The notes under the pieces are model-generated. The model was not told the DNA's origin and searched no databases. It worked only from the letters and a program-made list of their open reading frames with translations. A stretch of DNA of 64,000 nt from Theobroma cacao. Lineage: Eukaryota > Streptophyta > Magnoliopsida > Malvales > Malvaceae. Positions 1 to 64,000 of the stretch are shown here, piece after piece. The translations under genes were made by a program, and so were the position numbers. The stretch covers positions 19,341,286 through 19,405,285 of the forward strand of contig NC_030859.1 of assembly GCF_000208745.1 (NCBI RefSeq), given 5' to 3'. The first letter of the stretch is position 1. Each line of letters starts with the position of its first letter.

Positions 1-2674
1 TTTTTATAGCGTAAAAGCTAAATAAATTTATACATACTGAAATACAGTAAGCCAAAATATTTAATTTAATTTACAATAACAAGAGGGCCCCCGAATAAAC
101 AAAAGTAAAGAGGACTGTGAACCTACGGTTTGGAAAATGCAGATCCAATGGTAGTCCTCGATGAGATCAGCTATCTACAGTCTATACTGAACCTGAAATG
201 GGTGGAAAGGAGTTGGGTGAGATTTTGCAATCCCAATGAGTAAACAGACATTATCATAAATATCTAAAGGCGAGTAAAATGGAGGCAAGTTTAAACAACA
301 AATTTCAACCCATTTCATAATGTTTTCAATTTATTTCTTAAACCATAAAATATTTGTAATTTACCAAAACAGTTGTTAAGGCTTATGTCTTTTATTAAAA
401 CAAGGCTCAAGCCAAAACTAATCCTCGGGGATACCTTGGCCGAGGCATCTAACCGAGTCCGCCAAGGGTGTTAAAATATTCACACGTGAAACACATTTTT
501 ATTTTTAAAACCAGCCGTTCCTTGGCGTTGGCCGAGTTACACATTCACGTGGGGGTTCGACGTGAAGTGAGCTCTAATACTACCCCAGGAGTTACCCTCC
601 TCGCCTCTACAACCGGAGTAACTATATAACTGGGTTTACCGTGCCCCTCTAATAGGCAGTCCACGGAAACCCGTCACTGCAGTGACTAACCCACCAATTT
701 TAATAAAATTTCGACAGTATAACGTGGCTTTTATTTATTTATCCAGCCTGCATAGTAAAAACAACTTACATAAATTTCCCAATGCACTCACAAAATATAG
801 CCACATATACTCATTTCTCATAAGCCATTCCTAGGAAAATATATATTTTTCAAGTCAATTTGCAGCCTCCAATTACTCAATTTCATAATCAATACAATAT
901 ATTTTTATTTGTCACATTTATTCCTAAAACATCAAAAATCCCGTTTTAATCTCGTTTTCATTTCATAAAATACATAAAGGGCATTTAAAAATAAACTCTA
1001 GATAATTTACAATAATAATAAGTTTACTCACCGTTTGTACAAACTAAAAGCTTTCTAAGCGCCCCGATCACTACTCGTCGGGTACGACTTCTTTGCCTTT
1101 TCCGGAAGGCTCTCCTCCTAGACACATTACAAAAATTTACACAATTCATCACATTGATGCTAAATCACTATATAATTAACTTAAATCCTATACTAATGCA
1201 TGGTATGAAATGCAATAGCCTAAAACGGCTTAAACGCGGTATTAACCTATTTTTGGCACTTTGCCCGATAAATTGCTAACGCGCTCCATTTTAGCTCTAA
1301 ATCATCCCATTCTCTCTCCAACATTTCTAACCATTAAATATCAGCCAATAACCTTCTAAAAACAACAAAATCAGCTCACTCCCTTCCTTGGAAAATTCGG
1401 CCAAAAATGGGACATTAACTCGGTTAATTTTCTACTTTGTTTTTCTATCACGTTTAATCGTTTTTCATCATTTTCTCTTCATTTTCCTTAGAATAAAATC
1501 AATTCATCATCATTGTACAGCATTGAGCATCCAGCCAAGAGTGGGTATTGTGAAAATTTAATGATTTCTTGCCCAATTTAATTTCTAAACACATTTAACT
1601 AACTAAAACTATCAATTTAACTAAAAATCAAAACCTAAAAATTTCAATTTCTCTCCCCTAGAATTTCGTCCAGCCCTTGATATCACTTTTTGATCTCTCT
1701 CCTCAAGCATGCTAAATGGAAATAAAGGCATAGGAAAGGTAGAAATCAAGCTAAAATCGAAAAATCTTACCGTTAGACGCGTAAACGGTCGAAAACCGCG
1801 AATTTCCCTTTGAATTTTCTTGTTTCTCTTTGGTTTTTCTTTTTTTCTTCCTTTCCTCTCTATTTCCTCTCTTGTTCTTCCTTATGGCCGGCCAGCACTC
1901 AAAATTTGGGTTTAAATGGGCTGACTTTTCATTAAAATAATATTATTTCATTAAAAAATGCCACATGTCACTTTCCCATTGGCCCATTTTTAAAATTTCA
2001 TCCATTTGTTTCCAAATTTTCACCATACACTTGTCTCATATATTCATAGCTTAGATAAAATTCTCAGACTCATCCAAAGTCTCGGTGGAGTAATTTTTGA
2101 AATTTACACTTTTGCCCCCGTAAAAGTCAAAAATTACATTTTTGCCCCAAAAATTGAAAAATTGCCCATAGACATATTTTTCATCCCTTATACTCATACC
2201 ATTCTCCAATTTGTCAAATTTGATCTAAATTCTCTCAAAATCTCAAATTTTGTCCGTGGGTGGCAAAATTACGATTTTGCCCTTACACTCCAAAAATCAC
2301 CAGAATTAAATTTTTTCACTTCCTATCATTAAATTATACTCCAAATAGTTAATCTTGGTCAAAAATTTCACTCTATGATCAAATTATTATCTTAGGTGGC
2401 AAAATGACGATTTTGTCCTTGAATATCAAAATTTCTAATTTTACCCCAAATGAACCCTCGAACTCCGAACAATCATTTTTAGTCATTCCTGGACTATAAA
2501 ATATTAAATTTCATCCTACAATTCCTATTTGAACTAGGTCGAGGTTAAATCAATTTAAGTGTACCGTTAGGTACAATATCGGGTTTCGTATATTCTTAGG
2601 TGCTTTTCTAGCGTAATAACATGCTACTCAATGCATGTATGTCATGACATGTATTTATAGGGTCGGGTTTTACA
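1..2674 (-). mobile_element. Long LTR of a plant LTR retrotransposon, truncated by the window edge
   Basis: The reverse complement starts with a TG terminus near 2674 (TGTAAAACCCGACC) and follows, segment by segment, the plus-strand LTR at 36980-40605. Shared blocks are the 'CTAGTTCAAATAGGAATT' region near 2530, the ACTGCAGTG / GTGGACT block near 660-700 and the region next to the window start. No internal coding domains are visible, so it is either a solo LTR or the end of an element running off the left edge. The short open frame at 2006-2332 lies inside the LTR and looks fortuitous. The superfamily is inferred only from LTR size (over 2.6 kb) and suits Ty3/gypsy. Confidence 0.75.
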
Positions 2675-3689
2675 CAAATTACATGTGAGTTTAATTGCAA
2701 TTCTAGAAAAATAAAATTAGCTACTCATAATTGCAAAGATAAATAAAAATCTGTGAAGTTTAACTATTAAGAGTAATAAGAAAAATAAAAGCTAAAGAAG
2801 ATGACAAAACAAATATTTGTAGCCTTGCTCTCCAAGTTTCAACCTCAATTTCTAGTTTCTTGAATCTCATAGGGCTGTCTTTAACTTTTCCCAAAGAACT
2901 TTTTAAATACTAATAGTTTAGACCTAAAATTTCCTAAATTAAACATACATTAACCTAAAGACTCAACTTGAGGACTAAGAAGTGTTATGAGGCCTAAACA
3001 TTAAATATCATCCTCGAAATTGCCTTTCCCGTATTATTACACTCAATCATCTTCATATGTGATTTTCTCTGTCTTCGGGGTAGAACTGACCAAGTGGTCT
3101 ACATGAAAGTTGTAGCTCATTCTCTTATGTTTCGAATGGATTAAGAACCACATCATTTGGACATCTAGAGTGAGAGTTATGGTCAAAATACTGAAGCATG
3201 CATAAGTAGGATTTTGGGTCCTTCAAACATCTTTCTTTCCAAAATTAAGCCTTTTTTTTTAAATCCTACAAAAGCATAAAACTAATAAATAATAGCCAAA
3301 TTAAATTAAATAAAGATAAATTAAAATAACTCAATAACAATATACTAATTAGAAAAACAACAAGAATAGCTAAATTCTAGTTAAATATTAAGGACTTAGC
3401 TAACATTTAAGAACAAAATGAGACTAAAATAATTCTATAAAATAGAAATATCAATGAGAGTCATGACCCTTGAGGAATTTTCAAAAAATAAGCATCTTAT
3501 GGGATTTGGTAGTTAGGGATTTTAGAGGTTATTTAAGAGGCCTTTTTCAGAAGTTTAAGGACGGAGGTAGCAAGCAATTTCTCTAGACAAAAAAGTCAAA
3601 AACAAAGCAAGAAAGCAAGAGAATTTGAGGGAGAATCAAGATCACAAAGCTTCAACTATTAGTTTTCTCTCTCTACTTTTATGTTTTTC
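2675..3689. other. Non-coding AT-rich interval, no gene recognised
   Basis: No open frame of note and no domain is recognisable on either strand. The stretch near 3090-3180 contains phrases such as ATGAAAGTTGTAGCTCA that I associate with retrotransposon-derived sequence in plants, but I cannot assign a family. Confidence 0.4.
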
Positions 3690-5320
3690 TTTTTTTTTCT
3701 ACTTTGATTAATGGCTAATTTTCTTTAGATTAAGTTTTCATTAGATATTATAAGCTAAACTATTTTTCTAAGATTGTGGTGGATTTCAACATATAGTTTG
3801 AAGATTTGTTTCTCTTTTATTTACTATGAATGGGTATAATTTTGTTTATTCAAATTTGCTTTTAATTGTCTGACTAACAATTAATTGATTTGTGAATCTA
3901 ATTAAGATTTGACAGAGAGATTTTATATTGGACTAAGGTTTGAATAGTATATGTTCACGCCACTTAGGTGATCTGATTTTTGATTTGGGTAGATATATGT
4001 CAATTTCCATACATAACCAAATTAGAACACTAGCTTAATAAACTTTATTTAATTGCTTACTATAGACATATAATGACCCAATTAAGTTAGGTATTTATAT
4101 GAGCATCTTGATAGAGGGTTGTACATAGCTTTGTATTCTAGGTTAGTAAACCACCCATAAATGTAAATAACAAGAGAAGCTAGTATCAGATGAAATGTTG
4201 AATGAACCCATAATCTTAGGTTTCAGTCTTTTGCCTTTCTCAAGTAAATTGAGTTATGTTAATTAATTTCGTGTTTGCTTTAATTAATTTTCTAAAGAAT
4301 TTAGTTACTTGAATAAGATTTAATTTTTTATAATTTTAGTACTTAGTGAAGATTTAGGAACAAATCTCTATAGGATACGATTCTGGACTTACTATCTATA
4401 TTACTTGTTCGATATGTATAGTTATGTGTACTAAATCTGACAACAAGTTTTTATATTTGCATAATACGAGCATCCTATCCTACTATCTATTGTTATAAGA
4501 GGAAATTAGAGAATTTATTCAAGATTACCAAAGTCAAAAGTAATACTCTATTATGCATTTTTCACCGACACTTTTGATATATGTAAGATTATTTAAAATT
4601 AATCCAAATGTTGATAAGTATTTGGTAGATGTTTTCAATTAAGGAAACATCCCGACGGTTTGAAGGTTAGACTCTAATATAAAAGTCCTACATTGTAACC
4701 TTATAACGGGATCTAATGAGATTTGTAAAAAAGATAAAAAAATGACCAAAAAGACAAAGAGAACCTTTAGATAGTTTTTATTATTTCTCCATTGTTGCTA
4801 GCAAGGAGATAGGCCTGCAAATACTATATAAAAAATTATTATTTTGAGACTTAACTCTGCTTTGATTTTGGAATTTTATTGGTCTACTACCTAACCCATG
4901 AGTAACGTGTTAATAAAATATTGCAAGAGTCTTCATTCTTATCTTCAGCCAATTGTTGCTAAATCTTGATTCCTTTGGGAGACATTGGGTATTATTGAAT
5001 CCTACGTAATTGTACATAGGATAACCTTTGTCCCAACTTCGGAAATAAAGGCTACAAGAATTTGTTTTTTCGAGGATGAAAGTTTCAACTCTACATATAG
5101 AAGTTTCTCCCTAAGACAAAATCAACTTCACCGGGAAGCAACTTGGACTTGCATTGGGTATAATATAAGGAAATAGACAGAAGGATTAAAAAATAAAATG
5201 AGGATACACGCCTAAAACATGGTTATAATACGTCTTGACTCTTGTTTTATTCATTTATTTTTATGAACAGACTAAATGAATGTGTTTGAAGATTATATTT
5301 ACCATAGTATAGTATTTTTT
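3690..5320 (+). repeat. Dispersed repeat, copy 1 (partner at 24797-26412)
   Basis: About 1.6 kb is collinear with 24797-26412 at high similarity. Shared landmarks include GATTAATGGCTAATTTTC at the left, GCATAATACGAGCATCC near 4460, TTTTCAATTAAGGAAACATC near 4634, a TATATAAA box near 4825 and TCCTTTGGGAGACATTGGG near 4971. The small frame at 4985-5176 is shared only in part. A promoter-like TATA box followed by this downstream block would suit an LTR or gene-derived repeat, but I saw no convincing terminal TG..CA boundaries. The copy is interrupted on the right by the minus-strand LINE, and its flank resumes near 10844. Confidence 0.7.
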
Positions 5321-5436
5321 TTAGAAGCAAAGTACTGTTTGTATTACTATATCAAAAAAGGGGAGAATTAAATCCCTGTACAGAATCAGATTCACTACCT
5401 TACAAAAATTAGCAGGGAATCAGCAAAATAAGGATA

Positions 5437-6012
5437 TCACAAAACACAGAAATCACAGAAATCATAAAACACAGACATGTAGAAAAACAAAGCCCTGTTC
5501 AAGTGAAGCCTACAGGAGAAAACAGTCAATGGGAGAAGTAGAAGAATTAGGCAATTGAAAGATAAGTCAGCTGCATGATAGAGCCAAAGAAAATCACTAG
5601 TTCTGAGTACACCATCCTTGGCCAGTAAATCAGCCTCTCCATTTGCGGTACGGGGAATATGAGTAATTTCCCATCTATTGATTTTGCCTAGTACTATGCA
5701 AATTTTGATGATAAATTTCCTCAATCTCCAAGGAAACTCTTGCGGATTAGATAGCCATTTAACAACATTATAATTATCACATTCTAGGAGCAGAGAATGG
5801 GAAGAACACCACCTGGATGCAGCATAGATGGTCACAGCTTCCTTGACCACAAGTAGCTCAGCCATGTTTGAGTATGTCACTCCAATGGCTTTAAAGAAAA
5901 GGCAGAGGGCCTCACCACACTCATTTCTTAGGATCCCCCTAATTCCCAAGTCTCCTGGACAGCCTCGGGAGGCTCCACAGGTGTTGAATTTGAGCTGCCC
6001 TTGCGGAGGCAT
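5437..6012 (-). pseudogene. LINE C-terminal RNase H (RVT_3 type), active site damaged
   Basis: About 150 residues of a LINE RNase H are recognisable: LKFNTCGASRG (normally FNxDG), NMAELLVVKEA (catalytic Glu), LLECDNYNVVKWL (Asp), then IPRTANGEADLLAKDG (terminal Asp). In the first box the usual Asp position reads Cys, so the acidic tetrad is incomplete. After about residue 155 the frame runs into 3' untranslated sequence. The frame from 6012 lacks internal stops, but the rest of ORF2 upstream is broken. Confidence 0.8.
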
Positions 6013-6349
6013 AGCCCATGTAACATTTTTCTTCAGCGTCTAAATTTTTTTAGGGACAACAACTTCATTAGGTTATCTAGCAAGGTCACAAATCAGGATA
6101 TTAATCTCCAACCACTTAGCCTTTGACCACGAGACAATTATGATTTTAGGAAGCTCAAGAATCATCCCATAATTTCCCTTTAAAGACTGCCTCAATTCTA
6201 CCCTTCTATATGGACCATATGATAGCATACCAATCCATTTTCCAAACCTGTCCATTCTTAAGAGAGCTAGCCATTTCCAGCCAAGACAAGAAGCAGACAA
6301 TGGGCTTATCATTCACTGCCCAACAAACATTCCACAGAGCACTCCAGTG

Positions 6350-6556
6350 CTACCACACAGCCCACGTTTTAACACAGCTGAAAAATAAATGACTTACGGT
6401 TTCCACTGGTTGTCTACAGAGAAAACATGTGTTCGCGTCAGCGTTAAGAATCCTTTTGCTCATGTATGTACTTTTGACTGCCGGTCTACCATGGACAAGC
6501 TGCCAGTTCAAAATCTCAATCTTTAGCAACGCAAGACCACTCCAAATGAATTTCAC
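6350..6556 (-). pseudogene. LINE zf-RVT domain
   Basis: Contains FIWSGLALLKIEILNWQLVH, then GRPAVKS, then CFLCRQPVETVSHLFFSC, the W..PPK...W.L and CxxC...H.F..C pattern of the zinc-binding region between RT and RNase H in plant LINE ORF2. It directly abuts the truncated RT, which marks the deletion junction. Confidence 0.8.
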
Positions 6557-7381
6557 AGAAGAGCACTAAAAGTTTCAGCAACCAAATTGATAAGCAATGG
6601 GGAAAGCAAACACCCCTGTTTAAGGCCTGTCCCCATTTTAATTTCCTTTGTCGGTGAACCATTAATCAAAATAGAAACAATGGCGGATGAGATACAGGCC
6701 ATTACCCAGGACCTCCATTTATTTTGGAAACCCATTTTCTGCATAATAAAGTTCAAGAACTCCCAAGAGACTGTCAAAGGCTTTTTGAAAATCCACCTTA
6801 CGGAAAAGACCTTCACTCGTACTTTTCCGCATCCAGTCAATCATTCCATTTGTTATAAAGGCACAATCTAAAAGTTGTCTACCTTTGATGAAGACAAATT
6901 GATTGGCACCTACTACCTCAACAATCACTGACTGGAGCCACACGGTAAAAGCTTTTGCAGCAATTTTATAAAGGCATCCAACCAAGCTAATGGGTAGGAA
7001 ATCGTTATGGGAGATCGAGGACTCGCATTTGGGCACTAAAGTGATAAAAGAAGCATTAACCCTTTTATCTAAAGATCTAGAATTTTGGAATTCTCGTACG
7101 TAGTTCATAACTTTTTCTTTGATGACACTCCACTACTTTTTCAGAAAAGAGAAATTAAAGCCATCAGGTACCGGGGCCTCGTTCCCATTGCAGTTATTAA
7201 CCACATCCCAAATCTCTTGTTTAGTGAAGGGGAGCTCTAAGGCAGTAGCCGACTGATTCAATAATTTTTCGAGCCCACAATCGAATTCTCTAATGGCAAA
7301 ACTGGGTTTATGCCCATAAACATCCTTAAAATAGTTGACAACCATTTCCTTAATATCATCAAGGCTCAGATTCTCTACCAA
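6556..7381 (-). pseudogene. LINE reverse transcriptase, N-terminal half only
   Basis: Recognisable blocks in order are NCNGNEAPVPDGFNFSFLKK (near 7190-7133; normally PGPDGF), FITLVPK, DFLPISLVGCLYKIAAKA, ANQFVFIKGRQLLDCA, FRKVDFQKAFDS (first catalytic Asp block), and in another frame GTGLKQGCLLSPLLINLVAE. The frame then ends and the next recognisable sequence is already zf-RVT. The YADD box and the thumb, present in the LINE at 12893-13815, are missing. I read this as a deletion of several hundred bases near 6556, so RT activity is impossible. Confidence 0.8.
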
Positions 7382-7829
7382 GGTAGGAAAGCTTACTAAT
7401 ATAGCTCATTGTTTTGCCGAAGCAGAATTATGAAAAAACCGAGTGTTGCAATCACCTTTGAGAAACCATTTTGCGTGTGATTTTTTAGACCAAGCGTGCT
7501 CCTTAACTTTAAGCAGTTTCCATAATTATCCTTTAAGGTGTCTCAAATCGTTCCTTTTCCTATCATTCAATCCATCGACTTGTCCTTCTTCCAACAAAGC
7601 TTGGATATCCTGCTCAAGTTTATTAATTTTACAATTAATGTTTCCAAACACAACTTGCTACCACTTCTTAATACAAGGCTTAGTGCCTCTAGGTCGATGC
7701 CATATTGCAGCCTTTTTACTGTTGATTGCTTCAGTGTCTTTTCATGCATCTGCGAACCTGATGGCAAAATTTTTCTCATCAAGCCAATGGTTATAAAATC
7801 GAAAAAGGTTTTGGCCCTTAGTTGTAATT

Positions 7830-8516
7830 ATCCAAGCTAATCAAAATAGGGTTGTAATCCGAGATCTAAGCAAGGAGGCATTTTTGGAAAAATTTTAAGA
7901 AGAGTTCCAAAATCTCAACCGACACCAAGAAACTATCCAACCTGCTAAATGTAGCATTTTCTTGATTACTACACCATGTGAATTGGCCCCTTGTCAAAGG
8001 AATATCGATTAAACCAACGTCTTCAATAAAGCCACAAAAATGAATTATTGAATTGTCTATACTGTTACATCTTGTTCTTTCATTAGTGTTTCGAATGGCA
8101 TTAAAGTCTCCACTAAACCACTAGGTAACTTCCCAGGCTTGCGGTTGAGTAAGGAGTTCTGCCAAGAAGATAATCCTTTCACCCTTACCGTTTGGCTCAT
8201 AGATATTCCCAAACCAAAAGTACCACTGAGGCCTTGTATCTTCCCCACCAAGGATAAAATGCGTTTTGATAATTGAAGGTTTAGCCATGAAGTAGTTTTG
8301 ACACAAGGTAGTAACCAGTCCCCCTGACAAACCAACAGAATCAGTCACAAGCCATTTGCTATTATCTCTACCCTACAAATGTCTAACTATATTATCATCG
8401 ATGCTATTCATCTTAGCTCTTGCAAGAAGAAGATTTTTAGTTTGAGACAGATTGACAAGCGTTTCACAGCCTTCTTCTTTTCAAGTCTCCCTAATCCATG
8501 TATATTCCATGAAATA
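7830..8516 (-). pseudogene. LINE ORF2 endonuclease domain (APE-like), broken
   Basis: ORF2 appears to begin at MIAISWNIHGLGRLEKKKAV (8516-8457), which fits the conserved SWNxRGLG start of plant L1 endonucleases. Downstream, in shifted frames, come FGNIYEPN (8210-8187), SGDFNAIRN near 8105 (the GDFN box), GLIDIPLTRGQFTW near 8010, LDSFLVS and SDYNPI near 7850. In the family this domain nicks target DNA for target-primed reverse transcription. Several stops and two or more frame changes disrupt it. Confidence 0.75.
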
Positions 8517-8519
8517 GCA

Positions 8520-10700
8520 ATCATAATTAAAAATGAACACATAACAAAGGAACAAAGTAGAGACCACGGTACCTGATATGGCTTTTTTAGATTGGCCTCA
8601 TATTGAGCCTCCTCTTCTAGAGCCACAAAGACACTAATCAGATCGCTATCACACTTAGCAAACACCAGCCCGAATTCTTTCTCAATTTTAAGAGTATTGA
8701 CAACTTCTTTAATGATAGCCGAATTTTGCCATGCAATATCACTATTTGTAAGAGGTTCAGAATCCACCTCCAAAGAGTTGGAGTCATTTGCCACACTTCT
8801 AGTTACTCTTTTGCATGTACCACGACGTGGGTTCCTTTTTTTGACTTGTCTAACTTGAGAACCTTCACCTTCTAAGTACACCACTACTCTGTTGGAGTTT
8901 AACCCAATAGTATTTAAAACTTGCTCTATCTCAATCTCATTAGCTTCATTACCCATATCATTCCTTCTTTCATTAACAGCAGCCTTTCTATGCTCATAAC
9001 TTTCATGGATTATAACAAAACTAGTGGAATAAGAGATGGATAGTCTATCTCTATCATCCTTACGAGTCATGTTTTCAATTAAGTCATTCCCAAACTCAAT
9101 ATCGTCCTTGCCACATCCCCTAAACTCTACAAATTCAATCCCTTTACCTCTGGTTTGTTCAAATAAGAAAAGCCTTAACCCCATACTGCCTTTAAAACGG
9201 GTTTCCAGGGGTTTTGATTCACCCAAGCGCCTTAGGCTTTATTAGATAGCATGCACTGACTCATCCATAACACCTTGTGGCCTGTCATTAGCGGCTAGCC
9301 TTAAAGTTGTCCAATTATAAGTCTTAGGCCAAGTAATGGTTCAGCCAACCCTTAAATACCATTGCAGTGTTGACTGAAAGGAGTCAAACTCCTTATAGCC
9401 TGACTCCTTAACTACTGGCTAGGGGCCTATGGGGCACTATGGGCTTCCTCAACACAACTTGCAGCGCCAAATTGGAATTCAAAATTTTAATTCACCCTTT
9501 ACACTGATTCCACCCCTACTGGCTCTATAAAATCCACGTTGACGTTTTCAAGCAGGAGAGGTACTAGTAAAGGTGCACATTAAATAGCTAGGAGCGGATC
9601 AGCTAAGGGATTGAAAACTTGGTCATCAACTTTGAATCTTAGCACCATCTGACATTTATTAATAGAGAATTCTCTCTGTTACGAGATTTGTCTCTTCTCA
9701 TCAATCAAGATTAAAACTCTTGCACTATTGAACCTCTACCAAATAGTGTTGTTGACTTTAATGACACTGCCCTAAATTCCCCCAAGTCGTTGAAATGTTG
9801 TTCCACACCAAAGATGAAAGGAAAGATTTTCAATGATTGACTAAATAAGTGTCTTACCTTTCTCTTACACAAGGTGATAAGGAGTAAGAGACTTAAACCG
9901 GTGAGCGAACAAAGCATGGAAATCACTTAAAATGATTTTCATTTCCTCAGCTTCCCTATTTGTGATCAAGGGTTTAAGAAAATCCAAAAGACGGATTGTA
10001 ATAAGAATCCATTCTTGGCAAAGCTTAGATTGTATACTCTGAAAAAGGGCCTCATTGTTCAATTTAGTAATGGTGATCCTCTTTAACCATTCTGTGTCAT
10101 CAGCTAAAATTTCAACATTAATAACCATAGCCTCAGTTGGGGGCTTAAGCTTCCAAGGGGTGATTTGTCTTTGAGAGGAGGCAAGGGAGGTTAACCTTGG
10201 GGAAGGTTTTCCCCATTTTTCCCATGAGTCAATATATCCCTAAAGGTCATCATGCTGATGAATTGAGCTTTGGGTTTGGAACTTTTAAATCGTTCCCCTG
10301 GTTTTAATGATATAGCCTTATTCACCACAAGCTTACGTCCATCAAGAGTTTTCCTAACGCCCATCAAGATGACCTTCTTCATTTCATCAACAGAATGGTA
10401 TTTAACCAACCCAAAAACTAAGTTATTGTTTTGACCAATTGAGCGAAGTTTTCATATGAAGGAATCAACCACTGCCTCATATTCTTGAAAAGCTTCGGTT
10501 AGTTGTTTCTAGGTGACTTGAGGACTAAGGTTGCCGATGTACATAGAGTAAAGTCTGTTTTTCCATTGCTTGTCCAAATCCCGAACACTTTGCTTACCCT
10601 TCCATCAACTATTGCTTCAATTCCTCATAACGACGATCTTTCACCTTAAACCTTTTTAGTTGCTTTCGATTACGCATGTTAGTTTGAGAATTCGATCAAA
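8520..10700 (-). pseudogene. LINE ORF1 (nucleic-acid-binding gag-like protein), broken
   Basis: ORF1 of the minus-strand LINE, in several frames. The segment 10409-10191 resembles the C-terminal end of an RRM (VKYHSVDEMKKVI, then DGRKLVVNKA, then MTFRDIL). The segment 10128-9711 has the DUF4283-like pattern seen in plant LINE ORF1 (ADDTEWLKR, KLNNEALFQSIQ, LSDFHALF, then FHLWCGTTFQRLG in another frame). 9226-8520 is the basic, low-complexity C-terminal part. In the family this protein binds the element RNA and forms RNPs. Frames change at least twice and stops are frequent, so no product is expected. Confidence 0.7.
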
Positions 10701-10843
10701 AGCTAGCTCTGGCACTACTGTTGGCTTCAAGAACTCTTCATTTATAACCATCCAAGCATTCTTGATTTGCTTGTCGAACTCGTTGTATGCCTCTTACTCT
10801 GGTACCTCATATTGTTTCATGTAGCACTCCACAGCTGAGCAAT

Positions 10844-12024
10844 TTAAAAAGAATATTTACGACTCATATTACCATGTTATCATTTATCATAAGGTCAAAT
10901 ACAATTATACCCTTCAAGTTTCATTGTAATTCACTTTGGATCTATTAATATTGAAATTAGACATTCCATCTCAAAACCTTAAATGGTGTTAATGGATTTT
11001 ATAAAATGACTAAAATACCTCTCAAATAAAAAACTTCTTAACAAATTAAAAAAAAAACCTCTTACACCTCAAACCTTAAACGGTGTTAGTGTCTTATGTG
11101 TCACTCTGCTCTCTATCTTTGTATCTTCTGTAAATTAATTTTTATTTTTATTTATAATTATTTGTATATTTATTTAATATATAGTGTTATAGTTTTTTTG
11201 TTGAGGGTGTGAGAGCAAAAATATAAATAGCTTTGTTCTTCCCTAACCCAGCTTTAATGGTGTGAGAGGGTGCAAAGGGAGAGTGTATATATATTTCTAT
11301 GGTTCTTAAAGTAACCATACGTGATCTCTTCAATCTTTGCATGCTTCCCCAACTCTTCATAAAAAAAATTTCGAAACCCAAAACGAAATTATGTTGATAT
11401 CCATGAAATGTAATTTGGAAAATAAAAGTTTTCTTCTATTTGGTTTCCATCGTCACTTAAATAGAACCAACTCCTATTTTTTTTCCATTTTTCAAAATCT
11501 GAAAAAAAACTCAGATAATGAAAAGTGGTAATATCTTCTGGCTGTTTGTTATTTAAGTCTCTTTCAATTCGTATATGATATGGGTATTTTGATTGTTTCT
11601 TTAGATATTTGTCTATTTTGTTTTTCTTGATGTTGGAAGCACTAACATTGATTGGTTGTGATGATAAGTTTTGTTTTTTCGAATACTTCAGTTTGCCCAG
11701 TTACTTTTTTGTCCTTATTGGGTTGAGAGATTGAGTTTTTGTTGCTACAAGTACAACAAATAAGACTGATGTAGTGCATAATTTCTTTAATGAAATTAAG
11801 CCTTTCCTTTTCAAAAACTAAAAAAAAAAAAAAATTGAAGTAGAAGGCCCCCCAAAGCCAAAAGTTGCTATGATATATTGAAGAAGTAGCTATTAGAGAT
11901 TGGAAAGTTCTTCAAGTCTTGATTATTTGACGTGTAGCACCACATAATATTTTGACAATTTACTAAATATTAATTGTTTCTCAATTTTAGGAGTTGTTAA
12001 GTTTTTATTAGTTCTTTACGCTAC
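10844..12024. other. Non-coding interval; flank of dispersed repeat and a poly-A-tailed segment
   Basis: The first few dozen bases continue the repeat interrupted by the LINE. Near 11775-11836 'TTAATGAAATTAAGCC' is followed by a run of A, a typical end of a retroposed 3' UTR on the plus strand, so part of 11100-11836 may be a 5'-truncated retroposon. Small open frames here (for example 11337-11531) show no recognisable domain. Confidence 0.4.
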
Positions 12025-12545
12025 AAAAAACCATGGTACCACAAACGGAATTTTCCTCGATAAAAGACAAGATTTCATTGATATGTTACATTACTAACAA
12101 AAATAACAACGGAAAATTTCGTTGGTAGTCGGTCAAAAATGTCATTGTTGATAATGGTAAATTCATTAGTGATGGATTATTCCGATAGTAACTTACCAAT
12201 CAAGTTTTCGTTAATAATTCTATGGGTAAAGACTCGGATCCATCAACGAGATAGTTGTTGGTATTGATTAAAATTCATCAATAAATTTCATCAATATAAT
12301 TGCTGATGAACTAAGTTCCATCTGTGATTCTCATTAGAATCAGTTTGTTGGTAATTTCATCAATAGTTATCAACGGATTTACCACAGATAATCGACGGAG
12401 CCAGCTTTGAAGCTTACAGGTAGTTTTCGTCGATAATGGCAATAATTTCATTGGTATTTGGTATGAACTTTGTCAACGATTTCATCGGTAATTAATGATT
12501 TTCATCGTTAATGGATGAAATCTGTTGGCAATTTTGTTGATAATA
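12025..12545. repeat. Possible CACTA (En/Spm) subterminal repeat region
   Basis: Starts with CGCTACAAAAAACC near 12021, close to the CACTACAAGAAA-type terminus, and then holds many short degenerate repeats in both orientations built on TCRTYGRTAATT and AACGGA-like words (for example CAACGGATTTACC, TTCGTCGATAATGG, CATCGGTAATTAATG). That pattern resembles subterminal transposase-binding arrays of CACTA elements. No transposase and no opposite terminus were found, so the call rests on pattern only. Confidence 0.35.
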
Positions 12546-12892
12546 TCTACAGAGCATTTTTTATGTTTAGGCATTTAATTTTGTCTTGTTTGTAATAAAT
12601 TATTATATGATGTTGTTATTGATAAAGTAATGTAGCAAACATATATATGCATATAGAAAATACAAAAATCTAATACAAATCATTATTAATAAAAAAATTT
12701 CAATGTAAACACATTTGATAATAATTCAAATGTAAACATCCAATATAAATACAAATCTAACTAAAAGGGTGGGGGTGGCTGCAGTTGCTGCTATGGTGAA
12801 GGTTGCGAATTCAATTGCTATGATGAGAAAGCCCTGGTGACGTCTAGCAATCTCCTCGATCCAATTACCTTCAATAATAAGTGATGAGAGAG
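12546..12892. other. AT-rich interval, nothing recognised
   Basis: Low-complexity AT-rich sequence up to about 12760, then a short GC-richer stretch leading into the truncated LINE. No gene or repeat boundary is clear. Confidence 0.4.
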
Positions 12893-13815
12893 AGCATTAG
12901 GGATTACAAGCTTATTAGTTTAGTTGGTAGCATCTACAAGATTATAGCTAAAGTGTTGGTGAATAGAATGAAGAAAATTATAGGAAAGATGATCGGGAAT
13001 CAACAATTTGCCTTTGTTGCAGGAAGATAATTAACGAATTGTGCTGTTATTGCAAATGAAGTTATGGATGTCATGAGAGAGGATCACGACGGAAGTGTGT
13101 TTTTTAAGGTGGATTTTGAGAAGGCTTACGACACAGTGAGTTGTGATTTTTTTTACTTCGTTTTAAGCAAGATGAAGTTCGGAGAAAAATGGAAAGGGTG
13201 GATCAGGGCGTGTATATCTACTGCTAGGGTATTTATGTTGGATAATAGGTTCCAACACAACAATTTAGGAAGAAAATAGGCTTAAGGCAAGGCTATCCCC
13301 TAACTCTGTTTCTTTTCAATTATGTCGTAGAGGCATTTAGTGTGAAGATAAGCAAGGCTGTGAGCTTAAGATTGTGCAAAGGAATTGAGGTTGGGAATAG
13401 AGGATTGGTAATCTCTCACCTGCAAATCGCTGATGACACAACCATAGTGTGTAGACCAACATGGGAATCAGTAATCAATGTTAAAAGGATTTTGAAGAGC
13501 TTTCAGTTAATTTTAAGGCTGAGAATCAATTTTCAAAAGAGTAGTCTATTTGGAGTTGGTATAGAGGACAGCTTGGCAGCTGAATGGGCAAGTAGAATTG
13601 GATGCAAATTGGAGAAATTCCCCTCGAGATACTTGGGTCTTCCGTTGAGGATAAAAAATAATTCAAAAGAAATGTCGAGGCTGGTGGTGAAGAAGTTTGA
13701 GACAAGACTTGTAGGGTGGAAAGGCAAAATGCTCACGATTGGGGGTAAAGTTACCTTTATTAAGTTAGTGCCTACCAACCTTCCTAATTTTTACATGACC
13801 CTTTTTAGATGCTAG
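12893..13815 (+). pseudogene. LINE reverse transcriptase (palm and thumb), frameshifted
   Basis: Blocks in order are ISLVGSIYKIIAKV, QQFAFVAGR followed by a stop, VFFKVDFEKAYDTVSCDFF (Asp A), then after a frame change GLRQGYPLTLFLFNYVVEAF, then in the frame 13342-13815 LQIADDTTIV (the ADD active-site box), FPSRYLGLPL and GWKGKMLTIGGKVTFIK. The catalytic aspartates are present here, unlike in the LINE at 5321-10843. One stop near 13030 and one frameshift near 13275 inactivate it. The family role is cDNA synthesis primed at the target nick. Confidence 0.85.
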
Positions 13816-14366
13816 TTGGGGTAAGGCAGGAGTTGGAAAGGATACAAAGGAGATTCCTCTAAAGTGGGACCCATGATTTTAGGAAAATTGACTACATCGA
13901 TTGGAGGTCAATTTGCACCTACAGGGAGTTTGGAGGGTTGTGGTGGGTCAACCTACAACTTAAAAATATGGTTTTGCTCAGTAAGTCGATTTGGAAGTTT
14001 TACAACAAGAAGGAAAGTCGTTGGAGAAAGATGTTGGTCGATAAAGAGGGTGGTGATCAAGGTAACCCTCTTCCGAGATGAAGAAATGCAATTAAGCAAT
14101 ACTTTATCTAGAAAAACATTATGAAGGTCATCAAGAAGAAGAGTACAAAGGAGTGGTTAAGGAGGGAACCGGCTTCATTCTAGTGAATGGTGAGAATCTT
14201 TGATTTTGGTCGAAGGATTGGATAGGGGGAGGATACTGAAAGAAGATCTCTCGAGGATTTTTGCATTAGCCACAATAAATAGGGCAATATGAAAGAGTTT
14301 GGTGTTTAGGAAGAAGAACTGTGGCAATGGAAAATTGAGATAAGACGTCCTTTATTTGGGTGGGAG
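13816..14366 (+). pseudogene. LINE ORF2 connector between RT and zf-RVT, degenerate
   Basis: Reads in alternating frames as typical L1 connector: DYIDWRSICTYREFGGLWWV near 13885-13945, LLSKSIWKFYNKKESRWRKM near 13975-14030, then LRREPASF before a stop. Stops and shifts are frequent. The open frame at 13864-14124 is in a non-native frame. Confidence 0.6.
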
Positions 14367-14738
14367 ATGGAACAATGGGAAAGATTATTGACAATCACAG
14401 AGGAGAACCCAGTGGTTAATGGGTATAAATATAAGGTAATTTGGAAATGGAGTTCAAGTGGGAAGTATTTAGTCAACTTATTTTACTGGACGATGGTCTC
14501 TAAAGACAGAGTCTCAAGCAACATATGGAAAAAGGTATGGAAGGGGTTTGCTCCATTGAAAGCTGAGATCTTCTATTGGAGGGTCATTAGAGGTAGGGTT
14601 GCAGTTCAAATGGAACTAGTTAAGAGAGGGCTATTGAGAGAAAATTTAGTACTCTATATGCTTTGTCGAGAAAGGGAAGTGACGGTCAATCCACTTTTCT
14701 TTAAGCGTAATGAAAGTTGGAAAGTCTGGATTAATTAG
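14367..14738 (+). pseudogene. LINE zf-RVT domain
   Basis: VIWKWSSSGKYLVNLFYWTM, then KKVWKGFAPLKAEIFYWRVI and VQMELVKRGLL match the zf-RVT region of plant LINE ORF2. The zinc ligands are eroded (YMLCRERE in place of CxxC), and the frame stops at 14738 where the family would continue. Confidence 0.75.
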
Positions 14739-14770
14739 GGAAAAGGTGGGGAATCCAATGGGTAACACAC

Positions 14771-15511
14771 TTGAAGGCTCCTTGTTTCTTTCTCGACTGG
14801 AGTGAGTTGATTAGAAATGGGGATAAGAGAATTTGGAACCTACCGTTCATTGTCATCATCCGGACCATTTGGTTAAGTAGAAACGACACGGTCTTCCAAG
14901 GCAAGTGTTGGGATGGGGACCAGTGTTTAGCTCTTGTTAATACCAAAGTCGCTTGGTGGGCAAAGGCTAAAGGGCCAGAGCAATGCCAATTTATTACGGA
15001 CCTCTTTAGGGACCTAATTCTTCATAGGCCTAGAATTCGAAATAAGAACAAGAGAGAAAAGATGTCATGGCAACCTCCAGAGAAGGGTTTTCTTAAGTTC
15101 AATGTTGACAGCACAATTAGGGGTTCGTCGAGGCAGGCAGCCATAGAGGGAGTCCTTAGAGATGAGATCAGGGCTGTCAAAGCAATATTCTCGAAAGCTG
15201 TTTAGATAGTGGATGCAAACATGGCAGAGATTCTAGCAATTAGGGAGGCTATTAAGATTTTTGGAGCCTCAAGATGAGTGAGAAGCCATGCTTTAATGGT
15301 TAAGAGTGATTCAAGTAATGTAGTCAGCTGGATCCGCAACCCTAAAAGAGCCCTATGGAAGCTTAAAAGAGATGCGATGATCCTAGAGGGGATTAAGAGG
15401 AGGATATGTGAGTGTAGGGCCAGAAAAATCAATAGGGAAGCCAACGGCATAGTTGACGAGTTGGCAAAATCTGGGATGAGAGAAGAAGAGCTGCTGTTCG
15501 TCCGTGACTGA
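14771..15511 (+). pseudogene. LINE C-terminal RNase H
   Basis: The frame 14771-15205 carries the linker (IVIIRTIWLSRNDTVF) and the first RNase H box KFNVDSTIRGS (Asp). It is followed by a TAG, then NMAEILAIREA (Glu), then a TGA, then VKSDSSNVVSWI (Asp) and REANGIVDELAKSG (Asp) up to 15511. All four acidic positions survive, but two in-frame stops break the chain. An antisense open frame across 15202-15540 is a shadow. Confidence 0.8.
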
Positions 15512-15860
15512 AGGGGTAGGAGGTGAGTGAAAGGATCCAAAAGCTGGGTGAGAGTCTTATCCTATTCCCCCTGCTACGATCCTTTTTTATGATTCACTGT
15601 TTTTATGTTTCTCTTAAAGCTAGATTTTCCTTTTCGATTTCATATACGCCTTTGGTTTTGGTTTTTCTCAGGCAAAGTTGCATAAACATAGCATAAGTTC
15701 TGTTTTCTTCTGATGTGTGTTCTGAGACGATGCAAGGCCAGATTGCTATGGGAGCCTCGATCTTATTCTTTGTAGGGATAGGTGCTGCCTTGCTAGGAGC
15801 TGTTGCCTAGCTAGGGACGGTCCACTACTTGCTATTGTTGCCTCATACAATGCTTAAGGT

Positions 15861-16060
15861 ATGGTGAGCTCTGAGGTTAGTGAAAAGGAGAAAAAGGGAG
15901 GAAAAATGATGATGAACAGGAGGCCGAAGGGAGAGAAAAATTATAAAAAATGGAATGAAAAGAAAATAGAGAGAAAAAGAAAAAAAAGGAAAAAGGAGAA
16001 AAACAAGAGAGAAGAAGAAGAAAAGAAAAAAAAAAACAAAAACAGAACAGAATAAAATAA
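15861..16060 (+). repeat. Purine-rich low-complexity tract (GA/AAG)
   Basis: Nearly 200 bases of almost pure A and G, which creates long but meaningless open frames on both strands (Lys/Glu/Arg on one, Phe/Ser/Leu on the other). Not coding. Confidence 0.85.
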
Positions 16061-16259
16061 AACAAATGCGTTGATCCAAACGAAGGAATCCAAAAGCTCT
16101 TGTTTCAAATTTTGGATTTTGGGGGGGGGAAAGGATTTAAGGGTGGGGTAAGAAGACTTCTTTTTATAGTTTATTGTCTTGGAGTTAAGGTCTGTTCGGG
16201 GGGAGAGAGAGGTCTCAATGCTGTTATGAGCTGTTCCTATGCTAATTTTTGAGTTGTTC

Positions 16260-16620
16260 TCTTGTGTCGAACCTTTCCTTGGTTTCAAAAAGTGACGTGG
16301 AATTGGGTGAGAGGGAGAGAGTGAGGGGATGGATTGGCACGATGACTTAGGACTTTTCTTTTAGTTCCTTTGATCTGTCTCGAGTGAGGGAAGATATTGT
16401 GGGAGTTTTTGAGTTTTCGTTAGCTGTTTTTGTGTTGTTCTTGTGTCGAACCTTGTTTGGTTTTTAAGTGGTGTGGAAGTTCTTTGTTTGAAATGCTGAG
16501 TTAATTTAGGATGAGAGGGGGAAAGTGAGGGATTGGATTGGCATGCCGATTTTGGACTTTTTTTCTTGGTTCGTCTGATCTGACTTGGGGGAGGGAAGGG
16601 TTCGTGAGAGTCTTTCATGA
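16260..16620 (+). repeat. Degenerate tandem duplication, about 180 bp unit
   Basis: The phrase CTTGTGTCGAACCTT recurs at 16260 and 16440. Each copy is followed by GGATTGGATTGGCA / GGATGGATTGGCA and a TTGATCTGTCTCG / CTGATCTGACTTG block in the same order. Nothing else in the interval to 16725 is recognised. It ends in an A-rich tail (ATAAAATAAAATAAAA) near 16726-16765 that could be the true 3' end of the LINE. Confidence 0.6.
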
Positions 16621-16765
16621 GGTTTCTGAGCTTAGACCTCCCAAGGCAATTGAGGTATGTTGGATAGGATGTTCCAGTTGCAAGGAAATTGCTTTCTTAT
16701 TTAAAGTCTATGGGTTCATCCAATGTTATAAAAAATAAAATAAAATAAAATAAAAAGAAAAAAAG

Positions 16766-17889
16766 GAGTTTTCAACCAAAATTAAGTTTTTAAATACTTC
16801 ATGTCTAAATATTTTTTTGATTAATTTGATAGTTTGGGTTCATAATTATAATTTAGGGAATAAAAATAGTATTGCATGTCAAATAATATATTGAAATTAT
16901 AATTCTTTCTTTTTTCAATTTGTTTTGTAGATATAACTTTTAATTATTTGATTTTTGTATTTAACTTTATGTGGTTTGTGGATGCTTATATTTAGTTTTG
17001 ATTAATAAATAGAAATTGTCATATCGTTAGTTGTTGAATCTGATAATTTGCTATATACGATCATATTTTATTTAATTCTAATATCTTATTTTATACTAAT
17101 GAGTAGTAATTTTGCATGAATGTTTGCTTGGTGACACATATTGTAAAATATGTATTTGATAAATTTTTACTAATGATATCATGCGCTGTTTTCAAAATAT
17201 GAAAAAAGATTGTGAACAATTATAGTCATCTTAGATATTTTTACTTTAAAATATTAAATGAATGTATAGAATTTACATTTTCTTTAATTTATTATTAAAA
17301 TTTCTGGTTTATGAATTTTAATATATTTATATTTTTTAATTATTATTATAATCATTTTAATTATTACACCGCTCAAAAAAAACTTCTAAATCCACCCCTG
17401 ACCTTTTGACTAGGACTTTTCCTCTGCTTGTTCTAACTTCATGCTGCAAGTTCTTTTTGCTGCCTTCTTTTGAGCTTTTCTTGGCCTTTTGGTGGATCTC
17501 TTGAGTTTTAATTTCAAGTAGGTTCGTTATGACCTTTTGGTGGATTTTCAAACAAAGCTTAACGTTTGGGGAGAGGATCGTGGACCACTGGCTGGAGCAT
17601 CCATGGGGGAGGACGTCGGTTGCAAAAAATGTTGTTTACATAATATATTGTTTATTACTTATTATTATCTAAATATATTATTTTATAAAATATAATTTTT
17701 TTATAGTTAATATAATTGACCTAATTATATATAGAAGATTAATCTATTAATATTATTATATATTTCGTAAACACATATATATAGTTTTCTTTGATGAAAT
17801 ACATATATAGTAATTTCAATATTATTCTTATATATAAACTATTAATTTGATCTTTTATGATCAACAGGAATCCATTTATATTTGCTTCT
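16766..17889. other. AT-rich interval, no gene recognised
   Basis: AT-rich sequence with a short GC-richer island at 17390-17620. The minus-strand frame there (17551-17357) is Lys-rich and matches no family I know. Nothing can be called. Confidence 0.4.
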
Positions 17890-18310
17890 TGACTAAAAGA
17901 ATCCAATTATTGGGGTGGGGAGGGAGGAAAAAGCTAAAATGGGTTTGAGTCAGATTGGGAGGCAAAGAAAGCTATATGGCCAGAATGAGAGGACCATTGT
18001 AATTAAATAAAAACTGGAAAGCAAAAATGTATTGGAACTGTCATTTTTCTTGTTGAGTAGTTTTTGTTACCTGTGTTTCTGGGAACTGTGTGTAATTAAA
18101 TGTACTAGAACACAGGGATGGTTGAGACCAGTGCGGAGGCTTCTGCTGCTAGCCGAAGGATGGGTGTTGGCACTGTATAGCGTTTTTGTGATTTTTGGAC
18201 AAGGGAGGGTATGCATGACTCAGCCTTCTGCCTGTTCCTTTGGGCTAAAGACTTGATCAGGCATCTTGTGTCCTTGTTTTACATCAATGAAATATTCTAT
18301 TTTCCCATAA
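17890..18310 (+). mobile_element. Possible LINE 3' UTR remnant
   Basis: The stretch ends with CCTTGTTTTACATCAATGAAATATTC, split here as CTTGTTTTACATC and AATGAAATATTC, which resembles 3' UTR ends of plant LINEs. It is GC-richer than its neighbours. No coding domain remains and the boundaries are guessed. Confidence 0.3.
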
Positions 18311-18504
18311 CTATACATATAGCTTAATAATCTTAATACCTCTTTTATAATGAAAAACATTCCAAACTTTAGTTCAGGTTTAGGAATCTGAATTTGGGAT
18401 CAGATAAAGTAAAAGATAGAAATTAATTGCTAAGAGAAACTAATGAAATCATTAATACGAGAACACAAGAAGAAGAAAAGGATAATAAAATACAAAAACT
18501 ACTA

Positions 18505-18832
18505 AAAATAAAAGCATAGCACTTGAAAAATAAAAACATAACATTTGAAAATTAGAAGCATAACACTTGGAAATAAAACATAACACTTGAAAATTAAACC
18601 AAAGCACTTGAAAGTTAAGTGCACAACACTTGACGATTAAAAACATAACACTTGAAATTCAAATGCATAACACTCGAAAGTTAAGAGCACAACACTTGAC
18701 GATTAAAAACATAACACTTGAAATTCAAAAGCATAGCACTTGAAAGTTAAGAGCACAACACTTGACAATTAAAAACTTAACACTTGAAATTCAAAAGCAT
18801 AACACTTGAAAGTTAAGAGCACAACACTAGAA
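18505..18832 (+). repeat. 21-22 bp tandem array, about 15 units
   Basis: The unit is close to AAAGCATAACACTTGAAAATT, with regular variants (CACAACACTTGACGATTA, CATAACACTCGAAAGTTA) that form a higher-order alternation. The same array occurs at 43555-43735 and near 51888-51975, each time just left of an antisense copia gag fragment. The association points to a single ancestral unit. Confidence 0.9.
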
Positions 18833-18900
18833 ATTAATTCAGCCAGCTGGAGACACAGTGCTTCCAGATCGACGAGGTACTGGAGTCTTGATCCCTAGGA

Positions 18901-19293
18901 TCATCTCAAGAGATTTTTGCCAGCTACCCTGCCCTTCGAACGCCTAACATTGCCAGAGTCGTTCCTCCTCAACTCTTTCTTGATCCTTTCCCACTCTTGT
19001 CGTGCTATGGATAGTACTTCGGCTAGTGTTAACATCTCTTTAGCATTAATCACATATTCCACCGCATCGGCAAAAGAGTTGGGAAGTGATGCGAGGAACA
19101 TCAGTGTTATCTGTTCTTTCCCCATCTTGACACCCAACTTCTTCAACTCTTCTATGATCTGGTAGAAGTTTTCTTCGTGCTTAGTAAGGCCTTCCGTCTC
19201 CTTCATCTCCAAACGGTATAAGTTCAGTGTGACCTGCCTTATCGTAAAAAATTTTGAAGCAGATATTTCAACAATAATATGATGGAAAATCAT
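18901..19293 (-). pseudogene. Copia gag fragment (UBN2 type)
   Basis: The minus-strand frame of 130 codons contains LNLYRLEMKETEGLTKHEEN, IIEELKKLGVKMGKEQITLM, FLASLPNSFADAVEYVI and EVLSIARQEWERIKKELRR, the gag_UBN2 pattern of Ty1/copia gag. Only the middle of gag is present; zinc knuckle and pol are missing. The first 30 codons are probably non-native. It lies just right of the 21-bp array and, with 19983-20216, belongs to a tandem duplication. Confidence 0.8.
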
Positions 19294-19852
19294 TCAAACA
19301 GCAAGAAATAATTGGAAGATGAAAATAAGAAACAAACAGGGAAAAAAGTGTAGCTCAACTATTTGTCACTGTACATGAAATGAAACAAGTTTACTATTGA
19401 AAAATTAAATTAATATAAAATCTATTTTTGATTTTCCACTCTTTCTCAATACCCTCCTAATAATACTTACTCACAGACCCACACACTTTAGCAAACCTAG
19501 AGTAAATTACAGAGTTGAGAGATGTTTTACTCCATAGAGATTCCAAAAGTACCATAGTCTTCCAAAACTTAAAATCACTTTTGTAACGTGAAGCCTAAGT
19601 AGAATAAGAATCCATATGTGACAAAAGTTCTACATAACTAAAAATGATAAAAAAAATTTTGAAGCAATCAAACATGACCTAAGTCTTTTAATTAATTGGC
19701 CTTAAAATGGTATCAAGTGATTTAGAATTTGAATTTAAGTAAAATATTATCGACAAAACGTTTTCAAGAACTATGCTTGTTTGGAATACGAAAATTTTTT
19801 TCTGAAGGTAAAACATTTTAAGGGTCAACAAGAAAAACATCCATTAATCTCG

Positions 19853-19891
19853 TAAAATGTCTTACGCATTTGAGAAGCGTAAGACATTTTA
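19853..19891. repeat. Perfect 15-bp hairpin inside a repeated module
   Basis: TAAAATGTCTTACGC, a 9-base loop, then GCGTAAGACATTTTA. Degenerate versions occur at the matching place in the modules near 20870-20905 and 21757-21795. The best stem is in this copy. Confidence 0.85.
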
Positions 19892-19982
19892 TGGAGAATA
19901 GAAAAAAATGCTCTTATATTAAACTTAGCAGTATAAGTTTGATGAATATTAATATATTTTTGTAAATTGATGAATTTTTTGC

Positions 19983-20216
19983 CTACTTCCTTGCCTTGAT
20001 CCTCTTCAACTTTTCTCGTGCTTTGGCTAGGGTTAACTTCTTTGTAGCATGAATCACAATTTTCACCGCATCAGCAAAAGAGTCGGGAAGTGATTCAAGG
20101 AAGATCAGTGTTTTTTCTTCTTCCGCTATCTCGACACGCAAACTCCTCAACTTGTCTATGATCTGGTCGAAGTCATTCTCGTGCTTGTTAAGGTCTTCAT
20201 CCTCCTTCATCTTCAA
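19983..20216 (-). pseudogene. Copia gag fragment (UBN2 type), second copy
   Basis: Contains LNKHENDFDQIIDKLRSL, EEKTLIFLESLPDSFADAVK and LAKAREKLKRIKARK, homologous to 18901-19293 and shorter. Right-hand flanks of the two copies (19220-19740 and 20220-20755) match closely, so this is a direct tandem copy with a period of about 1 kb. No 21-bp array lies on its left side. Confidence 0.75.
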
Positions 20217-22634
20217 ACGGTATAACTTTATCTCCCAATAATTCTTTGCCCACTATACCACAATTTTGAAGCAGATCGTTCATCAACAATGTGATGGAAA
20301 ATCATTTAAAAACAAGAAAAAATTAGAAAATAAAAATAAGAAACAAACAGAAAATTGAGGTGGTTCGGCTATTTGTCATTGTACATGAAATGAAACAAGT
20401 TTACTATTGAAAAATTAAAGTAAGATAAAATCTATTTTAAATTTTCCATTCTTTCTCAATATCCTCCGAATAATACTTATACACCCACACACTTCAGCAA
20501 ACCTTAATATTTTCCAGAGTAAAATATAGAGTCGAGAGGTGTTTAACTCCATAGAGATTCCAAAAGTACCATACTCTTCCAAAACTTAAAATAACTTTTG
20601 TAACCAGAAGCCTCAGTAGAATAGGAATCCATATGTGACAAGAAGTTCTACATAACTCAAATTGATAAAAAAAATTTTGAAGCAACCAAACATGTAAATC
20701 TTTTAATTAATTGGCTATAAAATGGTACCACGTGATTTAAAATTTGAATTTAAGTAAAATATTTTCCGAAAAAGGTTTTCAAAAGTTATGCTTTTTTGGA
20801 AGACGGGAAATTTTTTTCTAGATGTAAAACATTTTATAGGTCAATAAAAAAAACATCCATTGACCACATAAAATGTCTTATGCCTTTGAGAAGGGTAAGA
20901 CAATTTCAGGAGAATAGAAAAAATGCTCTTGTATTAAACCTAGTAATGTAGGTTTGATGAATATTAATATATTTTTAAAATTGATAAATATTAATATTTA
21001 ACTTAAATTATTAAAAAATAAATAATATTAATATTTAAATTTAAAAATTCTTTAATTTAAAATATTAATATTTAAATTATTCAATACTATTTCAATTAAA
21101 ACAATATTTAAAAAAAAATCATCCAATGCAATTTAATAATTTTTATTTATAAATTAAATAAATCTTACTAATAATTATAATAAAAAATATTTCAATTATC
21201 GTCATTTAATAAATATACATTTACAAATATAGGTTTTGTATGTTTTACTCTAATTGATGAATATTGATATTTTAATAGTGTGATGATAAAAAAAATGATT
21301 ACATGGAAATCTGTTAAAAAATTAGAGCTTATTTTCATTACAATATGTATATAAATGTTTCAAAAATATTATTATTGATTTTCCCCATTTCATTTCCATT
21401 CTTAATTTTAATGTGAAAATCAAATGGCACCATTGTTTTGTAACAAACTCCTATTTATCATTTTAATATCCAAATAACTCCACCACTAATGGTGGAAAAA
21501 ATTTTTCACGAGATGATCCAAATAATAGAAAATGTTTTTGATATTTTATCAAACAATAGAAAATATTAAATTTTCTTGTAAGAAATTTTTCATAGAAAAT
21601 ATTTTCCCCCAGCAAATTATTTTTTAATTACCAAACAAACTTTTGTATAATATTTTCTAGAAAACGTTTTCATGAGTTATACTTGTTTGGGATATCGAAA
21701 ATTTTTTCCAGATGTCAAACATTGTATGGATCAACAAAAAAAACACCCATTGATCACGAAAAATGTCCTACGCCTTTGAGAAGTATAAGACATTTTGTAG
21801 AGAATAGAAAAAAATACTATTATATTAAACCTAGCAATATAGATTTGATGAATATTAATATTTAATTTAAAATATTAAAAAATTAAAAATATTAATATTT
21901 AACTTTAATTATTAATATTTAAATTATTCAATACTATTAAAATAAAAAATAATAATTTTTAATAAAATCATCCAATGCTATTTAATATTTTTATTTATAA
22001 ATTGAATAAATCCTAATACTAATTATAACAAGAAAATTTTCAATGATCAGTGTTTGATGAATACACATTTACAAATATAGGTTTTGGATGTTTTACTCAA
22101 ATTGATGAATATTGATATTTTTACAGTGTTATGGTAACAAAATGATAAGATGGAAATCTTTTTGAAAATTAGAGTTTACTTTCGTTACAATATGTGGTTA
22201 AATATTTGGAAAATATCATCATTGATATCTCCCATTTTCATTTTCATTCTTAATTTTAAAGTGAAAACCAAATGACATAGTTATTTTGTAATAAACTCCT
22301 ATTTATCCTTTTAATACCTAGATAACTGCACCACTGATATTGGAAAATATTTTCCAATGGATGATCCAAATAATAGAAAATGTATTTGACAGTTTATCCA
22401 AACAATAAAAAATATTAAATTTTCTTGTTAAATATTTTACATAAAAAAATTTTCCCTAGTAAGTTATTTTCTGGTTACCAAACGATGTGCAGTAAAATAT
22501 TTTTTGAAAAATGGTTTCAGGAGTTATGCTTATTTGGAAGATGGAAAATATTTTCAGATGTAAAACATTTTATGGGTCAATAAGAAAAACACCTATTGAT
22601 CACGTAAAATGGCTTACACCATCGGAAGAGTAAT

Positions 22635-23320
22635 ACTTGCATAATAATCATGTTTTATATCAACAAAAATGTAAAGGGTGTTGATTTCGAGCAGAATATC
22701 AAACTCAAATGAGTGCCTCATATCTAGAGCCAACCTTTTATTTTTTTGAAAAAAAATCGAAATCAAACAAAAAAACTATCTTTGCTTGACATATTTTCAA
22801 AATTTTCCTCCAGCAAGTTTTTTTTTGATTACCAAACGGACCTTAAGTAGAGCGAAAATAAGTTGACCAACATCCGAAAAAAAAAAACTGTTTCAACACC
22901 TTACAAAACAAACAAAGCAAAAAAAAAAAAAGCATTTAGCATCAGAATCAAACTTTTTTTTTTTAACTTAAAAGCTATTATGAAACTTTTATAAAAAATA
23001 ATAACCTTTAAAATTAAAATAAAACTGTTTAATAAGCTATCTGTGGAAATAAATTATATAAGCTTTACTTTTGATTAAAATTACCACACTTAAAATAAAG
23101 CATAAAGATTCATCAGCATCAGCCACTACAAATAAATACCAACAGCATCAACAGGACATCCAAGATAATAGACGCATATATCATGTTATATATCAACAAA
23201 AGTGTAAAGGGTATCGATTAATTTAATGTTATATAATGGCAGATTTCGAGCAGAATATCAAACTCAAATTAGTGCTTCATATCTAGAGCCAACCTTTTTT
23301 TTTTTGAAAAAAAAAATATA
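22635..23320 (+). repeat. Two copies of a 130-150 bp segment, 545 bp apart
   Basis: The segments around 22640-22765 and 23180-23320 share ATATCAACAAAA-TGTAAAGGGT, GATTTCGAGCAGAATATCAA and ATCTAGAGCCAACCTTTT. The second copy has a short internal insertion. Between them lies AT-rich sequence without recognisable genes. Confidence 0.7.
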
Positions 23321-23329
23321 AAATCAAAC

Positions 23330-24160
23330 AAACCAAACCATCTCTACTTGACATATTTTCAAAATTTTCTCTTCCATATGAATTTTGAGCTTCTATTTAA
23401 ATCTTCAAAACATAACTTTGACGTTTGTTTGTTGTTGGTTTTTATGTTAAAGCATTGCAAAAAATATACATATGAGCCAAAGGAGAAAGGGATATATGTA
23501 CAGAAACAATAGAATAGAGGTGGATACCTCTCCGGCTGGTAAAGAGTACCCTCTCGTGTCCATAAGTCTTACGAACTCCAGTTCCCTTTCGCTGAGCACA
23601 TCATTCCTTGGCATTGTCGCACACAGTAGTTAGACCCTCGTCTCTCTCGTTAGCAAGTGGTAATACCCTAATTTTACCTTAACACCTTGAAATTTATGGA
23701 GGTAGAAGTTCCAAGTTCTCTTCACTTAATATGTGTGAATAAATGTAATATATAAAGATGTCTTGACGTTGAATATCTCATTTATTTTAAAAAACTAATC
23801 AAATATAATAGAGTAAAACACAAGACATATGTAGCACTTAACAAATAAATTAAATTCATTTTCTTCTCTACAATTCTCGTCGATATGATTTTCATTATAA
23901 TGTTTTTGTTTTCTGCACATGTGAAAGTTCATCACACATGTGATTGTGGATGACTAATGACCAAGGTACAGCTGCACAATAGGAAAACTTTCACATTGTG
24001 ATCATTCTTGAGTTGATTTGGTGGGTTATTTTTTTGCTGTGTATAGGTACGTAGCTATCCCTTCAACCAAGAAATTGTCAACAAGTTGGTTTCATAAATC
24101 TTTTGTTTCAATGCAGTAAGTCATGACTTTCAACATGTTCAATTTGTCCTATTTGAAAAT
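23330..24160. other. Mostly unannotated interval, one weak exon-like stretch on the minus strand
   Basis: No domain is recognised. On the minus strand, near 23616-23541, an ATG opens MPRNDVLSERELEFVRLMDT, then RGYSLPAGE, directly followed by a GTATCC donor-like site. The base composition is higher in GC than its surroundings. This could be a first exon or a gene fragment; the family is unknown and I would not call a gene on this alone. Confidence 0.3.
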
Positions 24161-24164
24161 GACG

Positions 24165-24226
24165 AATTGCAATAGAGAAGAGCGTACATGGGGGAGGCAC
24201 ACTTGCATTATCTTAAAGTTATTCAA
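24165..24226 (+). repeat. Single copy of the 82-bp satellite unit
   Basis: GAGAAGAGCGTACATGGGGG, then GCACACTTGCATTATCTTAAAG and TTATTCAATA match the repeat unit arrayed at 51396-51780. The surrounding sequence is not otherwise related to that locus. Confidence 0.8.
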
Positions 24227-24796
24227 TAAACAGAATTATCATGTAACTTCTTCTAGTAGAAATCTTAAGCCCTCATGATAATTTTGTTAAAGTCAATGTT
24301 TATATAGTGATTTAATTATTGCTGAGATTGGAGGGCACTTCTCACTATTTTTTCGAGCAAGTCGAAGGATGTAAATGATTGTAGGCAAATTGTTGTTTTT
24401 AATTATAACCATTGACGTGGTTGCCACAAGATGAAATCTAGGATAATCTATTATAATGCTGAAATATATATAAAAATAATAAACACAAGGATATGAAATT
24501 AATGCCAAAACTCTCCATCAACATAAATATTATTATATTGGTTCTAATTATCGTATGTATTATCACATTATATTTATTTGTATATTAAATTGTCAACTCA
24601 TAATACCGCAAAACAATATTTTCCAATTGCATTTTATATTTTAATTTGTTAAATTTGTGTATCTACATAAGACAGTGTTTAATAACTTGATTGTTATTTT
24701 CCATGAGATATCTTACATCAACTTGTAACTACTTTTGTATTTGCATAATACGAGCATCCTATCCTACGTATAAATTATTAAAAGGGGAAATTAGAG
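24227..24796. other. AT-rich interval ending in an N
   Basis: No gene seen. The last 60 bases (GCATAATACGAGCATCCTAT to GGGGAAATTAGAG) match the interior of the neighbouring dispersed repeat (4455-4515 and 25570-25625). They are joined at the ambiguous base 24797 to the left end of that repeat, which suggests a rearranged copy or an assembly join. Confidence 0.5.
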
Positions 24797-26412
24797 NTTT
24801 TTTTTATGTTGATTAATGGCTAATTTTCTTTAGATAAAGTTTTTATTAAATATTATGAGCTAAACTATTTTTCTAGGATAGTGGTGGATTTCAACATGTA
24901 GTTTGAATATTTGTTTCTCTTTCATTTACCATGAATGGGTATGGTTTTGCTTATTCAAATTCGCTTTTGATTGTCTGACCAACAATTAACTGATTTGTGA
25001 ATCTAATTGAGACTTGACAGAAAGATCTTATATTAAACTAAGGTTTGAATAGTGTATGTTCACGTCATTTAGGTGATCTGATTTGTGATTTGGGTACACA
25101 TATTCCTATTGCCATATATAACCAAATTAGAACACTAGTTTAATGAACCTTATTTAATTGTTTACTATATACATATAGTGACTTAGTTAAGTTATGTATT
25201 TATGCAAGCATCTTGATGGAGGGTTGTACACATCTTTGAATTCTAGGTTAGTAAAACCTCCCATGTATGTAAATAATAGGAGAAGTTGGTATAAGATAAA
25301 GTATTAAATGAACCCATAATCCTAGGTTTTGTTCTATTGCCTTTCTCAAGTGAATTTTATGCTCTATTAATTAATTTTGTGTTTGCTTTAATTTAGTTTT
25401 AATTAGTCTTCTAAGGAATTTAGTTACTTAAATAAGATTAAATTTTTATAATTTTAGTACTTAGAGAAGATTTTATGAGCAAATTTCTATAGGATACAAT
25501 TCTAAACTTACTGTCTATAATACTTGTTTGATATGTATATTTACGTGTACTAAATCCGACAACAAGGTTTTATATTTGCATAATACTGCATCCTATCCTA
25601 CTCTATATTGTTATAAGAGGAAATTAGAGAATTTATTCAAGATTACCAAAGTAAAAAGTAATCCTCTATTATGCATTTTTCACCGAAACTTTGATATATG
25701 TAAAATTGTTTAATGTTAATCCAAATGTTGATAAGTGTTTGGTAGATGTTTTCAATTAAGGAAACATCCCAACGGTTTGAAGTTTAGACTCTAATATAAA
25801 AATCCTACATTCTAACCTTGTAACGGGATCTAATGAGATTTGTAAGAAAGAAAACACCCTAGAAGACAAAGAGAAGGTTTAGATAGTTTTTATTATTTCT
25901 CCATTGTTGCTTGCAAGGAGATAGGCCTAGAAGTACTATATAAAAAATTATCATTTTAAGAGTTAACTCTACTTTGATTTTGGACTTTTGTTGGTATACT
26001 ACCTAACCCATGAGTAAGATATTAATAAAATATTGTAAGAGTGTTGATTCTTATCTTCAGCCAATTGTTGCTAAATCTTGATTCCTTTGGAAGACATTGG
26101 GTATTATTAAAACCTACGTAATTGTACATAGGACGACTTTTGTCCCAACTTCTGAAATCAAGGCTACAAGAATTTGTTCTTTCGAGGATGAAAGTTTCAA
26201 CTCTACATATAGAATGAATGTGTTTCGAGGATCAAAGCTGTCAAAATTTATAATTATTACACGCCTAAAACATGGTGAGAATACACCTTGACTCTTGTTT
26301 TATTTATTTATTTTTGTGAACAAATCAAACGAATGTGTTTAATTATTATATAAACCATAATATAGTATCTTTTGTTAAAAAGAATATTTATGACTTATGA
26401 CAACCTAATAAT
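24797..26412 (+). repeat. Dispersed repeat, copy 2 (partner at 3690-5320)
   Basis: Collinear with 3690-5320 over about 1.6 kb in the same orientation, with small indels. It preserves the site that is empty of the 5.5-kb LINE found in copy 1. The short frames inside it differ between copies, which argues that the sequence is not coding. Confidence 0.7.
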
Positions 26413-26630
26413 TTTTTTCTCATCCAAAGAAAGAGAATATATTAATAGAATTTAGAGTACAAGATGAGTGAGAAAATGAGCAAATTTGCACGAAGCTTAC
26501 AAGCTCAAAAATCATGAGAAACCAAGAAACAACAGCAGGCTGGAAATAAGCAAAATGACACAAAATAAAAGTCAAGAAGACTAGTGCTGTTGGAAGCATA
26601 TGGCAAAGCATCAATGACCAAACCGAGACA
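26413..26630 (-). mobile_element. Short LINE 3' end, minus strand
   Basis: Begins with TTTTTTTCTCATCCAAAGA at 26413, i.e. a poly-A tail read on the minus strand, followed by sequence of LINE 3' UTR character (AGAGAATATATTAATAGAAT). It is a severe 5' truncation, abutting an inverted transposon end at 26631. The minus-strand frame over this piece has no recognisable domain. Confidence 0.5.
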
Positions 26631-26770
26631 CAGGACCGGCCCTTGAGTAAAACCAACCAAGCAAGGGCTTTAGGCTCCAAATTTGGAAAGGTTCATAATT
26701 TTATATTAATTATAATATAATTAACTATATTAAAAATATATAAAAATTAAAATAACTAATAAAATATTTA
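26631..26770. repeat. Inverted copy of a DNA transposon terminus
   Basis: GACCGGCCCTTGAGTAAAAC, CCAAGCAAGGGCTTTAGG and an AT-rich run are the reverse complement of 28075-28205 over about 135 bp with moderate divergence. The matching terminus belongs to the element at 27214-28204; this copy seems to be the end of a second, otherwise lost insertion. Confidence 0.75.
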
Positions 26771-26810
26771 TAAGAGTGATGGCCAATAGTGGAGATCAGT
26801 TTCTACAGAT

Positions 26811-27213
26811 GTGATAGGCATATGCAAAGGTAAGTCATCCTACTATGTAAGCAAGTTTAAGGAAAGTGGTGATGGGAGAGAGACGGTGGGTCGACAGTTT
26901 GTTCTTGGTGAATGTCTACAACCTAAGCAAGAAGGTGACTTGGTTGGTGATCAAAGGTGCCTCGAGGAGTACAGTAGGGTGGTTGATGCATTCATTCCGA
27001 GAAGAAATTATCAAGATCAAGGGAGAGCCTCAGGGTTTGCGTTTGTAAGATATGGAGAAAGAGCTGAGATGGAAAAAGCTCTAAAATGGGGAGGTCAAAG
27101 TGGCTTGAAGGGAGAAGAGTAATGGTTCGAACGGCAGAACCAATGAAACAAATTCTGAGAAAGGGAAGAAAGGTTGATAGCAGGTCATTTAGAGAGGTAT
27201 TCTTAGCTAGAGG
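26811..27213 (+). pseudogene. LINE ORF1, RRM segment (part 1 of 3)
   Basis: Across two frames the plus strand reads VNVYNLSKKVTWLVIKGA (RNP2-like strand and helix), EEYSRVVDAFIPRRNYQDQ and GRASGFAFVRYGERAEMEKA (RNP1 GFAFVRY). This is the RRM found at the N-terminus of many plant L1 ORF1 proteins, with frameshifts. It is cut at 27213 by a DNA transposon and continues at 28205. The family role is RNA binding in the LINE RNP. Confidence 0.75.
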
Positions 27214-28204
27214 CAAGGGCAACTCAATAACATCAAAAGCCTAAAGCAAAATATTTAATGAGGCCTTTTTATTGAAATTAAGAAAAAAATATTGAGTTTT
27301 GAATAACCAAATTCATATTTTTGATTTGACATATTCAAATATGTATTAGGAATTATTAAAAATATTTAACTATTTTAATTATTTTATATTTTGTAAATGG
27401 TTAATACAAAATCAACAATCAAAATTTCTAATTCAAATAATATAACTATCACATAAAATAAAAATAGTATAACAATATAATATAAACTTTAAATTAAAGT
27501 AAAAAAGTTTGCAAAAATTAGAACAATAGTACCTAATTGTTGAATGTTTATTGCAAATCGTAAATGAGGCTCACTGCTTTATAAAGATAATAGCATAGCA
27601 GACTTCCTGCGTATTCATTGGAGGAAAATTAAAATTAAAAGAAAGGAAGAGCAAATGAGGGAAGAAGAATTTAACAGTGGATATTATAAATTGAAAAAAA
27701 ATAATTGATTTTATCTATAAGAAATAAAATTCCTATTGGAAATCATTAAACATATCTTACCATTAGTTAATTGGAAATAGAAGATATAAGTGAGAAAAAA
27801 ATAGCTAATAGAGATCATTAACTACATATTATTGTTCATTGATTAGAAATAGAAAAAATATTTGAAAATTAATAGTATGGTAGGAATTGGAAAGTGATAA
27901 AAATTTGAGATTTATTAGGTACATAATTAGAAAAGTGACAGAATACGTCATTTTATTGATTATTTTTTACTTTTACATCTTTTTAACAAGAAATGAGGTA
28001 ATTAGTTCACAATTAATAGGAATGTCGAAATGAAAGAATATAAATATGTATTAAATAAAAGAAAATATGAAAATATTTTATTAATTATTTTAATTTTTAT
28101 ATATTTTTAATATAATTAATTATATTATTATTATAAAAGTATGGGACTTTTTTAATTTTGGACCCTAAACCCTTGCTTGGGTGGCTTTACGCAAGAACTG
28201 GCCC
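27214..28204. mobile_element. Non-autonomous DNA transposon, 991 bp, inside LINE ORF1
   Basis: Flanked by an identical 10-bp direct repeat TAGCTAGAGG at 27204-27213 and 28205-28214. Removing the element and one repeat restores the ORF1 reading FLARGGMDRKKEQ. The right terminus in reverse complement starts GGGCCAGTTCTTGCG and the left starts near GGGCAACTC, so the TIRs are weak. The interior is AT-rich without transposase. A TSD of 8 to 10 bp suits hAT or Mutator-like elements. Confidence 0.7.
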
Positions 28205-28932
28205 TAGCTAGAGGTGGCATGGACAGAAAAAAGGAACAATGTTTCAAGAGCATAGGAAAAGAAGATGAATCCTCAATAGAGCTGAAAAGGTGACCAAAGG
28301 AGATAAAGAAAGACATCAACCAAATGGTAAGGGAGTGATTTCGATCAACAGTAACATCCCTGATGAATAGATGACATGGATTAAAAGTAATGCTATGGGG
28401 AAACTTAAAACCAAAATAACTTGTGGAGCTTTACAAACGGGTTTGCTTTGTGAAAGGATCAAAGTCCAAGTGAAGGTCATTAAGGGTGGATTGATTCTCA
28501 TTAGCTTTAATGATCAAGAAGTAATGGAATGTTTGTTGGAAGTTTATACAGACCTGTTTGGAGTGTAGTTTAAGTCCATTATCCTCTTTTCACTTGATAA
28601 TCCAGATAAGGATTTAAGACTTTGGGTTCGCTTAACTGAGGTATCAGTCCGGTTGTGGCATGTAAACACTTCCAAAGCCATTACAAAGTGTTGGTGGGAG
28701 TTCTTAGCAATGGACAAAGGTATGTTTTAGTCTGTGTCAACAGTCGAGCTAATATCCAAAGTCAAGTCAACATTGAAGCAGACAGCAAAGTTCACAATAT
28801 CTTTGTAAATGTATTAGGGACAGATGAAATTCGTTGTCTCGAGGGTTATGTGACGGGTAAGGAGAGACTCCAGGTAACGCTAGAGGCTGTGGAAACTAAA
28901 GGTCGTCATTAGGAAGTTGACGGTGATAAAAG
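28205..28932 (+). pseudogene. LINE ORF1, DUF4283-like segment (part 2 of 3)
   Basis: Follows the DNA transposon in the ORF1 frame. MTWIKSNAMGKLKTKITCGA, VKVIKGGLILISFNDQEVME, then in a shifted frame LRLWVRLTEVSVRLWHVNT and ITKCWWEFLAMD show the DUF4283 pattern of plant LINE ORF1 (the W(V/L)R..G.PLHLW box is degraded to WVRLTEVSVRLW). Several frameshifts. It is cut at 28932 by the Ty3/gypsy element and continues at 34421. Confidence 0.7.
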
Positions 28933-29401
28933 TGAAGCAGCAAGTTAGCGTGAAAATAAAGGCTAGCACCTGACTATGCCTTTAAAATTAATAACCAAGT
29001 TTCAAATATTGAAACTTTAAACTCAAGTGTTTAGGAAAGAACTTAGAATATTATTCGATGATTCAAAAACTAAGTCTAAAGGTCCTATTTATAGTATTAT
29101 AGGCCTAAATTCTAATAGAATTCTACCTCTTGTTGTCTAGTATAGCTAGAATAATTAACAAGAGATTTAAATAAAATAAATGTTTTATTCCTAATTAGAT
29201 CATGACTTTCCTAAAGTCCTAATACAAGTAAATTAAATAAAAAGAAATTCTATTATACCTATAATTCCTATATAAGACTCCTAATTAAATAAGGAAAATA
29301 TTAAAATTATAAATATGCCTATTTATGATTTTTGGGCTTTTCGTTTTGGCTTTTGATGTTCAACATGCTCCAAGAAAGTATCTGCAAGACTTTCTGCTTC
29401 A
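28933..29401 (-). repeat. 3' LTR of the Ty3/gypsy element
   Basis: On the minus strand it runs from TGAAGCAGAAAG at 29401 to a CA end at 28933. It matches 33955-34420 throughout with scattered substitutions. Its first 79 bases encode the last residues and stop codon of the polyprotein. Confidence 0.9.
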
Positions 29402-30785
29402 GTCCCCTCCACTTGAGAAAAACTCGACCTCAAGTTAACTTGTATATCTGGATACAAGGGTTCATCTGATGAATGAAATGGGTAAATATCCGCCACGTTG
29501 AATGTTTTGGAAATTCCCATTGTATCTGGTATATCCACAACATATGCATTATCATTGATCTTCTTCAAAATCTGGTATGGTCTGTACTTCTTAGGTTGTA
29601 ACTTATCATAAGTCCATACTGAAAACCTTTCTTTTTGCAGAAAAACCATCACCTGATCTCCCACTTCAAAAATCTGCTTCCTACGGTTTAGATCTACGAC
29701 TTTCTTGTACTTGGCATTCGCTTGCTCTAATTTCTGTTTCACCTCTGCTTGAACATCTTGCAACTGATTAGCCATATTTTCTATAGCGACATTAAATCTA
29801 GGAACTTTAGGCAACTTAACCAAGTCAAGACCATGTCGTGGTGACTTTGTGTACACAATAGAAAATGGAGATTTTCCTGTAGCACTATGAACAGCACTAC
29901 TATAAGCAAACTCTACTTGTGCCAATGCGAAGTCCCATTGCTTAGGTCTATCACCACAAATACTATGAATTAGATTACCAAGGGTTTTGTTCACTAATTC
30001 AGTTTGACCATCGATTTGTGGATAAGCTGTGCTACTGTAATTGAAGGATGAATCAAACATCTTCCATAAAGTCCTCCAAAAATGACCAAGAAACTTACTG
30101 TCTCGATCTGAAGTGATGGTTTTAGGCACACCATGTCAACGAACAACCTCCTTGAAAAACAATTTGGCCATTCCACTTGCATCTGAAGTCTTCTTACAAG
30201 GAATACAGTGGGCAATTTTAGAAAATCTATCCTCAATAACAAAAACAGAATCCATGCCCTTTTGTGTTATAGGTAATCCAAGCACAAAATCCATAGATAA
30301 ATCCTCCCAAATATTTTTTGGAACAAGTAAAGGCATATACAAACCAGTATTTTGGGATTGTCCCTTTGCAGTTTGGCATATGTAACATCGCTGCACAAAT
30401 CTTGTTACATCCCTTCTCAGATGTGGCCAATAATATCTCTCTCCAACAGCAACAATCGTTTTATCACGGCCTAAATGACCAGCAAGACCTCCACTATGCA
30501 AGTCTTTAATCAACTTTTCTCTAAGTGAAGATCTAGGAATGCAAAGTTGGTTGCCTCTCATTAAAAAACCATCATGAATGTAAAATCCCCAACAGGTTGA
30601 TTTGTGATACACTTTTCCCACGTATCACGAAAATCCTCATCTGAATGATATAATTCCTTGATTGTGTCAAAACCCACAACTTCTTGTCTCATTGTCACCA
30701 ACAGATCTGCATGTCTACTCAATGCATATGCTACTTTATTCTGTACTCTAACCTTGTGCTTTAGCTTGAAAGGAAACTTCTGCAA
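29323..30785 (-). pseudogene. Ty3/gypsy integrase with C-terminus running into the 3' LTR
   Basis: After a stop near 30787, the RNase H tail ([16 protein letters not shown], Asp to Tyr) leads into integrase. There is an HHCC zinc region ([15 protein letters not shown], then CYICQTAKG), the first Asp in SMDFVLGLP, a TGA near 30137, the second Asp in [14 protein letters not shown], and the Glu in [15 protein letters not shown]. The GPY/F-like part has [29 protein letters not shown]. The frame ends at 29323 with [10 protein letters not shown], 79 bases inside the LTR. No chromodomain is evident after the integrase core. Confidence 0.88.
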
Positions 30786-30788
30786 AAA

Positions 30789-32411
30789 CTAAAACCACCT
30801 GGCATGTATGTCTTTACTGATCTGTTTCTGACTATTCAAGTACTTCAATGCCTCATGATCTGAGTACAAAACAAACTCTCGCCCAACGAAGTAATGCTCC
30901 CAATTTTTCAAAGCATGCACAATAAAATATAATTCTTTGTTATACGTGATCCACTTGCGCCTTGCATCACTGAGCTTTTCACTGAAATAAGCTACTGGTT
31001 TCTTTTTTTGTGAAAGAACAGCTCCTATTTTCACACCACTAGCATTACATTTAACTTCAAATAATGCATCAAAATCTAGTAATGCTAAAACAGGAGCGGT
31101 ACATAGTTTTTCCTTTAGCACATCAAAATTGGTTGCTGCTTCTTCTCCCCACTGAAACTTCCCTTTCTTCAGGCATTCCATAATAGGTGCTGCAATACTA
31201 TTGAAATTTTTGATAAAACGTCTATAGAATGTTGCTAACCCATGAAAACTTCTGACTTTTCTTATTGTCTTTGGGGTAGGCCATTTTCTAATAACTTGAA
31301 TCTTTTCTTCATCCATTTGAATTCCATTTGCACTAATTACATAGCCTAGGAATAATAACTTATTTGTGATAAAGCTGCACTTTTTCAAGTTCACATACAA
31401 CTTATTTTTCTGTAAAATCATTAATACTTCGCGTAAGTGCAAAAAGTGCTCATTTTCTGATCCACTATAAATAAGGAAATCAACAAAATAAACCACCACG
31501 AATTTTCCAATAAAAGGTTGCAGTACTTGATTCATCAATCGCATAAAGGTACTAGGAGCGTTGGTCAACCCAAATGGCATCACGAGCCACTTATACAACC
31601 TTTCATTTGTCTTAAAAGCTATTTTCCACTCATCCCCAAGTCTAATTTGAATCTGGTGGCATCCACTACGAAGATCAATTTTTGTGAACACCTTAGCCCT
31701 ATGTAACCTATCAAGTATGTCATCTAGCCTAAGAATTGGGAACTTGTATCCAATAGTAATTTTGTTGATGGCTTGGCTATCCACACACATCCTCCAACTC
31801 TTATCTTTTTTTGGGGTTAATAAGGCGGGAACTGCACATGGACTCATATTCTCTTGGATATATCCTTTGCATAATAATTCCTCTACTTTTTCCTTGAGAA
31901 TATCGCTCTCTTTTGGGCTCATCCGATAATGAGGCAAGTTTGGCAAACTAGCACCAGGAATCAAATCAATATGGTGCTGAATATATCTTATGGGCGGTAA
32001 ACCATCCGGTAAATCTTCTGGCATCACCTCAATAAATTCTGCTAGTAATGGTTTGACTGCGTTTGGATGCTCTACTATTTTCTGATCCTCTTCAATTGAC
32101 AACACATGTTTCACAATCAGAGCGTGCACCTCTTTTGACTCCTTCAAAGCAGTCTCTGTCTCATTGTCCGAATAAGTAAGGGTAAAGAAAGTACGCCCCT
32201 CCACTTTAAAAGCTTTGGTTTTGGCAATTCCTTTCATTGGTAATAAAGTAAACTTTATGCCATCTTTTTCCAATTTATAGGTGTTTTCTCTTCCATCATG
32301 ATACACTGCAACATCAAATTGCCAAGGTCTACCAAGTAATAAGTGACAAGCATCCATATCTACAATATCAAAATATACCTCATCCATGTATTTACCAATG
32401 GAAAAAGGCAC
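30789..32411 (-). pseudogene. Ty3/gypsy reverse transcriptase and RNase H
   Basis: An uninterrupted 540-codon frame. Residues 1-60 finish the protease ([13 protein letters not shown]). RT follows: [35 protein letters not shown] text ([20 protein letters not shown]), [15 protein letters not shown] (Asp A), [17 protein letters not shown], and the active-site box as [11 protein letters not shown], where the first Asp of YxDD is Val. RNase H starts [20 protein letters not shown], with Asn in place of the first catalytic Asp, and continues with [15 protein letters not shown] and [11 protein letters not shown]. Open but catalytically dead by sequence. Confidence 0.9.
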
Positions 32412-32878
32412 CTTACATCGTTCTGTTACATGAATCTTTTCTGCTGTCTTAATCCAACAATGGTGTATGGATTAAGGTGTTTCTCTGCTTTAAATCCCAA
32501 ACTTTCCACAGCATTCTTACCAATAATATTTTCGCAACTACCACTATTAATTATCACGTCAAATAAACGGTTGGTGATGGTGCACTTGGTTCGAAATAAT
32601 TGATGTCGTTGAGCATTATCCTCTTGTTTTGGAGACAACATCATTCTTTTCACCACATAGTTTTGGCCATCATCGTCATCATCCCCATACTCATCATTAT
32701 CCCTATTTGGACCACAACAAATTTCATCATCTTCTTTTTCTTGTTCCACCACATGGACTATTTTCCTGAGAGGACAGTCAGTAGATCTAAGACCAGGTTG
32801 ATTGCATTTGAAACACTTCCCTGGATTTGGTTTAGTATAGGAATTTGCAGCTCTATGCCCTTCTTTAGCATCTGTCAC
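32412..32878 (-). pseudogene. Ty3/gypsy zinc knuckle and aspartic protease
   Basis: The zinc knuckle reads CFKCNQPGLRSTDC: the expected His is Arg. The protease core FDVIINSGSCENIIGKNAVE has Asn in place of the catalytic Asp of the D-S/T-G triad. Both changes remove residues that the family needs. A stop at about 32424 separates it from the pol frame. Confidence 0.8.
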
Positions 32879-32879
32879 T

Positions 32880-33942
32880 TTCTGCTTTCCAACTGCCTTC
32901 TCTTCCTTGTACCAGTCATTGCGTGTCGAACTATCATGAACTAATTTATTCTTGTCATTGGATGCTCTATAATTATCCCCTCTATAACTTTTGTGAGAAT
33001 AATCAAGTCTATTTTTTTTCGCAACATCAATTCAACCTTTAAAGCAATATTTCATGCTTCAGATAAATTTCGTAATACCTGTACCCCTATCTTGTCTCTA
33101 ATAACTGGCTTTAACCTATCTAGATACTTGGCAACCTATTGTCCTTCAATCTCTCTCAGATCATTCTGCTCTGCTAGTCTCATAAATTCTACAACATATT
33201 CATGTACAGTTTTCTGACCTCGATTGCACCTTTGGTATTGCTGGAATAAAATCTGCTCATAACCAGGAGGAAGAAAATCTTTCTGTAACAATTGTTTCAT
33301 CCTATACCAAGTTCTAACCAGTACTTTCCCCTCATAATTCCTTCTAGATTGCAACCTTTCCCACCATGTAGAAGCCCCACTTTTCAATCTACAAGCGACA
33401 AGTTTTACCCTTTTTCTTTCTGGAATTTCCATATATTCGAAAAATCTTTCTATTTCCGCAATCCAATCTAAAAAATCTTCAATATTCAAACTCCCATTAA
33501 AGGAAGGAATATCTACCTTTAATCTGAAATCACGAGTATCTCTGTCACCATAATTATTCTTTCCTTATCCAGCATATCTTTTTGCAACATAATCATCTTC
33601 CTCTTCTAAATCTTCCTTGTGGACTTGTTGTCTATGCCCGTTTGTAAGAACAGGTTTGCCAACAAGTTGTCTGAGAGCTACATCATCTCCGTTATGTGGC
33701 CTCTCGTCATTCCAGTTTCTGTTGGCATTTACGCCTAGAGTGTCAAGTCGATTTGCAATTTCTTCAAAGCGTCATTCCAAATGTTAGAATTTGAGATCCA
33801 TTCGTTGCTCAAAAGCCCTCAATGCCACCCCTTGATCTTGCATTGTAGATTGCAGCATCTCAGTTCCTCGATCTTCGCCATGAAAACTGCTGTCGACCAT
33901 AACTGGGTCACTTGCCATTAGATTAGACGAGCTTTTTCCCAT
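32880..33942 (-). pseudogene. Ty3/gypsy gag, broken
   Basis: Starts MGKSSSNLMASDP at 33942 next to the primer site. After stops near 33780 and 33570 comes the retrotrans_gag core in the frame 33489-33136: [49 protein letters not shown], then [19 protein letters not shown] and a TAG. A frameshift at a run of A near 33010 leads to the zinc-knuckle region. Gag forms the particle; this copy cannot. Confidence 0.85.
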
Positions 33943-33952
33943 TCTGATACCA
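33943..33952 (-). other. Primer binding site, initiator tRNA-Met type
   Basis: TGGTATCAGA on the minus strand, two bases inside the 5' LTR end. The presumed gag ATG (33942-33940) follows immediately, so primer site and start codon adjoin. Confidence 0.8.
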
Positions 33953-33954
33953 AC

Positions 33955-34420
33955 TGACGCAGCGAGTTAGCATGAAAGTAAAGGCTAGCACCTGATTATG
34001 CCTTTAAAGTTAATAACCAAGTTTCAAATATTGAAACTTTAAACTCAAGTGTTTAAGAAAGAACTTAGAATATTATTCGATGATTCAAAAACTATGTCTA
34101 AGGGTTCTATTTATAGTATTAGGCCCAAATCCTAATAGAATTCTACCTCTGATTGTCTAGAATAACTAGAATAATTAACCAGAGATTTAAATAAAATAAA
34201 TGTTCTATTCCTAATTATATCATGACTATCCTAAAGTCCTAATACAAGTAAATTAAATAAAAAAAATTCTATTATACCTATAATTCCTACGTAAGACTCC
34301 TAATTAAATAATGAAAATATTAAAATTATAAATATGCCTATTTATGATTTTTGGGCTTTTCGTTTTGGCTTTTGACGTTCAGCCTGCTCTAAGAAAGTAT
34401 CTGTTAGACGTTCTACGTCA
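33955..34420 (-). repeat. 5' LTR of the Ty3/gypsy element
   Basis: Partner of 28933-29401, starting TGACGTAGAACG on the minus strand. The coding tail (ADTFLE.../[10 protein letters not shown]) and its stop codon are also preserved in this non-coding copy, as expected from LTR duplication during reverse transcription. Confidence 0.9.
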
Positions 34421-35189
34421 AAAACTGAAAGAATGACAGAACCATCAAGAGGGAAGAGTGAAGCAACATATGGCATCAAACGACAAGACAGGGTGATAGA
34501 AAAGTCTGATAGAGTAGAAGAATTTGAATTAAAGGCAATGAAGGGTGGAAAACTCACTTGCAACAAAATAGTAAACGAGTCTTTTCTAACTAGATTGTAT
34601 ATAAATTGCAGAGGTCAAGAGAGAGCGATAAAGGTAAAAGTTGGTTTGGTAAAAAAATGCGAGGAAAGACAGAGATGGGTCAGTAAAAAAATATGTGCAT
34701 GTCATAGAGAAAGGAGAAGAATGACGAAGTAGTGGGGAGGAACTATATTGCGAAGGAGTAAAAGGGGGGAAAAGTTCAAGGAAAAGCTTTTCTCAGAAAA
34801 CTAAAACCAACCTGAGTGACAAAGGAAAAGGGAAAGTTAGAGTTAAGCAAGGAAAAGGGAGAATGAATACTGATAGGTCCATTTCAAGGTTGGGTGGCAT
34901 GAATGGTAGAAAAAAGATGAGTGAATTTCATGAGGTAGAGGTTATGGGTGTTAAGGTTACCGAGCAGATTGGCCAAGGAAAGGATTCTATTTATGACGTT
35001 GATATGAGAAAAAGATAAAGTGTGTTGAAGAAGGATGCAGAGGAGATATGGGTCATAAGCAAGAAACTGGGATTATCTTTCAAAGGGAAAAAAAAGAAGA
35101 AAGTCATCTAAAGACTGATTGAATTGGAGAGCATAGAAGGAGGAGAGTAACACCAGGAACTAGAGGAAGTAACATCTATGTTAAAAAAT
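34421..35189 (+). pseudogene. LINE ORF1, basic C-terminal segment (part 3 of 3)
   Basis: Continues the ORF1 interrupted at 28932. The frame 34433-34732 is Lys/Arg-rich and has no fold I recognise. Near 35030-35120 the reading SVLKKDAEEIWVISKKLGLS, then KKKKKVI and LIELESIE resembles the conserved helical end of plant LINE ORF1 (WxxGKxLG...E.I..L..LE). ORF2 of this plus-strand LINE is missing; a minus-strand LINE piece follows. Confidence 0.55.
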
Positions 35190-35233
35190 AGGCCTCATAA
35201 ATATCGAAAGGAGATGAAAACCAAAGCCATGAA

Positions 35234-35640
35234 TCATAGCAAAAGAGGCAGTAACATAATCAAAACAATGCAAAACATAAATCCATAAGGTAAATCATTA
35301 CCACAATGCAATGACCATAGAACTTCGATCAACTCCAAGTTTGGCAAGAGAATTAGCAAAAGGATTACCTTTTCATAAGCCATGAGCGCACAAAATATTT
35401 GGTAAAGAGTGAGAAAGGTAGTCCATTTCGTTGAAAACCTGCCATAGTGTCCATGGCCTTTGAGAGGCATCTGAAACCCATGAAAGAGCAACTTTAGAAA
35501 CGGATTCAATAATAAGTTTCATGCCAATAAAATGTGAAGATGAGAAAAGGCGAAAAACATGTAGGATAGCCATACGTTCAGCAAAATTGGAATCATGACA
35601 ACTTAGGGGACCAAAAAAAATACTTAACACATAATTTTTT
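35234..35640 (-). pseudogene. LINE RNase H
   Basis: The minus-strand frame reads HDSNFAERMAILHVFRLF (Glu box), LIIESVSKVALSWV (normally a D at the S/V position), RPWTLWQVFNEMDYLSH, then a TGA and NPFANSLAKLGVD in the next stretch (final box NxxAdxLAK with Asp changed to Asn). Two of the acidic positions are replaced. The first box lies upstream and is not recognisable. Confidence 0.75.
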
Positions 35641-36070
35641 TAGCTTCTTAAAACTCCACCACAACTAGAAGGACCTAGTTTACCTTAAGCTAATCCATCA
35701 ACGTTGAACTTAAGAAATCTTTCCAATAAAGGTTGCCACGAGACATTAGATTAAAAGATAGAAAAACTCTTAGAGATAAGGGCACAAGGATCAGTCCACC
35801 AAATGAAGTCCTTAACAGTAGAATTGCTCCCATTAACTCAAATCTAAAGAAGAGTGTGCATTTTAATAAGATAAAAAATCTCGTTAGTTTCTTAAGATTT
35901 GTTAGAAAAAATCATCTCATTATGAGCAAGCTAAGGGGACCAAAGCATGGAAGCACTAACATAGAGCCATCGTTTACGAACTGAACCCTAGAATGGACAT
36001 TCCACCCAAGATGGAATAAAAAGAGAAACCATACAAGGTGCACACCAAACAAGTCCCCACAATTACAAAA

Positions 36071-36475
36071 CTAGTCCCCAAATTTTCCAAGAGAAAGGAT
36101 AAGAAACGAACAGATGATAACGAGATTCTTCAGTGAAAGCGCACCAAGCACAAAGTTTCTGCTCATAAAAAAAACCCCTATAGTGGCAAGAAAGCATTTG
36201 GAAGGAATTGAGTCAAGGATGGTCAGCCATAAAAAACGTTGAACTTTGGGCGTAATAGAAAATTTCCAAATGCAGCGAAACCACACAGCTTGTTCAAATG
36301 ATTTTGAGTCAGGAATAGAGCAAAATGTTTTGATTGAAAATTTACCTTTCAGGTCAAAATGCGAAATGAGTTTATCTAATTTTTCTTCCATAAGAACACT
36401 CGAAGATAATTTGGTAAGAATCTCTTGATAAGATTCCATTTCCCAAGAGTGAAGAGGGCACCTAAAAGTGATAGA
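36071..36475 (-). pseudogene. LINE zf-RVT domain
   Basis: RCPLHSWEMESYQEILTKL, GKFSIKTFCSIP, FRCIWKFSITPKVQRFLWLT and LDSIPSKCFLAT match the zf-RVT region (W....PPK...FLWL). The zinc ligands that should follow are lost after a frame change near residue 85. The frame ends at 36071. Confidence 0.75.
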
Positions 36476-36979
36476 CCTAGAAAACTAGAATGTCTTTCTC
36501 CACATAGTTCACAAGTAACAAATGGGCTTTGAATAAAATGACCCCAGAATATCAAATTTCCTAGTTAAAGCAACTACCTGTGCAGTCAAGGCATTGATAG
36601 CATCAATCTTATGAATACCAACTACTCTCTTAGGCACCGATCTCTTAGATGGCCATTGGTAGTTGTTAGATGTCATCTCTTCAGTAAGTCATATGCCTTA
36701 TCAATAGATTTTGCCATGAGTGCTCTTTCAGTTATAGCATCAATGGTTGTTTTAATTGGACTCATTAACCCATTATAAAATGCTTGCACCTACAGGCACT
36801 TAGATAACTCATGATGAGGACAGTGTTTGAGTAAATCTTTGTACCTTTCCCAAGCCTCATATAGTGACTCTGAATCTAATTGCATGAATGATGTGATGTC
36901 ATTCCTCATCTTTGCTGTCTTGGCTAATGGAAAGAACTTAGCAAAAACTTTTGAGCTAGATCATCCCAAGTAGTAATAG
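36476..36979 (-). pseudogene. Athila/Tat-like Ty3 gag, C-terminal half
   Basis: Read on the minus strand after the LTR: ITTWDDLAQKFLAKF, LAKTAKMRNDITSF, LDSESLYEAWERYKDLLKHC, QAFYNGLMSPIKTTIDAITE, DLLEEMTSNNYQWP, then the zinc-knuckle-like CELCGERHSS near 36500. This is the gag of the Athila/Tat branch of plant Ty3/gypsy. It contains frame changes (for example near 36950). Its N-terminal half is at 40606-40980, separated by a solo LTR inserted between the codons for SI and TTW. Confidence 0.85.
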
Positions 36980-39900
36980 TGTCAAACCTTACTTTGTAAA
37001 ATAATTATAATGTCATTCACATGCTCGATAGAATGTTTGTATATTTAGGAAGTTCGAGAAATCGTTAAAAGACGATATTGCCCCTAATGGTATCATTAAG
37101 TCGATTAAGCCTCGAACTAGTTCAAATAGGAATTTTAAGGTGAAATTAAGAGTTTCACAGTTCGGGGATGACTCAAAACGGTAATTAGGAGTTCAAGGAT
37201 CAATTTAGAGTCAAACCGAAATTTTCACTATCTAAGGGCAAATTTGTAATTTTTCCACTCGCGGATAAAATTTGAGATTTTGAGAGAATTTAGATCACAT
37301 TTGACAAATTGCAGAATGGTATGAGTATAAGGGATGAAAAATATGTCTATGGGCAATTTTTTCAGTTTTTGGGGTAAAAATAGAATTTTTCACTTTACGG
37401 GGGTAAAAGTGTAATTTTTAAAAATTTACTCCACCAAAACTTTGAAAAAGTCTAGAAATTTCATGGAAGACATGGATAAGTGAAGACGATTGAGTGGTAG
37501 AAAAAGAAAGTCAAAAGGATGGCTAGAAAAAATAAAATAATAAAATATTCAAAAGGTAAATAAAATAATAATATTTTATTAAGCTTATTAAAAGGCTTGA
37601 AAATTCCAGAATTCTTCATTGGGATGGTCAGCCAAAACCAGCAGGAGAGAGAGAGAAATAAGAACAAACCCTAGAGTGAGAAAATTCAAAGAAAAAGTGT
37701 GATTTTTCAAGAAATTAAGTGTTTAAAGGTATGATTTTTCAAGCTTAGCTTAATATTTATCATTTCCATGCATTTTCCATCATTTTTCATGGTTGAATCA
37801 TGTGATTTGAGGATGAATTCAATTCTGAAAAATGGGTTAGGAGAGAGAAAGTTGTTAGATTAATTTGATTTTGAACTATGTTAGTGTTTTAAGTTAATTT
37901 AGCATATTTAGAAACAAAACAACAAGAAAAGAATTCATTTTCCTCCATTACCATTATGGGCTGAATTTTCTAGGGGAATATTGGCTGATGATCTTGATGT
38001 TTATTTGAGGAATTATGATGAATTATGAGTCTAGAAAAATAATGGGAATTTTCGGAGCAAAAATAAGAATTTTTACCCACTAAGGGTATTTTCGTAATTT
38101 GCTATCGAGACTGATAATTTGCACCACACTGAGGAACATTAAGTCAATTTGGGTGCAATTGAGGTATAGAAACTGAAAAAAAATTAATTTGAGATTAAAT
38201 TGGACGCGTTAGTAATTTAATCGGGTAATAGGCCGAATTAGGTCAGCACCGCATTTAAGCGGTAGTCGAATAAGTTGCATGTCATATCATGCATATATAC
38301 CGAGCTTGAATTGATTTTATAATGGTCAAGCATTGATGTGGTGAATTATGTATTGTACATTGTGGATAGGTGGTGAGCAAATTACACTAGTAAAAGTACA
38401 GAGATTGTGCTTGAAGACTGGGATTAGGAGTACATCGACTCCTAGAACTGTGAGTGGACAACTTATCGTCTTAAATATCTAGAGTTATTATACTTGTTTG
38501 ATGCTTTTATTGAATGGTGAGTTTAAATTATAAAATATTATGTTTTCCAATTAAAATGTTTTTTAATAAAAATGAGATTTATACTGGTTTTTAAATCAAA
38601 TATTGTTTTGGAAAAATTGAGTATATGGAGACTGTGTTGAANNNNNNNNNNNNNNNNNNNNNNNNNNNNNNNNNNNNNNNNNNNNNNNNNNNNNNNNNNN
38701 NNNNNNNNNNNNNNNNNNNNNNNNNNNNNNNNNNNNNNNNNNNNNNNNNNNNNNNNNNNNNNNNNNNNNNNNNNNNNNNNNNNNNNNNNNNNNNNNNNNN
38801 NNNNNNNNNNNNNNNNNNNNNNNNNNNNNNNNNNNNNNNNNNNNNNNNNNNNNNNNNNNNNNNNNNNNNNNNNNNNNNNNNNNNNNTCATATCATGCATA
38901 TATACCGAGCCTGAATTGATTTTATAATGGTCAAGCATTGATGTGGTGAATTATGTATTGTACATTGTGGATAGGTGGTGAGCAAATTACATTGGTAAAA
39001 GTACCAAAATTGTGCTTGAAGACTGGGATTAGGAGTACATCGACTCCTAGAACTATGAGTGGACAACTTATCATCTTAAATATCTAGAGTTATTATACTT
39101 GTTTGATGCTTTTATTGAATGGTGAGTTTAAATTATAAAATATTATGTTGTCCAATTAAAATATTTTTTAATAAAAATGAGATTTATACTGATTTTTAAA
39201 TCAAATATTGTTTTGGGAAAATTGAGTATATGGAGACTGTGTTGAAATTTATGATTTTATATGTTATTGAAATTGGGGCTTATGACACTATGGTAGCATG
39301 ATGGCTAAATTTTTGGGGTTGGCATGAAATATATGAATAGTTTTGGATTGGTCTCGGTAGACTGGATTACATTTTATTCGCCATATTATGCTACTGAAAT
39401 TTTTATGGGTCTGGTGGTATATTAAACGGTCACTGCAGTGGTGGGGGTTTTCGTGGACTACCTATGAGAGGGGCACGGTAACCCAATTATATATTTACCT
39501 CTGGGGGGAGATGTTGGATGAAGTATCTCCTGAGGTAAGATTTGAATGCACCTCACGGTCACTGCAGTGGTGGGGGTTTCCGTGGACTGCCTATGAGAGG
39601 GGCACGGTAACTCAATTATATACTTACCTCACGTTCGGGCCACCACGTGAGAGTGAGACTCAGCCAATGCCAAGGAACGGCTGTGTGTCAGATGTGAAAA
39701 CATGTTTATGGGTATGGGTCATTGAACAGCCTTGGCGGTCTCAGTGGGATACCTTGACAAAGGTACCCGCGAGAATGATTTTGGCAGGGGCCAAGTTTAA
39801 GAAATTCATAAGCCAGGAAATTTTGATGAAAAGAAATTATTTGGTATAGATTGAAACGAATTTTGTGTTATGAACATTATTGAGATATAATGTTTTTATA

Positions 39901-40605
39901 TTATCTCCATCTACTCGGCTTTAGATGCTTTTGATGGTAATTGTTTACTCACTGGGATTATTTAATCTCACCCCTCTTCCTATCCATTTTTCAGGCTCAG
40001 GACAGTTTGTTGATAGTTGATTAAGACGAGAATTAATCTCGGAGTTGCATCATAGGAAGTAAGGGTTCGTAGCTCTACACCTTCTTGGTTAGTTGGGGGC
40101 CCACGTGTCACTGTAAACGAAATTTCATACTTTAATTATCTTTATTACTATATGAATAAATTTATTTTACTCTTACGCTACAAAAGTTATTTTAGGAAGA
40201 CTTTGAAAATATTGTGTTTTAAGAAAATAGAATATTTTATTTAATGTTTTTATTATATTCAAATAGCTATAATTTTACTTTAAACGAATGTTTTAGACTT
40301 CAAAATTTAATTTAAATCATGAAATATGTGTTTCCACTTACATATTACATTTTTTTGGATTTTGAAATTTTAAAAAAAAATTGACGAAAATGCCCCTGTG
40401 AGCTAGAAAATAATATTTTATTGTTTTGAGTTGGAACCAACTTATGTTTTCTTGAAATGCGAGATTTAATAACTGTCGCTCACCGGGGAGATGCAGAAGT
40501 TGATGCTAAGCCTTGCGGGGTTTCGATCGGCATTCGGGGTAATGAGTGTTTATCGGGACGTCGCGGCGGTTGTCACTGGCTCGATGGGAGTTCTGGGTCG
40601 TGACA
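36980..40605 (+). mobile_element. Solo LTR (long LTR family) inserted in a Ty3 gag
   Basis: Starts TGTCAAACC at 36980 and ends GTCGTGACA at 40605, with the 5-bp duplication AATAG at 36975-36979 and 40606-40610. No coding domains lie inside; the frame 39388-39849 is fortuitous. It is homologous to the reverse complement of 1-2674. It contains two copies of a GGTCACTGCAGTGG block at 39428 and 39558. Its apparent length of 3626 is inflated by a gap and a duplicated contig end (38281-38641 and 38887-39246), so about 3.0 kb is more likely. Confidence 0.88.
38642..38886. other. Assembly gap (245 N)
   Basis: A run of N flanked on both sides by nearly the same 360-bp sequence (38281-38641 and 38887-39246, roughly 3% different). 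Frames reported across it have no meaning. Confidence 0.98.
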
Positions 40606-40980
40606 AATAGAGCTAGTGGGAAGTGAATTCAATCAATTCTTGCCTTATCTCGTAATGATAAAGGAAAAAGTCTTAGTCTAATTGCATCATTAGTGACTCC
40701 ATTGTGCTTGAATGCATCACAGATCTCTAGAAAATTTGAGATGTGAGCATTAAGATCATCATTTGGTAAACCTCCAAATTTGACTGAAGTTTGAATCATT
40801 TGAATAATCGCTAGCTTTATCTCAAAGATATTAACTTGAATTGTTGACCTTCGAATGCTAGAGTGAAGACCTTGCACCAAAGTAACAACATAATCTTTCA
40901 AAGACCTATTTTTCTTCCACTAATTGTCCTTGAATATGCTACTCTCTTTGTTATTTAGCCATTGTTTCAAGATGAGTAGA
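40606..40980 (-). pseudogene. Athila/Tat-like Ty3 gag, N-terminal half
   Basis: The minus-strand frame 40901-40629 reads VQGLHSSIRRSTIQVNIFEI, VKFGGLPNDDLNAHISNFLE, CDAFKHNGVTNDAIRLRLFP and SLRDKAR, continuing to LPTSSI at the LTR junction. Removing the LTR and one AATAG joins this to 36979 in frame. The upstream leader runs to a primer-site-like sequence near 41190. Confidence 0.85.
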
Positions 40981-41170
40981 GCCTTGTGAATTTTCTCTTT
41001 GAAGTCTTCAAAAGGTCTTTTCAATTTTCGAATCATAAGGGACAATCTCGAAACTTCTCACTCTTCACATACAATGACCAAAAGTACTTGAAATAGAAAA
41101 AAAAAACAAAGCTTAAAGAAAGACTAGTTTGCTTGGTATTAATTTTAGTAAGAAAGTAGGAAAACAATTC

Positions 41171-41190
41171 CCTGACAACGATGCTAAAAG
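41171..41190 (-). other. Degenerate primer binding site of the Athila/Tat-like element
   Basis: The minus strand reads CTTTTAGCATCGTTGTCAGG, which follows the TTTTGGCGCCGTTGCCGGGG signature found downstream of LTRs in Athila/Tat elements, with several transitions. It lies about 270 bases upstream of the gag frame, where it should be. Confidence 0.6.
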
Positions 41191-42000
41191 CTTGTTTTCG
41201 ATTTTATCATGCAAGTTGACATATCATAACAAGTAATATAATAGTAAGTATATGTGTCAAATGCCATAGAGAATTATATCAACTTTTGCTAAATACTAAA
41301 ATTAACACAATCTAATCTTATTCAAACAACTGAATTAAAGTGATTAAATAAAAGCAAAACTAAAACTAAATAATAACTAAATTAAATCTAAAAAGATAAT
41401 GGGCAAAATTTTGTTAGCGAAATTTAGTTAATAAAAAGCTTAGGATTACAATATCACTCAACACTTCATCTGAATCCTTTTTGTCTTTCTAAACCTACTT
41501 CAATGGATTGAGTTACTAACTTAGAATCTCAATTTATTTATAAGTCTCTATCGAGGTTCTTATAAATATATATCTCTCAATTAATTTACTATATATTTAT
41601 GTAAATTCAACTGAAGAAAGATTCATTAAGTTTGTACTATAACTTTGGCTACATGTGACACATAAGTATATGTCTATCCTATATGCAAATCAAATCATTT
41701 AATCAACTAAGTGAATTTGAACACATGCTATTTTATCCATGGCCTGATTTAAACTCCTTTCACCAAGTTGTATTTAGATATCCAAATAAATCCAATTGGT
41801 GATCAAGCAATTAAAAGCATTAAACAAAGGAGTAGAATAAACAACTCGTATTCCTTTGATAATAGACCGAGAACATTCCTTTGGAGTCATGGCACCAAAT
41901 AAGTTTGTCACCCTTACCATTAACTAGAAATACTTACAAGAGTTTTTGAAGTAACTCTTCATATGACTCCTCCCAAGAGTAAAGGTTTCTCCTGAGATTA
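41191..42000 (-). repeat. Probable 5' LTR remnant of the Athila/Tat-like element
   Basis: Sequence upstream of the primer site, AT-rich and without genes. Its position demands an LTR, but no second LTR copy is in the window and the far boundary is hidden by the LINE fragment at 42021-42710, so this is an inference from layout. Confidence 0.4.
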
Positions 42001-42020
42001 ATAAACTAAGCACTATTGTT

Positions 42021-42710
42021 TCAAGCCTCTTTAAGCTTCAATTCCTTTGAGACAGCAATGGAGAAGAGACGAGGATAAGGGATAGAAAGTGGAACAACAC
42101 CAAGCCATTTGTAGAGCCAAAAAAAGGTAGTAGCACCATTCCCAACCATCCAATAGCAAGCCCTCTCCCCAATTAGGTTATTAACATGCTTTTCAAATGG
42201 TAGTTTGACAATGGACCTCCAAACCATTGACATCCTCCCAATATTTGTCGTTGAGGGGATTTAGTGAGGGGTACCATTCCCATACTTTTTAGCAACTAAA
42301 CGCCTCCATAGTGCTTTATCGTATGTACGATATTGCCACCACCATTTAGCAACGAGTGCCAAATTTTTATGTGAAAGACAAGAAATTTCCAAGCCACTAT
42401 ATCTTTTGGGCTTACATATCGTACTCCATTTAACTTTCGAAAATTTCCTTTTTTCAGCTGATCTTTCCCATAGAAAAGCTTTCCTTGTTTAAGCTTGTTG
42501 ATAACCCCTTTCGGTGCTTGGAAAATAGAGAAATAATTGAGAGGAAGTAAGCTAAGTACGGAGTTAACAAGAGTAATCCTCTCCCCAAAGGACAAGTACT
42601 TCCTTCGCCACAAAGCTAAACTTCTCTTGAAGTTATTGATTACCAGCTCCCATGTGCTAGCAAGTCTAGGATTTGCGCCTAGTGCGATGTCAAGCTAGGA
42701 AACATTTTCA
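42021..42710 (-). pseudogene. LINE RT thumb/connector fragment, minus strand
   Basis: Reading from the right: LGANPRLASTWELVINNFKR, then WRRKYLSFGERITLVNSVLS, LPLNYFSIFQAPKGVINKL, a frame change, then CLPKKE-like connector and, in the frame 42233-42021, VWRSIVKLP and YWMVGNGATTFFWLYKW (GNG...FW..W box). This is the part of LINE ORF2 between the YADD box and zf-RVT. Both ends are truncated. Confidence 0.75.
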
Positions 42711-43554
42711 GAGTTTAAAGTTTTTAAGAGTTTATGTTATTATTTTCTTTGATTTTTTTTTCTTCTTTTCACTATCAATTACAAATTGACTAAAGCTATA
42801 ACTCTTTTATATTTTTTTCAATATAGATGTAAAAAACATTTTTCAAATATTTCAATTACATGATAAAGGTAATAGGATTATAGTTACTTGTAGTTAAGGG
42901 CTAATTAATTATAAGAAGGTTTTTTTAAAAATTTTGATTAATTAAATATAATAAAACCTTTATTTCTTAATTGCAAACTTTCTTTGGACACTAAATTAAT
43001 AATAAAGTCTAAACTACAATAATTTAAACAAAGACTCAGTTAGTCGAGCACTTAGGTGGTTGTCAATTCGGTTCCCAGGGAGTTCACTTTTTCATTGGTC
43101 ACTTATAAATTGGTTAATTCTATTAATTGAAAAAAAATTCAAAAGGGAAACCAATTAAGTTACTCAAATTAATCGACCTCATTAATTGAATTAACCAAAC
43201 CAATTTAATGGAAACTTGCCCTCTCTCTCTATCTCTCTTTATATATATATATAAAATATTTATATATATACTCATTAATTGAATTAACCAAACTGATTTA
43301 ATGGAAACTTGCCCTCTCTCTCTTTCTCTTTATATATATATATATATAATATAATAATATTATATAATAATATATATAATATTAATATATATATAATATG
43401 TATATAGAATCCTAAAATATCATAAAAATATATTATCCAAATAGTTTGACTAAGATACAACTTTTTTATATGTAAAATTTATATTATTTACACACTATCA
43501 TCATTTGTGTCTCTTCTTTTGAAATTTCGAACTACTATAATACAACTCTACTCA
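42711..43554. other. AT-rich interval with CT and TA microsatellites
   Basis: No gene. A 107-bp segment (CCAATTTAATGGAAACTTGCC then CT-run then TA-run, quoted in parts) occurs twice at about 43199 and 43306 in tandem. Long TA stretches near 43235-43400 follow. Confidence 0.75.
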
Positions 43555-43735
43555 AAAATAAAAGCATAGGACTTGAAAATTAAAAGCATAATACTTGAAA
43601 TTAAAAACATAACACTTGAAAATTAAAAGCATAACTCTTGAATGTTAAGAGAAATAACACTTGAAAATTAAAAGCATAATGAATGTGAACAACAATAACA
43701 CTTGAAAATTAAAAGCATAACACTTCAAAATTAAA
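43555..43735 (+). repeat. 21-bp tandem array, about 8 units
   Basis: Units of AAAAGCATAACACTTGAAAAT type, same family as 18505-18832 and 51888-51975. One unit is disrupted near 43680 (GAATGTGAACAACA). It lies immediately left of the antisense gag fragment. Confidence 0.88.
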
Positions 43736-43774
43736 AGGCCTAAAGTTAAACTTATTAATTGAAGCAGATGGAGA

Positions 43775-44017
43775 CTAAGTACAGGATCTTTTCTTGGAAT
43801 TTTTGTTGACTGCATTGCTGTCCGGAATGTTCTCTTTCTTGGTTCCCTTTAACTCTTCTCGTGCTTCAACTGGAGTTTTCATCTTTTCAGCAAGAATCAA
43901 ATATTCCACCTCATTAGTAAAAGAGTCGGGAGGTGATACAAGGAACACCAGTGCTATTTCCTCTTCCTTCATATTGACACCCAATTCCTTCAATGTATTA
44001 TTAAGATAATTATACAA
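43775..44017 (-). pseudogene. Copia gag fragment (UBN2 type), block A
   Basis: LKELGVNMKEEEIALVFLVS, PPDSFTNEVEYLILAEKMKT and EAREELKGTKKENIPD match the gag fragments at 18901, 19983 and 52047. It is truncated at its N-terminal side at exactly the same residue (the LGVN position) as the fragment at 52047, where the LTR-like sequence begins, so both share one ancestral junction. Confidence 0.8.
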
Positions 44018-44260
44018 ATAATTTAGTTAGAGTTATTAGATAATGCTATTGCCTAGTTAGATTAGGTAATTAGTTAAGAGTACTTAGACTATGAAAAAGA
44101 TTACGATTAGATTTTCTTTCTTTTTTTTTTGCTCAGCATTAGAATTAGACTTATATATATATATATATACACTTTATCCAGCCAGGTAAGATTTGTTAAT
44201 ACATAATTTACAGTTTTATATTATATAAGAATTTCTCTTCTTTTTAAATAGTATTAGAGC
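43994..44260 (+). repeat. LTR-like sequence and primer-site-like motif preceding RPT1 copy 1
   Basis: Starts TGTATTATTAAGATAATTAT at 43994 and ends before TAGTATTAGAGC (44249-44260), which differs from the tRNA-Met primer site TGGTATCAGAGC at two positions. The first RPT1 codon follows 16 bases later. The same arrangement is present at 52262-52440. No matching 3' LTR was found, so the LTR call is inferred. Confidence 0.5.
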
Positions 44261-44275
44261 TTTGTGTTTGATAAG

Positions 44276-44403
44276 ATGGTGGCACTGGTAAAAATGGTGG
44301 CTGAGAACAATCATCAGCCATTTGATGAAGACGATATCGCGTTATTGAAAACCTATGGTTTAGGTCCATATTCTAATAGCATCAAGAAAGTGGAAAAAGA
44401 AAT
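44276..44403 (+). pseudogene. RPT1: 26S proteasome ATPase RPT1 retrocopy 1, 5' part
   Basis: ATG at 44276 opens a frame whose residues from about 17 on ([28 protein letters not shown]) match the N-terminus of plant RPT1, the 26S proteasome regulatory subunit 7 AAA+ ATPase. RPT1 belongs to the base of the 19S particle and helps unfold and feed substrates to the 20S core. The first 16 residues differ from the conserved protein. A copia element is inserted after the codons KEI (TSD GAAAT), and the gene continues at 50577. No intron is present. Confidence 0.9.
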
Positions 44404-44848
44404 TGTTTCATTGTTTGCTAATGTTGGTATTTGGACTCTTGAACTAAAACGTTAATAAGCAATTAATTTTATTATTTTAGTTTTTGGATTAAATAATAAA
44501 AGGTTATTTATGAATAGTGCTTATTCATAAAACATCATGATTGAAGAGTTAGGAAAAAGTTACCTTATTACATAGAACTTTTGAGCAGTTAGAGATTATG
44601 AAAGGAAACTACTATTTAAGAGTTATATTATGAAAGGAAACAAGTCTTTCATTGAAAGACGAATACGTTGGCTTATTATATAAATAGCGTTCTTACACTG
44701 CCATTTTCACTATTTTGATAAGTGTGTTAAGGATTTTATTGTATTCTGGAGGTTGAGAAAATAACTTAAGGAAAGTGTTAATTCACACCCTCAAAGTCGT
44801 ACTTTTCTTTCTTCTCAAAATTTCTCCTTATTCTCAAATTTTGTAACA
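44404..44848 (+). repeat. 5' LTR of the copia element
   Basis: Starts TGTTTCATTG and ends TTTGTAACA. Pairs with 50132-50576. A TATATAAATAG box near 44679 and the following CT-rich stretch suit the promoter and R/U5 region. Confidence 0.9.
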
Positions 44849-44892
44849 ATCTTAAGGTATTCTCTGTAAAATTTTTTTGCAATTATTTCATA

Positions 44893-45800
44893 ATGGAGAC
44901 TGGGTTAGATTCAAGTGCGAAGGTTCACTTCAAAAATTAAGAAGTGAACAAACTTGATCAGTTCAATGGAACGAATTTCAGTAGATAGAGGGACAAGATG
45001 GTATTCCTATTAACCACATTGAAAATTTATTATGTTTTTTGAAACGGACCAACCATCAAATCCAAAAGAGATCATGCCAATAGAAGCAACATCTTTTGAA
45101 AACATCATTGCTATAACAACTGCTGCCATAACCACTACTGACGTTAACATGGAGAAACGAAAACATGACGAGTTTATATGTTGTGGATACATTCTCAATT
45201 CTCTCATTGATCGATTGTATGAACTCTGCAGACATAAGACTTCAACAAAGAAAATGTGGACTACACATGAGGAAACGTACAAAAAGGTACAGATAAATTT
45301 CTTGTATTGAGATACTTCGAGTTTACCGTGACAGATACCAAACCTATTATGGTTCAAGTACATGAGTTATGAATTCTAGCCTTTAAATTAAACAAATTGT
45401 AAATCAAAATTCCTGACTCACTTCAAGTAAGAGCATTTTTGTCCAAGCTTCCACCTTCTTTGAATAAATATAGGAAGAAAATTTTGCATTCTCTTGAAAC
45501 TTTTACTATTGAAGAGTTTCAAACTTGTTTGCATGTTGAGGTAGAAAATCGTGTTAGAGATGCACTCATTCTTGGGTCGTCAATGAAAAAAAAAAAGGTT
45601 CTAGAAAATTAAAAAGAAATAGAGTCCAAAAAATTGACTTTAAGAAATATAAGAGTGATAAAATATTTTATCATTGTAGAAAGAACGGACTTTTATCAAG
45701 GAGTGCAAGTTCAGAAATTTTGAAAATCTTGAAAACAAGATTGCTGTTTCTAGTTTTGGAAACAAAGTAAACCTCATTGAACATGATGTTAAAGAGCTTG
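44893..45800 (+). pseudogene. Copia gag, broken
   Basis: ATG at 44893 opens METGLDSSAKVHF and a stop. The core is readable across frames: KLDQFNGTNFS, DKMVFLLTTLKI, then in the frame 45032-45310 KRKHDEFICCGYILNSLIDR, LYELCRHKTSTKKMW, then ILHSLETFTIEEFQTC near 45487. The zinc-knuckle region near 45665 retains only traces. Numerous stops. Confidence 0.75.
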
Positions 45801-45805
45801 TTGCA

Positions 45806-46223
45806 ATGGTGACTGAAATGCATATTAGAATGGTTACCAAAGTAAACATAGCTACTGTAACAAAACATTCAGAACGGTGGTTAGATTTTGATGCTACTAT
45901 TCATGTTTGTAATGACAAAACGCAGTTCAAGAGTTATGAAGAACTCAAGAGACCAGAAGAAATTCTAATGGGGAACCATAATCCTGCTAAAGTGCTTGGC
46001 AAAGGAATGGTTAAGTTAAAATTTATGTCAAGGTAGAAATTAACTTTACTTTAACGTATTCCATGTTCCTGAAATGAGAAAAAATCTTTTGTTTGCACAT
46101 TTCTTGTGTAAGAATGGTTTTAAGATTGTACTAGAATTTGATAAGGTTGTAGTATAAAAAAATATTGTATTTGTTGGAAAAGGATATTCTTGTGACTGAA
46201 TAGTCAAACTCAATATCAATGAA
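45806..46223 (+). pseudogene. Copia protease, broken
   Basis: The frame 45806-46036 has WLDFDATIHVCNDKTQFKSY (normally WxxDSGAT.H), EEILMGNHNPAKVLGKGMVK and LKFMS. The DSG triad reads DFD, so the catalytic motif is lost. Downstream pieces (VYFVPEMRKN-like, near 46050-46090) are in another frame. Confidence 0.75.
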
Positions 46224-47232
46224 ATGAATAATTCTTTGCCGTATACTGTTGAGCTTTATTATGATTTATGGCATGTTGGATTAGGTAATTTAAATTTTCA
46301 ATCTTTAAAATTTATGTCAAGACATGGTTATATTTCATGTCAAAAAGATAGTTTTGAAAATTGTGAAATTTGTGTTAAGGCAAAAATGACTAAGAAACCT
46401 TTTCCAAAAGTTGAAAGAAAATCAAAATTATGAAAACTTATACATTTTGATCTTTGTAAACTAAATGGTTTACTGACAAAGGGAGGGAAAAGGTATTTTA
46501 TAATGTTCATTAATGATTATTCTTGCTTCACTCATGTTTATTTAATGAAAACAAAAGATGAAGCATTTGTCAAATTCAAGGAATTTAAAAATATTGTAGA
46601 ATATTAAAAAAAAAAGAAAATTAAAATTTTTCAAAGTGATAGAGGAAAAGAATATTTTCTAGACTCGTTTTTTTTATTTTGTAAAGAGAATGAAATAATT
46701 TATCAAAGAACAGCTCTTTATGCACCCCCAACATAATGGATTAGCCGAAAAAAAAAATAGAACGCTAGTAGATATAGTAAATAATACATTTTTAAATGTA
46801 AAGACCCTTTTAATCTTTGGGGAAAAGCACTTTTGACAGGATGTCATATGAGCAATAGAATTCCTTAAAAGAAATTACTTATGACACTATATGAATTATG
46901 AAATAATGGCAAAAAATCAAAATTTGAATTATTTTAAAGTGTGGGGGTGTCTAGTTTATTATAAAATCACATATTCTAATGAGACAAAATTAGGACCTAG
47001 AGGCATCAAAAGTATTTTTGGTGGTTATGCACAAAATTCAAAAGTGTATAGATTACTTAATCTAAATTTTAATGTTATAGTTAAATCTGTACATGTTGAT
47101 TTCTTTGAAAACAAATTTGTTTACAATTTTGCTAATTTGGAAAAAGAAAAGCAAGTTGAAATGGCTCCAATAGTTGGTGAAAAAGAAAAGAAATTAATGA
47201 ATCTATTGAGCCAAAAAGGAGTTAAAGATTGA
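46224..47232 (+). pseudogene. Copia GAG-pre-integrase and integrase, broken
   Basis: LYYDLWHVGLGNLNFQSLKF and CEICVKAKMTKKPF give the H..H..CxxC pre-integrase zinc region. Integrase follows after a stop: HFDLCKLNGLLTKGGKRYFI (first Asp box, reads FDL), FINDYSCFTHVYLMKTKDEA, IFQSDRGKEYF (second Asp), then in other frames the glutamate region near 46735, and FKVWGCLVYYKI and LGPRGIKSIFGGYAQNSK in the frame 46891-47232. Frameshifts occur at homopolymer A runs. Confidence 0.8.
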
Positions 47233-47257
47233 GAAAAGAGAAACATTTATATTCTGA

Positions 47258-48262
47258 TTATATTTCTCCAGAATCAATTGTTTTTCTAATTGAAGGAGAT
47301 AGAACCAAAATACTAAATAAAACATCAATTCTACTAAGTGTAGATGAAGACCCCAAAACTTTCAGTGAAGCAATGTCTTCAAGATATGCGGCTTCTTGAA
47401 AAGAAGTTGCAAATGATGAAATGGACTCAATAGTGTCTAATAATACATGGGTTTTAGTTGATTTACCTTTAGATTCTGAATCAATTGGATGTAAATGAGT
47501 GTTTAGAAGGAAATATAATACCAATGGTTTCATACAAACCTTTAAATTAATATTAGTTTCTAAAGGTTTCAAACAAACAAAAGTCATAGACTATTTTGAT
47601 ACATATGCTCTAATAGCTAAAATGACATCCATTAGAACACTTATAGCACTAGCTTCGATCTATAAGTTGCATATAAATCAAATGGATATTAAAACGACCT
47701 TTTTAAATAGTGATTTAAAGGAAGAAGTATATATGGAACAACCAGAAGGTTTTATACTTCCTAGAAATGAGAGAAAAGTTTGTAAATTGGTTAAATCACT
47801 GTATGGGCAAAAGCAAGGTCCTAATCAATGGCAAGAGAAATTTGACTCATCCATATTTCTTTATGGTTTTAAACATAATGGGGTTGACAAGTGCGTTTAC
47901 TCAAAATTTACAAAAAATTATGAAGTAATAATATATGTCTTTATGTTGATGATATGCTAATATTTAGCAATAACATGATCAGATAAATGAAACAAAGAAA
48001 TATTTAACCTTTGCATTTAAAATGAAAGATTTGAATGAGGTTGATACTATTTTGGGTATTAATATTAAGAAACATAATAGTGGTTATGTTTTTAATCAAA
48101 GTCACTATATTGATAAATTGATCAATAAATTTAAACATCTCAACATAAAAGAATTTAGTACTCCATATGACTCAAGTATAAAAATCATGAGAATGGTGAC
48201 CAAGTAATTACACAACTTGAATAAGCTAGGGCTATTGGAAGCATTATGTACGCTATGCATTA
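47258..48262 (+). pseudogene. Copia reverse transcriptase, broken and split by a TRIM
   Basis: The frame 47499-47960 contains KLILVSKGFKQTKVIDYFDT, TSIRTLIALASIYKLHINQ, MDIKTTFLNSDLKEEVYMEQ (Asp A), PEGFILPR and VCKLVKSLYGQKQGPNQWQE. A frameshift near 47940 leads to YVDDMLIFSN (intact YVDD), then the frame 48022-48207 with MKDLNEVDTILGINIKKHNS and YIDKLINKFKHLNIKEFSTP. The TRIM at 48263 cuts the LxxAIGSxMYxMN-like region, which continues at 48905. Confidence 0.85.
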
Positions 48263-48904
48263 TGTCACGGTCCACACCAACCCTTGTGACATATCGTTCG
48301 CTTTGGCCCGCTGGCTTCATGATTTTGTCCCACAAAAGGCACCTCATAGGTTAAAGGTGGTGTGAATCCTTATATTCCTAATATCACTCTAGTACATAGC
48401 CAATGTGGGATTCATGACTCCCTTCTTTAGGACCTTGACATCTACCTTACTCCCCGCTTGGAGTTTCTCTACGATGTGAGACTTTATGGCTTACTCGTTA
48501 AGAGCATTATCTCGACGATGTGGGATTCATGTTTACGCGAGGAGCATGACATCCTCCCCCACTTCAACAAGGGTCCATTATCCTTAGTGGCACATTGCTA
48601 GTACTCAGAGTCTGCTCTAATACCAATTGTCATGATCCACACCAACCTTGTGAGGTATTGTCCCCTTTAGCCCACTGGTCTCATGGTTTTGTCCCACAAA
48701 AGGTGCCTCACAGGTTAAAGGTAGTGTGAACCCTTATATACTCAGTATCACTCTAGTACATAGTCAATGTGGGATTCATGGCTCCCATGACATCCACCCT
48801 TACTCTTCGTTGAGAACTTTTCTTTGATGTGGGACTTTGTGGCTCACTCATTGAGAGTATTATCTCGATGATGTGGGATTCACGTCTACAAGAGGACCAT
48901 GACA
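48263..48904 (-). mobile_element. TRIM (terminal-repeat retrotransposon in miniature), 642 bp
   Basis: Two direct repeats of 289 and 277 bp (48263-48551 and 48628-48904) start TGTCA and end TGACA, with CATTA duplications at 48258-48262 and 48905-48909. On the minus strand a primer site TGGTATTAGAGC (48614-48625) adjoins the 5' LTR and a polypurine tract GAAGTGGGGGAGGA (48552-48565) adjoins the 3' LTR. There is no coding capacity, as in all TRIMs. It sits inside the copia pol gene and must use enzymes of another element. Confidence 0.93.
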
Positions 48905-49567
48905 CATTAAACTAGGCCAAATATTGTATTTGCAATCGACAAATTATCAAGATATACAAGTAGGCCTCATAAAATTCATTAGAAAGCCATTAGGAGAGTT
49001 CTTGGATATATTTAAAGAGCTAAAAATTTTGGCTTACATTATTCAAACTATCCAAGGGTATTAATAGGATATTTTGATGCAAGTTGGATTACTAGTGTAA
49101 ATGATAACAAGTCCATTTCAAGTTGGATTTTTACAATAGGAGGTGGTGCCATTAGTTGGACATCTAAGAAACAAACTTGCATCTCACATTCAATAATGGA
49201 GTTTGAGTTTATAGCTTTAGCTATAGCAGGAAAGGAATCGAAATGGTTAAGAAATTTGTTATTAGATATAGAGTTGTGGCCATAATCGATGCTAGCTATT
49301 TCCTTATATTATGATAGCACTGCTACAATGTCTAAAGCATATAGTGATGTCTATAATAGAAAATCTAGACATATTAGTTTAAGACATGATTATATTATAG
49401 AATTAATTTCTAGTGGGGTAATTACCATAACATATGTTAAATCTGCAAGTAATTTGGCAAATCTTCTAACAAAAGGTTTACTAAGGGATTTGGTAAGTAT
49501 TACTACAAAAGGAATAGGTTTAAGATCCTTATTAGACACCAATAGTGGGAACCTAACTTTTAACTAG
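48905..49567 (+). pseudogene. Copia RT end and RNase H
   Basis: Resumes after the TRIM with VFAIDKLSRYTS, then VLIGYFDASWITS (first RNase H Asp), SWTSKKQTCISHSIMEFEFI (Glu box), SLYYDSTATMSKA (Asp; usual W-CDNxxA is degraded), and SRHISLRHDYIIELISSGVI, YVKSASNLANLLTKGL at 49289-49567 (final Asp box, reads SNLANLLTK). A stop near 49285 separates the two halves. Confidence 0.85.
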
Positions 49568-50131
49568 TAACCTCTAATTACAAAGTTCAATGGGTAAAAA
49601 CAAGTTATTGTTATGTGTTTGTGATGCACTATTAGAATCCATTCCTTAAAATCTTGTTTGAAAATAGTGCAATCCATTGCATATAAAGGTTGAGCTTATA
49701 CTCTTAATGGAGTTTGAATATTGTATTATGGGAAGAAAAATGTCTAGAGTAATAGGGACATTAATGAAAACTCCACCTAAATAAACATAAGGAGTGGTGC
49801 CGCTTCAATAAGAAGAATTTGGAGATTCTCTTGTAAATGTTTATTATGAACAAGATAAGCACATGGCTATTATGGTGCTAAAAGTGAATGACCACTTACA
49901 AAAATATAAATGAATATTATGAGTGATGTATCTTTAATTTTAACACTAAGAGTCGAGATTCAATCTTTGGGCACCATTTACTTCATTAGGGTTTTGAGAT
50001 GCATTCACTAATTCATTGTTTAAAGTGAGAGATATCTTCTTGTATGCATAAAATTTATTTGTGTGAAAGGTAGAAACATATATATATATATATATTATAA
50101 GAAAAGCCAACATTTCAAATTAGCAGGGAAT
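49568..50131 (+). other. Copia 3' untranslated region
   Basis: Non-coding, between the end of RNase H and the 3' LTR. It contains a short TA run near 50080. No further gene. Confidence 0.6.
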
Positions 50132-50576
50132 TATTAGATAGTTTGCTAATGTTGTTATTTGGACTCTTGAATTAAAACGTTAATAAGCAATTAATTTTAT
50201 TATTTTAATTTTTGGATTAAATAATAAAAGGTTATTTGTGAATAGTGCTTATTGATGAAAAGTCATGATTGAAGAGTTAGGAAAAAGGTATCTTATTACA
50301 TATAACTTTTGAGTAGTTAGATTATGAAAGGAAATTACTATTTGAAGAGTTATAATATGAAAGAAAACTAGTCTTTTCATTGAAAGATATATACGTTGGC
50401 TTATTATATAAACAATGTTCTTACACTACCATTTTCACTATTCTAGTAAGTGTGTTAAGAATTTTATTGTATCCTGGAAATTGAGAAAATACTTTAAAGA
50501 AAGTGTTACTTCACGCCCTTAAAGTCAGACTTTTCTTTCTTCTCAAAATTTCTTCTTCTTCTCAAATTTTCTGACA
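50132..50576 (+). repeat. 3' LTR of the copia element
   Basis: Collinear with the 5' LTR from the GTTTGCTAATG block to TTTCTGACA. Its first bases have drifted (TATTAGATAG instead of TGTTTCATTG). It is preceded by AGCAGGGAA, a weak polypurine tract. Confidence 0.88.
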
Positions 50577-51362
50577 GAAATCAAAGAGATGGCCAAAAAG
50601 GTGAATGACCTTTGTGGTATCAAAGAATCAGACACTGGGCTAGCTGCACCAAGTCAATGGGATCTTGTATCAGTTAAGCAAATGATGCAGAAGAAGCAAC
50701 CTCTCCAAATTGCAAGATGCACAAAAATAATCAATCCCAACACAAAGGATGCTAAATATGTTATTAACGTAAAGCAAATTGTTAAGTTTGTTGTGGGGCT
50801 AGGTGACAGTTTCCCCCACTGACATAGAGGAAGGCATGTGTGACCATGATGACTGTGGAGGAGAAGCCTGATGTCATGTCACCTATAATGATGATGGTGG
50901 ATGCAAGGATCAGATTGAAAAGATACGAGAAGTTGTTGAGCTGCGCATGCTACATCCTGAGAAATTTGTTAAGCTTGGGATTGATCTGCCTAAAGGTGTT
51001 CTCTGTTATGGTCCTTCTGGAATTAGTAAGACCCTTATTGCGAGGGCTGTGGCAAAAAGAATAGATGATTGCTTCATCCGTGTTATTGGAAGTGAGCTTG
51101 TTTAGAAGCATGTTGGTGTGGGGCTAGGTTGGTGCAAGAAGTTTTCCAGATGGCACGTTCCAAAAAAGCATGCATCGTGTTCTTTGATGAAGTTGATGCT
51201 GTTGGGGTGCACGTTTTGATGATGGTGTTGGTGGAGATAATGACGTGTAGAGAACAATGTTTGAGATTGTCAATCAGCTTGACGGGTTTGATGCCCGTGG
51301 AAACATCAAAGTTCTGATGGTAACTAACAGGCCCGACACCTTGGATCCTGCAAATTTCTGAA
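50577..51362 (+). pseudogene. RPT1: 26S proteasome ATPase RPT1 retrocopy 1, 3' part
   Basis: Resumes with [20 protein letters not shown] and runs in frame to [19 protein letters not shown] sequence near 50805. Then come a frameshift, a deletion of about 65 bp after EEGM near 50838, [27 protein letters not shown] and a Walker A box altered to [12 protein letters not shown] is followed by a TAG, then a Walker B FFDEVDA stretch, and the copy ends at TNRPDTLDP near 51350, about three quarters through the protein. Several shifts exclude a product. It is contiguous across what are multiple exons in plant RPT1 genes, so it is a processed copy. Confidence 0.92.
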
Positions 51363-51395
51363 CAAATATTTCATCCAGTTCTATGATTAGAACTA

Positions 51396-51780
51396 AGAAG
51401 AGCACATATGGGGTTGCACACTTACATTATTTTAAAGGTATTCAATTGTTCAATTTGAAAATGACAAAATATAAATGAGAAGAGCACACATGGGGTTGCA
51501 CAGTTGCATTATCTTAAAGGTATTCAATTGTAGAATTCGAAAATGACGAATTACAACTGAGAAGAGCACACATGGGGTTGCACACTTGCATCATCTTAAA
51601 GATATTCAATTGTCCAATTCGAAAATGATGAACTAGAACTAAGAAGAGCACACATGGGGTTGCACACTTGCATCATCTTAAAGGTATTCAATTGACTAAT
51701 TCAAAAGTAATGACTTAGAATTGAGAAGAGCCACGTGGGGTTGCACACTTGCATTATCTTAAAATATTCGGTAAATCTGG
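51396..51780 (+). repeat. 82-bp tandem satellite, about 4.6 units
   Basis: AGAAGAGCACACATGGGGTT starts units at 51396, 51478, 51560, 51642 and 51724, an exact 82-bp period. Each unit also has GCACACTTGCATTATCTTAA and GGTATTCAATTG. It follows the truncated end of RPT1 copy 1 directly. One isolated unit is found at 24165-24226. Confidence 0.93.
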
Positions 51781-51887
51781 CTTTAAAATAATCACCCTAT
51801 ACAATAGTTGTCCAATTCGGAAATGACATAAGAATTTTGGTAAGAGACTTGAAAATTAAAATTATCACACTATATAATATTTGTCCA

Positions 51888-51975
51888 ATTCAAAAATTAA
51901 AAGCATAACACTTGAAAATTAAAAACATAACACTTCAAAATTGAAAGCATAACAATTGAAATTAAAAGGCCTCAG
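51888..51975 (+). repeat. 21-bp tandem array, about 4 units
   Basis: AAAAGCATAACACTTGAAAAT-type units, same family as the two larger arrays. It lies left of the antisense gag fragment of block B. The sequence between the array and the gag (AGACACGGGGCTTTCAGATC, ACCGGAGTCTTGATCCCTAG) is also found at 18850-18900. Confidence 0.85.
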
Positions 51976-52046
51976 GTTAAACTTATGAATTGAGACAGCC
52001 AGAGACACGGGGCTTTCAGATCAACTAGGTACCGGAGTCTTGATCC

Positions 52047-52259
52047 CTAGGATCGTTTCTTGGAATTTTCGCTGACTGTATTGCTGTCCGGTATATTCTC
52101 TTTCTTGGTTCCCTTCAACTCTTCTCGTGCTTCAACTAGAGTTTTCATCTTTTCAGCACGAATCAGATATTCCACCTCATTAATAAAAGAGTCGGGAAGT
52201 GATGCAAGGAACACCAGTGCTATTTCTTCTTCATTTGTATTCGCACCCAACTTCTTCAA
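52047..52259 (-). pseudogene. Copia gag fragment (UBN2 type), block B
   Basis: KKLGANTNEEEIALVFLASL, PDSFINEVEYLIRAEKMKTL and EAREELKGTKKENIPD are nearly the same as 43775-44017 and share its truncation point, the 21-bp array on the left and the LTR-like sequence on the right. It is the block B copy of the composite unit. Confidence 0.8.
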
Positions 52260-52261
52260 TT

Positions 52262-52440
52262 TTTTTATTATTAAGATAATTATACTAATAATTTAGTTAG
52301 AGTTATTATACAATACTATTATCTAGTTAGACTAAAATTATTTAGTTGAATAAGAATAGGATTAACCTTTTATATATATACACAATAAGGTAGACAATTA
52401 AGATATATCAATACATAATTAACTTGTAGTTTCATCAGAG
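52262..52440 (+). repeat. LTR-like sequence and primer-site-like motif preceding RPT1 copy 2
   Basis: TATTATTAAGATAATTATAC at the left and TTTCATCAGAG then TTTTGTGTTTGATAAGATGG at the right parallel 43994-44280. The ATG and three codons of RPT1 copy 2 follow (MVAD, stop). Then part of the LTR-like sequence is repeated (52468-52514) before the RPT1 body begins. Confidence 0.5.
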
Positions 52441-52514
52441 TTTTGTGTTTGATAAGATGGTGGCTGATTAAGATAGATATACACACTAAGGTAGACAATT
52501 AAAATATATCAATA

Positions 52515-53003
52515 CATAATTAACTACACAGAGGATGCTAAATAGGTTATTAACGTAAAACCAATTGCTAAGTTTGTTATGGGGCTGGGGGACAAAGTTT
52601 CCCCACTGACATAGAAGAAGGCATGCGTTTTTGGTTGGATCGCAATAAAAATCAGATACAGATTCCCTTACCTCCAAAAATTGATCCAAGTGTGACCATG
52701 ATATCTGTGGAGAAGAAGCCTGATGTCATCTATAATGATGTTAGTGGATGCAAGTAGCAGACTGAAAAGATGCGAGAAGTTGTTGAGCTGCCCATGTTAT
52801 ATCCTGAGAAATTTGTTAAGGTTGGGATTGATCCGCCTAAAGGTGTTCTCTTTTGTGGTCCTCCTGGAACTGATAAGACCCTTCTTGCAAGGGCTGTGGC
52901 AAATAGAACAGATGCTTGCTTCATCCGTGTTATTGGAAGTGAGCTTGTTCAAAAATATGTTGGTGAGGGAGCTAGGACGGTGCGAGAAGTTTTCCAGATG
53001 GCA
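52515..53003 (+). pseudogene. RPT1: 26S proteasome ATPase RPT1 retrocopy 2, truncated
   Basis: Begins at the codons TEDAK followed by a TAG, then [27 protein letters not shown] region, [36 protein letters not shown], then the frame 52770-53003 with [40 protein letters not shown] and [20 protein letters not shown]. In Walker A (GPPGTDKT) the conserved second Gly is Asp, which should abolish ATP binding. It retains the 65-bp segment that copy 1 lost. The copy is cut in FQMA by the Tat element, and the rest is expected beyond that element, outside the window. Confidence 0.92.
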
Positions 53004-53136
53004 GTGTACACACAAATTTCTCGTCGAAATTTCTTGACTTGAAAATTATGAGACAAATACAAAAATTTGATGAAGTAAGTGATGATCTCTGAAAATTTCT
53101 CTGATTAATTTCTTCAATTTATCTTCAAGAGTCGCA

Positions 53137-53290
53137 AACTTGGACTTAGTCTTGATCACGAACGTACTTGATCTTCGCGTCAAGGGTCTTCACGACTTAG
53201 TCTTGATCACGAACACTTGATCTTCGCGTCAAGGGTCTTCACGACTTAGTCTTGATCACGAACACTTGATCTTCGCTTCAAGGGTCTTCA
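53137..53290 (+). repeat. 49-bp tandem repeat, about 3 units
   Basis: CTTAGTCTTGATCACGAACA, then CTTGATCTTCGCGTCAAGGG and TCTTCACGA, with starts at 53137 (51 bp), 53188 and 53237, then a decaying fourth unit. Shorter CTTGATCACGAACTTCG words continue to 53400. Confidence 0.9.
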
Positions 53291-53619
53291 CGACTTAATG
53301 TTGATCACAAACACAATATCTTGATCACGAACTTCACTTGATATCTTGATCACGAACTTCGTTGCCGCTTGATCACGAACTTCGTTGTTGCTTGATCTTC
53401 ACTTCAAAAATCTTCTATTCTTCTAGATCTCTGAAATGCTCTCAATCTTCAAATGCTCCCAATCTTTGAATGCCTCTGAATTTTCGAATGCCTCTCAATC
53501 AATCCAAATGGCTTGGGGGAGCCCCCTATTTATAATGTTTGGTGGGAGACTTTGATGAGAATGTAATGTCTTTGAATTATCTCAAAATTATTTTAATTTA
53601 TTTAGAGATAAATTATAAT

Positions 53620-53990
53620 GACTCATTAAAAGTCTTTTGATTGGCCGGACCTTGAATCCTTGAATTTTGATTGGCCGAAGTTAGATATTATCTCTAAATT
53701 ATCTCAATTTATTTAGAGATAAATTAAATAATCCAATTTGACTTTTATCTCTAAATTAATATAATTATTAGAGATAAATTAAATGGCCAATAATTAAATT
53801 TTGATTGGTCAAAAATATGAATATTATCTCTAAATTATCTTGATTTATTTAGAGATAAATTGGATGACCAATAACTAATTTTTGATTGGTCAAAAATATA
53901 AATATTATCTGTAAATTAAATTGATTTATTTATAGATAAATTGAATGACCAATAACTAATTTTTGATTGGTCCAATCTAAATATTATCTC
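53620..53990. repeat. Tandem AT-rich repeat with internal palindromes, 85-95 bp units
   Basis: Units such as TTGATTGGTCAAAAATATAA, ATATTATCTCTAAATTAT, TTATTTAGAGATAAAT recur four to five times. TTATCTCTAAAT and ATTTAGAGATAA are inverted within each unit. Located in the U3 side of the minus-strand LTR. Confidence 0.8.
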
Positions 53991-54866
53991 AAGGGATAAA
54001 TATATACCAATAGGAGATTTGGTTCAACTATATGTCTTTAAAATAATCCAACCAATAAATTAATTATTTTATAATTAATTACATGGTTATGACATCATTA
54101 AATCCACGTGGCGGCACGTAATTGGCTGATAATTTTTTTCTCCTTCTACAAATGCGCCCTCAAGACTTGTTCACACATGATTTTGAATGTGACAAGTGGA
54201 CAAGTCTTGAAATTTTAAAATTTTTAGGATTTCTTAAAATCCTAATGTGTCTTGGTATACTTGCAATCCAAATTAAATTTGAATTATGCTTACTCATTAG
54301 TAAGAGAATCATAATCTTGGAAGATGTATATTGCAATAAAACTATTTGAAGAAGTATATTGCAATAAGACTATAATTTTGAAAGAGGTATATTGTAATAA
54401 AACTATTTAAAGAAGTATATTGCAATTAGGATTACATTCCTTAATCAACAAGGACTTTGTCTTTTTACTCTAGAAAAAGGGAATTCCCTTGTTAATTTTC
54501 TGCACATCAAAATATTGGAATCCACAATATTTTGGTTGCGATTGCTGCAGTTCGTGCTCCAATTCATGGTTGAAGACCGGTAGATTTGAGATTTCCCCAA
54601 CGTTAAGCAAAAGCCGCCTAGTTCTTGTTGGTAAAAATATCTTTACTTTCTCAATTCTTATTTTGTTTACATGGTAAACCGATGCAAAATTTCCTTGCCA
54701 CGTTTCAAGCTATGCAAATAATATTTTGCCACACTTTTGATCCATGCAAATTGCCAAGCAATTGCAAATTATTATGCTAAAAAAAACCATTGCCAAGCCA
54801 CGTTTCAATTGTCATGCAAGATACTTGAATTGAAGTGGGAGAAATTGGCAACAATTTAAAGTAGTG

Positions 54867-55079
54867 CTCTTTACAATAGCACTTGTTGATCCTTGGGGGG
54901 TGCTCTTTAAAATAGCACATAATTTATTATCCTTGGAGGGTACTCTTTATCATAGCACTTGTTGATCCTTAGACGGTGCTCTTTATACTAGCACACAATT
55001 TATTATCCTCGGAGGGTGCTCTTTATAATAGCACTTGTTGATCCTTGGGAGGTGCTCTTTATACTAGCACACAATTTAT
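54867..55079 (+). repeat. 76-bp dimeric repeat directly upstream of the PMD start codon
   Basis: Alternating 36-bp and 40-bp halves: CTCTTTACAATAGCACTTGT, TGATCCTTGGGGGGTG and CTCTTTAAAATAGCACATAA, TTTATTATCC, TTGGAGGGTA. Almost three dimers, ending within two bases of the ATG at 55081. The position suggests 5' UTR or promoter sequence of the antisense gene. Confidence 0.88.
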
Positions 55080-55080
55080 C

Positions 55081-58043
55081 ATGGTATACTTCAAGGACTT
55101 CAAAAATCAACTTGTCATTCTTTCGAACAAGGATGAAGATATGAAGAAGGGGTTGTTTCTTCCCATGGCGAGACCTATAGTTGGTCGTTTTTTAGCATCT
55201 CAACCACTTAATGCTCCTACAACTTTAGAAGAATGGACTTCTAAGCCAATCAAGATCTCACAATCTTCTTCAATAGCTCGATGTCTCTGATCTTATCTTC
55301 ATGACAAAACTTTCAGTCAAGAGGAATTTATCACATTGGCAAGCCGTATAATTTCTGGTGAGGCTTATTAGGGTAGTTCTTTCATGATCAATGGAGAATT
55401 TAAGTATATTCCCAAATATTGGGAGTGGACTGAAGATGTGTTATTTCGATATGAGAAGCTTTTACGTGACATGAAGATGGCAGATGCTATTTTCGCATCT
55501 TTATATACTTATGATCGTAACAAAGATGTCATTCGAGCATTTTGTGAGAGTTGGTGTCCAACCACGAACACCCTTCATATCGCCTTTGGGGAGGCTTCCT
55601 TATCATTATGGGACTTGCACAAATTGGGTGGTCTTCCTATTCATGGTTGGTTTTATGATGAAGTCATTCCTTCCACTAAAGAATTGATTGGCATTGGTGC
55701 TAATGGGAAAAGATTTCTTCCAAAAAGTTGTGAATACTTATTTGCTGCCTTTCATTATTTACACAAAAGAAGCGATGGTCAAGGCAAAGTCTCTATTGAC
55801 AATTGGATCAACTTTTGGTTTCAAGGTAAATTACGCTATCAAAAACCTCTAGCTCGTAAAGCTAAAAAGTCAACTCGCCCTAAAGCCACACACAACCCTA
55901 CTGGAGTTATCAAAAAACATGAAGCTTGGGCCTCGACTGGAGCTAAGGCATGCAGCGCACTTGGTGTTAAAGAAAATCATGAGGCTGATACGTATTTGGT
56001 TGCTTTCTTTTCTTGTTGGCTATGTGTATTTGTTTTCCCCAGTATAGAATCTATCATTTGACTTGAGACATTTAAGATTGCTAGCCTTATAGCTACTGGT
56101 TCTAAAGGCATTAATCTTGCCATTCCAGTGCTTGTCCATATCTATCGAGGGCTTGATCAGATTGCCCTTTCTACTCAAGCTAGTTCTTCGGATGCATGTT
56201 TTCCTATCCATTATGTTTATGGGTGGTTGGGTCATTATTTTGAAACTCATTTTTCGACTCCACAAGTAGTAGTTGGACCCATGATGGTGAAATTCTCTGG
56301 AGAAGGTGGGGCTAAATATTTTTGTGAACAAGAAGCTCGTAACTTGATTCATACAAAATTAGTATGGGATGCAAATTTATATTCCAAAAATTGAGGTGAG
56401 GTTATCCTTGACACTAGACCACTAGATCCTTCGCGACATGATTATTTAGTAAGTGTTCGTTCGAGCTACTTGCCTGTTCGATGCCATAACACTATTATTA
56501 TAGAGCCATATAGTCCTCATCGATTTGGAAAACAATTTGGCTTTTGTCAAGATATTCCTGGAAATCTTAAGACTGATATTCACTTTGGCTCAGTGGATGA
56601 CTTATTGAAATTTTGGCAAACTTGCACACTTTCTAATACTCAGTCTAGATTAATTTCTCCAGCTCGTCCCTTGGATATTAATGATCATGTCACCACGAGT
56701 TATATGGAATGGTGGTCCCAAGTTCATAATCCCTTCCTTGAACATAATGTTGAAGCTTTGATCTCTAGTACCCATCAAACTCCATCCAAACGCTCAAGAC
56801 TACAAAAGGAAAAGCTTTCCAAAATAGAACAAGGCGAGAATCAAATGCTTGTTACAACCAATTTCTCTAGTAAAGACGAACACCATGAACCTTCAAAAGC
56901 ATAAAGCCTTCAATTGCTTCCACTTACAAATGCTGAACAAGGAATTCTTGAGAAAATTTCTGGGCACCAAGGTGCAATAGCTATTGAAGATTCTGATAGT
57001 GAAACTGATCGTGAGAAACATTAGAAGCGAGTCACACCAAAGAAACAAAAGGTATCATACCCTTCTGGCTTTTCATTTCTTGAAGACATTCCGAGTTTTT
57101 TTTTTTACTTCCAGAAAACTTCAATGGCTTGGTCATTTCATCATGAATTTGTGATCTTTTTTTTTTTTTTACTGTTTTGTGGAACTAACTTTTATTCATT
57201 TTTTTTAAGCTTCAAAGCCAGGTTCCAACCAAAGAGGTTATCGATGAAGTAGTTCCTACTATTAGTGTAGCTTTAGTTTCTAATCCTCATGGATTTAACA
57301 AGCTTGCAACAGAGATAGGAAACTACTTTGCTCAAGAGACTTCAAACGCATCTTCAAGTCAAGAAAATATTTCTCCTCATGTAATCACTAAGGAAATTGT
57401 TGATGCTTCTAAGAGTATGCCCGAGTTGTGTGCCGAGGCTAGTCATCTTGCACTTCCAGAAGCTTCTAAATTTAGTGCTAATAAGGTAATCCATGATTGT
57501 CATTCAAAGCTTATCATGACCTTATGGGAGAGCATTCAACAAAAAATTGTCAAAACTCCCTTCGATCAAGTTTCTTCTCTTACCATTGAGGTTCAAAAGG
57601 TTCTTGATGTAATAGAAAGGGTTGAGACTGTAGATTCATCCTCATTAAGGAACATGGTCCAAGAATACTTTGGACAAGTTCACAAATTTGTTGACCTCGA
57701 ATCATCCTTTAGTAGTGCATCTTCAAAAGATCAAAACGAGAAGCTTCAAAGATTTGTTATTCGTCTCACAAATGAGGAGTCTTTTAAGAGTAAATTTGTT
57801 GAGGAGGCTGATGGTTTGCAAGCTGAATTAACAAAACTTGAAGAGGAAATAGATGCTTTGTATCACAAGAAGGATCAAATTGAATCTTCTCTCAAAGTAA
57901 ATAAAGAAAAGGTGCAAATGAAGGAAGCTAATATTTCCAAAATTAATGAAGAGATAGCTTCTATCAAGTCTTCTCCTATTTTAAGTGAAAGCGAAGTCAA
58001 TTCCTTAGCATTGTTACGAAATATGTTGGAATCTTCTCGATAA
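55081..58043 (+). pseudogene. Plant mobile domain (PMD) protein gene carried antisense by the Tat element
   Basis: ATG at 55081 and two exons, 55081-57051 and 57210-58043, give one frame of 934 codons that never shifts but holds six premature stops (55288, 55369, 56059, 56392, 56902, 57022). The PMD (PF10536) spans roughly residues 100-480: DVIRAFCESWCPTTNTLHIA, FGEASLSLWDLHKLGGLPIH, then VSIDNWINFWFQGKL, VYGWLGHYFETHF and DIHFGSVDDLLKFWQTC. The C-terminal exon is coiled-coil-like (LQAELTKLEEEIDALYHKKD, then KVQMKEANISKINEEIAS). PMD proteins occur in host genes such as MAIN/MAIL1 and in transposable elements; the molecular role in the element is unknown. An AATAAA lies 124 bp after the stop. 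Confidence 0.88.
57052..57209 (+). other. Intron of the antisense PMD gene
   Basis: A GT at 57052 (AAACAAAAG|GTATCA) and an AG at 57208-57209 (TTTTTTTAAG|CTTCAA) bound 158 T-rich bases. The upstream frame ends on a complete codon at 57051 and the downstream frame starts with a complete codon at 57210, so removal joins the two otherwise different frames (phase 0). Confidence 0.8.
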
Positions 58044-58166
58044 GAACTAAAGAATTTCAAGTGGAAGCCTTGATTTGATTACTTCCTTATTCATATAGCT
58101 CTATTTTGTTTCTAGGATTTAAACCTTTAAAATTTTCTTTCACATTGTAATGCATTTCGAATTAGC

Positions 58167-58172
58167 AATAAA
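58167..58172 (+). terminator. Poly(A) signal of the PMD gene
   Basis: AATAAA, 124 bases after the PMD stop codon, in T-rich sequence. The integrase stop codon lies about 510 bp further right, so the two convergent transcripts could end without overlap. Confidence 0.55.
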
Positions 58173-58521
58173 GATCAATTTGTTTTTCTTATTGCTTTTC
58201 TTTGCTTGTGAAGAAATTTAAAAGATAATCCTATGAAATCTTCAACATACTTTATGCTTCACAAAATTTTTTGGACACTAATTGAACTTCAAAACAATTC
58301 AACTTGCACTTGCAATTTAATTGATTGAATCGCGTAACTTGATAAAGAAGTACAAACTTGATTCATTCTTCAATCTTCCATCTTGGTAGCTTCATCATCG
58401 TAAAGAATTGAGCCATGCTTGATGCAAGAGATTTTTTTTTTGATGTGATTGAACTTGGCAATGGGACCAAGCTGCCTACGTACCTCTTAATACAAAGAAG
58501 GATCAAGTCATAACGTAGTTC

Positions 58522-58538
58522 ATATATATATNNNNNNN

Positions 58539-58576
<38 letters not shown>
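58522..58576. repeat. TA microsatellite with a 7-N gap
   Basis: TATATA run of about 50 bases interrupted by N at 58532-58538; true length unknown. It lies between the convergent PMD and pol genes. Confidence 0.95.
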
Positions 58577-58580
<4 letters not shown>

Positions 58581-58678
58581 CCTTAACTTTTGCCTAAGTA
58601 GTCCTATTAAGGATTTTCAACTTAGCAGGCTTTTTTTTTTTGATGTAGTTTAAGCTCTTACTGAGAAGCATTTGACCT

Positions 58679-59735
58679 TCAAGCATAATAACGTTTCAAG
58701 AATCTGCCATTGATTGGGCCAACTCTTACTCCATCTTGATCAACAATTTTGTATGTGCCATTAGTGTAGACTTCTTGAACAACATATGGCCCATCCCACT
58801 TTGAAAGGAATTTATTACCCATATGATGTGTAGTGTTTATGGGTCTTCGCACTGCAAGAACTAAGTCTCCCACTTGGAATGATCGTGGTTTAACCTTCTT
58901 GTTGAAAGCTTTAGACAATCGAGCTTGATAACATTCTAAGCGTTGTTGTGCTTCTAACCTTTTCTCATCCAATGCTTCAAGTTCTTCAAGGCGTAGGTGA
59001 ACATTATCTTCATTTGAAAAGCCTTCTTGAATGGCAATTCTCAATGATGGAATTTGATGCTCTAATGGGAGGACAGCTTCCACACCATAAACAAGCGAAT
59101 ATGGAGTTGCTTGAGTAGGTGTACGAAATGTCGTACGATAAGCCCATAAAGCTTCCCCTATTTTCTCTGGCCAATCTTTATTTGCGCGAGTAGCAACTTT
59201 CTTGAGAAGATTGCACAAAGTCTTATTAAAAGCTTCTGCTGATCCATTTGCTGGTGCATGGTACATAGAAGAATTACATTGCTTGAAGTTAAATTGTGCA
59301 CATAACTTCTCCATTGCGAATTGTTTTCCATTATCTATTATGATGCATCGTGGCACGCCATAATGATAAATGATATTTGTTCTAATGAAGGTAGCAATAG
59401 TTTCTTTCTTTACTTCTCGATAAGAGGCTGCTTCTGCCCACTTTGAAGAGTAGTCTGTGGCTACGAGTATGTAGAGATGCCTTGTGGAACTCTTAGGTAA
59501 TGGTCCAACCAAGTCGAGTCCCCAAGCATCAAATGGCCATGATGTAACTGTTGGGTGGAGTGGCTCAGGGGGCTGATGAATGAAATTGGCATGAAATTGA
59601 CATGCTTGACATCTTTTAGCATAGTCCATGCTATCCTTCACCATTGTTGGCCAATAGTACCCCATTCTTTTGATTTGGAAGTGCAACTTGGCTCCAGATT
59701 GATACGCCCCACAAATTCCTGAGTGAGCTTCTTGT
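58679..59735 (-). pseudogene. Tat integrase
   Basis: After a frameshift near 59735 (the preceding frame reads past HSGICGAY-like sequence in the wrong phase) the frame holds LHFQIKRMGYYWPTMVKD, CQACQFHANFIHQ, the first Asp in FDAWGLDLVGPLPKSS, the second in CIIIDNGKQFAMEKL and the Glu in ANGSAEAFNKTLCNLL, i.e. a complete DDE core, then WAYRTTFRTPTQATPYSLVY and a GPY/F-like end (FLSKWDGPYVVQEVYTNGTY, stop after RFLKRYYA at 58679). The domain itself has no stop over 335 codons. The function in the family is insertion of cDNA. Confidence 0.92.
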
Positions 59736-60540
59736 AAAGCCTTGTTGCTTTTTCATCTCCTAAACAGCGAAGAAAAACTTTGTCAAAGGAACGACGATAG
59801 AGTGTACCTTTGAAATAAATAAATTGAGAAGCTCGACGTTTTATCTCTGTTTTATGTCTTGGATCATTAGGAAGCTTGCCATGCTCTAGATAGTCAATCA
59901 ACGGTTGTCGCCAATCTTTTTTTCCCACTTCAAAGACTGAGACGACATTAGACTCTACGTCGACTTCTTCACTTAGAGTGATTGGTGGTATGATCCATTG
60001 CTTGCAAAGATGCACTTTTAATTCTGTATTTGGTGAGGCAATTGCTGACGCTAAATTAGCCAAAGAATCTGCTTCCCTATTTTCTTTTCTAGGAACATGT
60101 TCTATCCTAGTTTTGTCAAACCACTTCAAAAGTTTTTTAACATAGTTGACAAATGACAAGAGCTTAGGCTTTTTAACTTCATAAAGTGTAAGGACTTGGT
60201 TTATAACCAACTTAGAATCTCTAAACACCTTAAGTTGAGTGATTTGCATATCCACTGCCATTTCCAAACCTATGATCAAGGCTTGGTATTCTGCCACATT
60301 ATTGGAACAATTTTTGATGAGAGTAAATGCGTAAGACAATACTTCTCCTTCTGGGGTGATAAAAATGACTCCTGCACCTGCCCCATCTTGTTGAGCTACT
60401 CCATCAAAGTATAACTTCCATGGCCTAGGGATTTCAATGCAAAGAACATCTTCATCTGGGAGATCTTCAAAAAATTTCCAATCATATGGAATTGGATGGT
60501 CTGCAAGAAAATCTGCAAGTGCTTGTCCCTTGACAGCTTT
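59638..60540 (-). pseudogene. Tat archaeal-type RNase H (second RNase H)
   Basis: After a TAA at 60541 the frame is open for 300 codons. WKLYFDGVAQQDGAGAGVIF (Asp), NNVAEYQALIIGLEMA (Glu), LKVFRDSKLVINQVL (Asp) and PRKENREADSLANLAS (Asp) give a complete acidic tetrad. A second RNase H of this type, between the normal RNase H and integrase, is diagnostic for the Tat clade. The rest of the frame up to 59638 is the integrase zinc region in part, ending out of phase. Confidence 0.9.
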
Positions 60541-60948
60541 TTAAGGGATATATGTGATATCGAACTCTTGTAACAAAAGAGCCCATTTTGCCAATCTCCC
60601 ACTTAGCACTGATTTTGACATAAGATACTTGAGGGGATCTGCTCGTGAAATTAAGTGCACAGAATGAGCTTGCAAATAGTGCCTTAATTTCTTAATGGTA
60701 AACATTAATGCCAAGCATGTCTTCTCAATGGGAGAATAATTTAATTCTGCCCCATTAAGAGTTCTACTAAGCTAGTAAAGTGCATTTTCCTTTCCTTCAT
60801 CGTTTTTTTGTGCCAAAAGTGCTCCTAAAGAGCATTCTTGTGCTGCAACATAGAGGATTAATGGACGTCCTGGTGTAGGAGCCCTTAAAACTGGAGGCCT
60901 TAGTAAATAAGATTTTATGCTTTTAAAAGCATTACTACAAGACTCATC
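60541..60948 (-). pseudogene. Tat classical RNase H
   Basis: Between the TAG at 60949 and the TAA at 60541: SNAFKSIKSYLLRPPVLRAP, LILYVAAQECSLGALLAQKN (first box; Asp replaced, YVAAQE), a TAG at 60772, LSRTLNGAELNYSPIEKTCL (Glu box) and LRHYLQAHSVHLISRADPLK, LSGRLAKWALLLQEFDI. As in other Tat elements the first RNase H is degenerate at the active site while the second keeps its tetrad. Confidence 0.85.
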
Positions 60949-61752
60949 CTAAACAAAAGGCGTATCCTTCTTCATCAATCGACTGAATGGTTGACATCTA
61001 CCAGCCAAGTTCGATATGAAGCGTTGAATATAAGCCAATCTTCCTTGCAAACTTTTAAGTTCGTGGAGATTGCTTGGCTCAGGCATTTTCATGATTGCAT
61101 CTATTTTTGATTGATCAATTTCAATCCCACGATGGCACACTATGAATCTTAAAAATTTTCCCGAAGATACTCCAAAAGCACACTTTAAGGGATTCATCCT
61201 CAATTGATATCGACACAATCTCTCGAATACTTGGCAAAGATCTTCAAGATAATCAACCCTATTTTTGGACTTAACCACCAAATCATCCACATAGCATTCA
61301 ACATTCGTATGTAGCATATCATTGAAAATCTTTTGCATTGCCCTTTGATAAGTGGCGCTTGCATTCTTTAACCCAAAAGGAATAACTTTGTAACAGTATA
61401 TTCCTTTAGGAGTTTGAAATTCAATAAGCTCTTCGTCCTTTGGATCCATACGAATTTGATTATAACTAGAGGAGCCATCCATAAAAGATAAAGCCTCATG
61501 GCTAGTTGTTGCATCCACCATTATTTCTGTCAAAGGGAGAGGAAAATCATCCTTTGGGCAAGCATAGTTCAAGTCTCGAAAATCCACACAAACTCGAATT
61601 TGGCCATTCTTCTTTCTAACTGGAACAATATTTGAGATCCAAGTAGGGTACTTGACTTCTCGAATAAAGCTAGCCTCAATGAGTTTATTGACCTCAACCT
61701 TTATTTGGGGAATCAAGTTAGGGTGAAGACGTCGTTGAGCTTGTTTAATGAA
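60949..61752 (-). pseudogene. Tat reverse transcriptase
   Basis: Open for 255 codons from 61716. IPQIKVEVNKLIEASFIREV, WISNIVPVRKKNGQIRVCVD, FRDLNYACPKDDFPLP, then MDGSSSYNQIRMDPKDEE (Asp A), VIPFGLKNASATYQRAMQKI, the intact active site VECYVDDLVVKSKN, and LNPLKCAFG-type LRMNPLKCAFGVSSGKFL. It ends at a TAG in DTPFV near 60949 that interrupts the connection to RNase H. Motifs are complete, so only the flanking stops inactivate it. Confidence 0.92.
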
Positions 61753-63966
61753 TCAAACGCCTTTCTTTACTGCTAGGTGATGCACAGCGACTTTAGGGTC
61801 CAACCTTGGCATTTCTTTGTAAGTCCATGCAAAGACGTCTCGATACCTTGTCAAAAGGTCAATATAAAATTTTTCTTCTTCAAAAGTTAAACTAGCACTT
61901 ATGAAGATTGGACGAGGATCTTCTGTAGTGCCTATGTTAACTTCTTTTAATTCATCAATTGTAGGTCGATTTCCTTCCTCTAATGACGGAGGAGCCTCTT
62001 GGATATCTTCTTCTTCAGATTTTTCATCACTTTCTACTATAGACATGTGATTACATGTGAAGATCTCCATTTCTTCTTGTTCTTCCTCTTCTAAAGATGA
62101 GGCTTGTTTAGTCACAATCACAGTGCACCTTCTAGCCTTTAATGTTTCATCATTTGTTACAATCCATTCACTTTTTCTTTTCATTTGTGAAGGGATGATG
62201 CTATGAAAATCTTCTAATTCATATGTCACGAGGCTCTTTTTATTCCTCTTTTGTGAAGGTTTTCTTTTTACCCTCGAACTGATAGGATCTCTTGAAGTCC
62301 CTTTTGTATAATCTTTGTTGATACGATTAAATACTGAACCTCGATTTGAAGGCATGCTTAATTGATCAAAAACTAAAGTTCGAGTTGTGACTGTGCCCAA
62401 GCGATCGAAAACTGAAAGTTTAGATGACTCCATCGGGGTTTCTTCCTCATCGTCAACTTTAGTCGTTATATATCTTGAAGCTTCTTTATGAATCTTCAAC
62501 TTTAAAGGTGTAAATCCCAACCCTGATTTTGTAGCTTTGACAACATTTGCCTTTTTTTGCCAAACTTTACAATTCTTGGAAGGATCTTGTGAAGTTTCTT
62601 TGGTTGGTTCACTAGGCTCATGTACTAACTTAGAAACTTCTTCTTGTTTGTATCCAGCCCTTATTCGAAGCTTATAAGCATTAGAGTCAAAACCATTAGC
62701 TCTCTGAGAGGGAAGATCATTGTGTTTAACTGATGGCCCTTTTGTTGGCCTTACGAATCCCTTCAATGGAGACTTAGTGAATTTTGACCCTTCTAAACTA
62801 GTAAGTGGGAAAGTCAAATTTTTTAAGCCTTCAATAAGGTCATTATTGTCCTTTGTAGATGAAGACGGTTTCTTTCCCTTTCCTTTTGATGATTGTCCTT
62901 CGTCATTTCCTTGATCGCCTTGGGATTGTACTTCTTCTACAAAAGTACTTTCCAAGAAGAACTTAGCATCAGCCAAATGTGCCTCTACTGTAGTAAATGG
63001 CTTAGCATCTGCTATGACTGTCTTCACTTGACCATTTCTACAATATTTGAAGCATTGATGAAGCGTCGATGATACTATACCATTTTGATGTATCCAAGGT
63101 CGCCCTAACAACATGTTATATGTTGTGTTAGCATCAATCACATGAAATAATGGATTAGATTCCATATCATCAATGAAAAGTTGAAGTCTAACTTTTCTTA
63201 TAGCTGTTTGCCCTTCAAGATTAAAACCTTGGATCATCAAGTGACTCTTCGATAATTCATCAAGAGGAATCCTAAGCTCTTTCATTGTTTTTAGTGGGAG
63301 TAAGTCGATAGTAGATCCATCATCTATTTGGATTCGATTGATCTTTTGTTCACGACTATATCCCTGAACAAAAAGAGGCCGATTATGAGGGGTAGACCCC
63401 AACAATAAGTCTTCGTCAGAAAATGTAATTTCTGCACCATATAAGGCATTAGAATTGAATTTAATTTTTTTTTCATTCCCAACGTCTTCATCGATTTGGA
63501 AACATGATGTGGGAATTGGATTTTGATTTTTGAATTGCATTGGCATGAAATCATTCAAAGTGATTGGTCGTCTAGGCCTTTGCACCATCAAATTTTCACA
63601 CTTGCCCATACTTATTTTTCTTGGCATTGCTTTAATCATCATCTTCCTAGATGGTTGTTTCACCATTTTGGATCTTTTTGGCACTTGCATGTCCTTGGGA
63701 AGACTTTTCTTTCCTTTTCTCCGATGAATAGCTAGGATCGATCCTTCATTGTCTGGATCCTCACTTATAAAGCCACAAACGTTGACAACATTGTCTTGAG
63801 GATTGGACGTTTCTTTTACGTTCAGAGCCAACATTATATAGTTGAAGGATCCGAACTTTATCTTGCTCCACACATTAAGTGGAGAAAGCATGCTTGTTGT
63901 TGATGCTACATTTGCTGTAGCCATTTCTTCTTCAAACTCAATTTTCTCATCTTGGTATAAACCCAT
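61753..63966 (-). pseudogene. Tat protease and long linker to RT
   Basis: A 737-codon frame, open to the TGA at 61753 just before RT. Residues about 195-310 are the aspartic protease: INRIQIDDGSTIDLLPLKTM (D-D/G-S type active site), LMIQGFNLEGQ and YNMLLGRPWIHQNGIVSST. The long, charged linker (about residues 320-690) contains paired SKLSVFDRLG / RGSVFNRINK-type repeats and acidic runs, and leads into RYRDVFAWTYKEMP, the start of RT. Gag should lie upstream, beyond the window; the start given is only the first available ATG (63966). Confidence 0.88.
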
Positions 63967-64000
63967 GATTTTGTCTTTTAAGACAAAACATTTTTCAATG

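Follow-up and report, generated by a model that had tools for sequence, protein, structure and literature searches.

LTR-mediated retroposition by template switching has been described for plants (PMC5408686, PMC4838847); examples of retrocopies flanked by LTR segments are RC_AT3G08580.2 in Arabidopsis and, of the seven cassava retrocopies whose mechanism was inferred, three. A second system is Bs1 of maize (PMC13317346), an element in which segments of three host genes are found. The locus analysed here, a cluster of RPT1 copies on C10 of Theobroma cacao, resembles the plant retroposition cases in that a spliced host transcript is joined to sequence of an LTR element, a tail is lacking and template switching is proposed; it differs from them in that segmental duplication multiplied the retrocopy alongside a satellite and in that the right LTR is partial and is followed by a PBS-like motif. 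With Bs1 it has in common that pieces of host genes lie within or next to an LTR element, whereas the RPT1 cluster involves one gene, displays no mobile element and has no copies found outside the cluster. The cluster is most likely a readable example of a known plant gene-copying route and not a new mobile element; the parent gene, the LTR family, both mRNA junctions and the later duplications can all be read, which allows models of LTR-linked mRNA capture to be compared at the base level. Among the titles listed by our literature search, none concerned proteasome subunits captured by LTR elements. In the W-linked PxyMasc retrocopies of Plutella, too, the retrocopies of one gene are gathered in one chromosomal context; there, according to the title of PMC9674220, silencing RNAs from the copies target the gene.

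The window (the whole stretch of DNA analysed, 64,000 nt) holds two blocks, A and B, with a common order of 21-bp array, antisense copia gag piece, LTR-like sequence, PBS-like motif and RPT1. Block A is made up of a 21/22-bp tandem array (43554..43737, plus strand, found by TRF), the C-terminal piece of a copia-type gag cut at the LTR (43738..43993, minus strand, from translation and homologue comparison), a copia-type LTR (43999..44248, plus strand, from alignment to LTRs at other places), the PBS-like motif TAGTATTAGAGC (44249..44260, plus strand) and RPT1 copy A, whose 5′ part (44294..44403, plus strand, aa 14-47 matched) and 3′ part (50577..51352, plus strand, aa 46-325, disrupted by frameshifts and stops as well as by an internal deletion) were found by tblastn and by alignment to the host mRNA. 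An 82-bp satellite of 4.6 units follows at 51386..51763 (plus strand, TRF). Block B repeats the array (51893..51968, plus strand, TRF), the gag piece (52049..52259, minus strand, 90% to block A), a shortened LTR (52266..52430, plus strand, 91% to copies C and E and 84.7% over 111 columns to L038) and the 5′ part of RPT1 copy B (52526..53004, plus strand, tblastn and mRNA alignment); this copy has lost the start of RPT1, and the block's own LTR part occurs a second time between LTR and RPT1. The ATG at 44276 had been placed at the head of the coding sequence in the first-pass annotation; it is in frame with RPT1 but sits in the LTR leader, the gene's own start codon being 44294.

The gene is identified by a 78-aa stretch (50586-50819) whose best PDB chain, 8amz_H (E 6.4e-39), is the 26S proteasome regulatory subunit 7. 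The parent RPT1 gene (L031, C6:20722700-20728700) has 10 exons, with GT-AG boundaries fitted to the RPT1 protein P0004. In alignments to the host mRNA, nine of the nine exon junctions, taken across seven C10 copies, are fused, which confirms the intron loss proposed earlier; the common upstream order of the two copies is confirmed as well. Copies A and B are intronless relics of the intron-bearing C6 gene, and the C10 copies are processed retrocopies, with the parental introns absent and an intron-bearing parent elsewhere; they are pseudogenes. Divergence from the host gene is 7-9%. The differences fall most frequently at third codon positions (30/62 in A, 23/50 in B and 28/60 in E), an excess that is expected if much of the change is change of the host gene and that leaves the copies' own neutral age uncertain.

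The LTR-like part, which the first-pass annotation had guessed to be a real LTR, belongs to a dispersed family. Of 50 matches in the genome, 42 come from outside the cluster and mark about 34 places (a lower bound), most of them over the first 60-90 bp; identity is 61-69% over longer stretches and up to 89% over 60-90 bp. The LTR of copy A can be aligned, for the greater part or the whole of its length and at 63-67% identity, with LTRs at other places, for example L040 (224-481), L037 (485-746) and L039 (185-414). The family is old and its sites are accordingly degraded. One of the eight places read (L036) holds a pair, the other seven having been seen as 600-1000-bp stretches only: two LTRs, with TG..CA ends partly degraded, stand 779 bp apart, with a PBS-like TGGTAACAAAGCC and a purine-rich GAAAGGGAG before the second LTR, both assigned by motif. 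The internal region of about 0.5 kb makes L036 TRIM-like. PBS-like motifs occupy the same position behind the LTRs of L036 and L038, as had been claimed for block A. We read the TAGTATTAGAGC motif as a primer-binding site of the tRNA-Met type and base the label 'copia-type' on the PBS motif and the LTR form. With a pair, a PBS and a polypurine tract recognizable as motifs in L036, the LTR-like sequence belongs to a copia-type LTR family. The first-pass annotation had said that its model would fail if this sequence never occurred apart from RPT1 or never as a pair, or if the host locus had it upstream; it occurs both apart and paired, and in the 600 bp read upstream of the host RPT1 gene no LTR was seen, which over that length rules out the cluster's upstream sequence there.

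The junctions with the mRNA are most complete in copy E, which reaches the natural C-terminus of RPT1 and lacks aa 77-266. On the left, LTR-PBS-leader adjoins RPT1 in A, C and E. On the right, RPT1 homology in copy E stops 9 nt past the stop codon, at 173586, leaving almost no 3′UTR, and LTR homology begins at 173587-173600 depending on the partner, directly abutting RPT1; the same LTR thus appears here again, but in part (only the last 62-75 bp), followed by the PBS-like TGGTAATAGAGC and leader. We saw this right LTR part in a single lineage (E, with C after a deletion). No poly(A) is found at the 3′ junction of copy E, an absence that may also be due to decay. Upstream of mRNA position 54 similarity to the host 5′UTR is weak; in stretches chosen by eye, 99 of 5000 shuffles for E and 42 of 5000 for A reach the observed score. 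LTR sequence abutting the mRNA part and the lack of a poly(A) tail are the marks of LTR-mediated retroposition, and the combination of poly(A) with a long TSD that marks an L1-type retrocopy is not seen, with no poly(A) at the 3′ junction of copy E and no TSD noticed in reading the sequence.

We consider it probable that RPT1 mRNA was captured once, in a link with an LTR element and by template switching, and that segmental duplication followed. Spliced mRNA of the C6 gene would have been reverse-transcribed together with the RNA of a small copia-type LTR element, the template switches being inferred, as is the start of the right-hand LTR piece at the 5′ end (R) of the RNA; the product, LTR-PBS-leader-RPT1 (from the 5′UTR to just past the stop)-partial LTR-PBS, would have been set into a local array-gag module. 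Local duplication of DNA and recombination would then have multiplied the block, either jointly with the 82-bp satellite or next to it, and a copia element and a 14-kb LTR element would later have broken it up. Behind this model stand several observations: the introns are lost, an LTR family and PBS-like motifs are recognized, RPT1 is bracketed in copy E, the copies share their junctions and, as far as two DNA searches could detect, they form a single cluster. Against it, the block, with its right LTR partial and followed by PBS and leader, is unlike one simple integrated element, and no TSD was seen to enclose it. A tail could also have been lost during about 8% divergence.

Copy E may even preserve a first strand transfer that failed, a tentative reading that we regard as rather doubtful. 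Having run off the 5′ end (R) of an LTR-element RNA, reverse transcriptase would have landed not on the 3′ R of the element itself but on the 3′UTR of an RPT1 mRNA; after copying this mRNA in full it would have returned to an element leader, so that R-U5-PBS came to flank the gene on either side. Alignment to A puts the start of the right LTR piece 17-36 nt downstream of the TATA stretch (44151-44170 against 44187), and alignment to L036 puts it 33-43 nt downstream (508-518 against 551); the piece thus begins at a plausible transcript start, which supports this reading. Since leader follows the right-hand PBS, priming would have taken place elsewhere than at that PBS.

The same junctions bear on the possibility that a LINE-type processed RPT1 pseudogene landed in an old LTR/PBS region, its tail then decaying and its contact with the LTR being coincidental. 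L1-like retrocopies are known in dicots (PMC4838847), the divergence from the host gene leaves room for tail loss, and the flanking LTR-PBS could be one pre-existing element, or a tandem, with RPT1 inserted inside. However, copy E without poly(A) and nearly without 3′UTR, the abutting of RPT1 and LTR homology on its right and the abutment at PBS-leader on its left make this unlikely.

The unit had been described as present twice in tandem; we count seven copies, each of them partial, in a stretch of about 129 kb on C10 and always on the plus strand. In two genome-wide DNA searches, at whose sensitivity the single-cluster result holds, 23 of 23 and 19 of 19 RPT1 matches fall on the C6 host pair or in C10:19385583-19514871, and none elsewhere. 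The gag-LTR-RPT1 order recurs in four copies, so chance is no explanation. The gag and array flanks are common to A, B, C and E and the satellite junction to A, B, F and G, all outside any LTR. One shared non-host base is found in every covering copy (two or more) at 21 sites, and in only some copies at 22. These shared junctions and the 21 sites support the earlier claim that the unit was assembled once and then duplicated. Some of the 21 sites may be changes of the host gene.

It was most likely through duplication of DNA, and not as a mobile element, that the RPT1 unit multiplied. A Bs1-like composite retrotransposon carrying RPT1 and copying itself by retrotransposition, the form in which the unit had first been cast, could draw on the LTR and PBS-like motif beside RPT1, on the several copies and on RPT1 piece D, which is contained in a 3.3-kb element (TSD AAAGG), although this piece and unit C, 3 kb apart, are 99.1% identical. 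We hold it to be very improbable, given the confinement of all copies found to one stretch and one strand and the shared flanks outside any LTR; moreover, no enclosing TSD or complete LTR pair was recognized around RPT1 in reading the rearranged block. Local duplication can give rise to blocks of gene, LTR and satellite such as a short window shows, a warning against reading them as mobile composites. Least credible of all is duplication of the host gene as DNA with later intron loss: C6 carries RPT1 as a tandem pair (the C10 copies being nearer to the gene at 20723 kb than to its neighbour), so such duplication happens, but all nine introns are absent at the junctions and alignments to the host gene gave no intron sequence on C10 beyond short chance-level matches.

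The antisense gag, the 21-bp array and the satellite are local sequence, and the gag comes from an interrupted local module. The 21/22-bp array recurs at 18504-18837, 51893-51968 and in the flanks, and the satellite at 24122-24230 and 67228-67683; all three components are also present without RPT1 (18504-20617, 24122-24230 and the flanks), with uninterrupted array and gag modules lacking LTR-RPT1 at 18504..20617 (minus strand, junction comparison). The gag had been said to be cut at the same residue in both blocks. The cut is there, also in C and E, two further copies outside the window: four of the nine modules aligned (A, B, C and E) are cut at this point, and five, the query included, continue past it, which rules out the fragment as part of the LTR element. 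The block A piece alone matches no Pfam family and that of block B does so weakly (E 0.0036, under the cut-off); the gag label of block A rests on uninterrupted homologues that match PF14223 (18901-19293, E 5.9e-13; 20.1 kb, E 1.3e-14). For a gag-like stretch at 81.7-82.0 kb no Pfam family was matched. A genome-wide DNA search with gag gave at least seven matches, six in the cluster neighbourhood, a lower bound since local alignment turns up further modules; apart from C10:19546875 (minus strand) and C10:6074346, the matched places were read. The satellite does follow copy A, as noted before, but it follows copy B too, and arrays away from RPT1 rule it out as attached cargo; it is a local repeat.

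Two later insertions interrupt the blocks. The copia insertion proposed in copy A is real: a Ty1/copia element (44404..50576, plus strand, RVT_2 E 1.4e-33) has LTRs at 44404-44848 and about 50132-50576 that are 88.9% identical, and is flanked by TSD GAAAT (44399-44403 / 50577-50581). Both RPT1 copies had been called truncated, which is right in that they are partial; however, truncation is secondary, since copy B is split by an insertion and copy E reaches the natural C-terminus. Truncation of copy B at 53003 is ruled out, as RPT1 resumes at 66996 beyond an LTR retrotransposon of 13,991 bp (53005..64000 and on to 66995 past the window; left LTR 53005-54150, LTR identity 92-94%, TSD GGCAG at 53000-53004 / 66996-67000). 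This element has RVT_1 and rve on the minus strand and PMD on the plus strand; the 3′ part of copy B behind it (66996-67197 in window coordinates) is followed by the 82-bp satellite, as in copy A.

RPT1, the gene for a 26S proteasome ATPase, is represented on C10 by seven copies, all partial, rather than the two counted in the first-pass annotation. The DNA covered was the window (C10:19341286–19405285), whose gene content is that of a plant, with 110 kb leftward and 116 kb rightward; since N accounts for ∼41 kb of the first 284 kb, flank counts are lower bounds. The two copies in the window, A and B, do share the order described for them: 21-bp array, antisense copia gag piece, LTR-like sequence, PBS (primer-binding site)-like motif and RPT1. 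The RPT1 homology is firm: the best PDB chain for 50586–50819 is 8amz_H, 26S proteasome regulatory subunit 7, and amino acids 119–259 of copy B align with the plant RPT1 protein P0004 at 84% identity.

A copia element (44404–50576; TSD GAAAT; LTRs 88.9% identical) divides copy A, and inside this element, at 48263–48904, a 290-bp sequence is present in two direct copies (79% identical). Copy B, previously called truncated, is instead interrupted by a 13,991-bp LTR retrotransposon (TG at 53005 to CA at 66995; TSD GGCAG; LTRs 92–94% identical); beyond it, from 66996, the RPT1 sequence continues and, like that of copy A, leads into the 82-bp satellite. In the 14-kb element, the minus strand encodes reverse transcriptase and integrase, and the plus strand has ORFs for the plant mobile domain (PMD). 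Both are later insertions, because both split RPT1.

The other five copies lie right of the window, all on the plus strand: D (77571–77825), C (80930–81414), F (127693–127971), G (128874–129071) and E (172870–173586). The gag-to-LTR junction is common to A, B, C and E and the RPT1-to-satellite junction to A, B, F and G, while amino acids 77–266 are absent from both E and C. Copy D belongs to a 347-bp LTR-PBS-RPT1 piece that matches unit C, 3 kb distant, at 99.1% identity. This piece is enclosed in a 3.3-kb element at 76842–80136 (C10:19418127–19421421; ends TGTAACA/TGTTACA; TSD AAAGG), where it would represent a second, recent capture or a conversion. Left of copy F stands a different sequence with PBS-like TGGTATCGGAGC, repeated at 69269 and 130791, which we infer to be an LTR end. 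This sequence and fragment F lie within 127600–127971 (C10:19468885–19469256), F immediately to its right; its PBS-like TATGGTATCGGAGC and the left flank of that motif are seen again at 69269 and 130791, with a variant at 99899.

Host RPT1 genes form a tandem pair on C6, ∼10 kb apart (C6:20713997–20716398 and C6:20723293–20726854). The second, L031, which was the one read and is taken as the parent, encodes an intact 426-aa RPT1 in 10 exons; the first shows 75–89% identity to the retrocopy query sequences. The supposed intron loss was confirmed, as all nine parent introns are missing at the junctions, taken across copies. In the 600 bp examined before the L031 start codon there is no LTR-like sequence. 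The copies differ from the parent at 7.1–8.7% of CDS sites, with all codon positions affected and differences commonest at third positions in the three longest copies. Copy A has frameshifts and stops. The C10 copies are pseudogenes.

Searches of the genome (324.85 Mb in 431 contigs) with RPT1 from A and from E gave 23 and 19 matches, respectively, every one in the C6 pair or in C10:19385583–19514871. Very common words were skipped and scoring was limited to the best candidates, so short RPT1 fragments may be missed; at the sensitivity of these two DNA searches, no RPT1-carrying element transposing around the genome was found.

The LTR-like stretch had been proposed to be a real LTR, and this holds. 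Of its 50 matches genome-wide, 42 lie outside the cluster, spread over ∼34 places; eight of these places were fetched and read. At one of the eight, L036, PBS-like TGGTAACAAAGCC and purine-rich GAAAGGGAG lie in the short internal region between two LTRs 779 bp apart. L040, L039, L037, L041, L036 and L043 align with block A at 63–67% over most or all of the LTR length. The family is old, since most genome-wide matches span only the first 60–90 bp.

In E and C the left junction consists of the PBS-leader followed by RPT1 starting 7 nt upstream of the start codon. Similarity ∼12 nt further upstream is weak (shuffle control 99/5000 for E and 42/5000 for A, with stretches chosen by eye). Copy A has lost ∼24 bp of this region and retains the start codon; copy B lacks the RPT1 start, and a partial second copy of its own LTR precedes RPT1 there (52473–52525). 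At the right junction, seen in E, RPT1 reaches the stop codon plus 9 nt and is followed by the last 62–75 bp of the same LTR, then by PBS-like TGGTAATAGAGC and a leader of ∼30 nt that also occurs at the LTR-matching place L038 (71% over 115 columns). The right side of copy C is as in E, after a deletion fusing RPT1 near amino acid 354 to the LTR part. We looked for poly(A) at the RPT1 3′ junction of copy E and found none. The right LTR part begins 17–36 nt downstream of the TATA stretch in the alignment to A and 33–43 nt downstream in that to L036; a start near the expected RNA start is suggestive only.

At 21 sites, one and the same non-host base is present in every copy that covers the site. 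These sites and the shared junctions support a single retroposition event; at some of the 21 it may be the host gene that has changed. By divergence, A, F and G are 3.9–5.1% apart, C, D and E 0.8–3.7%, and B is separate at 6.8–9.7%, a grouping which implies that duplication started early and went on. Most likely, RPT1 mRNA was captured in linkage with the LTR by template switching, and the unit would then have been multiplied by local DNA duplication. Passages in PMC5408686, PMC4838847 and PMC13317346 already describe such LTR-linked capture in plants and animals; an earlier report of the RPT1 cluster was not found among open-licence PubMed Central papers.

We also considered gag as part of the LTR element and rejected this. 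In A, B, C and E, gag ends at one common point. Five modules extend beyond that point; they lie at −7.6, 19.0 (the query), 20.0, 81.8 and 174.1 kb, and for the last two the alignment falls into two pieces. A genome-wide gag search gave seven DNA matches, fewer than local alignment detects, six of them in this neighbourhood. The shared cut set against the continuing modules, with mostly local matches, thus makes gag an interrupted local module. The satellite is found in the neighbourhood without RPT1. Uninterrupted array and gag modules are present at 18504–20715 and at −7646 to −7070, and such modules have few DNA matches genome-wide. Those at 19.0 and 20.0 kb are in direct order, with similarity reaching several hundred base pairs past gag.
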